This document shows positions 1 to 57,917 of a stretch of DNA of 57,917 nucleotides, piece by piece; positions within the stretch are counted from its first letter, which is position 1, and the number at the start of each line of letters is the position of its first letter. The DNA is taken from NCBI GenBank assembly GCA_947176765.1, contig CAMWRX010000009.1, positions 1-57,917 of the forward strand. Direction: 5' to 3'. A program made the position numbers and the translations under genes. The stretch is from an uncultured bacterium. Its GTDB lineage: Bacteria > Bacillota > Clostridia > Oscillospirales > Oscillospiraceae. The notes under the pieces are model-generated. The model saw only the letters and a list, made by a program, of their open reading frames with translations, was not told where the DNA came from and did not search any database.

Positions 1-1134
1 CTTGGGGGGCTGCTGGGGCGGATCGCCGCCGTCCCGCGGGCCGGAACCGACGCCTGTGCCCGAGGCAGGGCCTGACGTCCAGTTGTATCCGGAGCCGGGC
101 TTCTGCTGCTGTCCCCAGCCGCCGCTGGGACCCCAGCCATAGCCGCCGGCGGGGGTGCTGTCCACCCCCCGGATGCAGTCGTAAAACAGGGCCTTCGCGC
201 CGGTGATATAGGGGGTGAGCCACAGGTTAAAGACGGCGAGGATGAGCCACGCCACCAGGATCAAGCCGATGCCGACCAATATACCAAAGGCCTCAATCGG
301 GATGCCGGGGGCGGTTGACGGCCCACGGGCGACCATGCGGGCGGCGGACAGCAGTATAGGCATGGCACACGCGATGATGATACCAGCCTCCAGCAGATGC
401 CAGCCGATGAAGGACAGCTCCAGGATGAACAGCCTGCCGGTATTCCCGCTCTCCCGCACCAGCCGCTTACTCTCCCGGATGGCGTCCATTCCGGTGAGGC
501 CCTGGTCCGCAACGAGAAAGTCCACCATGTCGTACCGCAAGGTAAACCACTTGACACCCAGGCTGTACGCGATGTAGGCCGCGAACATGACTAGCACCAG
601 CAAGATGTCAATTTCGCTAAACAGCAGGACAGCCGTGAACAGGACGGCAAACAGCCCCACGCCCAGCAGCAGCTCCCACAGGGCGCGGAACACCCCCGCC
701 AAAAACTGGGTGAACAGTACGCTCCCCCACCGGGGGAAGTGGCTGAACAGCGCGTCGGTCTGGGGCTGCTCCCCCCGCACCATACCCAGGCAGAACTTGC
801 AGTAGCCCACCCCCATGAAATCCGTCCACAGGGTGGTGATCAGGGAGGCCAGGATAAACCCCACAGACAGGGCCAGGGCCAGCCGCTGGGGGCCAAAATA
901 CACCAGCATATACTGGATGGCGGAAAGCGGCTCCCTCTGCTGCCGAACGATCAGCTCGACATACATCTCGGTCATGGCGTTGCTGCCGGACGCCGCCCCC
1001 AGGATCCCATTGACGATCCGGGTTCCGATGCTGACGATGATGGTGAACAGCAGGGTAATCAGCATGGGACGGGGGCGCTGGTACTTCATGGCCTGCCGTG
1101 CCTTCCGCTTCAGCTGCGCGCGATGATATTCCAC
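1..1134 (-). CDS. DUF975-family integral membrane protein, C-terminus off the window
   Basis: The frame is open from a GTG at 1134 to the window edge (378 codons), so the stop is missing. A GGAGG lies 7 bases upstream of the GTG, and no in-frame ATG has a comparable site. Several hydrophobic segments are visible, including one near the N-terminus and a long stretch near LSFIGWHLLEAG. The order DAIRESKRLV, LSFIGWHLL, LWLTPYITGAKALFYD is the conserved core of the DUF975 family, whose role is unknown. After the last membrane segment comes a Gly/Pro/Gln-rich tail (GWGPSGGWGQQQKPG) that is probably cytoplasmic and disordered. Its neighbour is a divergently transcribed antiporter. Family assignment is fairly secure; function is unknown. 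Confidence 0.75.
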   Translation of the reverse strand, partial: MEYHRAQLKRKARQAMKYQRPRPMLITLLFTIIVSIGTRIVNGILGAASGSNAMTEMYVELIVRQQREPLSAIQYMLVYFGPQRLALALSVGFILASLITTLWTDFMGVGYCKFCLGMVRGEQPQTDALFSHFPRWGSVLFTQFLAGVFRALWELLLGVGLFAVLFTAVLLFSEIDILLVLVMFAAYIAYSLGVKWFTLRYDMVDFLVADQGLTGMDAIRESKRLVRESGNTGRLFILELSFIGWHLLEAGIIIACAMPILLSAARMVARGPSTAPGIPIEAFGILVGIGLILVAWLILAVFNLWLTPYITGAKALFYDCIRGVDSTPAGGYGWGPSGGWGQQQKPGSGYNWTSGPASGTGVGSGPRDGGDPPQQPPK

Positions 1135-1291
1135 AACAATGCCTCCTTCACCGGGCGCGGGACGCACGTCCCTTCCGCCAGACGCTCTGCCGCCGTGCGC
1201 CGCACGACGATCGCTGATATTATACCGTAGACGGGAAAAAAATGCAATAGAAACCGGCCCGCTACCCTGAACAGCCCGCACCATATAACCA

Positions 1292-1320
1292 TTGACAAAT
1301 GCGGGTAATTTTGGTTAAAT
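1292..1320 (+). promoter_or_regulatory. Candidate sigma-A promoter for the antiporter gene
   Basis: TTGACA (1292-1297), a 17-base spacer, then TTAAAT (1315-1320). The -35 is perfect and the -10 matches 4 of 6. It lies about 80 bases upstream of the ATG at 1399. The overlapping TATACT at 1321 is a better -10 hexamer but would need a 23-base spacer. Confidence 0.5.
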
Positions 1321-1398
1321 TATACTTATATTAGGCACGTCCATCCACATCTGAACCTGCCCCGCCAAACCGAGCGGAGGTTTTGGGAGGTATTACAA

Positions 1399-2370
1399 AT
1401 GATTGTCCCGGTTCTTTTGTTCGCCGTAGGACTGGTCTTTCTCATCAAAGGGGGCGACTGGTTTGTGGACGGCGCCACCGGCATCGCCCGGCGGTTCGGC
1501 CTGCCCGAGCTGCTCATCGGCGCCACGGTGGTGTCCATCGGCACCACCCTGCCTGAGGTGATGGTATCCACCACCTCCGCCCTCAGCGGCCACGGCGAGA
1601 TCGCCTACGGCAACGCCATCGGCTCCGTTATCTGCAACACCGCCCTCATCGCCGCCATCACGGTAGCCGTCCGCCCCGGCAAGGTGGATCCGAAATCTTT
1701 GCGCCTGCCGGTGGCTTTTTTCTTCACCGCCGCCGCCATTTACGCCGGCATCGCCTATACTGCCGGGGAGTTTACCCGGATTTCCGGCTTTATCCTCCTG
1801 GGCATTTTTCTGGCCTATATGCTCGCTACCGTATGGCAGATGAAGTCCGACGGCCGCTCCAAGGCCCGCCCCCGTCCTGAGCCCCAGGAGACAGAGGGCT
1901 CCACCCTCAAGGACGTGGTCATGATCGTCATTGGAGCCGCCCTCATCGCCGTGGGCGCCAACCTCCTGGTGGAAAACGGCACCCTCATCGCCCAGGCCCT
2001 GGGTGTGCCCGAGTCGGTCATTGCCCTGACCTTCGTGGCCCTGGGCACCTCCCTGCCCGAGCTGGTCACCGCCATTACCTCCCTGGCCAAAGGCCACGGG
2101 GCCCTGTCCCTGGGCAACGTCATCGGCGCCAACCTGTTCAACCTGGTGCTGGTGTCCGGCGTGTCGGTGGCCCTGGCCCCCTTCTCCATCCCTCAAAACT
2201 CCACCATCGCGGGGTATAACGCCTCGCTGGTGATGGACATCCCGGTGATGTTTTTCGTCATGGCCTTCCTCACCCTCCCCGCCCTGGCGCGGGGGAAACT
2301 CAGCCGGTTCCAGGGCATTGTCCTGCTGGCAGTCTACGCCGCGTTCTGCATTATCCAGTTCACCATCTGA
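1399..2370 (+). CDS. Calcium/sodium antiporter (CaCA family, YrbG type)
   Basis: This 323-aa polytopic protein has the two internally homologous alpha repeats of the Ca2+:cation antiporter superfamily. The first carries GTTLPE (48-53) and GNAIGS (71-76). The second carries GTSLPE (216-221) followed by GNVIGANLFN. The acidic residues of these repeats bind the cation in the family. A charged cytoplasmic loop (QMKSDGRSKARPRPEPQE) separates the halves, as expected for about ten membrane segments with inverted topology. GGGAGG upstream of ATG 1399 fixes the start. The next gene begins 35 bases downstream on the same strand and is probably co-transcribed. Ion specificity cannot be read from the sequence. 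Confidence 0.9.
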   Translation: MIVPVLLFAVGLVFLIKGGDWFVDGATGIARRFGLPELLIGATVVSIGTTLPEVMVSTTSALSGHGEIAYGNAIGSVICNTALIAAITVAVRPGKVDPKSLRLPVAFFFTAAAIYAGIAYTAGEFTRISGFILLGIFLAYMLATVWQMKSDGRSKARPRPEPQETEGSTLKDVVMIVIGAALIAVGANLLVENGTLIAQALGVPESVIALTFVALGTSLPELVTAITSLAKGHGALSLGNVIGANLFNLVLVSGVSVALAPFSIPQNSTIAGYNASLVMDIPVMFFVMAFLTLPALARGKLSRFQGIVLLAVYAAFCIIQFTI

Positions 2371-2405
2371 ATCGGGCGCTCTCGCCCCAAAAGGAGATGC
2401 TTCCT

Positions 2406-3317
2406 ATGAAGAAACCGATTCTCGTCATCATGGCCGCCGGCATGGGCAGCCGCTACGGCGGACTTAAGCAGATGGATCCCATCGGGAGCAGCGGCCAGGT
2501 CATCTTGGACTATTCCATTTATGACGCCCGCCGCGCCGGATTTGAGACCGTGGTCTTTGTCATCAAGCATGAGATCGAGGCGGATTTCAAGGAGCGCATC
2601 GGCGCTCGTGTGGCGCGGTACATGGATGTGCGCTACGCTTTCCAGCGCATGAATGATCTGCCGGAGGGATATTCCATCCCCGAGGGGCGGGTCAAGCCCT
2701 GGGGCACCGCCCAGGCGGCGCTGGCGGCCCAGCCCTTTGTGGACGGCCCCTTCGCCATCCTCAACGCTGACGACTACTACGGCCCCGAGGCGTTCCGAGT
2801 CATCTACGACCACCTGTGCTCCCACCCGTCCGGGGACGAGTACGCCATGGTGGCCTACCGTCTGGAGAACACCGTCACCGACTACGGCCACGTGGCCCGG
2901 GGGGTGTGCCAGGTGGGGTCGGACGGCTGTCTCACCGGCATTGTGGAGCGCACCCACATCGAAAAAGGCCCGCCCCCCCGGTTTACCGAGGACGGCGGGG
3001 CGACCTGGACCACCCTTCCCGGGGACGCCATGGTGTCCATGAACTTTTGGGGCTTCACCCCCTCCCTGCTGGATCAGGCCCGGGCCCGATTCCCCATTTT
3101 CCTGGACAATGCGTTGGCCAAAAACCCCATGAAAGCGGAATATCTGCTGCCCACCCTGGTGGGGCAGCTGGTGGATGAGGGGCAGGCCCGCGTCCACGCC
3201 CTGTCCTCCGGGGACAAGTGGTACGGCGTCACCTACAAGGAGGACAAGCCCAACCTGGCCGCCGCCATCGCCAAAATGACCGAGGACGGGCTGTATCCCG
3301 ACGAGCTGTGGCCCTGA
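2406..3317 (+). CDS. Sugar-nucleotide-type NTP transferase
   Basis: This 303-aa protein begins with the nucleotidyltransferase signature MAAGMGSRYGGLKQ, in which the glycine-rich loop binds the NTP. ILNADDYYGPEAF supplies the metal-binding acidic residues. Such enzymes join a sugar 1-phosphate to an NTP to give an NDP-sugar; the substrate is not evident. The start is ATG 2406, because AAGGAG ends directly against the in-frame ATG at 2397, leaving no spacing there but 9 bases before 2406. It follows the antiporter and ends at a strong terminator shared with the convergent galT. Its position beside galK-galT suggests UDP-sugar supply, but this is inference. Confidence 0.8.
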   Translation: MKKPILVIMAAGMGSRYGGLKQMDPIGSSGQVILDYSIYDARRAGFETVVFVIKHEIEADFKERIGARVARYMDVRYAFQRMNDLPEGYSIPEGRVKPWGTAQAALAAQPFVDGPFAILNADDYYGPEAFRVIYDHLCSHPSGDEYAMVAYRLENTVTDYGHVARGVCQVGSDGCLTGIVERTHIEKGPPPRFTEDGGATWTTLPGDAMVSMNFWGFTPSLLDQARARFPIFLDNALAKNPMKAEYLLPTLVGQLVDEGQARVHALSSGDKWYGVTYKEDKPNLAAAIAKMTEDGLYPDELWP

Positions 3318-3323
3318 TGATAA

Positions 3324-3360
3324 AGATCCACCCCCGGCTGGGCCGGGGGTGGATCTATTT
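3324..3360. terminator. Bidirectional intrinsic terminator between the nucleotidyltransferase and galT
   Basis: A 15-bp perfect stem (3324-3338 with 3342-3356), a 3-base loop, then ATTTTATAA on the plus strand. It sits between two convergent stop codons. The plus-strand U-tract is the better one. Confidence 0.85.
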
Positions 3361-4859
3361 TATAACGTATTCAGGAACCGCAGGAAGGCTTCCTTCCCCT
3401 CGGGGGTGCGGGCGTATACCCCGGCGTGTTCCAGCACCTTGGCAAACACCAGGCCCGTCTCCTTCTTCACGATGTCCAGGGCATTGTCCAACCTGATGGT
3501 GTAATTTTTGGCAAAGCCCTCCGCCCAATCGGCGTGCTTGGCAGTCAACTCGTCCGCCCGCAGGTCGCGGCCGGCGGCCAGAGCGTCCGCCACCGCGGAC
3601 AGCTCTTCCTTCAGCCGCGCCGGGAGGACGGCAAGGCCCATCACTTCGATTAGGCCGATGTTTTCCTTCTTGATGTGGTGCAGCTCGGCATGGGGATGGT
3701 AGACGCCCAGAGGATGCTCCTCGGTGGTAATGTTGTTGCGCAGCACCAGGTCAAGTTCGAACTTATCCCCCCGCTTCCGGGCGATGGGGGTGATGGTGTT
3801 GTGGGGTTCGCCGTCCGTCTCGGCGAAGATGAAAGCGGACTCGTCGGTGTAGCCCCGCCACGCGGTCAGGATCTTGTCCGCCAGCTCGATGAGCCGCTCG
3901 GGATTCTGGGACGCGATCCGCACCACTGACATGGGCCACTTCACGATGCCAGCCGCCACATCCTCAAAGCCGGGGAAGGTGAAGGGGGTCTCCACCGGGG
4001 CCTTGGCCATAGTGAATTCGTACCGCCCGCCCTGGAAGTGGTCGTGGGCCAGGATGGAGCCGCCCACAATGGGCAGGTCGGCGTTGGAGCCCACGAAGTA
4101 GTGGGGGAACTGGCTCACAAAATCCAGCAGCTTGGCGAAACAGGCCCGGTCGATCCTCATGGGCACGTGCTCGCTGTTCAGGCAGATGCAGTGCTCGTTG
4201 TAGTAGACGTAGGGCGAATACTGCAAAAACCAGGGCGAGCCGTTGATGGTGATGGGCACAATGCGATGGTTCTGCCGGGCAGGGTGGTTGACCCTGCCCG
4301 CGTAGCCCTCGTTCTCGGCGCAAAGCTGGCACCGGGGGTAGGCGGAGGCGGGGAGGTTTTTCGCCGCCGCGATGGCCTTGGGATCCTTTTCCGGCTTGGA
4401 CAGGTTGATGGTGATGTCCAGGTCGCCGTACTCGGTGGGGGCCTTCCACTGCACGTCGCGGGCGATGCGGTCCCGGCGGATGTAGTTGGTGTCCTGGCTG
4501 AACTTGTAGTACCAGTCGGTGGCTTTCTCCGGGGATTCCTGATAAAGGGCCTGGAACTTCTCAATGACCTGGGCGGGCCGGGGCGTCAGCCGTCCCATGA
4601 TCTCCGTATCAAACAGGTCGCGGTAGACCACGGAGTTCTCCGTCAGCACGCCCCGGGCGTGGGCATCGTCCAGCAGCTCCTCCAAAATGGGGGCCAGATC
4701 AATGCGCTCTGGGTCATCTGTCCTCTCCGGCTCGTTATAGCTGTCCAGCTTTAATGCGTCCAGTATGGTGTTGATGGCCCAGGTGCGGTCGCATTCCTCG
4801 ATCAGGCCCGTGCAGACAGCATAGTCGGCCAGCCTGGAAATCGCTTCGTTTCGATCCAT
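3360..4859 (-). CDS. galT: UDP-glucose--hexose-1-phosphate uridylyltransferase (class II GalT)
   Basis: At 499 aa this matches the long Firmicutes class II GalT rather than the shorter enterobacterial type. It exchanges UMP between UDP-glucose and galactose 1-phosphate in the Leloir pathway. The active-site HxHxQ motif is AHDHFQGG, with H272, H274 and Q276; the histidine preceding Q is the nucleophile in the family. Further conserved blocks are INGSPWFLQYSPYVYYNEHC and GVYHPHAELHHIKKENIGL. ATG 4859 has GAGGGA upstream. It lies 13 bases downstream of galK on the same strand. No galE epimerase is visible in the window. Confidence 0.93.
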   Translation of the reverse strand: MDRNEAISRLADYAVCTGLIEECDRTWAINTILDALKLDSYNEPERTDDPERIDLAPILEELLDDAHARGVLTENSVVYRDLFDTEIMGRLTPRPAQVIEKFQALYQESPEKATDWYYKFSQDTNYIRRDRIARDVQWKAPTEYGDLDITINLSKPEKDPKAIAAAKNLPASAYPRCQLCAENEGYAGRVNHPARQNHRIVPITINGSPWFLQYSPYVYYNEHCICLNSEHVPMRIDRACFAKLLDFVSQFPHYFVGSNADLPIVGGSILAHDHFQGGRYEFTMAKAPVETPFTFPGFEDVAAGIVKWPMSVVRIASQNPERLIELADKILTAWRGYTDESAFIFAETDGEPHNTITPIARKRGDKFELDLVLRNNITTEEHPLGVYHPHAELHHIKKENIGLIEVMGLAVLPARLKEELSAVADALAAGRDLRADELTAKHADWAEGFAKNYTIRLDNALDIVKKETGLVFAKVLEHAGVYARTPEGKEAFLRFLNTL

Positions 4860-4872
4860 GATCTATCCCTCT

Positions 4873-6171
4873 TTATTCCGCGACGACGCAGCCGCCAACG
4901 GGCCGGATATGCAGAATATGGCACTTGCCCGCTCCCAGCAAGGCCTCCATACCGGTCTTGAACGTGTCCAGCTTGTCGGTGGGCACGAATGCCTGGATGG
5001 TTCCGGCAAAGCCGCCGCCGTGCACCCGGACGGCCCCTGCGGTATCCAGCGCACACTCCGCCAGAGCCAGGGCAAAGGCCATCTCCTGATGGCGGGTGTA
5101 CCCGGCGGGGACGATATTTTGCAAAAGGCGCCAGCTGGAGAGGCCGGACTCCCTGACCTCGGACAGGAAAAAGTCAAAATCTCCCCGTTTCAGGGCCGCC
5201 ACCTGATTGTCCACCCGGTAGTTCTCATGGTAAACGTGCATTGCCCGGAGCACCGCCCGGTCGCCGCACTCCTTCCGCAGTTCAGGCAGGGCGGCAAACA
5301 GCTCTGTTCCCGATACCTCCCGCAGGACGTTCTTTCCGAAGTGGGCGCAGATCTCCTTCAATTCCATGGGGACGGCGGCGTACTCCTCGGTCAGGTCAGC
5401 GTGGTCCGCGCCGCTGTCGATGATACATAGGGCGTAGCCCGCGGCGGCGGGGTCGAAGTCCACCTTTTCCACCACCGGGTCGGCGGGATCATTGAAGTCG
5501 ATGAACACCGCGCCGCCCACGGAGGAGCCCATCTGATCCATCAGGCCGCAGGGCTTGCCGAAGTAGACATTCTCGGCGTACTGGCCGATTTTTGCAATGG
5601 TGACGGGATCCAGCTTGTCATCGCAGCAGAAGTGGTTGAACATGTTGCCCACCAGCACCTCGTAAGCGGCGGAGGAGGACAGCCCGGAGCCGGACAGCAC
5701 GGTGGAGTTGGCGCAGGCGTCAAAGCCGGACAGCTCATACCCCAGCTCGCGGATTTTCGCCGCCACCCCCCGCACCAGCGCGGCGGAGGTGTTCTCCTCC
5801 CCCTTCTTGGGGGCCAGGTCGTCTAGGTCGATTTCCAGGGCAGGGTAGCCCTCGGACTGGATGCGCACCAGCCGCGTGCCGTTGGGGGCGGCGCAGGCCA
5901 GCATATCCAGATCCACGCTGCCGCACAGCACCCGGCCATGCTGGTGGTCGGTGTGGTTGCCGCCGATCTCCGTGCGGCCGGGGCCGCTGAACAGGGCCGC
6001 GTTTGGGGCGTCCGCGCCAAAGCGGGCGGCGAACGCCTCCACCGTGCCCACGGCACGGGCACGGGCCTCGTCCAGTCTCTGGGCGCTGCCGTCCAGGGCG
6101 TAGAGGGCGGCCAGGGCCTTGTCGTGGGCACCACTTTTCAGGGCGGCCAAAAGCTGGGAACAATCAGACAT
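4873..6171 (-). CDS. galK: Galactokinase
   Basis: GHMP-family kinase of 432 aa that phosphorylates galactose at C1 with ATP. The galactokinase signature is present as GPGRTEIGGNHTDHQHG (about residues 63-79), a clostridial variant with NHTDHQ where many enzymes have EHxDY. The ATP-binding GHMP loop is LSGSGLSSSAAYE. The C-terminal GHMP motif AVRVHGGGFAGTIQAF is also present. ATG 6171 is preferred because AGGTGA lies six bases upstream; an in-frame GTG at 6180 overlaps that site. It forms an operon with galT. Confidence 0.93.
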   Translation of the reverse strand: MSDCSQLLAALKSGAHDKALAALYALDGSAQRLDEARARAVGTVEAFAARFGADAPNAALFSGPGRTEIGGNHTDHQHGRVLCGSVDLDMLACAAPNGTRLVRIQSEGYPALEIDLDDLAPKKGEENTSAALVRGVAAKIRELGYELSGFDACANSTVLSGSGLSSSAAYEVLVGNMFNHFCCDDKLDPVTIAKIGQYAENVYFGKPCGLMDQMGSSVGGAVFIDFNDPADPVVEKVDFDPAAAGYALCIIDSGADHADLTEEYAAVPMELKEICAHFGKNVLREVSGTELFAALPELRKECGDRAVLRAMHVYHENYRVDNQVAALKRGDFDFFLSEVRESGLSSWRLLQNIVPAGYTRHQEMAFALALAECALDTAGAVRVHGGGFAGTIQAFVPTDKLDTFKTGMEALLGAGKCHILHIRPVGGCVVAE

Positions 6172-6253
6172 CGCTCTCACCTCATTTTCTTATGTAACGG
6201 GCAGAATATGTTTAAAAAGATAGTATAACCATACCACAGCGGGCAAATTTTGG

Positions 6254-6267
6254 CAAGAGCGCTTTGA
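6254..6267. promoter_or_regulatory. Possible cre-like operator upstream of galK
   Basis: The minus strand reads TCAAAGCGCTCTTG, which resembles the CcpA/LacI-type consensus TGWAANCGNTNWCA but misses the outer G and the terminal CA. It overlaps a weak possible -35 (TTGCCA, minus) about 80 bases upstream of galK. Carbon-catabolite control of a gal operon would be expected in Firmicutes. The match is imperfect, so this is tentative. Confidence 0.3.
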
Positions 6268-6310
6268 CAGGAAAACATACCAAGATGTGTGGTCCCTGCC
6301 TCTTAAGCGC

Positions 6311-6351
6311 ATAAACGGCGCCGGAGCCAATTCGCCTCCGACGCCGTTTAT
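6311..6351 (-). terminator. Hairpin downstream of the spore-protein gene
   Basis: ATAAACGGCG-C-CGGAG (6311-6326) pairs with CTCCG-A-CGCCGTTTAT (6336-6351), leaving a 9-base loop. It lies 30 bases past the stop of the minus-strand spore-protein gene. There is no long U-tract after it on that strand, so termination strength is uncertain. Confidence 0.6.
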
Positions 6352-6380
6352 TATCCCCGGAACGGGGAATGCTGAACTTG

Positions 6381-6584
6381 TTACTTCAGGCCGTTCTCGT
6401 AGGCCTCGATCATCTTCTTGACCATCTGGCCGCCCACGGAGCCGGCCTGACGGCTGGTCAGGTCGCCGTTGTAGCCCTGCTTCAGGTTGACGCCCACCTC
6501 GTTGGCCGCCTCCATCTTGAACTTGTCCATGGCCTCGCGGGCACCGGGAACGACCAGACGGTTGGAGTTATTACTGTTAGACAT
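6381..6584 (-). CDS. Alpha/beta-type small acid-soluble spore protein
   Basis: This 67-aa protein has the hallmark SASP sequence: RLVVPGAREAMDKFK, then KMEAANEVGV, which contains the cleavage site for the germination protease GPR, then the DNA-binding helix GSVGGQMVKKMIE. SASPs coat forespore DNA and protect it from UV and desiccation, then supply amino acids at germination. AAAAGGAGG precedes ATG 6584. It is a single-gene unit with a sigma-G-like promoter and a downstream hairpin. It is direct evidence that the host forms endospores. Confidence 0.95.
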   Translation of the reverse strand: MSNSNNSNRLVVPGAREAMDKFKMEAANEVGVNLKQGYNGDLTSRQAGSVGGQMVKKMIEAYENGLK

Positions 6585-6656
6585 ATCCTTGTCCTCCTTT
6601 TAAATCTTGTTTCAATCTCAGTTACTTGTTTCTTTGTCGGATCGGGAATCCGAGCA

Positions 6657-6685
6657 TAGTTTGAACCGTCCGGATTTTTATATGC
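6657..6685 (-). promoter_or_regulatory. Sigma-G-like forespore promoter of the SASP gene
   Basis: On the minus strand GCATA (6685-6681), 17 bases, then CAAACTA (6663-6657). The sigma-G consensus is GNATR, N17-18, CATNNTA. One -10 position deviates. The predicted leader is about 65 bases. SASP genes belong to the sigma-G regulon, so context supports the call. Confidence 0.55.
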
Positions 6686-6716
6686 GGCGCCTGCAATGGT
6701 AAGTTTAGGCTGCTAT

Positions 6717-7340
6717 TCAATGAAAAATATCAAGATAAAACCGCCAGGGGAAATCGATGGCCTCCTCGGCGTAGTCGATCCCGATCCGCTTGCTCACCTT
6801 GATGTCGAGCGGCTTCAGATCCTCTGGCGGGACAGGCAGGCCCAGCTCCTCCAAGCTTTCGCAGATAAAAAGCTCCTTTGATCCGTAGGGCAGGGCGTTA
6901 AGAGAGCGGTCAATGTTCATCCCCGCGCACAGCTTGCCCGGGCCGTTGAGGAAGTTCTTTTTCTGGTAGGCGGTCATGTCGGCACACTTGCAATGGAATC
7001 GGTTTTCTGCTATGATATCCTGGTTGTACCTGGGGGACAGGCCCCGGATCAGCACCGCCGCCGGCTCGCCCTCGGGCTCGGTGACAAAATTGAGACAGCA
7101 GTGCATTCCGTAGATCAGGTACACATAGGCCGTCCCCGGCGGGGCGTATAAGGTTTTTGTCCGCTCCGTTTTGCGGTAGTTATAGGCGTGGCACGCCTTG
7201 TCGATCCGGCCTACATATGCCTCCGTCTCGGTGATTCTGGCCGCCAGGGTGACCCCGTCATATTGCCGCACCAGGTATTTGCCCACCAGAGCGCGGGCAG
7301 CGTCCACGGTATCCCTGTTGAAAAAATTCTGAGGGAGCAT
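6717..7340 (-). CDS. DNA-3-methyladenine glycosylase, AAG/MPG type
   Basis: This 207-aa enzyme belongs to the family that removes alkylated purines (3-methyladenine, hypoxanthine) in base-excision repair; about 200 aa is usual. ITETEAYVG carries the family's catalytic glutamate, YLIYGMHCCLN is the conserved DNA-intercalation region, and NGPGKLCAGMNIDRSLN is the conserved C-terminal block. ATG 7340 is chosen because homology begins immediately (LPQNFFNRDTVDAARALVGK). The upstream GGGAAG is a modest ribosome-binding site. It is divergent from the DMT transporter. Confidence 0.9.
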   Translation of the reverse strand: MLPQNFFNRDTVDAARALVGKYLVRQYDGVTLAARITETEAYVGRIDKACHAYNYRKTERTKTLYAPPGTAYVYLIYGMHCCLNFVTEPEGEPAAVLIRGLSPRYNQDIIAENRFHCKCADMTAYQKKNFLNGPGKLCAGMNIDRSLNALPYGSKELFICESLEELGLPVPPEDLKPLDIKVSKRIGIDYAEEAIDFPWRFYLDIFH

Positions 7341-7418
7341 TTTTCTTCCCGCCCCTTTCTCTTTTTTTGTTATGATACCACACCTCCACACCTTTGAAAA
7401 CCCGGAGTTGAACTTCTT

Positions 7419-8306
7419 ATGAGTGAAAACACCTTGAAAAAACTGGCCAAACCCATGATCGTCCTGGCTACCCTCATCTGGGGATCCACCTTCTTTATCC
7501 TGAAGGACACCCTGGACGATGTGGATCTGATGTTCCTGCTGGCCTTCCGCTTCTCCCTCGCCGCCGCCATCCTGGCCCTGGTGTTTTGGAAAAACTGGAA
7601 GGGCATGGATCTGCGCTGCCTGTGGCAGGGCGGGGTGCTGGGGGTGCTGCTGTTCGCCGCCTACGCGGTGCAGAACTACGGTTTGATGGACACCACCCCG
7701 GGGAAAAACGCCTTTTTTACCGCCGTTTACTGTGTCATTGTCCCCTTCCTGTACTGGGCGGTGGACCGGCTGCAGCCCAGCCGGTGGAACGTGCTGGCCG
7801 CCCTTTTGTGCGTGGCGGGCATCGGATTCGTATCCTGGGATGGGGGCCTTGCCCTGACGGGCGGCGACCTGCTCACCCTGCTGTCCGGGTTCCTCTACGC
7901 CTGCCACATCGTGGCGGTGGCCAAGTTCTCCCAGGGGCGGGATATTTTCATCCTCACTGTTCTCCAGTTTGCCACTACAGCCCTGTGCTGCTGGGTCGGA
8001 ACGATCTTCACCCACGGCATTCCCATGGATGGGCTCCCCGCCCGGGCCTGGTGGGTGCTGCTCTACCTTGCCGTAGCCGCCACCTCCATCGCCCTGTTGT
8101 TCCAGAACGTGGGGCAGAAGTACACCGACCCCTCTTCCGCCGCCCTGCTGCTCAGCCTGGAGGCCCCCTTCGGCGTGGCCTTCTCGGTGCTGTTCGGGGC
8201 AGAGAGCCCTTCCCCGCTGATGTACCTGGGCTTTTTACTTATTTTCCTGGCCGTGGTGTGCTCTGAGACCCAGTTCAAGTTCCTGCGTAAGTCCATAAAA
8301 GCATAA
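7419..8306 (+). CDS. DMT-superfamily (EamA) membrane transporter
   Basis: This 295-aa protein has about ten hydrophobic segments arranged as two EamA repeats of five. The first starts LAKPMIVLATLIWGSTFFIL, the typical EamA opening with WGS. The second covers roughly residues 150-290 and includes FLYACHIVAVAKFS. The family exports metabolites or amino acids; no substrate can be assigned. GGAG lies 11 bases before ATG 7419. The stop codon runs into a shared bidirectional terminator. Confidence 0.87.
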   Translation: MSENTLKKLAKPMIVLATLIWGSTFFILKDTLDDVDLMFLLAFRFSLAAAILALVFWKNWKGMDLRCLWQGGVLGVLLFAAYAVQNYGLMDTTPGKNAFFTAVYCVIVPFLYWAVDRLQPSRWNVLAALLCVAGIGFVSWDGGLALTGGDLLTLLSGFLYACHIVAVAKFSQGRDIFILTVLQFATTALCCWVGTIFTHGIPMDGLPARAWWVLLYLAVAATSIALLFQNVGQKYTDPSSAALLLSLEAPFGVAFSVLFGAESPSPLMYLGFLLIFLAVVCSETQFKFLRKSIKA

Positions 8307-8334
8307 AAAGTACCGGGCTATGCCCGGTACTTTT
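8306..8334. terminator. Bidirectional terminator between the DMT transporter and the hydrolase
   Basis: AAAAGTACCGGGC (8306-8318) and its perfect complement (8322-8334) around a 3-base loop, with A-rich and T-rich flanks so that it works on both strands. It is bounded by convergent stop codons. Confidence 0.9.
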
Positions 8335-8335
8335 C

Positions 8336-9250
8336 TCAGATATGCTTTTCCAGCCACGCCAGCACGTCGGCGTACACCTCGCCCTTGTTGATCTCATTGT
8401 GCATCTCATGCCGCCCACCGGGATAGAGCTTCATGGTCAGGTCGGCGGTGCCGTGGTCTTTAAAAAAGCCGTACACCTTCCTGACCCCCTCGCCGTTGCC
8501 GCCCACCGGGTCCCGGTCGCCGGAGAACAGGTACACTGGGGTGGACGGATCCATCTGGGACAGCGCTTTCTCACTGGAGATGTACTGCAAGCCCCCCATC
8601 ATATCCCGGACCAGTCCGGCTGTGGGCTCGAAGGTGCAGAAGGGATCCTTCAAGTAGGCGTCCACCACCGCCTCGTCCCGGCAGATCCAGTCCGCCGAGG
8701 TGCGGTTGGGCGCGAACTGCTTGTTGTAGGACCCCAGGGACAGGGGGCTCACCGTCTCCGGCCCGCGCAGGGCGCAGACAACGGACGACACCGCCTTGCC
8801 CGCCGCCACCACGGCGGCCTTCTCCTGCCCGGTGCCGGACAGGATACAGCCGTCCACCGTGCCGGGATAGGCGCACAGATAGGTGCGGGCCAGGAAGGAA
8901 CCCATGGAGTGGCCCAGCAGGAAGTAGGGCACACCGGGGTACTTCTCCCCCATGAGCTGCCGAAGCTGCCGCACGTCCGCCGTCACCAGCGTCCAGCCGT
9001 CCTTTTTGCCAAAATAGCCGTACTTGCCGTCGTCCACCGTCCTGCCGTGGCCCAGGTGATCCTCGCCGCACACCACAAAGCCATGGTCGGCAAGATACCG
9101 CGCAAAATGGTCGTACCGCCCCATGTAGTCCGCCACACCGTGGACGATCTGCACCACCGCCCGGGGCTTGTCCTCGGGCGTCCACAGGCTCGCATGACAC
9201 TTGTGCACTCCGTCCTTGGAGGAAAAGGTAAATTCCGTAAACTCCGTCAT
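8336..9250 (-). CDS. Alpha/beta hydrolase, lysophospholipase/monoacylglycerol-lipase-like
   Basis: This 304-aa protein belongs to the serine aminopeptidase S33 / hydrolase_4 group. The oxyanion region is VQIVHGVADYMGRYDHFA, the nucleophile elbow is GHSMGS, the acid lies in FSGDRDPVGG, and the catalytic histidine is in GGRHEMHNE. There is no signal peptide, so it is cytoplasmic. Substrates in this group are typically monoglycerides or lysophospholipids, but nothing here fixes specificity. GGGGTGA precedes ATG 9250. It is a single-gene unit. Confidence 0.87.
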   Translation of the reverse strand: MTEFTEFTFSSKDGVHKCHASLWTPEDKPRAVVQIVHGVADYMGRYDHFARYLADHGFVVCGEDHLGHGRTVDDGKYGYFGKKDGWTLVTADVRQLRQLMGEKYPGVPYFLLGHSMGSFLARTYLCAYPGTVDGCILSGTGQEKAAVVAAGKAVSSVVCALRGPETVSPLSLGSYNKQFAPNRTSADWICRDEAVVDAYLKDPFCTFEPTAGLVRDMMGGLQYISSEKALSQMDPSTPVYLFSGDRDPVGGNGEGVRKVYGFFKDHGTADLTMKLYPGGRHEMHNEINKGEVYADVLAWLEKHI

Positions 9251-9289
9251 AATTTGTTCACCCCAACTGTGTTATTCTATGGTACAATT

Positions 9290-9318
9290 AGTTTAATATG
9301 CCCAGACCCGTTTGTCAA
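9290..9318 (-). promoter_or_regulatory. Candidate sigma-A promoter for the hydrolase gene
   Basis: On the minus strand TTGACA (9318-9313), 17 bases, TAAACT (9295-9290). The -35 is perfect and the -10 matches 4 of 6. The leader would be about 35 bases. Confidence 0.5.
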
Positions 9319-9356
9319 TTTACAAAATGCCCGAGACGCACAAAAGGAGAACCGCC

Positions 9357-11243
9357 ATGAAAAAGTACTTATCCCGTCTGTTATCCGCCCTGCTGGCCCT
9401 GGTCCTGCTCACTGCCCCCGCCTCCGCCCTCACGGTGGATCAGGCGCTGGAGCTGCTGGAGGACACCTATTATTACGGCATCCCGGAGGAGGCCTACGAG
9501 GCGGAAAGCCTGGAGGAGCTGTTAAAGCTTCTGGGCGACCCCTACACCCAGTATCTGACCCCAGCCCAGTATCAAGCCTTTTTTGAGTCGGTAGATGGAG
9601 AAGAGGAGGCCGTGGGCATCGGCATCCTGTCCTACTTCACCGAGGAGGGCATCCTCATCAACGAAGCGGTGTCCGGCGGCAGCGCCCAGGCGGCGGGCCT
9701 CCGGGCCGGCGACCTCATTGTGGCCGTTGACGGCATCTCCTGCGTCCCCGCGCTGGAGGAGCACCGCCAGCTCATGTTGGGCGAGGAAGGCACCCAGGTG
9801 ACCGTCACCGTCCTGCGGGACGGCGTGACCCGGGACTATACCCTCACCCGCCGGGCGGTGCGCATCGCCAATGTTCGGATCACCCTGCTGGATGGCGGCG
9901 TGGGGTATATACACTGTGACAGCTTCAGCAGCGATGCCGGTGAGCTCTTCTCCGACATACTGAAACGGTATGACAGCCAGGTGAACTGCTGGATCGTGGA
10001 CCTGCGCAACAACGGAGGCGGCTATGTGGACTCCGCCGCCGATATGCTGGCCGCGCTGTGCGGGCCGGACCGCTACATCTATTTCGAGGACAGTGACGGA
10101 CAGGTGGGCTACTATGCCCGCACCACTAAGGCCGCCAGCGAGAAGCCGGTGCTTCTGCTGGTAAACAGTTACAGCGCCAGCGCCTCGGAGGCCATGGCCT
10201 CCGGCGTCCGGGACACGGATCGCGGGGTCATCATCGGCAGCCGCTCCTATGGCAAGGGCGTGGGCCAGACCATTCTGGACGAGAGCACAAACCCCGAGTA
10301 CTTTAACGGCGATGGCCTGAAGGTCACCATCGGCCGGTTCTACTCCGTCGGCGGCACCACCACCGACATGATTGGCGTCATCCCCACCCTGCTGGTGGAC
10401 GACGCCAGCGCCGCCGCGGTGGCCGCCGCCCTGTGCGGCGGCAGCGAGGACACCTCCTCCCTGTGCCTCCTGGTGGGCAGCCAGCCCTTCTATGTGGATC
10501 CAGACGCGGACAGCCAGACCCTGTCCGCCCTGCTGGCGGCCATTTCCCCCCGGATGACGCTGTTCTACAACAGCGTCGCGTTCAGCGACGTCACCCCCGC
10601 CCAGGCGGCGGCCGCACTGGGACTGAGCTACGACAACCGCTGGTTTAATGATGTCTCAGACAGTTTATACGCCAACTCCATCAACGCCCTTGGCACCTAC
10701 AAGCTGCTCAGCGGCACCGGCGGCGGCCAGTTCAATCCCAAGGGCCAGCTCACCCGCGCCCAGCTCTGCATGATCCTGGCCCGGATCCTCAACGTGAGCT
10801 CCAGCGGCCCCAGCCGGTTCAGCGACGTGGCTCAGAACGCCTGGTACGGCCCCGCCGTCAACGCCATGGCGGAGCTGGGCCTGGTGACCGGCGTAGGCGG
10901 GGGCCGCTTCGATCCCAACAGCCCCGTCACCCAGGAACAGTTCCTCACCATCCTGGGCCGCACCGCCCGTTATCTCAATTTCGCCCTGGATGCCTACGGT
11001 GAACTCGTGGACAATCCTCGCACCGATCTGCCCCTCGATATGGAGATCGGGCTGGCCCCCTACGCTAAGTGGGCAAAAAGCGGCGTGGCCGTGCTGGCCT
11101 GGGGCCTGGAGGACGCGCTGGACGGCTATGGGGATATGCTCTACACGTCCTTGGAGGACATCACTCCCTCCGCCCCCATCCTCCGGGAGGAGGCCGCCGC
11201 CGGCATATACGCCCTGCTGTCCGGCCTGGAGATCCTGCCATGA
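9357..11243 (+). CDS. SLH-anchored S41 carboxy-terminal processing protease with PDZ domain
   Basis: This 628-aa protein starts with a signal peptide ending TAPASA. A PDZ domain (about 70-160, GILINEAVSGGSAQAAGLRAGD) is followed by the tail-specific protease domain. The serine is S275 in NSYSASASEAM and the lysine is K300 in YGKGVGQT; their 25-residue spacing equals that of E. coli Prc, which supports a Ser/Lys dyad. The C-terminus has two clear SLH modules (FNDVSDSLYANSINALG, FSDVAQNAWYGPAVNAMAEL) and a decayed third. The enzyme should therefore be held on the cell-wall surface. ATG 9357 has AAAGGAG. Its stop overlaps queH. Confidence 0.87.
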   Translation: MKKYLSRLLSALLALVLLTAPASALTVDQALELLEDTYYYGIPEEAYEAESLEELLKLLGDPYTQYLTPAQYQAFFESVDGEEEAVGIGILSYFTEEGILINEAVSGGSAQAAGLRAGDLIVAVDGISCVPALEEHRQLMLGEEGTQVTVTVLRDGVTRDYTLTRRAVRIANVRITLLDGGVGYIHCDSFSSDAGELFSDILKRYDSQVNCWIVDLRNNGGGYVDSAADMLAALCGPDRYIYFEDSDGQVGYYARTTKAASEKPVLLLVNSYSASASEAMASGVRDTDRGVIIGSRSYGKGVGQTILDESTNPEYFNGDGLKVTIGRFYSVGGTTTDMIGVIPTLLVDDASAAAVAAALCGGSEDTSSLCLLVGSQPFYVDPDADSQTLSALLAAISPRMTLFYNSVAFSDVTPAQAAAALGLSYDNRWFNDVSDSLYANSINALGTYKLLSGTGGGQFNPKGQLTRAQLCMILARILNVSSSGPSRFSDVAQNAWYGPAVNAMAELGLVTGVGGGRFDPNSPVTQEQFLTILGRTARYLNFALDAYGELVDNPRTDLPLDMEIGLAPYAKWAKSGVAVLAWGLEDALDGYGDMLYTSLEDITPSAPILREEAAAGIYALLSGLEILP

Positions 11244-11827
11244 GCCTGCTACTCCATATCTGCTGCGCCCCCTGCTCCGTGGCCTGCATCAAAATGCTGC
11301 GGGAGGACGGGATAGAGCCCGCCGGCTTCTGGTACAACCCCAATATCCACCCCTATCTGGAGTACAAGGCCCGCCGGGACACCCTCCGGCAGTACGCCCA
11401 AGACATCAGCCTGGAGCTGCGGGAGGAAGACTTCTACGGACTGCGGCAGTTCACCGCCGCCGTGGCCCAGGACAGCGACCACCGCTGCGGCTACTGCTAT
11501 ACCTGCCGCATGGAGCGCACCGCCCAGTATGCCGCAGAGCACGGGTTTGACCGCTTTTCCACCACCCTGCTGGTGTCCCCCTACCAGAACCGGGAGCTGA
11601 TCTGCGCCACCGGCGCTAAAATGGGGGAGAAATACGGTGTGGAGTTCGTCCCCTATGACTTCCGGCCCCGGTTCAAGGAAGGCCAGGAGGAGGCCCGGGC
11701 GCTGGGGCTCTATATGCAGAAATACTGCGGCTGCGTGTACAGTGAGGAGGACCGCTTCTCCAACCGGCGGAAGAAGGAGCTTCATAAGCTCCACAAAGCA
11801 GAGGGAAGGGGCCAATGTCAATGCTGA
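11240..11827 (+). CDS. queH: Epoxyqueuosine reductase QueH (DUF208)
   Basis: This 195-aa protein catalyses the last step of queuosine tRNA modification, reducing epoxyqueuosine to queuosine; it is the non-cobalamin alternative to QueG. The family cysteines are visible: HICCAPC at the N-terminus, RCGYCYTCR in the middle and KYCGCVYSEED near the end, the set that holds an Fe-S cluster and a second metal. The ATG overlaps the upstream stop (ATGA), giving translational coupling to the protease, and its own end overlaps rlmD by 13 bases. Confidence 0.93.
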   Translation: MSLLLHICCAPCSVACIKMLREDGIEPAGFWYNPNIHPYLEYKARRDTLRQYAQDISLELREEDFYGLRQFTAAVAQDSDHRCGYCYTCRMERTAQYAAEHGFDRFSTTLLVSPYQNRELICATGAKMGEKYGVEFVPYDFRPRFKEGQEEARALGLYMQKYCGCVYSEEDRFSNRRKKELHKLHKAEGRGQCQC

Positions 11828-13185
11828 AGGAAGGCCAGGTCTATCCCGCCGTCATTGAGGGCTATGCCAGCGGCGGCGAGGGGGTGGCCCGCGTTGAGGG
11901 CATGGCGGTGTTCGTCAAGGGCGCGCTCCGGGGCGAGCGGGTCGAGGTCCTCATCGAACACGTGGGCCACAGCGCCGCCTGGGGGCACATCGAAAAACTG
12001 CTGGAAACCTCCCCTTCCCGGATTGAGCCGGACTGCCCCTACTTTGGCGCCTGCGGCGGCTGTCAGTTCCGCCATATGGCCTATGAGGAGGAGCTGGAGG
12101 CCAAGCGCCAGCGGGTGGAGGACGCTTTGCGCCGCATCGGCGGGGTGGACGTCTCTGTTTCTGTGATACACGGGGCGGAAAATACCCAGCGTTATCGCAA
12201 TAAGGTGCAGTTTCCCGTGGCGGCCGGAGCCATCGGCTATTATGCGGGCCGCACCCACAAAGTGGTGGACATCGCGGACTGCCTGCTCCAGCCTGAGCTG
12301 GACACCGTGTGCCGCACGGCGGTGAAGGGCTGGATGGAGCGCTTCCACGTCCCCGCCTATGACGAGCGGACGGGGAAAGGGCTGATCCGGCACCTGTTTC
12401 TGCGCACCAACTCGACCGGGGAGGTGCTGTGCTGTCTGGTGGCCAACGGGAAATCCCTCCCCCATGGGGACGAATTAGTGGACGCCCTGCGCACCGCCGC
12501 GCCCACCCTGGCGGGGGTGGTGCTGTCTGTCAACACCCGGAAAACCAACGTGATTCTGGGCGGCGAGTTCCGCACCCTCTGGGGCCGGGACTGGCTGGAA
12601 GAGAAGCTGTGCGGCCACAGCTTCCGGCTGTCGGTGCCGTCGTTTTTCCAGGTGAACCGGGCCCAGACCGAGATACTCTACCGCCGGGCCCTGGACTTTG
12701 CCGCCCTAACGGGGTCGGAGACGGTGGTGGAGCTGTATTGCGGCATCGGAACCATCAGCCTGACCCTGGCGGAGCGGGCAAAGCGGGTCATCGGTGTGGA
12801 GGTAGTGCCCCAGGCGGTGAAAGACGCCAAGGAAAACGCCCGCCGCAACGGCCTGGAAGGCAAAACACATTTCGAGTGCGGCGACGCCGGTGATCTAGCC
12901 GCAAAATTGGAGCAGGAAGGCGTCCGCCCCGATGTGGTGGTGGTAGATCCGCCCCGGAAAGGCTTGGCCTCCGAAGTGGTGGACACCGTTGCAAAAATGG
13001 CCCCGGATCGGGTGGTATACGTCTCCTGCGACCCGGCCACCCTGGCCCGGGATGTAAAGCGGTTCGGGGCGTTGGGGTATGTCCCCACAAGGGCGGAGGC
13101 GGTGGATCTGTTCCCGAGGACGGCGCATGTGGAGACGGTTGCCCTTCTTTCTTGTAAACCGTCTCAATCGTGTCATTACAAATAA
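11815..13185 (+). CDS. rlmD: 23S rRNA (uracil-C5)-methyltransferase, RlmD/RumA family
   Basis: SAM-dependent RNA m5U methyltransferase of 456 aa. An N-terminal TRAM RNA-binding domain (about 8-65) precedes the Fe-S motif CPYFGACGGCQF (C74, C80, C83, with a later cysteine). The methyltransferase has ELYCGIGTISLTLA (SAM binding), VVDPPRKG and the catalytic cysteine C405 in YVSCDPATLARD. Firmicutes often carry two paralogues with different target uridines, so the exact site is uncertain. The last residues (CKPSQSCHYK) look unlike the normal end of the family and coincide with an inverted repeat and a change of base composition. Confidence 0.9.
   Translation: MSMLKEGQVYPAVIEGYASGGEGVARVEGMAVFVKGALRGERVEVLIEHVGHSAAWGHIEKLLETSPSRIEPDCPYFGACGGCQFRHMAYEEELEAKRQRVEDALRRIGGVDVSVSVIHGAENTQRYRNKVQFPVAAGAIGYYAGRTHKVVDIADCLLQPELDTVCRTAVKGWMERFHVPAYDERTGKGLIRHLFLRTNSTGEVLCCLVANGKSLPHGDELVDALRTAAPTLAGVVLSVNTRKTNVILGGEFRTLWGRDWLEEKLCGHSFRLSVPSFFQVNRAQTEILYRRALDFAALTGSETVVELYCGIGTISLTLAERAKRVIGVEVVPQAVKDAKENARRNGLEGKTHFECGDAGDLAAKLEQEGVRPDVVVVDPPRKGLASEVVDTVAKMAPDRVVYVSCDPATLARDVKRFGALGYVPTRAEAVDLFPRTAHVETVALLSCKPSQSCHYK
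13132..13165. repeat. Inverted repeat at the 3' end of rlmD
   Basis: GAGACGGTT (13132-13140) and AACCGTCTC (13157-13165) are perfect 9-base arms around a 16-base loop, inside the last codons of rlmD. Directly downstream the sequence becomes AT-rich. It could be a recombination scar or a weak transcription end. Confidence 0.5.
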
Positions 13186-13245
13186 GGGTTTAAACACTTT
13201 AAGACCATTCTTTCTTAAATCAACAGTTCAAGGAGGCGGCAGGCA

Positions 13246-13968
13246 ATGGGTTCAGAAAGTTCCAATCTGAAGATATGCTTTGCCTGTGCGACAATCTATG
13301 AAGGAAGCGGCAGTCAATTCCTGGTGTGCCCGAATTGTGGTCATAAAGTAAGCATTGAGCAGTATGAATCAATTTTACAGGACGCAAGGGATGCCATGTA
13401 CTTTGGATGGATCTACCGGCTTCAATATGAACATGATTTAGCAGAAAAGGGAGCTATAAACACCCATTATTATTTGGCGGAATGCGAGGAAATTTTCAAC
13501 TTCATCGCGCTTGCCGCCGTAAGTGGAATCGTGGGCAACCTCGCCTACGATGTCATCAAAAAGGTAATCGGCAGCATTGCGGACTTTGTAAAGCAGAGAG
13601 GCAGCCAAGAGGAGAACAGAAAAATTTTTGCCTTGATCCATGATGAGGAGAAGATGGACAAGTTCCTCCAGTACATCGATGAGTATTACACGTGTTTTGA
13701 CGATATCAATGAAGAAGTACGGAATGCTATTCTTGAAGAGATGATCGTTGATAAAGTCTCGTCCACGTTGGAACAAATCATTATGGCTAAAAATCCTGAT
13801 CTTGAGATTGACAAAATAAAAGAAATCAGTCCTTTTTCCCAAGAGGAACTGTTCAAGGGCATGATAGAGGTACGGAGAGGCGAGGTACGGAAAGACATCG
13901 AAAGAAGAAAGAAACTGAACGGGACAGCATTCCAGGACTTCTGGAGCAATATGGATGAACGACCTTAA
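13246..13968 (+). CDS. Unrecognised zinc-ribbon protein in a low-GC island
   Basis: This 240-aa protein has an N-terminal zinc ribbon with C11-x2-C14-x13-C28-x2-C31 (CFAC...CPNC). A hydrophobic Gly/Ala segment, ALAAVSGIVGNLAYDVIKKV (about 90-109), could be a membrane-associated or packing helix. The remaining C-terminal half is charged and helical. I do not recognise the family. AAGGAGG precedes ATG 13246. Base composition differs sharply from the neighbours: 22 of 60 G+C in the line from 13681, against 37 of 60 from 12601. It stands alone between rlmD and dnaJ and looks horizontally acquired. Confidence 0.75.
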   Translation: MGSESSNLKICFACATIYEGSGSQFLVCPNCGHKVSIEQYESILQDARDAMYFGWIYRLQYEHDLAEKGAINTHYYLAECEEIFNFIALAAVSGIVGNLAYDVIKKVIGSIADFVKQRGSQEENRKIFALIHDEEKMDKFLQYIDEYYTCFDDINEEVRNAILEEMIVDKVSSTLEQIIMAKNPDLEIDKIKEISPFSQEELFKGMIEVRRGEVRKDIERRKKLNGTAFQDFWSNMDERP

Positions 13969-14011
13969 AAAGGGCCCGATGGTCTGCGTTGCAGACCATC
14001 GGGCCCTTTTT
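13967..14011. terminator. Strong bidirectional terminator between the zinc-ribbon gene and dnaJ
   Basis: A 21-bp perfect stem (13967-13987 with 13991-14011), 3-base loop, and A/T tracts at both ends. It overlaps the stop codon of the zinc-ribbon gene and ends one base before the dnaJ stop. Confidence 0.92.
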
Positions 14012-14012
14012 A

Positions 14013-15164
14013 TCACTTCTTTTTCCGTTTCTTCTCAAAGAAATCCTTCACCGGCGATGAGCCGGAGGCAGGCGCCTCCCCCATGGCCTCGGCAAAGGCC
14101 TGAAGGGCCTCCCGCTGCTGGCTGTTCAGGCTGGTGGGCACCTGGACCTGAACGGTTACGTACTGGTCACCCCGGCCCCTCCCCCGCAGCTCGGGGATAC
14201 CCTTGCCCCGCAGGCGGAAGGTGGTGCCCGGCTGTGTACCGGCGGGCAGGGTGTACTTCACCTTGCCGTCGATGGTGGGGATTTCCAGCTCCGTGCCCAG
14301 GGCCGCCTGGTAGAAGCTCACTGGGCACTCATACAGCACCGAGGTGCCCTCCCGCTGAAAATAGGGGTGGGGCTTCACCCGCACCTCCACGATCAAATCG
14401 CCGTTGGGGCCGTTGTTGGTTCCCGCGTTGCCCTGGCCCCGGAGGGAGATGGCCTGCTTGTCGTTGATGCCCTGGGGGATGCTGACGGACAGCTTCCGAT
14501 GCTTCCTCACATTGCCCGCGCCGCCGCAGGTCTTGCAGGGCTGATGGATAATCTTGCCCGTTCCCCGGCACCGGGTACAGGGGGCGGAGCTGGTAAACGC
14601 CATACCGCCCATGCGCTGCTGCACCCGCACGGTACCTGAGCCGTGGCAGTCCGGGCACACCTCGGCGGTGGTGCCGGGGGCGCAGCCGGTGCCGTGGCAG
14701 TTGTCGCAGCTCTCCATACGGTTCAGGGTGATCTCTTTCTCACACCCAAAGGCGGCCTCCTCAAAACTGATGGTGATGCTGGTCCGCAGGCTCTCCCCCC
14801 GCTGGGGGCCGCTGCGCTGGGCGCTCCTGCCGCCAAAGCCCCCCAGGATATCGCCTAAAATGTCGCCAAAGCCAAAATCGCCGAGGTCGCCAAAATCACC
14901 GTAGCCGCCGAAGCCTCCCGCGCCGAAGTTGGGATCCACCCCCGCGTGGCCGAACTGGTCGTACTTGGCCCGCTTGTCCTTGTCGGACAGCACCTCATAG
15001 GCCTCGTTGATCTCCTTGAACTTGGCCTCGGCCTCTTTATCGCCGGGGTTCATGTCGGGGTGGTACTGCTTGGCCAGCTTGCGATATGCCTTTTTCAGCT
15101 CGTCGTCGGACGCGGTCTTGCCCACGCCCAGAACTTCGTAATAATCTCGCTTTTGATCTGGCAT
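14013..15164 (-). CDS. dnaJ: Chaperone DnaJ (Hsp40)
   Basis: Full-length type I Hsp40, 383 aa. The J-domain carries HPD in [20 protein letters not shown] and stimulates DnaK ATPase. It is followed by a Gly/Phe-rich linker ([20 protein letters not shown]). Four CxxCxGxG zinc repeats follow: [32 protein letters not shown]. Substrate-binding C-terminal domains complete the protein. AGAGGTGA precedes ATG 15164. It is the last gene of hrcA-grpE-dnaK-dnaJ, 65 bases after dnaK, with a hairpin in the gap. Confidence 0.97.
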
Positions 15165-15186
15165 GATGGATCACCTCTTAAAACGC

Positions 15187-15220
15187 GGGAAAGGCGGGGC
15201 AGTACGCCCCGCTGTTTCCC
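15187..15220 (-). terminator. Intercistronic hairpin between dnaK and dnaJ
   Basis: On the minus strand GGGAAA-CA-GCGGGGC pairs with GCCCCGC-C-TTTCCC around a short loop, followed by GCGTTTTAAG. The weak U-tract suggests partial termination or an RNA-processing/stability element that lowers dnaJ relative to dnaK, rather than a full stop. Confidence 0.5.
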
Positions 15221-15229
15221 GTCAGGTTA

Positions 15230-17083
15230 TTAGTTGTTCTGATCGTCATCGACCACTTCATAGTCGGCGTCCACCACATTGTCATCGCCGCCGGCCTGGC
15301 CGCCGCCAAAGCCCGCGCCGCCCATATCCGGGCCGGGGCCGGCCTGACCGCCCGCCTGGGAGTACAGCTTCTCGCTGACGGCGTAGAACGCGTTCTTCAG
15401 CTCCTCAGTGGCGCTCTTGATGGCCTGGGTGTCGGTGCCCTTCAGGGCGTCCTTCACCCGATCCACCTGGCTCTGGATGTTGGACTTGTCGCCGGCGTCC
15501 AGCTTGTCGCCCATCTCGCCTAAAATCTTCTCGGTCTGGTACACCATCTGGTCGGCCTCGTTGCGGGTGTCCACTTCCTCTTTGCGCTTGGCGTCCTCGG
15601 CGGCAAACTGCTCCGCCTCCCGCACCGCCTTCTCCACGTCCTCCTTGGACATATTGGTGGAGGAGGTGATGGTGATGTGCTGCTCGGCGCCGGTACCCAG
15701 GTCCTTGGCGGACACGTTGACGATGCCGTTGGCGTCAATGTCGAAGGTTACCTCAATCTGGGGCATGCCCCGGCGGGCGGGGGCGATGCCGTCCAGGTGG
15801 AACCGGCCCAGGGTCTTGTTGTACTGGGCCATCTCCCGCTCGCCCTGGAGGACGTGGACCTCCACTGAGGTCTGGTTGTCGGCGGCAGTGGTAAACACCT
15901 GGCTCTTCTTGGCGGGGATGGTGGTGTTGCGCTCGATGAGCTTGGTCATCACGCCGCCCATAGTCTCAATGCCCAGGGACAGGGGGGTCACGTCCAGCAG
16001 CAGCAGGCCCTTCACGTCACCCACCAGTACGCCGCCCTGGAGGGCCGCGCCCATGGCCACGCACTCGTCAGGATTGATGCCCTTGAAGCCCTCCTTGCCG
16101 GTGAGGCGCTTCACCATGTCCTGCACGGCGGGGATGCGGCTGGAGCCGCCCACCATGAGAACCTTCTGGATGTCATTGCCGCTGAGGCCCGCGTCGCTCA
16201 TGGCCTGGCGCACGGGGCCGGCGGTGGCCTCCACCAGGTGGGCGGTGAGCTGGTCAAACTTGGCCCGGGACAGGGTCAGATCCAGATGCTTGGGGCCGGT
16301 GGCGTCGGCGGTGATATAGGGCAGATTGATGGAGGTGGAGGTGACGCCGGACAGCTCGATCTTAGCCTTCTCGGCGGCCTCCTTCAGGCGCTGCATGGCG
16401 ACCTTGTCACCGGTGAGGTCGATGCCCTCCGCCTTCTTGAACTCGGCGGCCATCCAGTCCATAACGCACTTGTCGAAGTCGTCGCCGCCCAGGCGGTTGT
16501 TGCCCGCGGTGGCCAGCACCTCGATGACGCCGTCGCCCACTTCCAGGACGGACACGTCAAAGGTGCCGCCGCCCAGGTCGTATACCATAATCTTCTGGTC
16601 GGACTCCTTGTCCACACCGTAGGCCAGGGCCGCGGCGGTGGGCTCGTTGATGATGCGCTTGACCTCCAGGCCGGCGATCTTGCCCGCGTCCTTGGTGGCC
16701 TGGCGCTGGGCGTCGGTGAAGTAGGCGGGGACGGTGATGACCGCCTCGCTGACGGGCTGGCCCAGATAGGCCTCGGCGTCCGCCTTCAGCTTCTGGAGGA
16801 TCATGGCGCTGATCTGCTGGGGGGTGTACTGCTTGCCGTCGATGTTCACCTTGTAGTCGGAGCCCATCTCACGCTTGATGGATGCGATGGTGCGGTCGGG
16901 ATTGGTGATGGCCTGACGCTTGGCCACCTGGCCCACCATACGCTCGCCGTCCTTGGAGAAGGCCACGACAGAGGGGGTGGTGCGGTTGCCTTCGGCGTTG
17001 GCGATGACGGCGGCCTCGCCGCCCTCCATCACAGATACACAGCTATTGGTCGTACCCAAATCAATACCAATAATTTTACTCAT
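15230..17083 (-). CDS. dnaK: Chaperone DnaK (Hsp70)
   Basis: This 617-aa Hsp70 has the nucleotide-binding domain motifs [11 protein letters not shown] (4-14), [17 protein letters not shown] and [13 protein letters not shown], followed by the linker [14 protein letters not shown] and the substrate-binding domain. It ends with a Gly-rich tail and [12 protein letters not shown]. The length matches Gram-positive DnaK, which lacks a segment found in proteobacterial proteins. ATG 17083 is taken because GGAGGA lies just upstream; the in-frame extension further upstream has no ribosome-binding site. GrpE, encoded just upstream, is its nucleotide-exchange factor. Confidence 0.98.
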
Positions 17084-17131
17084 GATAATTTCCTCCAAAA
17101 ATATAAAATACAAAGAGTGAATTTACATATT

Positions 17132-17686
17132 CTAATTTGCTACTTTGACCATAGCAAACCGAATTACTTTCTCCCCGCAGAGGAAGCCCTGCTGGAATAC
17201 CTCCACGATGGTGTTCTCCCCGGCCTCCTCGTCGTCCACGTGCATGACGGCGTTGTGGCGGTTGGGGTCGAAGGTCTCGCCCAGGGCCGGGATGACCTCT
17301 ACCCCCAGCCCATTCAGCGCGTCCTGGAGGCCCTTCATGGTCATCTCCACGCCCTTTTTGTACGCCTCGTCGGTGGTGTCCTGCTTCAGCGCCCGCTCCA
17401 GGTTGTCGTACACCGGGAGGAACGCCGCCACGGTCTGGGCCTTGGCCTCCGTCCAGGCGCTCTCCTTCTCCTTGGCGGTGCGCTTGCGGTAGTTGTCATA
17501 TTCCGCGGCCAGCCGCAGATACTTCTCCGCCGCCTCCGCCAGAAGCTGGCCCTGATCCTTTCTGGGCTTCTCCGCCACTTCGGGCGCTTCGGCGGGCTCG
17601 GACGCCTCCGCCGTCTCCGGCGCCGCCTCCGTCTCGGGGGCTTCCTGCTCGGGAGCGGGATTCTCGTTCTTCTTTTCCTTAGCCAT
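17132..17686 (-). CDS. grpE: Nucleotide exchange factor GrpE
   Basis: This 184-aa protein has a long acidic, Ala/Glu-rich N-terminus. A coiled coil (about 55-95, including EYDNYRKRTAKEKE) follows, then the compact C-terminal beta domain with GVEVIPALGETFDPNRHNAV and VFQQGFLCGEKVIRFAMVKV, which are the GrpE signatures. It dimerises and releases ADP from DnaK. ATG 17686 follows AAAGGAGGA and starts 4 bases after the hrcA stop, so the two are probably translationally linked. Confidence 0.96.
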   Translation of the reverse strand: MAKEKKNENPAPEQEAPETEAAPETAEASEPAEAPEVAEKPRKDQGQLLAEAAEKYLRLAAEYDNYRKRTAKEKESAWTEAKAQTVAAFLPVYDNLERALKQDTTDEAYKKGVEMTMKGLQDALNGLGVEVIPALGETFDPNRHNAVMHVDDEEAGENTIVEVFQQGFLCGEKVIRFAMVKVAN

Positions 17687-17689
17687 GGG

Positions 17690-18757
17690 CTATGTCTCCT
17701 CCTTTTCCGGCGTACCGGGGGGCAGTTCGGGCTGACCGAACAGCTTGGACAGTCCGTCCGCCACATAGGACAGCTTGGCGGCCACCTTGGCGTAGTCCAT
17801 CCGGGTGGGGCCCACCACGCCGATGACCCCCTTCATGCCGTCCCCAATGTCGTAGCTTGCCAGCACCACGCTGGTATCCTTCAGCTCGTCGGCCACGTTT
17901 TCCGGGCCGATGAGGATCTTGGTATCGTCGCCGCTCAGGGCGGGCAGAGCCAGCGCCTCAGCCAGGGAGCGGTCCTCCGACAGATAGCTCATCAGCTTCT
18001 GGGCCTTGCCCAAATCCTGGTACTCGGGGTGATCTAGAATGTGGCTGGTGCCGGCGGTGTACACCGCGCTGCGCTCCAGGTCGTCCAGCACCTCCATGGC
18101 AAAGGACACCACCAGGGAGATCAGCCCGTAGGAGCTGCCCGCCGCGTGTTCCGCCACCCGCATCAGCTCCGGGGTGAGCTGATCCAGCGTCTTGCCCACG
18201 AAGGCGGTGTTCAAAAGAGTGGTCAAAAGCTGGAGTTGGGGCTCGCTGAGGTCGGCGGGCAGACGAAACAGCTTGTTTTTGACCACGCTGCTATCCGTCA
18301 TCACCACCGCGATAAAGGATACGGAATCCACCAGGATGAGGTCAAACCGCCGGATGGTGAGCCGCCGCACCCCTTCCGCCATGGCAAAGGCGGGGTAGTT
18401 GGTAAGCTGGGACACCATCCGTCCCGCCTGGTCGATGACCTTGTCCAGCTCCCGCATCTTCAGGTGGAGGGCGTCGTTGATCTGCTTGGTTTCCTCCAGG
18501 CTTAGCCGCTGCTCCTCCATCAGCTCGTTGACATACAGCCGGTAGCCTTGTGGAGAGGGAACCCGTCCGGCGGAGGTATGGGGCTGCTCCAGGTAGCCCA
18601 GCTCCGTCAGCTCGGCCAGCTCGTTGCGGATGGTGGCGGAGGACACCTTCAGGCCCGCCATCGCCGCCAGTGCCTTGGAGCCCACCGGCTCCGCCGTCTG
18701 GATATAGCTTTCCACCACAGCGCGCAAAATTTTCTTCTTGCGTTCGCTCAGCTCCAA
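17690..18757 (-). CDS. hrcA: Heat-inducible transcription repressor HrcA
   Basis: This 355-aa repressor binds CIRCE and needs GroEL for activity in the family. The N-terminal winged helix (ERKKKILRAVVESYIQTAEP, then SSATIRNELAELTELGYLEQ) recognises DNA. PHTSAGRVPSPQGYRLYVN is the family signature, and the C-terminal part is the GAF-like effector domain. TTG 18757 is preferred because GGAGGAGG sits about 5 bases upstream; an upstream in-frame TTG at 18775 lies before that site. It is the first gene of the heat-shock operon and is autoregulated through the CIRCE element directly in front. Confidence 0.96.
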   Translation of the reverse strand: MELSERKKKILRAVVESYIQTAEPVGSKALAAMAGLKVSSATIRNELAELTELGYLEQPHTSAGRVPSPQGYRLYVNELMEEQRLSLEETKQINDALHLKMRELDKVIDQAGRMVSQLTNYPAFAMAEGVRRLTIRRFDLILVDSVSFIAVVMTDSSVVKNKLFRLPADLSEPQLQLLTTLLNTAFVGKTLDQLTPELMRVAEHAAGSSYGLISLVVSFAMEVLDDLERSAVYTAGTSHILDHPEYQDLGKAQKLMSYLSEDRSLAEALALPALSGDDTKILIGPENVADELKDTSVVLASYDIGDGMKGVIGVVGPTRMDYAKVAAKLSYVADGLSKLFGQPELPPGTPEKEET

Positions 18758-18779
18758 GCGGCCTCCTCCTCTCAAGGAT

Positions 18780-18806
18780 TTAGCACTCCGTATCCTCGAG
18801 TGCTAA
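18780..18806. promoter_or_regulatory. CIRCE operator (HrcA binding site)
   Basis: TTAGCACTC, 9 bases, GAGTGCTAA: a perfect match to the canonical CIRCE inverted repeat. It lies between the predicted -10 and the hrcA start, where bound HrcA would block transcription. Confidence 0.98.
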
Positions 18807-18810
18807 CCCT

Positions 18811-18839
18811 AATGTACCACCACCCCCCAAAATTGTCAA
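18811..18839 (-). promoter_or_regulatory. Sigma-A promoter of the hrcA operon
   Basis: On the minus strand TTGACA (18839-18834), 17 bases, TACATT (18816-18811). The transcription start would fall at or in the CIRCE element, the usual arrangement. Confidence 0.75.
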
Positions 18840-19005
18840 TAGTCCAGATGTAAATTAAATGTGAATGGGAGCAGCTCGCCAAAAAATCGCCCAGTTTTCG
18901 CACAGCTCTCCCATGACTGCCAGCGCCCGTTGCCTGTTTCTGTGCGCCGGAGCGGCTTCCGCGCCCAAACCACGGAAAAAATCCCGTCCGGCGGGCAGAC
19001 GGCTC

Positions 19006-19034
19006 TTGAAATACCCGGCCAATCGCGTTATAAT
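19006..19034 (+). promoter_or_regulatory. Sigma-A promoter of the HExxH/CxxC protein gene
   Basis: TTGAAA (19006-19011), 17 bases, TATAAT (19029-19034), about 60 bases before the start codon. This is one of the best sigma-A matches in the window. I see nothing else in the 18,840-19,005 stretch. Confidence 0.75.
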
Positions 19035-19093
19035 GATAATAGTAAATTTTGTCCATCCAGATTGGACAGGGCCGCTCTTCTGAGGTGAGCATG

Positions 19094-19864
19094 ATGTTGA
19101 ACGCAATTTCCGGGTATAACCCCTATTCTACATACGGTGCTTACGGCGCGTCTTACGCAAACCGCGCCGCCCAGGGCGCGGACAAGGCCCAGGGTGCTCA
19201 GCGCTCCCTGGTGATGACCGCCCAAAAGGTTCACCAGCCCGACACCCCCGTCCAGCCCGTCACCCCGGTGCGTCCCGTCAGCTCCCAGGAGGATCCCGCC
19301 CAGGCGGGCCTGCTGCGGTTCGGCTCCGACCCGGCGGAGATGGCGGTGCGGATGCGCATCCAGTCCCCCGGCGACACGGCCCAGCAGGCCGGCGCGGCCC
19401 AGGCCGCTGACGCTGAGAAGGCCCAGATGCCCAAACTGCCCGGCGCAAAGGATGACGAGGGGGCAGCGGAAACCCCTGCCCTTGGCGAGTCCAAGAGCGC
19501 CCAGGAGGTCATGGAGGAGGGCGAGTGCCAGACCTGCAAGGAGCGCAAGTACCAGGACGGCTCGGACGACCCCGGCGTGTCCTTCAAGACCCCCACCCAT
19601 ATCGGACCCGACCAGGCGGCCTCCGCCGTGCGCGGCCATGAGAACGAGCACGTAGTCCGGGAACAGTCCAAAGCCCAGCGGGAGGATCGCAAGGTAGTCA
19701 GCCAGTCCGTCACCTACCACACCGACATCTGCCCGGAGTGCGGCAAGGTGTATGTCTCCGGCGGCACGACCCGCACCATTACCAAGGCCAACAACGACCA
19801 GCAGGCGGATTCGCAGCAGGAACAGGAGCAGGATTCCGGCAAACCCTTCTCCGCCGTGGCGTGA
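19094..19864 (+). CDS. Uncharacterised protein with HExxH and CxxC motifs, SprA-like
   Basis: This 256-aa protein has a low-complexity Ala/Gln/Pro-rich first half (about 1-130) and a compact second half. The latter carries CQTC (C145, C148), the sequence ERKYQDGSDDPGVSF, then VRGHENEHVVREQ, in which H182-E-N-E-H186 is a perfect HExxH, and finally CPEC (C213, C216). The HExxH after a VRxHE pattern resembles the SprA-related putative metalloprotease family, but I cannot confirm this. There is no signal peptide. ATG 19094 has better spacing from AGGTGA than the adjacent ATG 19091. It is a single-gene unit. Confidence 0.7.
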   Translation: MLNAISGYNPYSTYGAYGASYANRAAQGADKAQGAQRSLVMTAQKVHQPDTPVQPVTPVRPVSSQEDPAQAGLLRFGSDPAEMAVRMRIQSPGDTAQQAGAAQAADAEKAQMPKLPGAKDDEGAAETPALGESKSAQEVMEEGECQTCKERKYQDGSDDPGVSFKTPTHIGPDQAASAVRGHENEHVVREQSKAQREDRKVVSQSVTYHTDICPECGKVYVSGGTTRTITKANNDQQADSQQEQEQDSGKPFSAVA

Positions 19865-19876
19865 CCGCAAAAAGAA

Positions 19877-19909
19877 AGAGCTTCGGGAAGATCCCGAAGC
19901 TCTTTTTTT
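19877..19909. terminator. Bidirectional terminator between the HExxH protein and the MATE exporter
   Basis: AGAGCTTCGGGA (19877-19888) and TCCCGAAGCTCT (19892-19903) form a 12-bp stem with a 3-base loop and a T7 tract. The other side is A-rich, so it also serves the convergent MATE gene. Confidence 0.9.
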
Positions 19910-21305
19910 ACGCTTTGGCGGTGGACGCCATTCCCCTGGAGATGGTCTCCAGAGAGGCGATGGGGCTGCGCCGGCGCAGGTAGGCGATGCAGCCCAGGCA
20001 GGCGGGGATGAGGAACAGATCGGCGCAGATCCACGCCGCCGGGGAGGCAAAGCAGGCGGCGGTGTAACCCAGGCCGGGTACGAAGAAGCGTCCCACTACA
20101 GTCCGCGCAATCATCTCCAGCACACCCGCCAGGATGGCAAAGGTGCCGAAGCCCATACCCTGAATGGAGAAGCGCAGGATGTTCACCAGGGCCAGGGGGA
20201 AGAAAAACGCGGTCAGAATGATGATATACCGGGTGGTGAGGGCCAGCAGCAGCTCAAGCTGTGGCTCGTCGGCACTGAGGAACAGCATGGCGCACCGGGG
20301 GGCAAACAGGAGCATCGCCCCAAAGGCCGCGAGGGCGTAGCCCAGCCCCAGCAGAGAGCAGGAGCGCACCCCCTGGGAAAGCCGATCCAGCCGGTTGGCC
20401 CCCACGTTTTGGCCGCAGTAAGTGGCCATGGCCGCGCCCATGGCGTCGAAGGGGCAGGCCAGCAGCTGGTACAGCTTGCCGCCCGTGGCCACCGCCGACA
20501 CGTAGACGCTGCCCAGAGCGTTGACAGAGGTCTGGAGCACAATGGAACCGATGGCGGTGATAGAGTATTGCAGCCCCATAGGCAGGCCCATGGCGCACAG
20601 GCCCTTGCAGGCTGCCCAGTCAGGCTGCCGCTCCTCCCGAGTCACCCGGAGTATGGGGAACTTCTTCACCATATGTCTCAGGCAGGCCGCGCCGGACACC
20701 GCCTGGGACAGCACCGTGGCGATGGCCGCCCCGGCCACCCCGGCGCGGAAAATCAGAATGAAAATCAAATCCAAGCCGATATTCAGCACGGCGGACAGCG
20801 CCAGGAAATACACCGGCGTCCTGCTGTCCCCGAGGGAGCGGATGATGCCGGCCAGCAGATTGTAGAGGAACACCACGGGAATGCCCATAAAGATGATGAA
20901 GATATAGGCGTAGGCATCGTCAAAGAGGTCGGCGGGGGTGTGCATCGCGGCCAGAATATTCCGGCAGAAGATGCCGGTGGTCACCGTCAGCGCCAGGGCA
21001 ATGGCGGCGGACAGATAGGCGGCGTTGGCCACATACCGGCGCATCTGGGGATAGTCCTTGGCGCCCATCCGCTGGGCCACGGGGATGGCGAAGCCGCTGC
21101 ACACGCCCAAGCAGAAGCCGATGATGAAAAAGTTGATGGAGCCGGTGGAGCCTACCGCGCCCAGCGCCTGAGCGCCCAGCAGCTTGCCCACGATCATGGC
21201 ATCCACCATATTATAGAGCTGCTGGAACAGCAGTCCGAACAGGGTGGGCAGGGTAAAGCCCAGAATCAGCCGCATAGGGCTGCCTGTGGTGAGATCTTTG
21301 GTCAT
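19908..21305 (-). CDS. MATE-family multidrug/sodium efflux transporter
   Basis: This 465-aa protein has about twelve hydrophobic segments in two homologous halves. The opening GSPMRLILGFTLPTLFGLLF and QLYNMVDAMIVGKLLGAQAL is the typical MATE N-terminus (P...L...D...VG). The second half has the equivalent MGLPMGLQYSITAIGSIVLQ. These transporters use Na+ or H+ gradients to export cationic compounds; substrates are unknown. ATG 21305 has GGAGGA directly upstream, so the longer in-frame extension is rejected. It is a single-gene unit. Confidence 0.92.
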   Translation of the reverse strand: MTKDLTTGSPMRLILGFTLPTLFGLLFQQLYNMVDAMIVGKLLGAQALGAVGSTGSINFFIIGFCLGVCSGFAIPVAQRMGAKDYPQMRRYVANAAYLSAAIALALTVTTGIFCRNILAAMHTPADLFDDAYAYIFIIFMGIPVVFLYNLLAGIIRSLGDSRTPVYFLALSAVLNIGLDLIFILIFRAGVAGAAIATVLSQAVSGAACLRHMVKKFPILRVTREERQPDWAACKGLCAMGLPMGLQYSITAIGSIVLQTSVNALGSVYVSAVATGGKLYQLLACPFDAMGAAMATYCGQNVGANRLDRLSQGVRSCSLLGLGYALAAFGAMLLFAPRCAMLFLSADEPQLELLLALTTRYIIILTAFFFPLALVNILRFSIQGMGFGTFAILAGVLEMIARTVVGRFFVPGLGYTAACFASPAAWICADLFLIPACLGCIAYLRRRSPIASLETISRGMASTAKA

Positions 21306-21384
21306 AGTAATTTCCTCCTTCCAAGGGGGGTGGGGTGAATAGGATAGCCTCCCTGGGGCACAGTGCCGCCCCAGCTTTCGCACT

Positions 21385-21412
21385 ATTATAGCGGCTTCAG
21401 CGCGGAAAGCAA
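21385..21412 (-). promoter_or_regulatory. Candidate sigma-A promoter for the MATE gene
   Basis: On the minus strand TTGCTT (21412-21407), 16 bases, TATAAT (21390-21385), about 80 bases upstream of the start codon. The rest of the 21,306-21,613 gap holds the PilZ gene terminator and nothing else I can identify. Confidence 0.55.
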
Positions 21413-21525
21413 GAGGATTTTTGAACAATATTTCTTCCGCATTTCCCCTGAATACTGGGAGATTATCAGTCTTAAGAATCCAAATTAGACAAAAATCTCA
21501 TTTTTCCCACTGTTCATTTGTAAAA

Positions 21526-21582
21526 AACAACAAGCAGCCCTGTCCCCCGCGCCGCACGCGGAAGACAGGGCCGCTTGTTGTT
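21526..21582 (-). terminator. Terminator of the SLH/PilZ gene run
   Basis: AACAACAAGC-A-GCCCTGTC (21526-21544) pairs with GACAGGGC-C-GCTTGTTGTT (21564-21582). The 19-base loop itself contains a small GC hairpin. On the minus strand the stem runs into TTTTTTA, a good intrinsic terminator just after the PilZ gene. Confidence 0.85.
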
Positions 21583-21613
21583 CATCTGTTCCGGCCCAAA
21601 GACGCCGGAAATA

Positions 21614-22303
21614 CTAAACACTTTTTCGCTTTCGGATTTCTTCCCGCTGGATGGCAAAGATGGCCTGGAGCAGGCGATCCTGATCCCTGGCGCTCAGCGC
21701 CACAAACTGGCAGCCGTAGCGGACTATACCCTTATTCCATGCCCCGCTTCGGCGGACCAAGCAGTTGAAGCTGAACGTGGGCGCGTCCGCCAAAAGCGGG
21801 ATATCCGTGACCAACAGGAGGTCGCCCTCGGTATAGATTTCCTTACTGCCAAGGAGCATACCCCCGGCGCTGATGTCCAGCACCTGGCAGGGAAACAGTA
21901 CATTGGGCGGGCCGCCCCTGGCAAGGCGCTTGCCGCACTGGGCCATGATCTCCACGCTGATGCTCTGGCGGAAAAAGGCCCGGTGCTCATGGGTAAACGC
22001 GCTGCGCAGCCGGTCCACCTTCCACATCCGCATGGTGCTGCCGCACACTTTCCCCTGGAGTACAACGCTGCCCTGGTCGGTGAAGAACCGCAGCTTGAGA
22101 TCCTTATTGACCAGCACCATGGGCAGCGTATCGTCGTTGGTGTCCCGGATGCACACAGCGCCCTCCTGGATGGTTTCGATCTTGCCCACAAAGAGCAGGC
22201 GGTTTTCCGGCGTCATCACTTCCACCGCCGCGCCCCGGCGCCCGCCGGAGCCAAGCACCTGCTCCAATGGAACCGTCTGGCCTGTCTGGGATGCCGCATT
22301 CAT
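21614..22303 (-). CDS. PilZ-domain c-di-GMP receptor, YcgR-like (first copy)
   Basis: This 229-aa protein has an N-terminal YcgR-like domain (about 10-105) and a C-terminal PilZ domain. The c-di-GMP motif RxxxR is present as HRAFFRQ, and the second motif (D/N)xSxxG as LDISAGGMLLG. YcgR-type proteins slow the flagellar motor or act on other targets when c-di-GMP is high. It follows the 1,222-aa SLH gene by 40 bases on the same strand and is closed by a terminator. GGGGGG precedes ATG 22303. Confidence 0.87.
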   Translation of the reverse strand: MNAASQTGQTVPLEQVLGSGGRRGAAVEVMTPENRLLFVGKIETIQEGAVCIRDTNDDTLPMVLVNKDLKLRFFTDQGSVVLQGKVCGSTMRMWKVDRLRSAFTHEHRAFFRQSISVEIMAQCGKRLARGGPPNVLFPCQVLDISAGGMLLGSKEIYTEGDLLLVTDIPLLADAPTFSFNCLVRRSGAWNKGIVRYGCQFVALSARDQDRLLQAIFAIQREEIRKRKSV

Positions 22304-22343
22304 GCCTCTGCCCCCCTTTCTTGTCTTGCCTCCATGCGGAGCC

Positions 22344-25300
22344 TCACATTGTCAGGACAAAATGCAGAATGACCGCCGCCTCCGCCCGGGTGATGGGGGC
22401 TTTGGGATTCAGTCTGCCGTTGCTGCCCGTCACCGCGCCCATCTGCACCAGGGCGCCTACCGCGTCTCTGGCATAGCTGGACACCAACTGGTAATCGGAA
22501 AACTGGGTCAGGAGCGCGGTGCCGCCGCTGCCCGGGTTTTTCCCCATTTTGATCAGCGTGTTATACACCATCACCATGGCGTCCTCCCGGGTGATGGCGC
22601 TGGCCGGCAGGAAATACCCGCCCGATCCCCGCACAATGCCCAGATATTTGGCGGAGGCCACCGCCGAGGCATAATAAGAGTTCATCGGCACGTCAGGGAA
22701 GCTGTAGGTCCCCGCGGCGGGGAAGCTGAAGCCCCGGCTGAGCATCAGGATAAAGTCGCGCCGCAGGATGTACTGGTTCGGCCCAAAGCGGTTGTTGCCT
22801 ATGCCGTTCACCACGCCGTTCCGGTTCAGATAGTCCACGGCGGAAGCGGCCCAGACGTAGTTGCCCATATCCCGGAAATAGCTGGAGCCGGTAGCCGCCA
22901 CAATGTTAAAGACGATCCGCCCGGTGACCTGCTCCCCGCTGGTACTCACCGCGGTGTAGCCCACCTCCACCTGGCCCGTATACCGGCCCCGGGGGACAAA
23001 GCTGAGCTGACTGATGCTGGGGCTGCTGGATACATAGTACCGGGTGCCGGTGTTGGCCGGGGTCCCGGTGCCCAGCTTGGTATACCCCACATACAGCCGT
23101 CCGGCGGAGGTGGAGGGCAGGTTGTTCAGCGTGATGTAGGACAGCGGATTCCTTGTCAGCCCGCTGCACGCGCTGGACAGGTCAGAAGCGCTGACCTGCA
23201 GGGGGTTGGCGTTGGTACCAGTGTAGGTGATGGTGTTGGGGGTGACCTGGATGACCACTTCGCCCGTAAAGGATACGCCGTTGGTATTGTACCCGGTATA
23301 GGGCAGCGTCACCGTTCCCACATAGCCGGTATTGGCCTGGAAGTAGACGTTGCCGATCAGCACAGTCGAACTCGAGGAGTTGGGGTTGACGCGGTAGCAC
23401 TGGGTGGAGGTAGATACAGTGCCATAGTTGCTGCCGGTCATATAGCGGTAGCGCAGATAGCCCTGAGCGGTGGTGGGCGCCGTGGAGAAGCGCACATAGT
23501 TCAGGCTGGCTCCCGTGGCGTTGATGCAGGCGTTGTTGAAGTCGTTGACGTTGAAGGATACCGTCTTGCCGCTGCTGACGCTGTACCGGAGGCCCGTCCG
23601 GTTGGCCTCGTCCAGGTCGATGTACACCATACCGGTGTACACAGTGCCTCTCGCCCCGTAGCCGGTATAGGGAATGGCCACCTGGCTGGGAGCCGTCGAG
23701 GAGGACACGAAGGACAGCGTGCTCAGGCCGGGCGCGCCGCTGGCATAGTAGCTGGTGTTGGGGCTGGCTATGCCGCCGTAGCTGCCGGCGGCCCAGTAGT
23801 TGACGTACAGCGTGCCCTCGCTGGCAGCGGGCAGAGAGCCAAAGCGCACGTAGGACAGCTGTTCGCCGATGGTGTTATAACAGGCAAGATTGAACGCGCT
23901 GGCGTTAAACGCCACCCGCCCTTCCCGCAGGCCGCTGAAGTGTACGTCGGATAAGCTGTTCCCGCCGTTTTGCTTGGTGACGCTGATGGTCACCACACCG
24001 GAGTAGGTGCCCCCGTTGGCGTCCATCCCCCGGTAGGCGATGGCCACCGAACTGGGACAGGTGCTGGACGGGATGAAGCTGACCCGATCCAGGCTGGGAG
24101 TCCGGGTGCGGTAATACTGGGTGCCGCTGGTGACGGCCTGGCCCGGGTGAGTGGGCCCGTTGTAGTCATACCTCAGCTCGCCCCAGCTTGCCTGGGGCAG
24201 CGTAAAGGTGATATAGTTCAGGCTCCGGCCGCCCTGCTTGCTCTGGCAGATGCGGTTGAAATCGTCCGCCTGGAAGGACAGGGGCTGACCGGCCACAGCG
24301 GTGTAAAATACATCGTTGGCCGCCCCCACCGTCACCCGGATGGTGCCGGAGAAGAACTGGTTGTCAACGGTGCAGCCGGTATAGCTGATGTCGGCGGTGC
24401 CCGAAAACGTATTTTTCGCCACGAAGGACAGGTCGGACAGGGGTGTCTGCCCCAGAGCGGTATTGCCGTGCAGGTAATAGCGATCCATGCTGCCCACGCC
24501 CGCCCCTGTGTCCGCCTCAGAGCGGTGGTTGTCGTGGAGGATGCCCTGGCTGGTGGCCACGGACAGGTTGTTGATGTAGCTCAGCCCGCTGCCGGTGTTA
24601 TACTGGGCGATGGAGTTCAAAACGCTGGAGATGGTGCCGGAAAACTTGACCTGATTGGTTTCCGGGTCGCGTACAGTGGCGGAGGCGGTGGCCAGATTGA
24701 CCGAACTGCCCGCTGTGATCTGCTGGCCCACCTGGATCAGGCCGGAGACGTCCTCCTGTACGGTGACGGTCACCTCAGCGTCGGCGTAACCCACCAGGCC
24801 GGCAGTCACCTTGACAGTGCCCGGCGCACGGGCGGTGAGCTTACCGCTGTTATTAACGGACACGATGGAATCGTTGGAAGAATACCAGATGATGTTGCCA
24901 GTGGCGGTACGCGCGCTGCCAAAGCGATTTACCAGCAGCGTTTCCACGTCGCCCTCCCGCAGGGTGAGCTTGCCGTCCTGAATCGTCCTGATATCGCCCT
25001 GCAGGGTGATACCTGAAACCGTCAGATCCCACCTGCCCTCGGTGTCGCCGGAGGTCACGACGAGCTTGGCCGTGCCCGGGCCCACCACCGTTGCCACGGC
25101 GGAACACCCGGTCTTGTCGATGCTCGCCGGATCCTTGACCACCCGGATGACGGACTGGTCCGGTTGTCCCGTCTTTGGGTCCAGCACCTCCCACTTTACG
25201 CTGTCATAGGTAAAAATCGCTTCCGTAGGATCCGGGACAATGGTCAAACGCTTGGGGGCACTGTCTTCCGTCAGGCCCAGATCCAGCAGGTCGCCGCTGG

Positions 25301-26012
25301 GCACCGGATTTTGCCGCAGATTCAATATGGAGAACCAGCGGGGGCGGATGCCCACCGACACCTTACACGTGGCCGTGATCTCCTTGCCGTCGGCGCCTAT
25401 GATGGGGTCGCCGTTTTTGTCCACCGCCGTGGCGGTGATGGTTGCGCTGGCCCGGCTCCCAGCACTCCCGGCGTCGATGGCGGTGACCAGGCCGTCTTTC
25501 ACAGTGGCCACGCTCTCGTTGTCGCTGCTCCACTTCACCGTCTTGTCGTCGGCGTCAGCGGGGATCACGGTGGCGGTGAGCACAGCCGTTTCGCCCTTGA
25601 TGAGCAGCAGCTCCGTCTGGCTCAGCGTCACACCGGTGACGGGGACAGGCCCCTCGACGGTGACTGAGCAGGCGGCCGTGACCTCCCCGCCGTTCTCATC
25701 CACCACCGTTGCGATGATTGTGGTGGTGGTTCCCGGTGTTTTGCCGCGAACGCCACCACTCTGGTTGATGGTCACCCCTGTTCCATCTTTGCTCCAGACG
25801 ACGTTGGCTGGGTTACCGCTTTGATCGACACATTCCAGCTTTATCAATTCCTGCTCTTTCACAGTGATGGTGGTTCCCGTGACCACTTTCCCGTCCAGCA
25901 TGATTCTGATAGAAGTCGGATTTGCCGCCATGGCGGGCGTAACCGCCATGGACAGCGCCAGAACCCATGCCAGGGCCAGCGCGCTCAGGCGGCGCAATAG
26001 CGTATGCTTCAT
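22344..26012 (-). CDS. Large SLH surface protein with Ig-like domains and five tandem repeats
   Basis: This 1,222-aa secreted protein has a signal peptide ending TPAMA. Roughly four bacterial Ig-like (BIG2-type) domains follow at about 30-420 (for example VTLSQTELLLIKGETAVLTA). Five repeats of about 120 aa occupy roughly 425-1038. Three SLH modules end the protein (YFRDMGNYVWAASAVDYL, FPDVPMNSYYASAVASAKYL, and a third with SSYARDAVGALVQMGAVTG), which should anchor it to cell-wall polymer. The architecture suits an adhesin or S-layer-associated protein. AAAGGAG precedes ATG 26012. No obvious promoter fits between it and the terminator-like hairpin only about 30 bases upstream, so expression may depend on read-through. 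Confidence 0.85.
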   Translation of the reverse strand: MKHTLLRRLSALALAWVLALSMAVTPAMAANPTSIRIMLDGKVVTGTTITVKEQELIKLECVDQSGNPANVVWSKDGTGVTINQSGGVRGKTPGTTTTIIATVVDENGGEVTAACSVTVEGPVPVTGVTLSQTELLLIKGETAVLTATVIPADADDKTVKWSSDNESVATVKDGLVTAIDAGSAGSRASATITATAVDKNGDPIIGADGKEITATCKVSVGIRPRWFSILNLRQNPVPSGDLLDLGLTEDSAPKRLTIVPDPTEAIFTYDSVKWEVLDPKTGQPDQSVIRVVKDPASIDKTGCSAVATVVGPGTAKLVVTSGDTEGRWDLTVSGITLQGDIRTIQDGKLTLREGDVETLLVNRFGSARTATGNIIWYSSNDSIVSVNNSGKLTARAPGTVKVTAGLVGYADAEVTVTVQEDVSGLIQVGQQITAGSSVNLATASATVRDPETNQVKFSGTISSVLNSIAQYNTGSGLSYINNLSVATSQGILHDNHRSEADTGAGVGSMDRYYLHGNTALGQTPLSDLSFVAKNTFSGTADISYTGCTVDNQFFSGTIRVTVGAANDVFYTAVAGQPLSFQADDFNRICQSKQGGRSLNYITFTLPQASWGELRYDYNGPTHPGQAVTSGTQYYRTRTPSLDRVSFIPSSTCPSSVAIAYRGMDANGGTYSGVVTISVTKQNGGNSLSDVHFSGLREGRVAFNASAFNLACYNTIGEQLSYVRFGSLPAASEGTLYVNYWAAGSYGGIASPNTSYYASGAPGLSTLSFVSSSTAPSQVAIPYTGYGARGTVYTGMVYIDLDEANRTGLRYSVSSGKTVSFNVNDFNNACINATGASLNYVRFSTAPTTAQGYLRYRYMTGSNYGTVSTSTQCYRVNPNSSSSTVLIGNVYFQANTGYVGTVTLPYTGYNTNGVSFTGEVVIQVTPNTITYTGTNANPLQVSASDLSSACSGLTRNPLSYITLNNLPSTSAGRLYVGYTKLGTGTPANTGTRYYVSSSPSISQLSFVPRGRYTGQVEVGYTAVSTSGEQVTGRIVFNIVAATGSSYFRDMGNYVWAASAVDYLNRNGVVNGIGNNRFGPNQYILRRDFILMLSRGFSFPAAGTYSFPDVPMNSYYASAVASAKYLGIVRGSGGYFLPASAITREDAMVMVYNTLIKMGKNPGSGGTALLTQFSDYQLVSSYARDAVGALVQMGAVTGSNGRLNPKAPITRAEAAVILHFVLTM
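22897..24735 (-). repeat. Five tandem ~120-residue repeats within the SLH surface protein
   Basis: Five protein repeats share the pattern F..(D/S)(F/L)N.AC, then L.Y(I/V)RF..LP....G.LY..Y, then T.YY....PSLS.LSFV, then G.V.I.YTGY...G..YTG.V.I.V. Examples of the end motif are YTGYGARGTVYTGMVYI and YTGYNTNGVSFTGEVVI. Units start near residues 425, 555, 672, 795 and 920. The copies have diverged at the protein level, so this is an old duplication rather than an unstable DNA repeat. I do not recognise the domain. Confidence 0.75.
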
Positions 26013-26042
26013 GAATCAGGACTCCTTTGCGATTCATTCTTT

Positions 26043-26080
26043 CAAAAAAGGGCGGGAGCGGGCGGGTTCCGCCCGCTCCC
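26043..26080 (-). terminator. Terminator-like hairpin between the two SLH genes
   Basis: GGGAGCGGGCGG (26054-26065) and CCGCCCGCTCCC (26069-26080) form a 12-bp GC stem with a 3-base loop. On the minus strand it is followed by GCCC and six Ts. It lies only 31 bases from the next start codon, so it may act as an attenuator. Confidence 0.8.
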
Positions 26081-26098
26081 GGGGTGTGTGTCTATGCG

Positions 26099-29000
26099 TC
26101 AGTCCCAGTTGGTAGTGATGGTGGGCCGTTCTGCACTGCCTGCGGTCTGCCCCCCGGGTACCGTGACCGTGATCGTCAGGTATCTTACCCCGTTGGCGCC
26201 GCCATTGCCCGCCTTGTCCGCCACCTCATATCCATCGGATCCCCCTACCTGGAGAGTCCATGGCCCCGGCGTCAACACCTGGCCGGTTGGAACCGTGAAT
26301 TCGATACGGGTGATCGAGGTGGTTGTCTGCGCCGCCGGATGAATCGTATGTGCCGTAGTGGCAACAGGCACCAGCCGGTTTACGCCACTCGTCAACTGCG
26401 GCACCGAGACCCAGGTACCCGCCTTGTCCAGATCCAGTTGATTGCTGTGAACCTGATTGAGCAATTGACAGGTGTCGATCGGGTGGATGGTATTGCCATA
26501 GTAGGCAAATATCGGCTCAGTGAACTGGATAACGAACGTCGATCCGGCCGCTACGTTGCCGGCAGCATTCCATTCAAAGTCGGTCCAGCCGCTGTTCTGG
26601 ATCTTGGGCGGCGTATTGTCGCTCACCGACAGGGGGGCCCAGGCCCGGAAGGCCGGCTGGGAGCTCTTGCCGTCCGTCGACTCAGCCATAGCCACGATGG
26701 TATAGGTGAATGTGGAGTTCATATTGGTGCCGTTACAGCTGGTTCGATCTCCGGGGCCTCTCCTGGTCTCGCAGTTGAACTGGTTGCCCGACCCGGTAAT
26801 CGTGTACGGGTAGCCTCGGGTGGCGGTACTCCAGATATAGTCGCTATTACCGCTGCCTGCCGCTTGGTTCCTGATAATATCTGCGAAGTGATCCTTTCCC
26901 TGTGTCGAGGGTATGGCAAAGATGTCGAACACGCTGCCCACGTATTCCCTGGTGCTGCCCACCACCTGATAGCATTTTGTGGTCATGGCATCCAGCACGG
27001 TCATTGTCGCGGCGGAAACGCCCGTGGGGAACGCGAATTCATATCCGTCCGAATTCCCACCGGCGGCGGCTTTCTCCCAATCATTCTCCGCGTAGCCGTT
27101 GAAGGGATTCCTGAAGTCGCCCTGAGTGCCCAGCATCACGAAGAAGTGCATATTGGCCGTCCCTTTGGTTTCGGCGGTGACCATTGCGCCGGAGCCGGAC
27201 AGGTCGAAGTACGGGCGGGAGGCCATCTCTGTGGTGAAGCGGTAGCAGTACGCCGTTTTGTCAAATACATTGGAGTCGTTCTCGGTGATCATACACAGCA
27301 GATACACCGTGTTGGGATTCAGATTCTGGATGGTGAAGGTCGGCATATCCCTCGTGGTCAACCACTGGTTGGTCTGGGTGGGCACCTGGCCGTACTGAAC
27401 CCCCGCCCAGGGCACGGTGGCCTCCCCAGTAATCAGCTTCCACATCTCACCATCGTTCACCAGGCGGCTCGTCACCCGCAGCTCATCCACCACGGTGGAA
27501 GTACCCTTGTTCCACGCCTTATCGTGGTACATGATCGGGATATCTTTCAGCGGGATGGGGGCCGTTTGGGTTGCCGTATCCAGTGCGGCGGGCGTATAGT
27601 TGGTGACTGTCTGCACTTTCTCGTCGGTGAGGGTGCCGTTGTAGTCATTCTCTGTTCCCCTCAGGCCGCTCAGGGGCATCAGCATCCAGTAGACCCGCCC
27701 TTTGGCATCCAGGTTCAGGGTGATATCCACGGTGGTGTCATAAGTATCGATAGAGGGGAAGCCGCGGCTCGTCTGGATCTTAGGCGCTTTCTGATAGGGG
27801 AAGGGGTTCTCCATGTCCAGGTGCCTGACGCTGGTGTGGGACACATCGTAGCCGATTTCCTGGACATCGGCGGTCTCCCCGATCCACTTCTCATAGGTGG
27901 AGTCGTTGCCCTGTTTGGCCGCGCCGGATCCGGTGGACGACAGCTCCTTCTGTGTACCCGCGATGGCGTAGATCTTCATGGTCACCGGGCCGCTCCACAC
28001 GCTGCGGTCGCTCTCACCGCCGAGCACATCCACATGGATGGCGTACTCCATGGCCTCCATCTTGTTCACGAACGCGAATCTGCCCGGCTGGGTCGCTGTC
28101 AGGTCGGCGTTGTTGAACGTGACCGACGAGTTGACATTGTCCACATCGTTGAACCACCAGGCCAGGCTCTTGTACACCCACTGGTTCTGCTGGATGCCCA
28201 CGTTCTCCAGCTTCATCTGTCCCACTTCCGACCAATTGCCGCCGGCCGGGCGGGAGTAGAGCGTGAAGGTCATGGAGGTGTCCGAGCCGATCAGCAGGTC
28301 GCTGTACCAGGTGTCGGCCATCTGGCTTACGTTATCCGGGGTCACGGTAAAGTTGTAGTCGATTGCCACGGGGCTGCCGCCGACCTGGATTTCCGTCTCG
28401 CTCCGCCACTCCAGCCGCACCTTGCCGAAGGCCACGGTGAACGCGGGGGGCTCCTTGGTGCGGTCGATGTCCAGCGGATTGACCTGCATAGAGGCGTCCC
28501 GGATGTCCTTCATCTCGAAGTGATAGGTGGCGCCGCTCTGGAGGTTCAGGGCGCTGGTGGGCAGTACATTCCCATCCTCGTCCTTCACCGTGGGGAAGAG
28601 GATTTTCAGGGTGCCGTCGGTGGTGGGCTCGATCTCGGCGTAGCCGTAGTTGATGACCCAGTTGCCGACCGCCTTGGTGGGCTGGACGACGTTTTCCCCC
28701 TCAGGCTTCCTGTAGCTGTCGCAGGAGGGCGCTTCCTCCACACGGACGCTCTGGGCGGGGATGTATCCCATGCACAGCGGCATATAGGCATGCAGGGCTT
28801 CACCCCACGCGGTGCGGGCTCTCGCCTCCGCCTCCTTGTCCCCGTCTGTGACAGCCTTCTCCACTGCCTCATACAGCTTGCGGAAGCTCTCCTTGGCAGT
28901 CGCGCCTCCCTGGATGTTCTCAGAGAACACCAGCCGGATGGCACTGTCGGCCACAGGGCTTCTCGGGTCGCTGCTGTCCGGGATGGTGAACTCCTGGCGC

Positions 29001-31438
29001 AGCAGCTTGGGGGCGGTCCTGTCCACCGTGTGCACGGTGGCCTTCTCCACCTTGGAGTAGTTGCCCGCCGCGTCCTTCGCCACCATGTATATGACGTACG
29101 AGGAGGTGTTGGTCTTGGCGCTGTCCAGGCCGGTCGCCCTGATGAGCACTTCCGCATTGACTTGAGCGGCGCCGACCCTCACATTGCTGGCCTTGAGGGG
29201 ATTGCCCTTGGCGCTGGTCATGCCGATCTTGATCTGGAGCGTCTTGTCGTTGGGATCGAACGCACCGCCCACGTCCCGCTCCTCGAAAGCGGCCTCATAC
29301 TGCTCACCCTCAGGGATGATGGTCCAATAGACAGTGGATGCCTCGTCCACCGTGACGTTCATCTCAACGGTGGTCTCAGTGGCAGTGCCCTCCCGGGTTC
29401 TGGTGATGACCGGGGCGCGCTCGTCCGGGGTCTTGAACGGGACAGAGTACACCCGGGAGCTCTTGGCTCCGTCGTAGTCGGTGAGCCACAGGTAGGCCAC
29501 ATAATCGGTCTCCTGATCCAACGGACGGTCGTTCACATTGACGGTGATGTTGGTGTTCTTCATCACATCCCGCATACCGTAACCCAGATTGCCGCGCACG
29601 GCGTTGGCCTTGAACTCCGCGGCGGTGGGGGCGGTGGCTCCCTTGGGCAGCAGCGCGTAATAGAGCAGGCAGCTCTTGTTGGGCATACCGGTGACCTGTG
29701 CCACCTCGGTGGTGTTCCTGGAGATCTTGGGGCCGGATGTAAAGGCGGGCGTCGTTCCGTCCGGAGTGCTAAAGGCGGTGACCTTCACAGGGCTATGGGT
29801 GCCCCGGTTATCCACAAAGACGGCGCTGACATAGTAGGAGCCGGCCTGGGTCAGTCCGGTGAGGGAGGGCGCTTTGACCTCGGTTTTGCTGGAGGTTATT
29901 TTGACGGAGCCGGACTTGAGGATCTTTCCGCCATAGACAGGCGGCTCGATCAGGTCATCCTCGCTCACCGAGCCGTCGGACACGGCGGTGACCGCCCAGT
30001 AGACCGTGCCCGCCTTATTGGTGCTGAACACCAGTTCGGCGGAGTTGGGGGCGATGTTCTTCACCTTGGGATAGCCCGCCAGCAGCCTGGGGTCGGCGGA
30101 GGATTCGGCGGCCTGGGCGCTGTTCATGGTGGAGCCGTTGATGTCGGAGGTGATGCCCGGACGGATGGTGATGTCGTCGGGGAGCTGCTCCACAGTGGTG
30201 CCCGCGGCGCCCACGTTCAGGTTCTTGATGTCACCCTCGCCGGTGACCTTGGTGGCCACGTCCAGGTTCAGGCTGTCCACCTGGGCGTCGCCGTCCACAA
30301 GGACAGAGGAGTTGGTGGCGTGCTCGTCTATGGTGATCTTATTGGCGGAACCCTGCACCACCTGGAGTTCGGAGTTGGGGGTCTTGTTCCACACTTCCTT
30401 CACGTTGCCCGCCAACTGGAGCAGACCGCCGCCGTCCTGAATAATCATGCCCAGCCCGTTAAAGCCGGGCAGAGAGGAATCGTCCACATAGGCGTTGGTG
30501 CGCACGGTGGTGGTGCCGATGTCAGTGATACCCTCGGCCCGGAGGGTGACAAACTGGTTGCTGATGCTGTCCACACTCATGGACTTGGCCGTCACGTTGC
30601 GCAGGGTGACGCTGCTCTGGGAGGAGTGGCTCTCGCCGCCGCCGCTGACGATGATCTCACCCAGCACGTTGACGTTCTCCAGCACCACATCGCCCAGGTC
30701 GATGCCGCCGGTGAGATAGAGGTTGCCGGCGATGGTGCCGTTTCTCAGCGTCACCCCGGCGGTATTGACGGTGACGTTGCCGTACACGTCGCCCAGAGTA
30801 TGCTCACCCTCGGTGTTGACCATGGTGCCGATGGCCTTCACCAGCATGGAGGCCACCTCGCCCCGGGTGATGTTCTGCTTTGGCTTGAAGCTGCCGTCCG
30901 AATATCCGCCGATGATGCCCATGTCGGCGGCGGCGCCCACCAGACCCCGGCTCCACTCGCTGAGGGAGCGGCTGTCTCTGAACTGGAGCCCCTCGCCCAC
31001 GTTTTCCTGGAGCATCATGTTCCGGGTCAGCATCACAGCGGCCATCTCCCGGGTCAGGTTGGCCCTGGGAAGGGCATAGCCGGAAGCGCCCTTGAAATAG
31101 CCCATATTATAGGCAATGTTGATGTCTTGATAATACCAATCACTGGTCCGCACGTCCGGGAACGGCATTTCGCCTAGGCTTTTGTAGCCGTAGGCGCGGT
31201 TCATCATGGCGACGAACTCCGCCCGCGTGATGGGGCGCTCCAGAGCCAGGTTGCCGTTGTCGCCCCGCATGACGCCCCACTCCACCAGCTTCTGGGCGTA
31301 GGGCATGGCCCAGTGGGCGGCCTGGACGGGGAGTACCGTCCCCGGCAGCAGGGCAAGGATCAGCGCCAGGGACAGGATGCCAGACAGCCCCCGGCGCAGC
31401 CAGTTTCGGATCGTAGATTTCTTGGGTTGCTTGCTCAT
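26099..31438 (-). CDS. Giant SLH surface protein with beta-helix and FN3/Ig-like domains
   Basis: This 1,779-aa protein has a signal peptide (MSKQPKKSTIRNWLRRGLSG, cleavage near PVQA). Three SLH modules at about 42-210 follow (HWAMPYAQKLVEWGVMRGDN; FPDVRTSDWYYQDINIAYNM; RDSRSLSEWSRGLVGAAADM). Next comes a repetitive beta-helix-like segment, about 215-360 (GDVYGNVTVNTAGVTLRNGT). The remainder is a string of fibronectin-III/Ig-like modules, several built round a (V/L)YW or YY strand such as AGTVYWAVTAV, STVYWTIIPEG and GRVYWMLMPLSG. ATG 31438 is taken because AAAGGA lies upstream and the signal peptide starts there. Probably an S-layer-associated fibre. Confidence 0.85.
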   Translation of the reverse strand: MSKQPKKSTIRNWLRRGLSGILSLALILALLPGTVLPVQAAHWAMPYAQKLVEWGVMRGDNGNLALERPITRAEFVAMMNRAYGYKSLGEMPFPDVRTSDWYYQDINIAYNMGYFKGASGYALPRANLTREMAAVMLTRNMMLQENVGEGLQFRDSRSLSEWSRGLVGAAADMGIIGGYSDGSFKPKQNITRGEVASMLVKAIGTMVNTEGEHTLGDVYGNVTVNTAGVTLRNGTIAGNLYLTGGIDLGDVVLENVNVLGEIIVSGGGESHSSQSSVTLRNVTAKSMSVDSISNQFVTLRAEGITDIGTTTVRTNAYVDDSSLPGFNGLGMIIQDGGGLLQLAGNVKEVWNKTPNSELQVVQGSANKITIDEHATNSSVLVDGDAQVDSLNLDVATKVTGEGDIKNLNVGAAGTTVEQLPDDITIRPGITSDINGSTMNSAQAAESSADPRLLAGYPKVKNIAPNSAELVFSTNKAGTVYWAVTAVSDGSVSEDDLIEPPVYGGKILKSGSVKITSSKTEVKAPSLTGLTQAGSYYVSAVFVDNRGTHSPVKVTAFSTPDGTTPAFTSGPKISRNTTEVAQVTGMPNKSCLLYYALLPKGATAPTAAEFKANAVRGNLGYGMRDVMKNTNITVNVNDRPLDQETDYVAYLWLTDYDGAKSSRVYSVPFKTPDERAPVITRTREGTATETTVEMNVTVDEASTVYWTIIPEGEQYEAAFEERDVGGAFDPNDKTLQIKIGMTSAKGNPLKASNVRVGAAQVNAEVLIRATGLDSAKTNTSSYVIYMVAKDAAGNYSKVEKATVHTVDRTAPKLLRQEFTIPDSSDPRSPVADSAIRLVFSENIQGGATAKESFRKLYEAVEKAVTDGDKEAEARARTAWGEALHAYMPLCMGYIPAQSVRVEEAPSCDSYRKPEGENVVQPTKAVGNWVINYGYAEIEPTTDGTLKILFPTVKDEDGNVLPTSALNLQSGATYHFEMKDIRDASMQVNPLDIDRTKEPPAFTVAFGKVRLEWRSETEIQVGGSPVAIDYNFTVTPDNVSQMADTWYSDLLIGSDTSMTFTLYSRPAGGNWSEVGQMKLENVGIQQNQWVYKSLAWWFNDVDNVNSSVTFNNADLTATQPGRFAFVNKMEAMEYAIHVDVLGGESDRSVWSGPVTMKIYAIAGTQKELSSTGSGAAKQGNDSTYEKWIGETADVQEIGYDVSHTSVRHLDMENPFPYQKAPKIQTSRGFPSIDTYDTTVDITLNLDAKGRVYWMLMPLSGLRGTENDYNGTLTDEKVQTVTNYTPAALDTATQTAPIPLKDIPIMYHDKAWNKGTSTVVDELRVTSRLVNDGEMWKLITGEATVPWAGVQYGQVPTQTNQWLTTRDMPTFTIQNLNPNTVYLLCMITENDSNVFDKTAYCYRFTTEMASRPYFDLSGSGAMVTAETKGTANMHFFVMLGTQGDFRNPFNGYAENDWEKAAAGGNSDGYEFAFPTGVSAATMTVLDAMTTKCYQVVGSTREYVGSVFDIFAIPSTQGKDHFADIIRNQAAGSGNSDYIWSTATRGYPYTITGSGNQFNCETRRGPGDRTSCNGTNMNSTFTYTIVAMAESTDGKSSQPAFRAWAPLSVSDNTPPKIQNSGWTDFEWNAAGNVAAGSTFVIQFTEPIFAYYGNTIHPIDTCQLLNQVHSNQLDLDKAGTWVSVPQLTSGVNRLVPVATTAHTIHPAAQTTTSITRIEFTVPTGQVLTPGPWTLQVGGSDGYEVADKAGNGGANGVRYLTITVTVPGGQTAGSAERPTITTNWD

Positions 31439-31514
31439 GAATGTGACCGTTCCTTTCCGGCGCGGCGGAGCGCGCCTATCCGTGTCTGCTGTTGATCTAT
31501 TGTGAAAGGGAAGC

Positions 31515-31535
31515 CGGACGGATCGGCTCCGTCCG
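31515..31535 (-). terminator. Short hairpin between the PilZ gene and the giant SLH gene
   Basis: CGGACGGA (31515-31522) and TCCGTCCG (31528-31535) form an 8-bp stem with a 5-base loop in the 107-base gap. It has no U-tract on the minus strand, so it is a weak candidate for a pause, processing or partial termination site. Confidence 0.35.
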
Positions 31536-31545
31536 ACCGTCCCCA

Positions 31546-32154
31546 TTAAGCGTCGTATTCAGACGGCTTGGGCCTGCCCCGCAGCTGGAGGTTAAACACC
31601 GCCTCCCGCAGCAGCGTCTCCTCATCGTTGCACAAGTCCACAAACTTGGCGGCGTACAGGATGTCCGAGCGCTCGGTGGGGCGCATCCGCAGAAGCTCGC
31701 ACTGCACCACCAGCGGCTGGCTGGTCACAGGGATAACAACTTCCAGCCGCTCCCCAATCTGGAGGCTGTTGTCGGTGAAGAAGGCGATGCCGCCGCAGCT
31801 CAGGTCGTTGGACTCCACGACCCGCCGCCCCCTCCAGCGGCCGCTGACAGGGTAGATAAAGCTTTTGAACCGGACGATCACCCGCAGGTTCTTGCGCATA
31901 TCCCCGGCCTCGGGGGTGAGCTTGGTGACCTCCAGCTGGATCATATCGTTGCGGCTGCGCACAATGATGCCCTCATAGGAGGGCCCGGTGTCCATGATGG
32001 ACAGCAGTTTCAGCCGCTTGTGCTCCAAAATCTCGTCGATCTTGCCGTCCTCCACCTGGATCTGCCAGAACGGGCCGTCTGTTTTCCCCTGGATGCGCCC
32101 CCTGGCAATGGGGTTATTCTTGCTGTCCAGCATCAGATATAAAGTCTGCTCCAT
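31546..32154 (-). CDS. PilZ-domain c-di-GMP receptor, YcgR-like (second copy)
   Basis: This 202-aa protein has an N-terminal YcgR-like beta domain (1-90) and a C-terminal PilZ domain with RxxxR as MRKNLRV and DxSxxG as NDLSCGGIAFF. Both c-di-GMP motifs are intact. ATG 32154 has 8 bases from AGGAG. An in-frame ATG at 32160 that overlaps the upstream stop as ATGA is an equally possible start with poorer spacing. It follows the FhlB-like gene directly, so it is likely part of a flagellar regulatory operon. Sequence similarity to the first PilZ copy is limited outside the motifs. Confidence 0.87.
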   Translation of the reverse strand: MEQTLYLMLDSKNNPIARGRIQGKTDGPFWQIQVEDGKIDEILEHKRLKLLSIMDTGPSYEGIIVRSRNDMIQLEVTKLTPEAGDMRKNLRVIVRFKSFIYPVSGRWRGRRVVESNDLSCGGIAFFTDNSLQIGERLEVVIPVTSQPLVVQCELLRMRPTERSDILYAAKFVDLCNDEETLLREAVFNLQLRGRPKPSEYDA

Positions 32155-32156
32155 CC

Positions 32157-32507
32157 TCATCTCTCCTGTTCCGCCTGATCGCCGCCGCCCGCGGCCTGGG
32201 GCGCCGGCTTGGGTTTGGCGCCCTCCTCAACCTTATTGGGATCGAAGTGCAAAAAGTACACATAGATCTCCACAATGGCCCTGTACAGCTCCTCGGGGAT
32301 CTCCTGGCCCAGCTTCAACTGGGTGAGGATGGTGGCCAGGGAGTTGTCCTCATAGATGGGCACGCCGCTGTCGGCGGCCACCTCCACGATCTTTTCCGCC
32401 ATATATCCCATGCCGGAGGCCACGATCACCGGCGCGTTGTTCCCCGCCTCGTATTGGAGGGCCACCGCCTTCTTGGACGGATTCCGCCTGCCGTCATACC
32501 TTGACAT
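32157..32507 (-). CDS. FhlB-like protein (YlqH type, stand-alone FlhB C-terminal domain)
   Basis: This 116-aa protein resembles the cytoplasmic C-terminal domain of the flagellar export-gate protein FlhB without its membrane part. NPSKKAVALQYEAGNNAPVI corresponds to the region after the FlhB NPTH cleavage site, and VPIYEDNSLATILTQL with EIPEELYRAIVEIYVYF is the conserved tail. Stand-alone homologues can substitute for the FlhB C-domain in substrate switching. ATG 32507 overlaps the end of the FliK-like gene by 14 bases. Pairing with a FliK-like protein fits the known functional partnership. Confidence 0.85.
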   Translation of the reverse strand: MSRYDGRRNPSKKAVALQYEAGNNAPVIVASGMGYMAEKIVEVAADSGVPIYEDNSLATILTQLKLGQEIPEELYRAIVEIYVYFLHFDPNKVEEGAKPKPAPQAAGGGDQAEQER

Positions 32508-33921
32508 TGACACTGTTCTTCCCTTCAAAAATTTTGGGGAACACCTCGGTCAGCGTGATCGGGCGCTCCATTTTCCGCACGCTGATCCCGGCGGGGGTCA
32601 GCTCGTTGCGCGTCAGGATCTGGGAGATGGTCTGCTCCACCTGCTTGGAGAAGGGGGCCACCGTCTCGGGGCAGGCCACCATGACGTCCACCTCCCGCTC
32701 CCGGTTGGTGAGCACCACATCGAACAGGCCCACGTTCTGCACATCTATTTTAAAGAGGAACCTCATGCATTTCTCGCCTTGGCCCTTGCCGCCCTTCTTC
32801 TCCTCCGCGTCGGCGTCCACCCACAGCTCGGAAAACAGCATCTTCCCGTCCATCTCCAGCGGGATCAAGAAGTGGGCCAAGGGCATATACACGCTCTCGT
32901 TGATGAGGATGGAGGACACCAGGTTGCGGAACACCTCCTGCACCTCGGCGCTGCCCTCTCCCCGCAGGGCCCGGGCGGCGGCGGCGGCCAAATGATCGGC
33001 AAACTGGGTGGCGGAGGACATCTTTGCCTGACTGCTCTGGAGCAGCTTCAGCAGGGCAGGGCCGTCGATGTTTCCCAGCATCCCCTTCAGTGTACCATAT
33101 CCGGTGAGCTGATGGAAGGCCTCCTGGAGCTTATCTTCCGAACCGTTTTCGTACCGGGCCAGATCCAGCGCCAGCAGGCTGATCAGCTCCCGGGGGGTGC
33201 CCAGGTCGTGGGTCTGGCTGACGTAGGAGGACATGAGGGGGAACACCTGCTGCTGCAAAAGGTTGATGTTCCCCTGCCGGTCTCCGGCGGCGATGCCGTT
33301 TTCCAGCTGGGCCAGCAGCTGGCGCAATTGATCCCCCCAGCTGGCGGGCATGGCGTTGGCCATATTGGCCAGGTTGCGCAGCAGGTTGCCCTCCAGATGG
33401 CCGGTGGAGGAGTAGTCGCTGTAGTTCTTCAAAAAATTCAGAATATCCAGCCGGACCCCGTCCGCGTCCGCCCGGGCATAGGCGTTTCGCAGCAGGGCGA
33501 ACAGCGCCCCGCCGAACCGGGTTCCCGCCTTCATCTGGGCGCTGAGGAACTGGAGCAACTGGCCCTCGTCCATCTTCAGCATCTCCATCGCCTGGGACAT
33601 CTCCTCGGCGATGCCCTCGCTCATGCCCGAGACCACCGACGTCCCCTCCCGGAGCATCAGGCGGGACAGGGTGCCCGTCAAGTCCTGGGTCTGGCGCAGC
33701 TGCTGGATAAAGGTCTGGAAGTTGGAGTCGTACCGGACCTGCCCGCCGGCCTGGCTGGCATCCTGCTGCTCGGTACGGTTGTCCGCCCCCGTCACCCGGG
33801 AGGGATCAGGGATGTTCTGAACCTGAGTATTGTTCGGGGAGATGGGAATGTTGCGGTTGGTAATGCTATTCGTATTGTCATGACCCGGTATCGGGTTGGT
33901 CACTCCCAAAAGATCAGGCAT
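32494..33921 (-). CDS. FliK-like flagellar hook-length-control-type protein (YlqG position)
   Basis: This 475-aa protein has a low-complexity N-terminus that opens MPDLLGVTNPIPGHD and a long helical middle. Its C-terminal domain has HFLIPLEMDGKMLFSELWVD and VLTNREREVDVMVACPE, the pattern of the FliK C-terminal domain that contacts FlhB. The overlap with the FhlB-like gene strengthens this, since ylqG-ylqH is a conserved Firmicutes pair. Direct similarity to classical FliK is weak, so hook-length control is not proven. AGGGGTG precedes ATG 33921. It is divergent from cheA. Confidence 0.65.
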   Translation of the reverse strand: MPDLLGVTNPIPGHDNTNSITNRNIPISPNNTQVQNIPDPSRVTGADNRTEQQDASQAGGQVRYDSNFQTFIQQLRQTQDLTGTLSRLMLREGTSVVSGMSEGIAEEMSQAMEMLKMDEGQLLQFLSAQMKAGTRFGGALFALLRNAYARADADGVRLDILNFLKNYSDYSSTGHLEGNLLRNLANMANAMPASWGDQLRQLLAQLENGIAAGDRQGNINLLQQQVFPLMSSYVSQTHDLGTPRELISLLALDLARYENGSEDKLQEAFHQLTGYGTLKGMLGNIDGPALLKLLQSSQAKMSSATQFADHLAAAAARALRGEGSAEVQEVFRNLVSSILINESVYMPLAHFLIPLEMDGKMLFSELWVDADAEEKKGGKGQGEKCMRFLFKIDVQNVGLFDVVLTNREREVDVMVACPETVAPFSKQVEQTISQILTRNELTPAGISVRKMERPITLTEVFPKIFEGKNSVNVKV

Positions 33922-33959
33922 TTTTTCACACCCCTGAGATAAAACTTAGAAAACCTACT

Positions 33960-33986
33960 TAATTTTCACCCGCGTCCTGCCGATAA
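33960..33986 (+). promoter_or_regulatory. Sigma-D (sigma-28)-type promoter of cheA
   Basis: TAAT (33960-33963), 15 bases, GCCGATAA (33979-33986). The B. subtilis sigma-D consensus is TAAA, N15, GCCGATAA, so the -10 octamer is perfect. It lies 39 bases before cheA. Confidence 0.85.
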
Positions 33987-34025
33987 TAGTAAAGATAAAA
34001 GATATTTACTGAGGTGGTGCTTTTT

Positions 34026-36122
34026 ATGGGCAGCGGAAACGAAATCCTGGATATGTACATCTATGAGACAACCAGCCTGCTGGAGCAGCTGGAGACCATC
34101 ATCCTTGAAGCGGAAAAGGTGGACACCTTCTCGCAGGAGAACGTGAACGAGATCTTCCGCGTCATGCACACCATCAAGGGCTCTTCCGCCATGATGGAGT
34201 TCGACACTCTGGCCACGGTGGCCCACCGGATCGAGGATATGTTCTTCATCATCCGGGAAGGCACCATGTCCGTGGTCTCCGAGGAAAACCGCCCGGCGCT
34301 GTTTGATGTGGTGTTCCAGTCCATCGACTTCTTCCGGGGCGAGGTCGAAAAGGTGGAAGCAGGCGAGCCTCTTGATAAGAATATCGACAGCTTCCTGTCA
34401 AATATTAATACCCTAATCGCTAAAATTAAGGGAGAGGATGTGCCGGCGGAGGCCGCCGCTCCTGCCGCCTCCGCCAGCGCAGCGTCCCCCGCCGGGCAGG
34501 CGGCCCCCTCTCCGGCGGCTCCCGCCGCCGCGGCTGACGGCTTCCCCTGCGGGCTGCGGGTGAACTTCGAGGAAGGCTGCGGCATGGAGAGCCTGCGGGC
34601 CTTCATGGTGGTCACCGCCGTGAAGGACGTGGTGGCTGATGAGGACTTTACCTTCGAGCCCGCCAACGTGGAGAACGACCCCTCTACCTCCGAGAGCATC
34701 ATTGACAACGGCTTCCACCTGATGTTCAAGACCGCCGAGATGCGCAACAGCGCCATCTCTGTGGTCAAGGGCGTGGGATCGGTGCAGGGCTACCAGCCCT
34801 ATGACTGCCCGCCCCCCGAGGCCAAGCCCGCTGAGACCAAGCCCGCCGTCGCGGCAGCCGGGGAGCCCGCTCCCGCCGCGGCAGCCCCCGCGCGGGCGGC
34901 AGCCCCCGCCGCAGCCCAGCAGCAACAGCAGCAGCACCCCAAGGAGACGCTGATCAGCGTCAACCTGTCCAAGCTGGATCAACTGTCCGCCGTGGTGGGC
35001 GAGATCGTCATCACCGAATCCATGGTCACCTCCTCCCCCGATCTGAAGGGGCTGAACCTGGACGCCTTCTCCAAGTCCGCCCGGCAGCTGCGCAAGCTCA
35101 CCGACGAGCTTCAGGACGTGTCCATGTCCCTGCGCATGGTTCCCGTGTCCGGCGTGTTCCAGAAGATGACCCGCATCGTGCGTGACATGACCAAGAAGCT
35201 CAACCGCCCGTGCAAGCTCACCCTCATCGGCGAGAACACCGAGGTGGATAAGACCATCGTGGACTCCATCGGCGACCCCATCATGCACATGGTCCGCAAC
35301 TCCATGGATCACGGCATCGAGGAAACCCAGGAGGAGCGCGTCGCCGCCGGCAAGGATCCGGTGGGCGAGATCATCCTGTCCGCCCGGGACACCGGCAGCG
35401 AGGTCATCATCGAGATCATCGACGACGGCCGGGGCGTCAACGACGAGGCGGTGCTGGCCAAGGCCATCCGCCAGGGCATCGCCTCCCCCGACGTGGAGTA
35501 CAGCCACAAGGACATCCTCAACTTCCTGCTGGCTCCCGGTTTCTCCACCAACACCGAGGTCACCGAATACTCCGGCCGGGGCGTGGGCATGGACGTGGTG
35601 AAAAAGGGCGTGGAGGAGCTGGGCGGCAGCGTGACCATCTCCAGCCAGTTGGGCCACGGTATGACCACCACTATCCGCATCCCGCTGACCATGGCCATTA
35701 TGGACGGCATGGAGGTGTCGGTGGGCGGCTCCATCTTCACCATTCCCATCAACAACATCCTGTCCACCATGAAGGTGTCCGCCAAGGACGTCATCCACGA
35801 CTCCAGCAGCGGCGAGATCATCAAGGTTCAGGGCAATTTCTATCCCATTGTCCGGGCCAGGGAGCTGTATCAGCTCCAGAGCGGCTGCACCGATATTGAG
35901 GACGGCGTACTCATCTGGCTGGAGTCCGGCGATCACTCCTACTGCCTGTTCGTAGATGAGCTGCTGGGCCAGCAGCAGGTGGTGGTCAAGCAGCTGCCCG
36001 CCTACGTGAACAGCTACAATATCAAGAATTTTGGCATCAACGGCTGCACCCTGCGCAGCGACGGCAGCATCAGCATCATTCTGGACGTGGCCAATTTGTA
36101 CACCGCCGCCCGGGGTATGTGA
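34026..36122 (+). CDS. cheA: Chemotaxis histidine kinase CheA
   Basis: This 698-aa kinase has the HPt domain with phospho-accepting H48 in RVMHTIKGSSAMMEF. An Ala/Pro linker follows, then a P2-like response-regulator-binding domain (about 175-265). Another Ala/Gln linker precedes the dimerisation domain, the HATPase core (N-box MHMVRNSMDHGIEE; G-box GRGVGMDVVKKG) and the C-terminal CheW-like domain. It autophosphorylates and passes phosphate to CheY and CheB. ATG 34026 is 8 bases from AGGTGG; the in-frame GTG at 34014 overlaps that site. First gene of cheA-W-R-B behind a sigma-D promoter. Confidence 0.97.
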   Translation: MGSGNEILDMYIYETTSLLEQLETIILEAEKVDTFSQENVNEIFRVMHTIKGSSAMMEFDTLATVAHRIEDMFFIIREGTMSVVSEENRPALFDVVFQSIDFFRGEVEKVEAGEPLDKNIDSFLSNINTLIAKIKGEDVPAEAAAPAASASAASPAGQAAPSPAAPAAAADGFPCGLRVNFEEGCGMESLRAFMVVTAVKDVVADEDFTFEPANVENDPSTSESIIDNGFHLMFKTAEMRNSAISVVKGVGSVQGYQPYDCPPPEAKPAETKPAVAAAGEPAPAAAAPARAAAPAAAQQQQQQHPKETLISVNLSKLDQLSAVVGEIVITESMVTSSPDLKGLNLDAFSKSARQLRKLTDELQDVSMSLRMVPVSGVFQKMTRIVRDMTKKLNRPCKLTLIGENTEVDKTIVDSIGDPIMHMVRNSMDHGIEETQEERVAAGKDPVGEIILSARDTGSEVIIEIIDDGRGVNDEAVLAKAIRQGIASPDVEYSHKDILNFLLAPGFSTNTEVTEYSGRGVGMDVVKKGVEELGGSVTISSQLGHGMTTTIRIPLTMAIMDGMEVSVGGSIFTIPINNILSTMKVSAKDVIHDSSSGEIIKVQGNFYPIVRARELYQLQSGCTDIEDGVLIWLESGDHSYCLFVDELLGQQQVVVKQLPAYVNSYNIKNFGINGCTLRSDGSISIILDVANLYTAARGM

Positions 36123-36139
36123 GAAGGAGAGATGAAGAT

Positions 36140-36622
36140 ATGAACGACGAAATCATGTTCGCCCGTGAGGACGAGATGGAAGCCCTAAATACCGTAGACG
36201 ACGCGGTGGACTCCCAGAAATACCTCATTTTCATGGCCGGCCATCTGAAGCTGGGCGTGGCGGCTGAGGACGTGGTGGAAATCCTGAACAACCAGGTCAT
36301 CACCTATCTGCCCATGGTGCCCAACTTCATCCGGGGCATCATCAATATGCGCGGCCAGATGATTCCCATCCTGGACATATGCGCCCGAATGGGGATGGAG
36401 GCCCGGGAGGATGACAGCCTGGTGGTGGTCATCAACCTGGACGACGTGCAGCTTGGCCTCCTGGTGGACGGCGTGGATCAGATGCTGGACATCCCCAAGG
36501 CCAATATCCTCCCCATGCCCGCCAACAGCACCCAGATGCTGGTGTCCGGGATGTGTTCCCTGCCCGACGGCTCCGGCACCATGATGGTGCTGGACAGCGA
36601 GCAGCTAATGCCCAATGAATAA
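36140..36622 (+). CDS. cheW: Chemotaxis adaptor CheW
   Basis: This 160-aa protein is a single CheW domain linking chemoreceptors to CheA at the membrane. KYLIFMAGHLKLGVAAEDVV, PNFIRGIINMRGQMIPILDI and LGLLVDGVDQMLDIP are the conserved blocks. The start is ATG 36140; AAGGAG lies 10 bases upstream, and the ATG at 36132 reads straight into a stop. It begins 17 bases after cheA and overlaps cheR by 8 bases. Confidence 0.95.
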   Translation: MNDEIMFAREDEMEALNTVDDAVDSQKYLIFMAGHLKLGVAAEDVVEILNNQVITYLPMVPNFIRGIINMRGQMIPILDICARMGMEAREDDSLVVVINLDDVQLGLLVDGVDQMLDIPKANILPMPANSTQMLVSGMCSLPDGSGTMMVLDSEQLMPNE

Positions 36623-37460
36623 CGGGGGGAGCGGAGCGGGCGGCTCCAGTTCCTTTTCCGCCCTGACCATCTCGGACAACGATTTCAGCCGGCTGGTCAA
36701 GTTCATCCAGACCAACTACGGTATTGATCTCACCCAGAAGCGGCAGCTCATCACCGGGCGTCTCTCCACCCCTCTGAAGCAGCGGGGCTACACCAATTTC
36801 ACCGATTTCGTCAACCAGGTCATTCAAACCAAGGACAACGACCTGATTACCCTGCTGCTGGATAAGCTCACCACCAATTATACCTTCTTCATGCGGGAGA
36901 AAGAGCATCTGGATCTGTTCTGCAAACAGATCATCCCCGACATCGTCAACCGCCACCAGAAGGACAAGACGCTGTCCATCTGGAGCGCGGGCTGTTCCAC
37001 CGGAGAGGAGCCCTATAACATCACTATGTTCCTCTTCGACTACCTGGGCACCCAGGCCAGCCAGTGGGACACCCGGCTGCTGGCCACCGACATCTCCAAC
37101 CGGGCCATGACCGCCGCCAAGAAAGGCGTCTATGAGCTGCCGGACACCATCCCCGCCGACTGGAAAAAGAAGTACTTCGTCCCCATGGCCGGCGGGCAGT
37201 ACCAGGTGAGCAAGCAGGTGCGGGACAACGTGATCTTCCAGCCCTTCAACCTGATGGATCCCATCAAATTCCGCCGGAAGTTCGACGTGATCTTCTGTCG
37301 GAATGTGATGATTTACTTCGACCAGCCCACCAAGGACGCCCTGGTCCGCCGGTTCTACGATTACACCGTCCCCGGCGGCTACCTGCTCATCAGCAAGTCG
37401 GAAAACCTCAGCGCCAACAGCCCCTACCGCCGGCTGGCTCCGTCCACGTTCCAGAAATAA
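36615..37460 (+). CDS. cheR: Chemoreceptor glutamate methyltransferase CheR
   Basis: This 281-aa SAM-dependent enzyme methylates receptor glutamates for adaptation. The N-terminal helical domain (about 18-80) is followed by the Rossmann domain with WSAGCSTGEEPY (SAM binding), LATDISNRAMTAAKKGVY and VIFCRNVMIYFD. ATG 36615 overlaps cheW. There is no CheR-type receptor pentapeptide on the chemoreceptor encoded in this window. A terminator follows before cheB. Confidence 0.96.
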   Translation: MNNGGSGAGGSSSFSALTISDNDFSRLVKFIQTNYGIDLTQKRQLITGRLSTPLKQRGYTNFTDFVNQVIQTKDNDLITLLLDKLTTNYTFFMREKEHLDLFCKQIIPDIVNRHQKDKTLSIWSAGCSTGEEPYNITMFLFDYLGTQASQWDTRLLATDISNRAMTAAKKGVYELPDTIPADWKKKYFVPMAGGQYQVSKQVRDNVIFQPFNLMDPIKFRRKFDVIFCRNVMIYFDQPTKDALVRRFYDYTVPGGYLLISKSENLSANSPYRRLAPSTFQK

Positions 37461-37469
37461 TCAATTCAG

Positions 37470-37507
37470 CCGGACCGACCTGCGCCTGCCGGTCGGCCCG
37501 GTATTTT
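37470..37507 (+). terminator. Hairpin between cheR and cheB
   Basis: CCGGACCGACC (37470-37480) pairs with GGTCGGCCCGG (37491-37501) with one mismatch and a 10-base loop, then TATTTT. It may only partly terminate, because cheB has no clear promoter of its own. Confidence 0.6.
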
Positions 37508-37530
37508 AAAAAGAGGAGGCCATCCCGTTT

Positions 37531-38598
37531 ATGGCAATCCCTATGACTGCAAACGCAAATAAAAAGATCCGCGTCATGGTGGTGGACGACTCCATGGTGG
37601 CCCGCAGCCTGATTATCAAAGGTCTGTCCGCCCACCCCAGGATTGAGATCGTCGGCTTCGCCATCAACACATTGGACGCAAAAGCAAAGATCCCCCAGTA
37701 CAAGCCCGACGTCATCACCATGGATGTGGAGATGCCCGGTCAGAGCGGCCCCGACTTTTTGAGGCAGTATCTGCCCACCAACCCCATCCCCGTCATCCTG
37801 GTGTCCTCGCTGAACCTGAAGGTGTTCGACGCGCTGGCCGTGGGCGCGGTGGACTTTGTCCGTAAGCCCGACGACCAGCAGAGCGCCGACGCGTTTGTCG
37901 CCGCCCTCACCCAGAAGGTCATCATCGCCTCCAGCGCCCGTCCGCGCCCTGCTGCGGCCGCCCCGGCGGGTACGGCGGTGGGCACCGGCGCCATCCCCAA
38001 CCTGGGCCCCAGCGCCAATCTGGATCGGGTCATCATCGGTCTGGGCGCCTCCACCGGCGGCACCGAAGCCACTTTGGCGGTGATGAAGCGTCTGCCCGCC
38101 GATATTCCCCCCATGGTCATCGTCCAGCATATGCCCAAGGGCTTCACCAAAATGTACGCCGAGCGCCTGAACCGCCTGTGCGCCATGGAGGTGCGGGAGG
38201 CCCAGAGCGGCGACGAGCTGCGCCGGGGCCTGGCCCTGGTGGCTCCCGCCGACCTCCAGTGCCGGGTGGTGCGCATCGGCACCCGGTACACCGTCAACTG
38301 CGTCCCCGGCGAGAAGGTCAGCGGCCACCGCCCCTCGGTGGACGCCATGTTCCAATCCATGGCCGATGTGGTCACCTGCAAAATGGTGGGCATCATCATG
38401 ACCGGCATGGGCCAGGATGGAGCCGTGGGTTTGCTGGCCATGCGGAAAAAGGGCGCTTACACCATCGGCCAGGACAAGGAATCCTCCGTGGTGTACGGCA
38501 TGCCTGGCGTGGCCCAGAACATCGGCGCGGTGATGATCCAGGCCTCCTGCGACAATGTCTCCAACGTCCTCCTGCGGCACCTGAAAAGCCTGGGCTGA
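37531..38598 (+). CDS. cheB: Chemotaxis response regulator and protein-glutamate methylesterase CheB
   Basis: This 355-aa protein combines a receiver domain (phospho-acceptor D65 in VITMDVEMPG) with a C-terminal methylesterase. The catalytic triad is S174 in GLGASTGG, H200 in IVQHMPKG and D296 in TGMGQDGA. It removes methyl groups added by CheR, closing the adaptation loop. GGAGG is 11 bases before ATG 37531. A second in-frame ATG at 37543 exists but has poorer spacing. A strong terminator follows. Confidence 0.97.
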   Translation: MAIPMTANANKKIRVMVVDDSMVARSLIIKGLSAHPRIEIVGFAINTLDAKAKIPQYKPDVITMDVEMPGQSGPDFLRQYLPTNPIPVILVSSLNLKVFDALAVGAVDFVRKPDDQQSADAFVAALTQKVIIASSARPRPAAAAPAGTAVGTGAIPNLGPSANLDRVIIGLGASTGGTEATLAVMKRLPADIPPMVIVQHMPKGFTKMYAERLNRLCAMEVREAQSGDELRRGLALVAPADLQCRVVRIGTRYTVNCVPGEKVSGHRPSVDAMFQSMADVVTCKMVGIIMTGMGQDGAVGLLAMRKKGAYTIGQDKESSVVYGMPGVAQNIGAVMIQASCDNVSNVLLRHLKSLG

Positions 38599-38646
38599 TC
38601 TGGAATACCCTCGAAATTTAAGAAAAAATGTCGTAAAAGCACGCTC

Positions 38647-38691
38647 GTCCCGCCTGACAGCCTTTGGAAAAGGCTCCAGGCGGGACTGTTT
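38647..38691 (+). terminator. Terminator after cheB
   Basis: A two-part stem: GTCCCGCCT (38647-38655) pairs with AGGCGGGAC (38678-38686), and inside it AGCCTTT (38659-38665) pairs with AAAGGCT (38669-38675). TGTTTAT follows. Confidence 0.8.
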
Positions 38692-38716
38692 ATCCAAAGA
38701 AATTTCCCTGTTTTTC

Positions 38717-38743
38717 TTATCTTCCCGCCAACATTGCCGATAT
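38717..38743 (+). promoter_or_regulatory. Sigma-D-type promoter of flgM
   Basis: TTAT (38717-38720), 15 bases, GCCGATAT (38736-38743), matching seven of eight -10 positions of the sigma-D consensus with the correct spacing. It lies about 50 bases before flgM. Confidence 0.75.
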
Positions 38744-38795
38744 ATCTTTATGTAGGAGTAAAATTTTTTTGGATTCTTAAAGGATGTGAGTGACT

Positions 38796-39104
38796 ATGCT
38801 GACCTCGTCCGGTTACGGTGCGATTTCTTCCATCGGTCCCGCAAAGGTCTATCGGACTAAAGCGGGGCGCAATGACCGAGCCCAGGTAATCTCGGGCAGC
38901 AGCAACTACGACAGCGTAACCCTCTCCGCGTCCAGCCAGGACAGCCGTTTCCTGGATATGGTCAGTCAGCTCTCCCGGGAGGTGCGCACCGCCACTACCA
39001 CCGGCGATATTGCCGCCCTGCGCCAGCAGGTGGCCAGCAAGCAGTATACGCCGGATCCCATGGCTATCGCGGGGCGGATCCTGTTTTTAGGGGAGGGCCA
39101 ATAA
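38796..39104 (+). CDS. flgM: Anti-sigma-28 factor FlgM
   Basis: This 102-aa protein has a disordered N-terminus and the FlgM sigma-binding helices in YDSVTLSASSQDSRFLDMVS and DIAALRQQVASKQYTPDPMA. FlgM holds sigma-D inactive until the hook is complete and it is removed. An in-frame GTG at 38790 is closer to AAAGGA (5 bases) than ATG 38796 (11 bases), so the start could be two codons earlier. It heads the flgM-flgN-flgK-flgL-yviE-fliW-csrA series, with flgN starting at the next base after its stop. Confidence 0.9.
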   Translation: MLTSSGYGAISSIGPAKVYRTKAGRNDRAQVISGSSNYDSVTLSASSQDSRFLDMVSQLSREVRTATTTGDIAALRQQVASKQYTPDPMAIAGRILFLGEGQ

Positions 39105-39584
39105 ATGGGCGCGTCTGACCACCAGGCCTATTTGGATCTGCTGCGGGAACTGTGCGGCTGCCTGGATCGGCTGGGCGAGCTGTCCGAGCAAAAGGCCCAA
39201 ACTGTCCGCCAGGACGACCTGCTGGCCATGGATGAGGTGATGAAGCAGGAGCAGGTTTTGTCCCTCTCCCTGCGGGGACTGGAGCAGCGGCGTGTGAAAC
39301 TGCTGACCCAGCTTGGGCTGAGCGACGTTCCCCTCGCCGACCTGCCGGGAAAATACCCGGCGGAGCTGCAAGTCGAGGCCAAGCAAACCGTGGAGGATCT
39401 GCGCCACAGCTACAAGATCTTTCGCGCCCGCGCCAACATGGCCCGGAATGCTCTGGAGCTGAATCTGCACCAGATCGAAAAGATCATCGCCGCCTCGGGC
39501 ATAGACCCCAAAACGGCCGCAGCCGGCTATGAGCCTCCGGGATCGGAGCTTCCCCAGAACATGAAAACAGACTTCCGCGCCTGA
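39105..39584 (+). CDS. flgN: FlgN-type export chaperone
   Basis: This 159-aa, almost entirely helical protein (coiled coil about 5-115) contains LRELCGCLDRLGELSEQKAQ and VLSLSLRGLEQRRVKLLTQL, the FlgN pattern. FlgN binds FlgK and FlgL before export through the flagellar type III apparatus. It is encoded immediately between flgM and flgK, the standard Firmicutes order. GGGAGG precedes ATG 39105. Confidence 0.9.
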   Translation: MGASDHQAYLDLLRELCGCLDRLGELSEQKAQTVRQDDLLAMDEVMKQEQVLSLSLRGLEQRRVKLLTQLGLSDVPLADLPGKYPAELQVEAKQTVEDLRHSYKIFRARANMARNALELNLHQIEKIIAASGIDPKTAAAGYEPPGSELPQNMKTDFRA

Positions 39585-39612
39585 CCGCGGGTATTGATAA
39601 GGAGTTATTGCT

Positions 39613-41688
39613 ATGAGTACGATCGGAACGTTTGACGGCTTTACCGCTGCCCGCCTGGGAATCTACGCCGCCCAGCAGGGCCTGCAGGTCACCGGCAACA
39701 ATATTTCCAACATCAACACCTCAGGCTATACCCGCCAGCGGCTGGATCAGGTGAGCCTTAAGACCGGCGGCGCCGATATGTACCGCTCCATGATGGATAA
39801 CCACATCGGCAACGGCACGCTGGTCACCAGCATCAACCAAATCCGGGATCCCTACCTGGACATCCGTTACCGCAACACCGCCTCTGAGGTGGGCTACAGC
39901 GACACCATGCTGCGCGGCCTCAAGGGAATCGCCAGCATTCTGGACGAGGTAGCCAAGGGCGACAACAAGGACGGTCTGCTGTACGCCCAGATCAAGGATC
40001 TGGCCGACTGCCTGAGCCGTCTGGGTAGCGACCCCTGCAAGGACAACGACACCCTGGCGCGCAAATCCGCCGAGGCGCTGTGCAGCCTGTTCAACACCTA
40101 CGCCGGCAAGCTGGAAACCCTGTACCAGAACACCAAAACCGGCTTCAAGCAGGATCTCACCTCCGTGAACGAAATTCTGACCAATATCCGCAATCTGAAT
40201 GAGTCCATCCGGAACGCCGAGATTTGCGGCGACAAGGCCCTGGAGCTCCGGGATGAGCGCAACCGCCAGATTGACTCCCTGTCCGAGTATATGCAGATCA
40301 AGGTCGAATACACCATGGAGGACATCGGCGCGGGCAAGCAAATAGAAAAGCTGACCATTTCCCTGGGCAACGCCAACCCGGATTCCAAAGTACACACCGA
40401 TGAAACCGTACTGATCGACGGCGTTTACGGCGCGCAGCTGTCCATGCCCGAGAAAAAGCCCCTGCCCAACCCCAAGGCTACCGACGACGGCTTCCTCTAT
40501 TTGAAACGGAAACTGGACCAGGACGGCAATGAGGTTTTTGACGTCAACGGCAACCCTGTGTACGAGGGCACCAACAAGCTCAGCGAGGCCGAACAGATCG
40601 ACAACGACAATTACACCCTGGTGGTCTCCAGACTGTATGACTCCAAGCACCACCAGCCCAAGGATCCCACTGTCAACGAGGGCCATCCGGTCGCCCTGGA
40701 CGACAACGACCTGTACGGCGCCCTTCAGGCCACCCGGGAGCTGCTCACCGAAAAGGGCGAATTCTCCACCGCCGCCGATGTGGCTCTGGACGAGAACGCC
40801 ACCATCAAACGGGGCATCCTCTACTATCAGAAGTCCCTGGATCTGCTGGCCCAGAAGTTCGCCGAGCAGTATAACAAGCTCAACCAGGGCTACATCTTCA
40901 ACCAGGAGGGCAACTGCATCGACGCGGACGGCAACGAGCTCATGCTGGCAGGCATCGACGGCGTGGAGGCTCCTGTCAACGTGAAAAGCGGCCTGACCGA
41001 ACTCCAGAAGCAAAACCTCATCGCCAATGGCTTCATCCAGAAGGATATTCACGGCAACCCCGTTTTGGATAAGGACGGGAACCAAATTGCCGACATTAAC
41101 AGCTGGCTGGAGGGCCACGGCGGCGTACTTGCGCAGGGCAGCGGCGTGCTGTTCAGCAACCGCAACGACGGCGACAAGACCGGCGACCCCACCGATCCCA
41201 CCAACCCACTGATCAGCGCCTCCAACATCTCCGTTTCCCACAGCTGGAGCACCGGCGACGTGAAGGTCGTCCCCACCTGCGAGGTCCTTTTTTCTGAGGA
41301 TGGAACCCCTCTCCCCAACACCACCCAGGTGGAAAACGTTAACCACATGATCTCCCTGATCGAGCAGTCCCTGGTCTACGACCCCAAGGAGCTGGATCCC
41401 GACGCCGTGGGCAGCAAGCTGTTTGTAGGCTGCTTCAATGATATGTTCAGCAATATGTCCACCGTGGAGGGCAATGACGAGCGGTCAACCAACATCGAGC
41501 TCAACGACAGCTACACCACCCTGACGGATGTGGACACCAACCGGATGGGCGTGTCCGGCGTGGATCTGAACGATGAGGCCATGAATATGATCACATTCCA
41601 GAAGGCGTATTCCGCCGCCTGCCGGCTGATGACCGTGATCGACTCGGTCCTGGATCGTCTGATCAACAACACCGGCATAACCGTATAA
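39613..41688 (+). CDS. flgK: Flagellar hook-associated protein 1 (FlgK)
   Basis: This 691-aa axial protein starts with the rod/hook-type helix ARLGIYAAQQGLQVTGNNIS followed by NINTSGYTRQR. It ends with VDLNDEAMNMITFQKAYSAA, the conserved terminal coiled coil. The central part is longer than in B. subtilis (about 500 aa) and includes repeated DxDGN-like turns such as LDQDGNEVFDVNGN and LDKDGNQIAD. It forms the first junction layer between hook and filament. GGAG precedes ATG 39613. Confidence 0.95.
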   Translation: MSTIGTFDGFTAARLGIYAAQQGLQVTGNNISNINTSGYTRQRLDQVSLKTGGADMYRSMMDNHIGNGTLVTSINQIRDPYLDIRYRNTASEVGYSDTMLRGLKGIASILDEVAKGDNKDGLLYAQIKDLADCLSRLGSDPCKDNDTLARKSAEALCSLFNTYAGKLETLYQNTKTGFKQDLTSVNEILTNIRNLNESIRNAEICGDKALELRDERNRQIDSLSEYMQIKVEYTMEDIGAGKQIEKLTISLGNANPDSKVHTDETVLIDGVYGAQLSMPEKKPLPNPKATDDGFLYLKRKLDQDGNEVFDVNGNPVYEGTNKLSEAEQIDNDNYTLVVSRLYDSKHHQPKDPTVNEGHPVALDDNDLYGALQATRELLTEKGEFSTAADVALDENATIKRGILYYQKSLDLLAQKFAEQYNKLNQGYIFNQEGNCIDADGNELMLAGIDGVEAPVNVKSGLTELQKQNLIANGFIQKDIHGNPVLDKDGNQIADINSWLEGHGGVLAQGSGVLFSNRNDGDKTGDPTDPTNPLISASNISVSHSWSTGDVKVVPTCEVLFSEDGTPLPNTTQVENVNHMISLIEQSLVYDPKELDPDAVGSKLFVGCFNDMFSNMSTVEGNDERSTNIELNDSYTTLTDVDTNRMGVSGVDLNDEAMNMITFQKAYSAACRLMTVIDSVLDRLINNTGITV

Positions 41689-41709
41689 CAATGAGGAGGT
41701 ATTCATAGA

Positions 41710-42975
41710 ATGATTCGCGCGACGACCGGCGGCGTGATGCTGAACTACCGCCGCAACCTGATGAATTCCTTTATTGGCATGAGCAACGCCCACAACACCA
41801 TACTCACCCAGCGTAACTTCAATTCCTATGCCGAGGATCCCGCCTCCGCCGCCAAGGCGTTCAAGCTGCGCAAGTCCCGCATGAGCGTGGAGACCCAGTA
41901 TACCATCTGCGGCGACACCTTCCACAAGTATGAGACCGCTTTCGCCAGCCTGCAGTCCATTGACGAAGTGCTGGACACCAAGACCAGCGAACACATGAAG
42001 ACCCTCTCCGGCACCACCCTGACTGAGCTCAACGACCCCACCGGCGACGCCCGGCAGCAGCTCACCAAGGTGCTGGACCAGATGTCCGAGATGCTTGTGC
42101 AGAATCTGAACCAGAAATACGGCGAGAACTTCATTTTCGCCGGGGCGGACGGGCACAACGTCCCCTTTGAAATCAAGAACAACCAGCTATACTACCGGGG
42201 CGTGTCCGTGGACGCGGCCGAGCCCGAGGTAGTCACCAATTTTGGCACTACGAACAAAGTCACGGCCGACAACGGCGATTATATACCGGCCAGCGCTGCG
42301 ACAATCAATCAAGCCGCGTTTGATGCGCTTGACCCCGCGGAGCAGGGCGAATACGTTCATTACCAGGTCGTAACCGAAAACGGGCAGGAAGACAGGTACG
42401 TCCTTGCGTCTGACACCATAAGCGAAGACGACTACAACACCGCCAAAACGGAGGCTGACAAGCTGAAATACTTGGCAAACGAAAAGTATTTCGTGGACAT
42501 CGGCCTGGGCTTCCAGGAGAATGAAAACGGCCAGCTCATCGAGTCCAGCGGCTTTAACGCCTCCCTGGTGGGCATCAACTTCTTTGGCTATGGCAAGGAC
42601 GAGGACGGCGACCCCAAGAACATCTACTCCATCGTCCAAAAGCTGAAGGACATCAGCGCCCGGGTTCATGACGGCGAGAATTGGACTAACGAAGACTACG
42701 ACGAGTTCTTCCGCCTGACGGGCAAGCTGGAGACCGCCTCTTCCAAGTTCAAGACTGAGTTCACCGACATGGCCGCCGGCACCGACAAGCTGGAAAACAA
42801 TTTAGAGCTGCTGGAGAACAACTACGACAACCTGGTGGAGCAGTACGGCGATATGGAAGACGCGGATATGGTCGAGTCCATTACCTCGTTTATCTGGGCG
42901 CAGTATTGTTACAATGCCGCGCTGAAGGTGGGCAACAGCGTCCTCTCCCAAAGTCTGATGGATTATCTGAGCTGA
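41710..42975 (+). CDS. flgL: Flagellar hook-associated protein 3 (FlgL)
   Basis: This 421-aa flagellin-like junction protein has terminal D0/D1 helices: NLMNSFIGMSNAHNTILTQR with NSYAEDPASAAKAFKLRKSR at the N-terminus, and FIWAQYCYNAALKVGNSVLS at the C-terminus. NFIFAG (here ENFIFAGADGHNVPF) is a conserved FlgL feature. The mid region (about 175-260, codons 42,240-42,490) has plainer codon use than its flanks, consistent with an exposed variable domain. AATGAGGAGG precedes ATG 41710. Expected partner: FlgK. Confidence 0.92.
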   Translation: MIRATTGGVMLNYRRNLMNSFIGMSNAHNTILTQRNFNSYAEDPASAAKAFKLRKSRMSVETQYTICGDTFHKYETAFASLQSIDEVLDTKTSEHMKTLSGTTLTELNDPTGDARQQLTKVLDQMSEMLVQNLNQKYGENFIFAGADGHNVPFEIKNNQLYYRGVSVDAAEPEVVTNFGTTNKVTADNGDYIPASAATINQAAFDALDPAEQGEYVHYQVVTENGQEDRYVLASDTISEDDYNTAKTEADKLKYLANEKYFVDIGLGFQENENGQLIESSGFNASLVGINFFGYGKDEDGDPKNIYSIVQKLKDISARVHDGENWTNEDYDEFFRLTGKLETASSKFKTEFTDMAAGTDKLENNLELLENNYDNLVEQYGDMEDADMVESITSFIWAQYCYNAALKVGNSVLSQSLMDYLS

Positions 42976-43025
42976 TTTCCCCGCGATTTTAATTCCCGCA
43001 TGAGAAAGGAGTAGGAAATGAGATT

Positions 43026-43634
43026 ATGTATCCTCTGATTGAAATCAAAACTGTCCCCATTGAGATCGAGATGAAGGTCTCCCCCGCCAAGCTGGAACAT
43101 ACCCGCGGAACCGTCGATCTCGAAATCTCCCGGAGCGAGGGCGGGCTGAGCATTAAGAGCCGCCCCATCAAGCTGAACATCGACACCTTCGAGGCCCGCA
43201 ATTCCGTGGTTCCCACCGCCATGCGCTCCATCGAGCAGTATGCCCAACAGGGCCAGCAAGCCTCCTACACGGCCACCGCCACCTATGCCCAGCAGGGAAA
43301 GATGTTCCTGGAGGCTAAGATCGGGCAGGACGTGATTGGGCAGATCGCGGCTGATACCTCCATGAAAGACTACAAGCCCAACTCGAACATCAAGTTCCTG
43401 CCCTCTGAGGGACCTGAGATCACCTGGGATCCCGGCGAAATGCAAATCCGCTATGAAATGGACAAACTGAACTTTGACTGGCGGGTGAACCAGCCCCAGT
43501 TTGAGTTCACCCCCGGCGATATTGAGCTGTCCGTCACTCAGCGGCCCGACGTGATTATCAAGTACGTGGGCGGCCCGCTGTACGTTCCCCCCTCCTCCGA
43601 TCCCAACTATGAGCCGGTGGACGTGCAGGCCTGA
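43026..43634 (+). CDS. yviE: DUF6470 (YviE) flagellar-cluster protein
   Basis: This 202-aa protein is recognised by position between flgL and fliW and by an N-terminus rich in beta strands (PLIEIKTVPIEIEMKVSPAK). It also has the segment RSIEQYAQQGQQASYTATAT and the repeated strand pattern FLPSEGPEITWDPGEMQIRY. Its role is unknown in any organism I know of. It has no signal peptide and no membrane segment. The start is ATG 43026; the closest ribosome-binding sequence (AAAGGAG) is unusually distant, about 15 bases. Confidence 0.85.
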   Translation: MYPLIEIKTVPIEIEMKVSPAKLEHTRGTVDLEISRSEGGLSIKSRPIKLNIDTFEARNSVVPTAMRSIEQYAQQGQQASYTATATYAQQGKMFLEAKIGQDVIGQIAADTSMKDYKPNSNIKFLPSEGPEITWDPGEMQIRYEMDKLNFDWRVNQPQFEFTPGDIELSVTQRPDVIIKYVGGPLYVPPSSDPNYEPVDVQA

Positions 43635-43673
43635 TTAACCCAGTGGAGCGCTGTCAAGCGCATGGAGGTTTAC

Positions 43674-44126
43674 GTGAAGCTTCAAACCAAATATTTCGGC
43701 CAGATTGATTACGATACAGAAGATATCATCACTTTTTCCTGCGGTCTCTTTGGCTTTGAGGATGAGCATCAGTTCCTGCTCCTGCCCTTCGAGGGCAGCG
43801 CGGGCACTCTGCTGTGTTTCCAAAGCGTCAGCACCCCCGCCCTGGCCTTCCTGGCCATGGATCCCTTTGCCCTGATGCCTGAGTACGCCCCTGTTCTCCA
43901 GCCCCAGGAGCTGAAGGAGTTGGGCGTGAAGGACAGCCAGGAGCTGGGCTTCTATGTGCTGTGCGTGGTGAAAAAGCCCGTGGCCGACAGCACAGTCAAT
44001 CTCAAATGTCCCGTGGCCATCCATCCGGAGACCCGGGCGGCCCGCCAGGTCATTTTAGAGACCGATTCCTATGAAATGCGCCACCCTCTGGCCCAGTTCC
44101 GCACAGAGGAGGGCGCGCCATGTTGA
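43674..44126 (+). CDS. fliW: Flagellar assembly factor FliW
   Basis: This 150-aa protein binds CsrA and flagellin in a partner switch: when flagellin accumulates, FliW releases it and CsrA represses translation. Conserved parts are TKYFGQIDYDTEDIITF, CGLFGFEDEHQFLL and CPVAIHPETRAARQVIL. I place the start at GTG 43674, with GGAGG five bases before it; this gives the usual N-terminus (M)KLQTKYFG. An in-frame ATG at 43662 contains that ribosome site and adds four residues absent from the family. It overlaps csrA by 7 bases. Confidence 0.93.
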   Translation: MKLQTKYFGQIDYDTEDIITFSCGLFGFEDEHQFLLLPFEGSAGTLLCFQSVSTPALAFLAMDPFALMPEYAPVLQPQELKELGVKDSQELGFYVLCVVKKPVADSTVNLKCPVAIHPETRAARQVILETDSYEMRHPLAQFRTEEGAPC

Positions 44127-44392
44127 TCCTGCAACGCAAAGCCGGCGAATCCCTGGTCATCGGCGAGGATATTACCATTCGGGTGGTTTCCGTGGACGGT
44201 ATGCGGGTTCGGCTGGCCATCTCCGCGCCGGATGATGTACCGATCCTGCGCAGTGAGCTGGTCATCGCCACCGCCGCCAACCGGGAATCCGCCATGGAAG
44301 AGGTTCCCCCCGCTGAGCTTTTGGATCTGCTGGGCGGCGTGCTGGACCATAAGATCCAACCCCCGGCGCCGCCGGAGCGAAAGGAGGACTGA
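44120..44392 (+). CDS. csrA: Translational regulator CsrA
   Basis: This 90-aa RNA-binding protein has the CsrA opening MLILQRKAGESLVIGEDITI and the basic strand GMRVRLAISAP, which contact GGA motifs in leader RNAs. It is about 15 residues longer at the C-terminus than typical CsrA (PPAPPERKED). In Firmicutes CsrA represses flagellin translation and is antagonised by FliW, encoded immediately upstream and overlapping. ATG 44120 lies within the fliW end, giving coupled synthesis. Confidence 0.95.
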   Translation: MLILQRKAGESLVIGEDITIRVVSVDGMRVRLAISAPDDVPILRSELVIATAANRESAMEEVPPAELLDLLGGVLDHKIQPPAPPERKED

Positions 44393-44395
44393 CCT

Positions 44396-44578
44396 ATGAT
44401 GGAATCCATCGCTGCCATGGCGATGAACATGAGTGCGGCATCCTTTGCCACCAATTACTCCCTGGCCGTCACCAAGAAGATGATGGACAGCCAGGAGCTG
44501 GCCGGTCAAGAGCTTTTGAAAATGCTGGAGGCCGTACCCGCTCCCGCCAAGGGCCAGTATATTGACACCTACGCGTAA
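44396..44578 (+). CDS. YjfB-type small motility protein
   Basis: A 60-aa protein with the YjfB pattern: a short N-terminal helix (IAAMAMNMSAASFATNYSLA), then VTKKMMDSQELAGQELLKML. In B. subtilis YjfB is a member of the sigma-D regulon with unknown function. AAAGGAGG is 7-9 bases before ATG 44396; a second ATG follows at 44399. It is 3 bases after csrA and is the last gene of the flgM series, closed by a terminator. Confidence 0.75.
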   Translation: MMESIAAMAMNMSAASFATNYSLAVTKKMMDSQELAGQELLKMLEAVPAPAKGQYIDTYA

Positions 44579-44585
44579 CGGCAGG

Positions 44586-44614
44586 AAAAGCCGATCCGAG
44601 AGGATCGGCTTTTT
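44586..44614 (+). terminator. Terminator of the flgM-to-yjfB operon
   Basis: AAAAGCCGATCC (44586-44597) and GGATCGGCTTTT (44602-44613) form a 12-bp stem with a 4-base GAGA loop and a T-tract. Confidence 0.9.
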
Positions 44615-44635
44615 GCTATCTTGGAGCCAAAGTGA

Positions 44636-44662
44636 TTGATCCATCTTTGTCCTGGTTATAAT
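44636..44662 (+). promoter_or_regulatory. Candidate promoter of the orphan AAA+ gene
   Basis: TATAAT (44657-44662) is a perfect -10. The best -35 is TTGATC (44636-44641) with a short 15-base spacer. Transcription would start near 44669, at the first possible ATG of the gene. Confidence 0.5.
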
Positions 44663-44669
44663 CTGGGAA

Positions 44670-46016
44670 ATGTGCACGCAAAGGAGGCGTTTCCCCCTGG
44701 AGTTCTCCCAATTCTGCACCTGCGGTCCCGCAGATTATTTCCAGCTCAAGCGGCAGGTGGATGCCTGCGCCGGACTGGGCCGGAGCTACGAGTTCTCCCC
44801 GTGCCGGATGCCGCCCGGGTGCCGTCCGGCTCAGGTTCAGGTGGGTTTCTGGCGGAGCGGCGGGGACTATCTGCTCTACTTCCGCCCCACGGTGTCCTAT
44901 GCCGGGGACGACCCCCTTTTGCAGCGTTTTTTCGACCGGGGTCCTGTCCAGCGTTTTGCCGGCTTCCAGGCCATGGCCGACTGCCTCCGCTCCCTGGAAG
45001 GGGAGCCGCACCGGGAGGCCGCCCCCCTCCCCGACCTGTTCCAGCGGCTGAGAAACCATCTCCAGAACCGGGTACTGGGGCAGGAGCGGGCGGTGGAGGC
45101 TGCGGCTTTCAAGCTGTCGGGCCATGTCTGCAAGCGGGAACCCCTCCGTCCCCTGTCCCTCATCTTCTACGGCCCCACCGGCGTGGGCAAATCGGAGCTT
45201 GGCAAAGCCATCGCCCCCGCCCTGAACGACTGCCTGGAGGTTAGGGACTACCGCCTGGTCTGGACAGAGCTGAACACCTTCACCGAGGGCCATTCCGCCT
45301 ACCGCCTCACGGGCGCACCGCCCGGATACGTGGGCTACGAGGACCCGCCTGTGTTGGAGGCGGTGCGCCGCGGCCCCCACACTGTCTTTATGTTCGACGA
45401 GTTGGACAAGGCCCACCCGGAGGTGCTGAAAACCCTCATGTCCGTGCTGGACGAGGGCCGCTGCGCCGCCCGCCGGGAGGACGGGCAGGGGAACCGGGAG
45501 CTGGACTTTCGCCGCTGCGTCTTTTTGTTTACCACCAATACCGATCTGTCCGACTTAGGCGGGCGCAGGCTGGGGTTTGCTTTGCCGCAGGAGCTCAAAA
45601 AAGAGCCGGTTCCTTCGGCCCTTGCGCCATCTGACCGAGCCGGACTGGCCCGGCGGCTCTATCAGGCGGACGAGAGCGCCCGGTTGGCCCTGGCCCGATC
45701 CGGCGTCCTGCGGGAGATCGCCGGACGGTTCAGCGGACTCATCGGCTTCCAGCCTCTGGACAGCGGCGCCAGAGCTGCGGTCACCGCCAAACAGATCGCC
45801 GCTTTGGGCCGGGAATATGGCCTGGATATTGCCCAGGTGGCTCCCGCCATTGTCCAGGCCCTTACTCCCCGGGAAGCTGTCTCCCCCCGGTCCACCGTCC
45901 CCATGCTGGAGGGAATCCTCACGCCCATCCTGCTGGCCCACATTCCCCTGATTCGCCCGGGTACTCCCCTGTGCCTTACCGGTACGGTGGAGCATATGTA
46001 CCTGATCCCGGCCTAA
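44670..46016 (+). CDS. Orphan ClpB-like AAA+ ATPase of unknown role
   Basis: This 448-aa protein has an unrecognised N-terminal region (about 1-135) and one AAA+ module of the Clp/Hsp100 C-terminal type. Walker A is GPTGVGKS (168-175), the pore loop is PGYVGYED, Walker B is FMFDELDKA (D243, E244) and sensor 1 is LFTTNTDL. LREIAGRFSGLIGFQPL corresponds to the ClpB block around PEFLNRID. It lacks a second AAA+ module, Clp N-domain and middle coiled coil, so it is not a standard ClpB. The start is doubtful: ATG 44670 sits at the predicted transcription start, and AAAGGAGG at 44680-44687 points to CTG 44697. Confidence 0.72.
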   Translation: MCTQRRRFPLEFSQFCTCGPADYFQLKRQVDACAGLGRSYEFSPCRMPPGCRPAQVQVGFWRSGGDYLLYFRPTVSYAGDDPLLQRFFDRGPVQRFAGFQAMADCLRSLEGEPHREAAPLPDLFQRLRNHLQNRVLGQERAVEAAAFKLSGHVCKREPLRPLSLIFYGPTGVGKSELGKAIAPALNDCLEVRDYRLVWTELNTFTEGHSAYRLTGAPPGYVGYEDPPVLEAVRRGPHTVFMFDELDKAHPEVLKTLMSVLDEGRCAARREDGQGNRELDFRRCVFLFTTNTDLSDLGGRRLGFALPQELKKEPVPSALAPSDRAGLARRLYQADESARLALARSGVLREIAGRFSGLIGFQPLDSGARAAVTAKQIAALGREYGLDIAQVAPAIVQALTPREAVSPRSTVPMLEGILTPILLAHIPLIRPGTPLCLTGTVEHMYLIPA

Positions 46017-46018
46017 AA

Positions 46019-46058
46019 AGCGCTGAGAACGGCAATCAGCCGTTCTCAGCGCTCTTTT
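46019..46058. terminator. Bidirectional terminator between the AAA+ gene and the Lys-rich membrane protein
   Basis: AGCGCTGAGAACGGC (46019-46033) and its complement (46039-46053), a 15-bp stem with a 5-base loop, then CTTTT. It separates convergent genes. Confidence 0.9.
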
Positions 46059-46066
46059 CATAGTTC

Positions 46067-47188
46067 TCAGGGATAGTCCTCCAGCTCCACAATCTCATTG
46101 GTGCTGGTATCCAAACGATACATATGCAGACCATCTACACTCATCAGATAGCTGCCTCTGAACCCGTTGGGGTTGGCCGCGTTGCTGCCATTGTAGACGT
46201 TGATCCGAATGCAGGCCACACCGTTTACCAGCTCGGTGGCGTCCATGGGGATCATCTCGTACTCAGCCATAGACTCACCCTCCAGCCCCAACTGGATCGG
46301 GGCCATCTCCCGCATGCGGTTCTGCGCTCCCCGTATGCTGAGGGCCTGCCCAGCGGGCACCGCGTTGTTGGGCGGGGAGGTAACCTTACCCACTTCCTCA
46401 TCCACAGTGACCACACACTCGCCGGGAGACCAGGTGATGCGCACCGTATGCACATAGGTGACGGGCTCCTCTTTCTCGGGGGCGGGCAGGGGCTCCACCA
46501 GACCGGCGGCGAACCCGCTGCCGCCTCCGAGGAGAATTCCCTGGACGGCACTTTGGAGATCCTCGAGCTTAACAGATTCCGTCTCCTCTGCGGCTTCCTC
46601 CTTCACCACCGGGACGTTTCGGGCCAGCAGCACCATGCCCTCGTCCGTGGTATAGTCCGGCTTATCCGTCTGGCGCACAAACTCCTCATCCACCACGCTG
46701 AAGCTGGGGCTCTCTTTAGCAAGCTGCGCCGCGTAGGTCTCAGCGGCCTTGCCCGCGTTGTTCAAATCGGTATAGATATAGGTGATGGTCTTGGCTTTCT
46801 CCGCCTTGGCCCCGCTCTCGTCCGCCTCCAGAGCCATGCCCACAATGGAGACATCGTCGCCAATGGGGATCTCCGTGGGCAGCACAGGGGGCTCTGGCTC
46901 CACCGTAGCGGTAGCTTCCGGATCCTCGTCCGTCTTCCCGCTCAGTCTGGGCCGTATCACGAAGAGGAATACGATGACCGCCGCCGCGACAATGACGACC
47001 AGCGAGATGAGCAGAAGCGGCAAAGGGAACTTTTTCTTGGGCTGCTGCCCCTCTTCCAGCCCCTCCACTTCCTCCGGGGCGTTCTTCCCCTTCTTGACCT
47101 TTTTCGCCTTGGGGGGCTTCGCTTTCTTGGGCTTTTTGGGCTTTTTCTCTTTGGGGGCCTTAGGCTCCTTCGCTTTTTTGGTTGGCAT
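46067..47188 (-). CDS. Lys/Pro-rich single-pass membrane protein, unrecognised
   Basis: This 373-aa protein has a strikingly basic N-terminus: over a third of the first 35 residues are lysine, interspersed with Ala and Pro (for example EKKPKKPKKAKPPKAKKVKK). One membrane helix follows at about 54-79 (FPLPLLLISLVVIVAAAVIV). An Asp/Glu/Pro-rich linker leads to a mostly beta extracellular domain that includes ECVVTVDEEVGKVTSPP. No family is recognised. The basic tail should lie on the cytoplasmic face, where it could bind lipids, DNA or the FtsA-like protein. It starts 28 bases after the FtsA-like gene on the same strand, so the two are likely co-transcribed. Confidence 0.75.
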   Translation of the reverse strand: MPTKKAKEPKAPKEKKPKKPKKAKPPKAKKVKKGKNAPEEVEGLEEGQQPKKKFPLPLLLISLVVIVAAAVIVFLFVIRPRLSGKTDEDPEATATVEPEPPVLPTEIPIGDDVSIVGMALEADESGAKAEKAKTITYIYTDLNNAGKAAETYAAQLAKESPSFSVVDEEFVRQTDKPDYTTDEGMVLLARNVPVVKEEAAEETESVKLEDLQSAVQGILLGGGSGFAAGLVEPLPAPEKEEPVTYVHTVRITWSPGECVVTVDEEVGKVTSPPNNAVPAGQALSIRGAQNRMREMAPIQLGLEGESMAEYEMIPMDATELVNGVACIRINVYNGSNAANPNGFRGSYLMSVDGLHMYRLDTSTNEIVELEDYP

Positions 47189-47216
47189 GGAAACAACACC
47201 TCTTGCGTCCGCAGAG

Positions 47217-49100
47217 TCAGGCTAGGGTGATCGAAACCGAATCCTGTTCCTTCAGCGCGTACTGGAAGCCCTGCTCTACGCCGTTGACCTCCAGCCGCAC
47301 ATTTCTGTCCAGATGTTCAAAGTCGATGCCGGAGTACTCCAGCAGATCCATCAAATAGTAGGGCGCTCGGCCCTCCTTGGCCGGGAGGATCAGGGGATCC
47401 CCGTTCAAAGTGATCCGCACTTCCCCGCTCCGTACCGTGGGTTTTACGGGGGCCGCCGTTTGGGGGGCAGAGGAAACATTAGGCCGAACCGCCTCCTGCC
47501 GGGGAGCGGGCGGTGTCTGGCGCAGGGTGAGCACCACATCCCCCGGGCACAGCTGGGTGTCCATGGGGGCCGGGGCATTGTTCACCATGACCTGGCCATA
47601 GAAGTCCGGGCCCAGCAGCTCCGTCAGGGTGCGGCTGGCCGCCTGGCCGTGGCGCGCGGGGACAAAGCGGATATGATCGCCCGCGTGGACGACGGCGGAC
47701 AGAGGCGCCTCCTCATCGTTCACCTGCAACACCGCAGGAATGGCGGGCTCACCCCGGAATACCATCCGTTTCCCGTCCACCGTGAGGGACAGGCTTCTGC
47801 CCGTTTTGCCCACGATGTCGCCATAGCTGTAGCCATTCATCAGCAGAATATCCCGGAGGGTAAGCACCCCGTTGCGGAACAGCTTGGCGCTCTGCCCGTT
47901 AAGGGTGACCACATAGCTGTCGTTCAGCAGCCCCAGGCCCGCCGAAATGGCAATGCCCAGGGGAGTGGCGTATTCCGGCTTTTCCAGTTCGATATTCTCA
48001 GAAAACACGCTGAGAGCGAAGTTGTTGCCCGCGATGGCCACCCGTCTCTCATCCATCTCCAGCTTGTCGGCTACCTTCTCCCGCAGGCCGGCGAGTTTGC
48101 TCCCGCCGCCCGCCAAAAAGACGGCCGATGGGGTATTGCCGTTCACCTCCAAGATCTGCTTGGCGATGGCGTCGGCCAGCCGGTCCATGGGCCCCTGGAT
48201 GGCCTGAACCACCTCGGACACGGCAATGCGCTCCTCCTGGCCCAGAATATTGCGGCACCGGATGAGATCGTCACTGCTGCCGATGCTCCGCTTCACCTGT
48301 TCGGCGGTCTTAAAGTCCATCAGGAAGGAGCGCATAATGGCCTCGGTGACCTCATCCCCGGCCACGGTGGCCATGGTGTAGCCCACCACGCTGCCGTCCC
48401 GGCACAGGGCGATGTCGGTGGTACCCGCGCCGATATCCACCATCGCCAGGTTTAAAAGCCGCAGCTCGGCGGGAATGGCGGCGTTCATAGCGGCGATGGG
48501 CTCCAGCGTCATGCTGGCCACCTGCAGACCGGCCTCACGCATGGCGGCATACAGGCTCTCCACCACCTCACCGGGAAGGAAGGTTGCCACCACGTCGGCC
48601 TCCAGCTTGCGCCCGGTGTGGAACTGCAAATTGTTCATGGGGTAGTTGTCCAGTCGGTACTGGGCCACGGTGTAGCCCACCAGGAACATCTGCCGGCGGG
48701 CGTCTCCATCGGTCTGGATGGCCTCCTCAGCGGCGGAAACCGCCCCCGCCTCCAGCGCGCTGATCTGCTCGGCCTCAATGGACTGCTCCTCGGGCAGTTC
48801 CAGGGTAAAAGAACCCTTTTGGGTGCGCAGGGCCCGCCCGGCGGCGGCCACGCACACCCGCTCCAGGCGCACGCCCAGGCGGCCTTCCAGCCGCTGGGTC
48901 ACGGTTCTGGCCAGGGCTCCCACCTGCTTGATGTCGTCGATCTGGCCGTCCATCATGGCCCGTTTGCCATGCTCGGCCAGCTCCACGTCCAGCACCTTCA
49001 GCCGGTCGCCTGCCGAACGGCCCACCACACCCACCACGCTGCGGGTGCCGATATCCAAGGCAAAGATCAGGTCTTTCTCCTGGGCCTTCAATTCTGCCAT
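47217..49100 (-). CDS. FtsA/PilM-like actin-fold ATPase with beta-grasp-like C-terminal tail
   Basis: This 627-aa protein has the actin-fold motifs: phosphate 1 (FALDIGTRSVVGVVG), an SHS2-like insert, phosphate 2 (VDIGAGTTDIALCRDG) and the adenosine motif (AVFLAGGGSKLAGL). FtsA is normally about 420 aa. Here an extra ~215 residues carry three similar segments ending VNDEEAP...GDHIRFVPA, VNNAPAP...GDVVLTL and VNGVEQG...QDSVSITLA, like the last strands of ThiS/MoaD beta-grasp domains. The FtsA amphipathic membrane tail is not evident. No ftsZ is nearby. It could anchor cytoskeletal or motility structures. It is upstream of the Lys-rich membrane protein. Confidence 0.8.
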   Translation of the reverse strand: MAELKAQEKDLIFALDIGTRSVVGVVGRSAGDRLKVLDVELAEHGKRAMMDGQIDDIKQVGALARTVTQRLEGRLGVRLERVCVAAAGRALRTQKGSFTLELPEEQSIEAEQISALEAGAVSAAEEAIQTDGDARRQMFLVGYTVAQYRLDNYPMNNLQFHTGRKLEADVVATFLPGEVVESLYAAMREAGLQVASMTLEPIAAMNAAIPAELRLLNLAMVDIGAGTTDIALCRDGSVVGYTMATVAGDEVTEAIMRSFLMDFKTAEQVKRSIGSSDDLIRCRNILGQEERIAVSEVVQAIQGPMDRLADAIAKQILEVNGNTPSAVFLAGGGSKLAGLREKVADKLEMDERRVAIAGNNFALSVFSENIELEKPEYATPLGIAISAGLGLLNDSYVVTLNGQSAKLFRNGVLTLRDILLMNGYSYGDIVGKTGRSLSLTVDGKRMVFRGEPAIPAVLQVNDEEAPLSAVVHAGDHIRFVPARHGQAASRTLTELLGPDFYGQVMVNNAPAPMDTQLCPGDVVLTLRQTPPAPRQEAVRPNVSSAPQTAAPVKPTVRSGEVRITLNGDPLILPAKEGRAPYYLMDLLEYSGIDFEHLDRNVRLEVNGVEQGFQYALKEQDSVSITLA

Positions 49101-49153
49101 AGGCTTGGTCCTCTCTTCCGGGAGTTTTCAGGGACATAGGAAAATTCTCTTGT

Positions 49154-49191
49154 AAAAAGGGGCCAGGAGGCGGCGTACACCGCCTCCTGGC
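49154..49191 (-). terminator. Terminator after the chemoreceptor gene
   Basis: GCCAGGAGGCGG (49162-49173) and CCGCCTCCTGGC (49180-49191), a 12-bp stem; on the minus strand CCCC and five Ts follow. It separates the chemoreceptor from the FtsA-like gene. Confidence 0.85.
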
Positions 49192-49207
49192 TGCCTTTTA
49201 AATGCTC

Positions 49208-51016
49208 TTAATACTTGCTGAACACGCTGGCGGCGGAGCTGCTCTGGGGCGCGGGCTCATAGCTGCTCTCGTAAGAGGAGGGAGCGGCGCTGTAAGCGGG
49301 CTGGGGCTTGGGCATATAGCCGTCCTGGCGCAGCTTGAACCGGGCCAGCAGCTCCTTCATCAGGGCGGCCTGGCTGGACAGCTCCTCGCTGGCGGCGGCG
49401 GACTCCTCGCTGGTGGCGGAGTTGGTCTGCACCACGGAGGAGATCTGGTCGATACCCTCGGTCACCTGAGCGATAGCCTCGGACTCCTCCTCGGCGGCCT
49501 TGGTGATCTGCTCCACAGCAGCCACCACCTTGCCGGAACTCTCCACGGTCTTGTCCAGGGACTCGGACACCTTCTGGACGATCTCATTGCCTTCCTTCAC
49601 GGAGATGATAGAGCGGTCAATGAGCTCCTTGGTGGCTTTGGCGGCCTCATCGGACTTGGCGGACAGGTTGCGCACCTCGTCGGCGACGACGGCGAAGCCC
49701 TTGCCGGCGCTGCCCGCACGGGCGGCCTCGACGGCGGCGTTCAGAGCCAGGATGTTGGTCTGGAAAGCGATATTCTCGATGGTGGCGATGATCTTGCCGA
49801 TCTCGGAGGAGGACTCGGAAATCTTCTCCATGGCCTGAACCATCTGCTGCATATACTCGGAGCTCTCGTTGAGGCACTTGCCAGCGTCCTGGGAGTGGCC
49901 CATGGCCGCTTCGCTGTTCTGAGCGTTCTTGCGGGAGTTGTTGGAGATCTCGGCGATGGTGGCGGACAGCTCCTCAACGGCGCTGGCCTGCTCGGTGGCG
50001 CCCTGAGCCAGGGACTGAGCGCCGGTGGACACCTGCTCGGCGCCGGCGGACACCTGCTCGGCGCTCTGGTTGATCTGGGCCAGGGCGTCGCTCAGGCTGC
50101 GGTTGATGACGCGGACAGAGGCCAGGATGCTGCTCAGGGAGCCCACGTACATCTTCTCATCCTTGGTGCGCACGTCGAAGTTGCCGGCGCCCATCTCCTC
50201 CAGCAGGCGGCAGGTATCGCCGATGACCTCGCTGAGGACGTTCTGGCTGGTGCGCAGGGCGGCGCACATCTCGCCCAGCTCGCTGGTGCTCTCATAAGAC
50301 ACGGGGATATCCAGCTTGCCCTCGCTGAAGCCGCCCAGGGCGTTATGTACCTGGTTCACCGGCTCCACGATGCTCTTGATGATGATGAGGGCCATACGGA
50401 TGACCACCAGGGTGGCAATCACCATGGCCACCACGATCACCACAATGGCGATGTTGGAGGTCAGATCCTGACGGCTGCGCGCCGCGGCCTCATCATCGTC
50501 CAGGGCCTTGGCCAGGGCCTTGGCGGCGGTAGCAACCTCATTCAGCTTGGGGGTGCAGTTGGAGGTGATCAGGCTGGCGGCCTCCTGGATGTTGCCCGCC
50601 TCGATCTGCTTGGCAATGTTCTCGGCCTCGACCTCCCACTCGTCTACCAGCCTGCTGTAGTCGGTCAGCAGGGTCTTGTCCTTCAGGGGGTAGATGCTGC
50701 TCAGCTCCTCCTGCAGGCCGTTCAAATTACTGATATTGGTGCGGGCCTCGGCAATGGTCTCCCGCACACGGCTTTGGTCCGCGTTGCCGTTGTAGGACAG
50801 CACCACGTCGCGCAGATCGCGGGCGGCGACGTTGCTGTCCAGGCGGCATTCCATGATCAGCTCAGTGGCCTTGATGTTCTTGTCGATGATGTTGCCGTAG
50901 GCGTTCTTTTGGGCGGTCATCAGGATGATGGACACAATGATGATAACCGCGGAAATCAAAATGGTAACGCCGTAGCCCAGAATCAGGCTTTTCCTGATCT
51001 TCATGTTTTTAATCAT
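49208..51016 (-). CDS. Methyl-accepting chemotaxis protein
   Basis: This 602-aa transmembrane receptor has a first helix at about 11-33 ([20 protein letters not shown]). A helical periplasm-facing four-helix-bundle-type sensor (about 34-185) follows, then a second helix near 190-215, a HAMP region and a long signalling coiled coil. The CheA/CheW-contacting tip is [19 protein letters not shown] followed by [12 protein letters not shown]. Ligand is unknown. ATG 51016 has GGAGGA 8 bases upstream. The C-terminus is a Ser/Tyr/Pro-rich tail with no CheR-binding pentapeptide. It is probably co-transcribed with the upstream FtsE-like gene. Confidence 0.95.
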
Positions 51017-51054
51017 TTCCGTTTTCCTCCTCAATTTCTTGCTGTTTGGTGTAT

Positions 51055-51831
51055 TTATATCAAATCGGTTCTGAGCTTGGTAAAGACCAGAGGTTTTCGG
51101 TCTTTCTCCAGCACATCGCCGTATTTTCCTTTTTTCTCGTCCCCAACCACCCGGCCGTTTGACATGGTGATAACCCGGCGGCGGAGGATGTTGACATATT
51201 GGCTGTCGTGGGTGGCCATGATGACGGTGGTGCCCCGGCGGTTCACATCGTTGAGCAGATGCAGGGTGTCCCAAATGCAGTCGTCGTCCAGATTGGCCGT
51301 AATCTCGTCCAAAATCAGAATCGGCGGGCTGCCGATCATGGCCCGGGCCAGCTCCACCCGGCGGCACTCGCCGATGGACAGCTCCACCGGGTACTTGCTC
51401 TCCACGCCCTTCATCCCCACCAAGCCCAGGACCTTCTTGACGCGGATATCCACCAACTGCGGTTTCTCCCGCCCCACAGCAATCCGGGAGGCCAGCGCCA
51501 GATTTTCGCCGATGGTTTTTTTCCGGATCAAGGTTGGATCCTGCCAAATCTTCCCGAACAGGATAGACATTCGATTCCGGCTGAGCGCCATTGCCCGGCT
51601 CAGATCCCGGTCGCCCAGGTAAACCTTCCCCTGGTTAGGCTTCGCCTCCCCTGTAATCAGGCGCAGCAGCGTACTTTTTCCCGCGCCGCTGCCCCCCACC
51701 ACAAAGACAAACTCTCCCTGGCGGATGGTCAGATCCACGTCCTCCACACCCATTTCCTGGTGTACCGGGCCCTTTTTCCGGCGCTTGGGCTTATAGAATT
51801 TTGAAACGTGCTCGAGATAAATGGTGGGCAT
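51055..51831 (-). CDS. FtsE-like ABC ATPase with altered signature motif
   Basis: This 258-aa nucleotide-binding subunit has Walker [11 protein letters not shown] (about 45-54), Walker B ILILDEIT and the H-loop ATHD. The signature reads LSIGECRR where the FtsE/LolD group has LSGGEQQR. The C-terminal tail is unusually basic. FtsE normally works with the permease FtsX to regulate peptidoglycan hydrolases, but no ftsX or other permease gene is present. It has AGGAGA before ATG 51831 and is followed 38 bases later by the chemoreceptor. It may act as a regulatory ATPase or with a permease elsewhere. Confidence 0.82.
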
Positions 51832-51882
51832 AAGCTTCTCCTGGCTCCGCGGACAGCCTGAACGGGTTCAAATTTCTTTCCA

Positions 51883-51910
51883 TTGAAAATACGCTGGCAT
51901 CTGCTATAAT
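51883..51910 (+). promoter_or_regulatory. Sigma-A promoter of the C39-type peptidase gene
   Basis: TTGAAA (51883-51888), 16 bases, TATAAT (51905-51910), about 40 bases before the ATG at 51950. Confidence 0.7.
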
Positions 51911-51949
51911 ATCAAACAGAAACAAGTCGCATTTTAAGGGGGTGGGCAG

Positions 51950-52909
51950 ATGAAGAAGAACAACGGGTCAAGGCATCTGGGGCGGCATATCGCTCTGGCG
52001 GCGCTGCTGGCCCTGTTATGCATCGGCGGGGTAGAGCTGGCCGCCTGCCGTCATTTCGCTCCGGCGACCTACGATCGCATCGTAGCCCCTGCCCGCTACG
52101 CCGCCTCTGTCATGGTGGATACCGGCAAAGCCGCGCTGAACGCCGCCGGAGAATTCTGCCTGGAGGTCGGGCGGTTCTGTCAGACGGTGGGCGCTGGGAT
52201 CGCCGAACAGGCAGGCCGGGCAGCGGATGCCTGGGCGGAGTTCACCGCCCCGCGGGAAATCGTTCAAGCCCCTAGCAGGACGCCGCCTTCTACCGAAGGA
52301 TCCCAGTCTCAGCCGCCGGCCACCGCTCCCCCCATCACCGAGGTGCTGGAGGCGGATGGCCGCCAGATCCTCACCGGCGGCTCGATGGACGTCGTCTACT
52401 TCTGCCAGTCGGACGAGGAATGGGCGGAGCAGCTCTATGGCACCGATCCCATCGGCCCCTATGGCTGCGGCCCCACGGTCATGGCCATGGCAATCGCCAC
52501 TATGACAGACACGGACACCGACCCCGCCGCAATGGCCGTCTGGGCGGCGGATCATGGCTACTGGGCCCGCCGGAGCGGCTCCTACGACTCTATTGTCACA
52601 GGCACCGCCCAGGCCTTTGGCCTAGAGGCGGAGAGCCTCACCCAGCGCACTGTGGACGAAATGCTTCGAGCCCTCTGGGACGGCAAGCTGCTGGTGGCCC
52701 ATGTAGGCCCCGGCCACTTCACCGAGGGCGGGCACTTTATCCTCATCCGCGGGGCAACGCTCGGAGGAGAAGTGCTGGTGGCCGACCCCAACAGCCTGGA
52801 GCGCAGCCTCCAGCTCTGGGATCCCCAGATTATTCTGGATGAGCTGTCCTCCGCCCGGAGCAGCGGCGCGCCGCTGTGGGCCCTGTCCATCCCCGATACA
52901 CATACATAA
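51950..52909 (+). CDS. Membrane-anchored C39-like cysteine peptidase
   Basis: This 319-aa protein has an N-terminal membrane or signal segment (HIALAALLALLCIGGVELAA), a helical linker to about 100 and a Pro/Ser-rich stretch. A C-terminal peptidase_C39-like domain follows, with the catalytic cysteine C173 in GPYGCGPTVMAM, histidine H262 in EGGHFILIRG and aspartate D279 in VADPNS. In this family such proteins cleave peptides or leader sequences outside the membrane; the target is unknown. AAGGGGG precedes ATG 51950. It is a single-gene unit between convergent/divergent motility genes. Confidence 0.82.
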   Translation: MKKNNGSRHLGRHIALAALLALLCIGGVELAACRHFAPATYDRIVAPARYAASVMVDTGKAALNAAGEFCLEVGRFCQTVGAGIAEQAGRAADAWAEFTAPREIVQAPSRTPPSTEGSQSQPPATAPPITEVLEADGRQILTGGSMDVVYFCQSDEEWAEQLYGTDPIGPYGCGPTVMAMAIATMTDTDTDPAAMAVWAADHGYWARRSGSYDSIVTGTAQAFGLEAESLTQRTVDEMLRALWDGKLLVAHVGPGHFTEGGHFILIRGATLGGEVLVADPNSLERSLQLWDPQIILDELSSARSSGAPLWALSIPDTHT

Positions 52910-52932
52910 TACCATATTTGTTTTGTTCGTGC

Positions 52933-52970
52933 AATATCGGCTCGGTGATTCACCGAGCCGATATTTTATT
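52933..52970. terminator. Bidirectional terminator between the C39 peptidase and the FliT-like gene
   Basis: AATATCGGCTCGGTG (52933-52947) and its perfect complement (52951-52965), a 15-bp stem with a 3-base loop, followed by TTATT. Confidence 0.9.
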
Positions 52971-52976
52971 GTATTT

Positions 52977-53375
52977 CTATTGATAGACCGATTTTTCCCG
53001 GCCTATCCGCTGGTTCAGCACCCGATCCAGCTCCATCACCTGCTTGAGCCGCCGCCTGTTGGACGCCACCTGTTCACACAGGAGCCGCTGGCTCTGCTGA
53101 GCCGGGTCGGCGGCGGGCCCGCCGTTGAGCATGGCGGCCAACTGCGCGGCCTCCTCCCTGTCAGGCAGCGCCTCCAACTGCTCCCGGATGGCCTGGTCGG
53201 CCGCCCGGAGCTTTGCCAGCGGCTCCTCCCGCATGGCAATCAGCATCTGGGTACTCACCTGGTCATCGCGATCCAGGGATTGACCCAGCTGCTGAGTCAG
53301 ATCCCACACCTCATTAAGCAGGTTGCCGGTGCGCTTCATCTGAACCAGAGCGTCCATCACGGCTTTCTCGTCCAC
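52977..53375 (-). CDS. Small helical protein in the FliT position
   Basis: This 132-aa, almost all-helical protein (DALVQMKRTGNLLNEVWDLT, then coiled-coil-like ASNRRRLKQVMELDRVLNQR) follows fliS by 8 bases on the same strand. That is where many bacteria have fliT, the chaperone for FliD. I see no specific FliT motif, so this rests on context and fold. GTG 53375 is the likely start, with AGGTGA just upstream. Confidence 0.55.
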   Translation of the reverse strand: MDEKAVMDALVQMKRTGNLLNEVWDLTQQLGQSLDRDDQVSTQMLIAMREEPLAKLRAADQAIREQLEALPDREEAAQLAAMLNGGPAADPAQQSQRLLCEQVASNRRRLKQVMELDRVLNQRIGREKSVYQ

Positions 53376-53383
53376 GCGCTCAC

Positions 53384-53812
53384 CTAGCCCTCTCCCTCGG
53401 CGCTTACCGCCGAGGCGGCGGCGTTGGCCAGCTCCCGGGCGCAGTTCTTGTCCGCCTCCCGGAAGGTGTCCCGCAGCTCGCTCACCATAGTCTTAACTCG
53501 ATCCAGCTCGGTCTTGTTCCGCCCGGCCTTCACCCGGTTGAGCTCAAAGCAGAAGTAGTCATACAAGCGGTTCAAGTTTCGGCTGATGGGGTACTGCATA
53601 TCCAGGGTGTCGTCCAGATAGCGGATGATGTCCAGGCCCCGATCCACGCTTGCCTCAAACAGGGGGTAGTCCGCCTTCTCCAGGGCCAGTCCGGCCCGGA
53701 GCAGGCGCTTGACCAGCTCGTCGTACAACAGCAGCAGCAGTTCCCCCGGGGTCATGTCGTTGATGCCCTGCTCCTTATAGCCCTGGTACCCCTGGAAGCC
53801 TTTTCTGTCCAT
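53384..53812 (-). CDS. fliS: Flagellar export chaperone FliS
   Basis: This 142-aa chaperone for flagellin contains the conserved TPGELLLLLYDELVKRLLRA and NRLYDYFCFELNRVKAGRN. Four helices wrap round the flagellin C-terminus to prevent early polymerisation. AAAAGGAG precedes ATG 53812. It lies 28 bases after fliD, the standard fliD-fliS order. Flagellin itself is not in the window. Confidence 0.96.
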   Translation of the reverse strand: MDRKGFQGYQGYKEQGINDMTPGELLLLLYDELVKRLLRAGLALEKADYPLFEASVDRGLDIIRYLDDTLDMQYPISRNLNRLYDYFCFELNRVKAGRNKTELDRVKTMVSELRDTFREADKNCARELANAAASAVSAEGEG

Positions 53813-53840
53813 TCTTGACTCCTTTTTAGTCAGTGGTGAT

Positions 53841-56702
53841 TTAGTATCCGCTGTCCCCGCCCATCAGGCCCGCGAACGCGGAGGACTGGGAATTCATCTG
53901 GGCGATGAGCTGCTCCAGCTTGCTGAACTGGGTTGTGTAGCGGTCGATCTGGTTGGACATCTTGGTCTGCCAGCGCTCGATCTGGCTGTCAATGCTGTCC
54001 ATCTGGCTCTTCAGGCTGTTGCTGTTCAGCGAGGTATACGCCTTATTGGATCCGGCCCGCTGAATCAGGACGCCCTTGGGTTCGCCGGTGGTCTTGACGT
54101 AGGTGTTCAGCGTGTTCTGCAAGGTCTGCATCAGCCCGTCAGTGGAGGAGCCGCCCTCGCGGGTCTTGGTAAAGGCGTCCTTCACCTTGTCCGGGTTACT
54201 CTCCAAGGCAGCGCGCAACTTATCTTCGTCCAGGGACAGGGTGGTCATGCCGTTGTTGTAGGAGGTGCCAATGCCAATCTCCCGCAGGGTCTGGCCGTCG
54301 GCGCCGCCAGGGGCAATGGCGGACAGCAGCTTGCTGTACATACTGGACAGGGTGGTGTCCCCGAACAGGATGCCCTGCTTGGCCTTCTCGTTATAGGCTT
54401 CCAGCTCGGTCTTGGAGTAGCGCTCCTCCTCCTCGGCGGTGAGGGGCTCATACCTGGCGCCGTTGGATTTCTGGGCGGGCAAGGTGGAGTAGGCGCTCTT
54501 AAGCTCGGTGGCCATCTCGTTGTAGTCGTTGACAAACTCCCGGATGGCGTCGATGATCTTGTCAGTGTCGGTGGTGGTGTTGAAGGTGATGGGCTCGTAA
54601 TCCTCGCCGTCCTTGCCCTTCGCCTCAAAGGTGCCCTTCACGTTGACGGTCAGCCCATCGATGTCGAAGCTGTTGGAGCTGCGGGTGAAATTCTCGAACC
54701 GCTTGCCGTTGATCTCCACGTCCATGATGGCGTCCTGGCCGGCGGTGAAGGAAGCGGCGGTCTTTGCCTCGAGTTTCTCCTGATCACCATCGTCATTTTT
54801 GGCCGCAAATGAGAAGTTCACTGAATTGCCATACCGATCGACCACGTCAAGCTGACCTGACAATTTATTAACGGAAACTTCATAGCCGGCTGATCCTACC
54901 ACATTATTTAAGTGCTCGGCAACGTCATCCAGAGTTGTGGTATCATCAATGCCGAATGATATGTTTACCTTGGGCGAATTGAAATATATACGTTTGGGAT
55001 TTTCTGCAGTCAAATCCAAACCATAAACATCAGCAAATTTATCGCTCTTGCTGCTCTCAGGCACAGTGAACATATCCTTGGCCAGCCCGCCGAACTCGAT
55101 CTTGCCGTTGGCGCCGGTCTCGGTGGCGGTGAACTTGAACTCGTTGGTCAGCTTGGAATAGCTCACCTTCACCCCCGCCTCGGCGTTGGAGTTGATGGAA
55201 TTCATCAGTTTCTCCAGGGTGGTGTCCTTGGTGACGTTGATGTTGGCGCCGTTGATCTTGAAATCATAGAGGAACTCGCCGTCGCTGTTCACGCGGTAAT
55301 ACTTGCCGTCGTCGCCCATGCTGACGCGGTTGCCCGCCTCGTCCACGGAATACTTCCCGTTGGAGCTCAGCGTGACGTCGCCCACCGCCGCCAGCTTGTT
55401 CTTGTCGGAGAAAATGTCCTTGCCCATCAGGTCGGACAGCTTCTTGCCGGTGTTGATGTAGTTGGTGCTGTTGTCCTCGAAGCCCAGGGCCTTCACAGCG
55501 GAGCCGCTGACGCTGAGGGTGTCCCCCTCCTTCGCGGGAGTGAGGTTCAGCCTGCCGTCTTCCGGATCCGGGTTATCCGACAGATCCCACCAGTCTACGC
55601 TGATCTTGCCCTTGCCGAACGCCTTGTCGATTTCGCCCTGAAGGGCGTCCGCGAACTGCTTCTCCTTGCTTTTCCCGCTGGCATTGTCGTAGGTGAGGTC
55701 GACGTTGTTCATCACGTCGCTCATGCTGATGGTCTTGCTGGTGCCGTTGAGGTTGACCGTCAGCGTCTTGCCGCCGCTCCACTTGCCCGTGCTGTCCTGC
55801 TTGCCGGCCAGGTATTCATAGGTAGACTTTTTCGTGGTCAGATTATTTTCCACGGCAAGTACGTTTTCCCCGGCATAGGCTTTGATTTTTCCGGAGGAGG
55901 AGCTGATCTTCACCGAGTTGCCGTTGCCCAGCCCATCAGAGAAGGTAATCCTGCCGTCGGCGTTGGCGGTGACCTTGATGGCCTTGTCGGCGGTGGTGGT
56001 CTCCTGGAAACCGTTCTTGGTGTAGCTGTAGGTGATTTCGCTCAGCTTCTTATTGATGGCGTTGGCCAGCTTCTCCGCGTTGCTGCTGCCCTCCATCTCA
56101 TCCAGGTTCTCCAGCTCGTCGAACTTGATGTCGAAGGTGGTGCCGTTGGTGCCGCCGTACTGGAAGGTCAGCGAGCCGGACATATTGTTGATGTCCAGCT
56201 GCTTGCTCAGGTCGAACAACTCCCCTCTGATGCCGGGTGCCTCGCCCTCCTCGGCGGCAGCCAGCCCGCTGCCCAGGCCCAGTGCGGCGCCGGACACAGT
56301 GTAGGAGGCGGCCTTGGCCATCTGCTTCACCGCGTTGATCTTAATGTCGCTGGTGGTCTTGCCGCTGGCGGTGATCTTGTCCTTGTAAGTGCCCAAAACA
56401 GCGGTGTTCACCGCGTTGGTGAAAAAGCTCTGGCTGAGCAGGTTGGTCTTGGAGGAATAGGAGGTGTACTTGGTATTGAAGTTCACCGCCTTATCAATGA
56501 TGCTGCGATAGGCGTCCTGCTGCCATTCGATCTTAGTGCGCTTCTTCGTCAGGTTCTGGATCTTCGTCTTGATGCCGGAGACCGCGTTTTCAATCATGGA
56601 CTCGGTGTCCATGCCGCTGGCCAGGCCGCTGAGTACATTCCGATTGCCGTAAATGCTGCTGGTGTTGTAACTGCTGTTACTCAAACTGGTAATAGATGCC
56701 AT
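53841..56702 (-). CDS. fliD: Flagellar filament cap FliD, unusually long
   Basis: This 953-aa cap protein is about twice the B. subtilis length. The N-terminus has the FliD pattern SGLASGMDTESMIENAVSGI with KRTKIEWQQDAYRSI. The C-terminus carries FVNDYNEMATELKSAY and the terminal coiled coil (SQMDSIDSQIERWQTKMSNQ). The inserted middle, about 150-720, would form the exposed domains. A segment encoding about residues 543-640 (54,790-55,075) is markedly AT-rich. AAAGGAG precedes ATG 56702. A sigma-D-like promoter lies upstream. FliS and a possible FliT follow. Confidence 0.93.
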   Translation of the reverse strand: MASITSLSNSSYNTSSIYGNRNVLSGLASGMDTESMIENAVSGIKTKIQNLTKKRTKIEWQQDAYRSIIDKAVNFNTKYTSYSSKTNLLSQSFFTNAVNTAVLGTYKDKITASGKTTSDIKINAVKQMAKAASYTVSGAALGLGSGLAAAEEGEAPGIRGELFDLSKQLDINNMSGSLTFQYGGTNGTTFDIKFDELENLDEMEGSSNAEKLANAINKKLSEITYSYTKNGFQETTTADKAIKVTANADGRITFSDGLGNGNSVKISSSSGKIKAYAGENVLAVENNLTTKKSTYEYLAGKQDSTGKWSGGKTLTVNLNGTSKTISMSDVMNNVDLTYDNASGKSKEKQFADALQGEIDKAFGKGKISVDWWDLSDNPDPEDGRLNLTPAKEGDTLSVSGSAVKALGFEDNSTNYINTGKKLSDLMGKDIFSDKNKLAAVGDVTLSSNGKYSVDEAGNRVSMGDDGKYYRVNSDGEFLYDFKINGANINVTKDTTLEKLMNSINSNAEAGVKVSYSKLTNEFKFTATETGANGKIEFGGLAKDMFTVPESSKSDKFADVYGLDLTAENPKRIYFNSPKVNISFGIDDTTTLDDVAEHLNNVVGSAGYEVSVNKLSGQLDVVDRYGNSVNFSFAAKNDDGDQEKLEAKTAASFTAGQDAIMDVEINGKRFENFTRSSNSFDIDGLTVNVKGTFEAKGKDGEDYEPITFNTTTDTDKIIDAIREFVNDYNEMATELKSAYSTLPAQKSNGARYEPLTAEEEERYSKTELEAYNEKAKQGILFGDTTLSSMYSKLLSAIAPGGADGQTLREIGIGTSYNNGMTTLSLDEDKLRAALESNPDKVKDAFTKTREGGSSTDGLMQTLQNTLNTYVKTTGEPKGVLIQRAGSNKAYTSLNSNSLKSQMDSIDSQIERWQTKMSNQIDRYTTQFSKLEQLIAQMNSQSSAFAGLMGGDSGY
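54790..55075 (-). other. AT-rich patch inside fliD
   Basis: Within an otherwise GC-rich gene this stretch drops in G+C: 21 of 60 in the line from 54961, against 39 of 60 from 55321. It stays in frame and encodes an exposed-domain segment including RIYFNSPKVNISFGIDDTTT. The pattern is typical of recombination that swaps exposed antigen segments. Confidence 0.65.
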
Positions 56703-56812
56703 ACCGGATCGCTCCTTTCGAAAAGCCGTAGGCGGGATACCCGCCCCAAGCGCGCTCACAGAAGAAAAATTTGAAAATTTTTAGTTTTTTTTCGCTGTAC
56801 CTCTGTTCTTTT

Positions 56813-56840
56813 TTATCGACCTGTAGTATATTAAACTTAA
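56813..56840 (-). promoter_or_regulatory. Sigma-D-like promoter of fliD
   Basis: On the minus strand TTAA (56840-56837), 16 bases, GTCGATAA (56820-56813), matching seven of eight -10 positions. It lies 110 bases before fliD and inside the region shared with the divergent parA. Confidence 0.6.
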
Positions 56841-56881
56841 GACTTTTCTCCAATGTTTTTGTAAAGGGGAGGGAATATTCC

Positions 56882-57694
56882 TTGACTCAAATCATTACCG
56901 TCACCAACCAAAAAGGAGGCGTGGGCAAAACCACCACCGCCGCCGCCCTGGTATCCGGCCTCCAACAGCGTGGGGCGAAGGTTCTGGGCATCGACCTGGA
57001 TCCCCAGGGCAACCTGGGCTTCAACCTGGGGCTGGACATCGGCTCTGGGAGCACCATCTACGACGTACTCCAGGGAAGCTGTCCCATCGAGCAGGCCATC
57101 CAGTCCACGGAGTACGGCGACATACTGCCCTCGGATATCATGCTGTCCGCCGCCGATGTGGAGTTCACCATGCCCCGCCGGGAGTTTTTGCTCACCGACA
57201 AGCTGTCCGGCGTGCGCTCCCAGTACGACTTCATCATCATCGACACGCCGCCTGCCCTGAACATCCTCACCGTCAACGCCTATGTGGCTTCCGACGGGCT
57301 GATCGTCCCCATGGAGGCGGAGGTGCTCAGCCTGGTGGGCATCACCCAGCTCCAGGAGACCATTGAAACCGTGCGCTCCACCTACAATCCCCATTTGAAG
57401 GTGCTGGGCATCCTGGTCAACAAGTTCAACGGCCGGCTCACTCTGTCCAAGGACATCCTGGAGCTGGCCCAGGAGGTGGCCGGGCAGCTTGGCAGCCAGG
57501 TGTTCCAGGCCAAGATCCACCGGGGCGTGGGCGTGGCTATGGCTCCCGCCCATGGGCAGAGCGTGCTCACCTATCAGCCCGACTCCCGTCCCGCCCAGGA
57601 CTTCCTGGAGATCGTGGACGCGGTGGCCGGGGAGCGCTTCCCGCGGCCCAAGCAGTCATTTAAGCAGAAATATATCTCCAAATTCTTCAATTAA
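56882..57694 (+). CDS. ParA/Soj-family ATPase
   Basis: This 270-aa Walker-type ATPase has the deviant Walker A TNQKGGVGKTTT at the N-terminus, IDLDPQGNLG and the Walker B region IIIDTPPALN. It is in the chromosome/plasmid partition and positioning superfamily. TTG 56882 is the likely start: GGGGAGGG is 8 bases upstream and it gives the normal N-terminus (M)TQIITVTNQKGG. No parB or parS sequence is visible. Its place next to fliD suggests a role in flagellar or chemoreceptor positioning, as for other ParA-like proteins, but ordinary partition is not excluded. Confidence 0.85.
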   Translation: MTQIITVTNQKGGVGKTTTAAALVSGLQQRGAKVLGIDLDPQGNLGFNLGLDIGSGSTIYDVLQGSCPIEQAIQSTEYGDILPSDIMLSAADVEFTMPRREFLLTDKLSGVRSQYDFIIIDTPPALNILTVNAYVASDGLIVPMEAEVLSLVGITQLQETIETVRSTYNPHLKVLGILVNKFNGRLTLSKDILELAQEVAGQLGSQVFQAKIHRGVGVAMAPAHGQSVLTYQPDSRPAQDFLEIVDAVAGERFPRPKQSFKQKYISKFFN

Positions 57695-57711
57695 GTAAGG
57701 AGTTCAGCATC

Positions 57712-57917
57712 ATGGCATCTAAGAACGACAAAACCAGCAAGACCGCGCGGGTGATGAATCTGCTCAGCAAGAAGCCCGATCCCGCCGCCTCTCCCGAGGA
57801 GGCCGCCGCGCCCGCCGCCCAGACCCCCATCGCCGCCTCCATGGCTCCGGACGCCGCCGTGTCGGTGCAGATCAAAAACGCGCTGGAGGACGCGCTGGAG
57901 GGTGAGCTGATCCCGCA
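57712..57917 (+). CDS. Unrecognised gene after parA, cut by window end
   Basis: 68 codons are visible from ATG 57712, with AAGGAG upstream and 17 bases after parA. The N-terminus is basic and polar (MASKNDKTSKTARVMNLLSK), followed by an Ala/Pro-rich linker and a helix, VSVQIKNALEDALEGEL. It does not resemble ParB in the visible part. An operon with parA is clear. The Ala/Pro linker suggests a C-terminal domain beyond the edge. Confidence 0.75.
   Translation, partial: MASKNDKTSKTARVMNLLSKKPDPAASPEEAAAPAAQTPIAASMAPDAAVSVQIKNALEDALEGELIP

Follow-up and report, generated by a model that had tools for sequence, protein, structure and literature searches.

Conserved linkage of giant SLH surface-protein genes with flagellar and PilZ genes in the Oscillospira group: a possible motility-linked surface-fiber module

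Genes and features of the run

The window analyzed here is a 57,917-nucleotide stretch of DNA from an uncultured bacterium of the family Oscillospiraceae. According to its list of open reading frames, six genes lie on the minus strand in 21614..33921 (Table 1), in agreement with the same-strand run that an earlier, sequence-only reading had described. Consecutive junctions are, in order, a 35-base overlap, a 4-base overlap, and gaps of 107, 86, and 40 bases. The start of SLH1 was set at the ATG ahead of a signal-peptide-like stretch, the longest open reading frame beginning at 31546; gene starts in the loci of relatives are guesses from start codons and ribosome-binding sites.

TABLE 1 Coordinates of the minus-strand run, its hairpins, and the divergent chemotaxis side within the window
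Feature	Position	Strand	Basis or remark
475-aa conserved protein, adjoins fhlB	33921-32494	-	
FhlB, 123 aa, stand-alone homologue of the FlhB C-terminal domain	32528-32157	-	Pfam Bac_export_2, 5.9e-21
PilZ1, 204 aa	32160-31546	-	Pfam PilZ
SLH1, 1,779 aa	31438-26099	-	Pfam SLH repeats
SLH repeats of SLH1	30851..31318	-	
CBM-54-like right-handed beta-helix region, SLH1 residues about 232-421	30176..30745	-	Profile match to ChiW 5gzt
Intercistronic hairpin, SLH1/SLH2 gap	26081-26053	-	13-bp stem, T-rich tail here
SLH2, 1,222 aa	26012-22344	-	Pfam SLH repeats
SLH repeats of SLH2	22374..22877	-	
PilZ2, 229 aa	22303-21614	-	Pfam PilZ
Terminator-like hairpin, 3' of PilZ2	21577-21531	-	20-bp stem
cheA-cheW-cheR-cheB, divergent	34014..38598	+	Pfam
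Sigma-D-like motif TTAA-N17-CCGATAA	33959..33986	+	Directed at cheA
Shared divergent region	33922..34013	.	Conserved TTAAGTAG...AAGTTTT on minus-strand side

On the plus strand, Pfam identified cheA, cheW, cheR, cheB, flgM, flgN, and flgK as neighbors. The run diverges from a cheA operon with a sigma-D-like motif, as had been proposed: the motif is aimed at cheA in the window, and a strict pattern found it in that direction in 35 of 75 loci. Toward the minus-strand run the same pattern was found in none of the 75, some of the gaps searched being shortened by over-long open reading frames. Sigma-D control of the minus-strand genes was rejected because neither the window nor the 75 loci had the strict motif that way.

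The first two genes had been labeled flagellar-export regulators, a description that held for the FhlB protein only. FhlB matched positions 257 to 334 of the 335-position Bac_export_2 profile and lacks the membrane part; a second match falls within an open frame of 368 aa on contig C70. The FliK-like label given to the 475-aa protein was dropped as unsupported. No Flg_hook match was found by Pfam in the window protein, and among 24 orthologues the domain appeared weakly in 2 (best E value, 0.033). One related locus, L126, encodes a separate FliK with a clear Flg_hook domain (6.8e-13), with which the 475-aa protein shares no detectable similarity (hhalign probability, 0.2%). A sequence search of the PDB returned no convincing relative of the 475-aa protein.

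Both PilZ assignments were upheld by Pfam, with E values of 5.8e-11 and 4.7e-14 and scores of 43.1 bits for PilZ1 and 53 bits for PilZ2 against a cut-off of 22.5; all 22 PilZ1 rows matched the domain at E values up to 0.1. PilZ proteins bind c-di-GMP through the motifs RxxxR and (D/N)xSxxG. In the window these read RKNLR (residues 89 to 93) and DLSCGG (119 to 124) in PilZ1 and RAFFR (108 to 112) and DISAGG (143 to 148) in PilZ2. The two motifs are intact in 78/79 and 79/79 aligned PilZ1 sequences, respectively, and in 20/20 and 13/14 PilZ2 sequences, counting those of the 29 given rows with residues aligned there. Neither protein has solved relatives in the PDB detectable by sequence. Flagellar brakes of the YcgR/MotI type carry a YcgR-type N-terminal domain. 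The PilZ proteins of the run resemble these brakes in the PilZ domain and the c-di-GMP motif, with the gene standing here among flagellar genes; they differ in that Pfam recognized nothing in their N-terminal region, where a divergent YcgR-type domain may nevertheless be present.

The two giant SLH proteins were confirmed, each having three SLH repeats, at the N terminus of SLH1 and the C terminus of SLH2. Reading the translations by eye, both begin with a signal-peptide-like stretch. In SLH1 this is followed by the SLH repeats, the CBM-54-like beta-helix, and FN3-like and other stretches; in SLH2 it is followed by Big_2 domains, repeats, and the SLH repeats. The beta-helix matched two chains of the ChiW structure 5gzt (profile E values, 5.8e-9 and 2.7e-6). 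As far as described for ChiW of Paenibacillus sp. FPU-7 (PMC5132251), SLH1 shares with it the SLH repeats and the CBM-54 right-handed beta-helix, downstream of which ChiW has Ig-like domains and SLH1 has FN3-like stretches. It differs from the described ChiW (PMC5132251) in that no catalytic domain was matched in SLH1, either by Pfam or by PDB profile search, and in departing from the published self-cleavage motif. CBM-54 self-cleavage was considered for the window SLH1 and rejected: in place of GGG-X-[NQDH]-S-[VI] it has SGGGESHSSQSSV, with extra residues separating GGG from S-V. The search pattern fitted 30 of 71 sequences, in which the residue preceding S-V/I is mostly S or A.

Gene order and the SLH1/SLH2 hairpin in relatives

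Loss of the gene order in relatives, which the sequence-only reading had named as evidence against its proposal, did not occur. The scan of genome contigs retained 80 of 306 relatives. Among 80 loci selected by FhlB, PilZ1 came next in 78, the remaining 2 being contig ends, and SLH1 was present in 75 of the 78. Within the family, SLH1 adjoined PilZ1 in 31 of 32 PilZ1 loci outside the window, some of them ended by contig ends; 14 family loci were picked from SLH1 and PilZ1 matches, and their order was therefore partly selected for. Outside the family, 18 loci selected by SLH1 were fetched, and in all 17 that were readable upstream SLH1 lay behind FhlB and PilZ1. These sets overlap, and their counts are not additive (e.g., L086/L088 with L055/L054; L089 with L156; and L099, L114, and L121 with L169, L173, and L172).

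Three family groups of the taxonomic order (f1, f13, and f23) share the arrangement; SLH1 also occurs in a fourth, f17, on a contig that stops before the upstream genes. This recurrence is more than chance. The core consists of the 475-aa protein, FhlB, PilZ1, and SLH1; most of the loci read continue with SLH2, and some have PilZ2. Among the best 20 of 49 plasmid records listed, matches were confined to the inside of cheA.

Four loci (L126, L130, L133, and L162) kept the FhlB-PilZ1 part and had no SLH gene at the locus itself, so the SLH genes are separable from the flagellar locus. Two of them, L126 and L133, were nested among carriers in a midpoint-rooted tree read with branch support values left aside. 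These loci bear on the idea that SLH1 belongs to the flagellum itself as a structural accessory, for instance a collar or guide anchored in the wall at the site where the filament passes through the envelope. Its close co-occurrence with FlhA and its fixed place beside flagellar genes agree with such a role, but flagellar loci without SLH1, together with 14 FlhA-positive family genomes that lack it, make this explanation improbable.

In 56 of 65 loci, a hairpin of 10 to 15 bp separates SLH1 from SLH2, and comparable hairpins were found in the other gaps of the run at only 8/76, 0/22, and 0/79 loci. Nine of the 65 lack it, including that of Oscillibacter valericigenes (L147), whereas the cultured carrier Pseudoflavonifractor sp. 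524-17 has the version with the hairpin. Eight of the 11 stem pairs changed on both sides, a degree of covariation matched by none of 500 shuffles, although the structure tested came from the same alignment and was thus favored over slid versions. The alignment (A2) omits 8 of the 56 hairpin loci (L077, L080, L108, L109, L127, L138, L141, and L145); among the loci, L076 and L077 belong to one assembly and seem identical, and L138 differs little from L141. An origin as a widely dispersed repeat was rejected, the exact core pattern having one other site in the genome. At gathering score, no Rfam match to a c-di-GMP riboswitch or other known RNA was found in the whole window, and an E-value search of the run gave three matches, all far below gathering.

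For clostridia, internal terminators are described whose stems are long and GC rich and whose U content is low (PMC9045158). Judged from its features, the hairpin qualifies as a putative element of this class, having a long GC-rich stem and reduced U content and lying between genes of an inferred operon. With the described terminators of clostridial ABC importer operons (PMC9045158) it shares the long GC-rich stem, the weak U tract, and neighboring genes that may need unequal dosage; it differs in separating two giant surface-protein genes. The same likeness and difference apply to selective RNA processing and stabilization operons (PMC8219983). The covarying hairpin is a new observation and resembles the published clostridial internal terminators.

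The conserved hairpin between the SLH genes suggests that SLH1 and SLH2 are unequally expressed, so the run need not be one uniform program. The hairpin may also be an operon boundary. The first transcript could end there, SLH2 and PilZ2 forming a separate unit with a promoter within or before the end of SLH1, a possibility that is compatible with the other readings. The window hairpin, a strong stem followed by six consecutive T, speaks for such an end, as does a similar hairpin that 17 of 39 loci have at the cheB-flgM boundary. However, 28 of the 56 stems have fewer than 4 T among the 8 bases that follow, and the median distance of 37 bases from the stem to the SLH2 start leaves little room for a promoter. 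Furthermore, the gap measures 64 to 110 bases in 53 of the 56 loci with the hairpin, compared with 13 to 41 bases in 8 of the 9 without it (those with a start found). On balance, we regard a transcript end at this site with a separate SLH2-PilZ2 unit as rather unlikely.

Co-occurrence with flagella and the c-di-GMP link

Among 120 family genomes, FlhA was found in 14 of 15 carriers of the module versus 14 of 105 noncarriers (Fisher P = 8e-10, with kinship ignored), as well as in 35 of 35 further SLH1 carriers. Adjacency to flagellar genes can itself cause joint loss, and this test is therefore not independent of linkage. FlhA was absent from five genomes of the same genus, all of which lack PilZ1; the four of them inspected for SLH1 lack it as well. 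When up to a handful of candidates were considered per genome, long SLH1 matches occurred in the same 15 of the 120 genomes as PilZ1, adjoining it; the match that ranked next was limited to the N-terminal part.

It could be argued that the two SLH proteins are wall proteins of a general S-layer or housekeeping kind and came to lie by the flagellar genes through a frozen accident. The 55 SLH-domain matches of the genome would suit that explanation, as would the lower conservation of SLH2, whose slot is filled by other genes in some relatives. The distribution of long SLH1 matches and the FlhA-less genomes described above count against it, and we consider it very unlikely.

The sequence-only reading had inferred a c-di-GMP-controlled surface program in which motility is damped as fibers are displayed. 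As to its first part, a link of the cluster to c-di-GMP is supported: in addition to the intact PilZ motifs, a GGDEF-EAL gene occupies the SLH2 slot in Agathobaculum loci, a receiver-HD-GYP-type gene follows PilZ2 in L133, and the genome with the window has two GGDEF matches. Its second part was not supported, as nothing found pointed to opposite regulation and SLH1 carriers nearly always have FlhA. Certain PilZ proteins are known to act as flagellar brakes. A switch in which PilZ brakes motility while adhesive or S-layer fibers mark the sessile state would draw on this precedent, on the intact motifs, and on the c-di-GMP enzymes in or beside the cluster of relatives. Given that nearly all SLH1 carriers tested have FlhA and that no Rfam match to a c-di-GMP riboswitch reaches gathering score in the window, such a switch seems unlikely. 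The co-occurrence of SLH1 and FlhA would fit coexpression with flagella at least as well.

Proposed role of the module

That a giant SLH protein keeps a fixed place in a cluster of flagellar and c-di-GMP-sensing genes suggests a part in the motility program. Our preferred interpretation, to which we give roughly even odds (about 0.5), is that the Oscillospira group has here a motility-linked surface-fiber module, which includes c-di-GMP receptors and a second fiber gene subject to attenuation. Transcription of the run would start in the divergent region that it shares with cheA. Swimming cells would secrete the SLH proteins through the Sec pathway and hold them in the wall as long fibers, which may help the cells, in mucus or on surfaces, to move or to make reversible contact. 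With rising c-di-GMP, the PilZ proteins would adjust flagellar output or the function of the cluster. The hairpin would act as a partial internal terminator or RNA stabilizer, holding SLH2 (and PilZ2) below SLH1. Fiber display would thus accompany motility rather than replace it.

Large surface proteins with a role in motility have been described in Paenibacillus. SlhA of Paenibacillus alvei is an SLH-anchored surface protein whose loss, as described, abolishes swarming and lowers biofilm formation (PMC3776848). It resembles SLH1 and SLH2 in its SLH anchor, which is predicted for the latter two; according to the same description (PMC3776848), it differs in having its gene in a secondary cell-wall polymer locus, away from flagellar genes, and in its C-terminal SLH repeats and CBM6. 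CmoA of Paenibacillus sp. NAIST15-1 is described as probably cotranscribed with flagellar genes and required on hard agar (PMC5072692). It is large, carries Ig-like repeats, and has its gene downstream of flagellar genes, and it is secreted, as is predicted for the similar proteins considered here (PMC5072692); it differs in its vWFA and IPT/TIG domains, and an SLH anchor and PilZ or FhlB partners go unmentioned in the available part of that source (PMC5072692). Among the open-license papers listed by full-text searches, none describes the cluster in its title or abstract opening. The available part of a paper on C. thermocellum biofilms (PMC5327387) names PilZ, SLH, and flagellar genes separately and has no such cluster.

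A bolder version of the preferred interpretation, which we offer as speculation with a low chance of being right, would make SLH1 the founding member of an extracellular component of flagellar motility that is specific to this lineage. SLH1 would then be a wall-anchored fiber made with the flagellum and tuned by c-di-GMP through PilZ1, with an RNA attenuator setting the SLH1:SLH2 ratio where SLH2 is present. Such a fiber might contribute to the oscillatory movement, an unusual one, that has been reported for Oscillibacter (PMC3558957).

The gene order is testable in cultured species, such as Oscillibacter valericigenes, and the hairpin may be a naturally occurring example of dosage control acting on a pair of giant surface proteins. 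If the preferred interpretation is true, gut bacteria would link surface display on the cell wall with c-di-GMP and with flagellar genes.

Gene content and order of the module

All six same-strand genes of the sequence-only reading were present as minus-strand open reading frames at the positions given, and Pfam agreed with its FhlB-like, PilZ and SLH labels: one protein matched the C-terminal domain of FlhB, two matched PilZ, and each of the giant proteins has SLH repeats. Its FliK-like label for the 475-aa protein was not supported, as the window protein has no Flg_hook match. Flg_hook gave weak matches to 2 of 24 orthologues (best E value, 0.033), and no profile similarity was seen to the FliK of L126, a relative's locus. 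The 475-aa protein is well conserved, with a mean column identity of 70% over 24 sequences. On the plus strand lie cheA, cheW, cheR, cheB, flgM, flgN and flgK, followed by a flgL-like gene (weak Pfam support), a DUF6470 gene, fliW and csrA. The long frame antisense to SLH1 may have arisen simply from GC-rich codon usage.

Conservation of the gene order was examined in four sets of relatives, and the order was kept. In a family draw of 120 genomes, counting the window's own, the 15 genomes with a strong PilZ1 match were also the 15 with a long SLH1 match. The 475-aa gene, FhlB, PilZ1, SLH1 and SLH2 followed one another at all 14 loci besides the window, with PilZ2 next in 6 of them and cheA divergent in 12 of the 12 whose contig was long enough. 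An FhlB alignment scan of a collection of genome contigs yielded 306 relatives, and among the 80 kept, PilZ1 came after FhlB in 78; the two misses are contigs that stop 133 and 141 bases past FhlB. SLH1 followed PilZ1 in 75 of the 78, and SLH2 followed SLH1 in 64 of the 75, the remaining 11 being exhausted contigs (6 loci) or Agathobaculum loci with a different gene (5 loci). PilZ2 was found in 28 of the 80, where the majority of contigs stop too soon to judge, and in 4 of 7 loci (window included) extending 700 bases beyond SLH2. With a PilZ1 profile, 300 family genomes yielded 38 matches, of which 33 were strong; SLH1, sometimes cut by a contig end, followed PilZ1 in 31 of 32 loci besides the window, the exception being L162. 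An SLH1 profile had 22 matches among 394 genomes of the order, spread over four family groups. Eighteen loci from outside the family were fetched; FhlB-PilZ1 directly preceded SLH1 in 17 of the 17 with upstream genes, at least 3 of these contigs being, to judge by their length, also among the 80, and the other sets overlap likewise. The eighteenth, from the fourth family group, lies on a contig that starts within the module.

Locations of features in the window and in relatives' loci (L numbers)
Feature	Location	Strand	Context
Six-gene module	window 21614-33921	-	
SLH1-SLH2 hairpin	window 26053-26081	-	
1,716-aa open frame	window 26027-31177	+	antisense to SLH1
Conserved TTAAGTAG...AAGTTTT block	window, divergent region 33922-34013	minus-strand side	overlaps the sigma-D-like motif of cheA
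S41 peptidase, PDZ and SLH domains	window 9312-11243	+	wall-anchored protease-like protein
DUF6470 protein	window 43026-43631	+	between flgL-like gene and fliW
~1,010-aa protein	L106, L114, L121, L137, L148		between SLH1 and PilZ2; Agathobaculum
Receiver + HD-GYP-type protein	L133:12273-13469		after PilZ1-PilZ2; SLH genes absent
475-aa-type, FhlB, PilZ1, ~500 bases, main flagellar operon	L126:11474-19741		operon types: rod, fliE, fliF, fliG, fliI, fliK, flgD

Connections to flagella and c-di-GMP

FlhA was present in 28 of the 120 family genomes, namely 14 of 15 module carriers versus 14 of 105 non-carriers (Fisher P = 8e-10). The one carrier lacking it is an 80%-complete genome (G056) in which chemotaxis genes adjoin the cluster. 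Among 41 further genomes, FlhA was found in all 36 with PilZ1 or SLH1, which comprise 35 SLH1 carriers and G132, whose locus has no SLH genes. The other five (G066, G145, G202, G247 and G285) belong to the window's genus and have neither FlhA nor PilZ1 (0/5 each), so the window's genome is the sole FlhA-positive one among the six seen in the genus. This co-occurrence supports a flagellar link but is not proof of it, because the genomes are related and the genes linked.

Flagellar neighbors are retained at four loci whose site has no SLH genes (L126, L130, L133 and L162). In L126, about 500 bases separate PilZ1 from rod, fliE, fliF, fliG and fliI-type genes; in the other three, PilZ2 follows PilZ1. 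In a midpoint-rooted tree, L126 and L133 nest among carriers, beside L099, which suggests that the SLH genes were lost on that branch. L130 groups with L147, a position compatible with either loss or primary absence.

Of 79 PilZ1 sequences, 78 carry the RxxxR motif and all 79 carry DxSxxG. For PilZ2, many of whose rows are cut by contig ends, the counts are 20/20 and 13/14 of those aligned there. The window's genome has two GGDEF matches. Six of the 80 loci are from Agathobaculum; in all five readable beyond SLH1, the ~1,010-aa protein occupies the SLH2 slot, and the three proteins tested all have GGDEF and EAL domains. Its relatives follow SLH1 in L172, L173, L175 and L176, the first two being contigs already in the earlier set. 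In G003, a genome without the module, the order after FhlB is VanY, an EAL/HDOD gene, then PilZ. At other loci, a c-di-GMP link of the gene after SLH1 was absent or unrecognized. In four loci of another family (L178 to L181), SLH1 is followed by a ~630-aa protein beginning MFDFLPISREDM (cut in L180), a putative YgiQ-like protein.

The hairpin between SLH1 and SLH2

With a minimum stem length of 9 bp, the SLH1-SLH2 gap was found to contain a hairpin in 56 of 65 loci, window included, the stems measuring 10 to 15 bp. A test of the same kind was positive in 8/76 PilZ1-SLH1, 0/22 SLH2-PilZ2 and 0/79 FhlB-PilZ1 gaps, in 0 to 6 of 35 to 57 for six gaps of the chemotaxis and hook operons, and in 17/39 at the cheB-flgM boundary. 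Against dinucleotide shuffles, z fell below -2 in 56/65 SLH1-SLH2, 12/76 PilZ1-SLH1 and 0/22 SLH2-PilZ2 gaps. A second draw, overlapping the first, gave the hairpin in 20 of 27 loci, with some stem sequences differing. When 48 of the 56 hairpin sequences were aligned, 96.2% of cells paired and 8 of 11 pairs showed changes on both sides, a level reached by 0 of 500 shuffles (slid structures gave 1 to 4 such pairs), although the sequences are related and the structure came from the same alignment. Half of the stems (28 of 56) are followed by a weak T tail.

It is possible that the hairpin marks an operon boundary. Internal terminators of clostridia, according to passages of Wu and colleagues (PMC9045158), combine a longer GC stem with a reduced U content and diminish expression downstream. 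Given this precedent, the conserved and covarying stem and the often weak T tail, we read the hairpin as a putative attenuator or stabilizer holding SLH2 below SLH1.

Possible function of the SLH proteins

In SLH1, residues ~232 to 421 match the CBM-54 beta-helix of ChiW, a chitinase, and a segment further along matches FN3 domains of chitinases; the ChiW self-cleavage motif, as described in part of PMC5132251, was not found in the window's SLH1. Conservation over 71 sequences, taken as majority share in 50-residue blocks, is highest in the first 650 residues (0.47 to 0.71, versus 0.16 to 0.56 in the remainder). The C-terminal SLH repeats of SLH2 have matches among S-layer anchors of solved structure, including Sap.

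SlhA of P. alvei and CmoA show, in excerpts of PMC3776848 and PMC5072692, that large surface proteins can be required for flagellar surface movement, and the CmoA gene, like that of SLH1, adjoins flagellar genes (PMC5072692, in part). O. valericigenes, a module carrier (L147), is described in a portion of PMC3558957 as having oscillatory motility driven by peritrichous flagella. From these precedents we infer that the SLH1/SLH2 module may provide a surface fiber of the motility phase.
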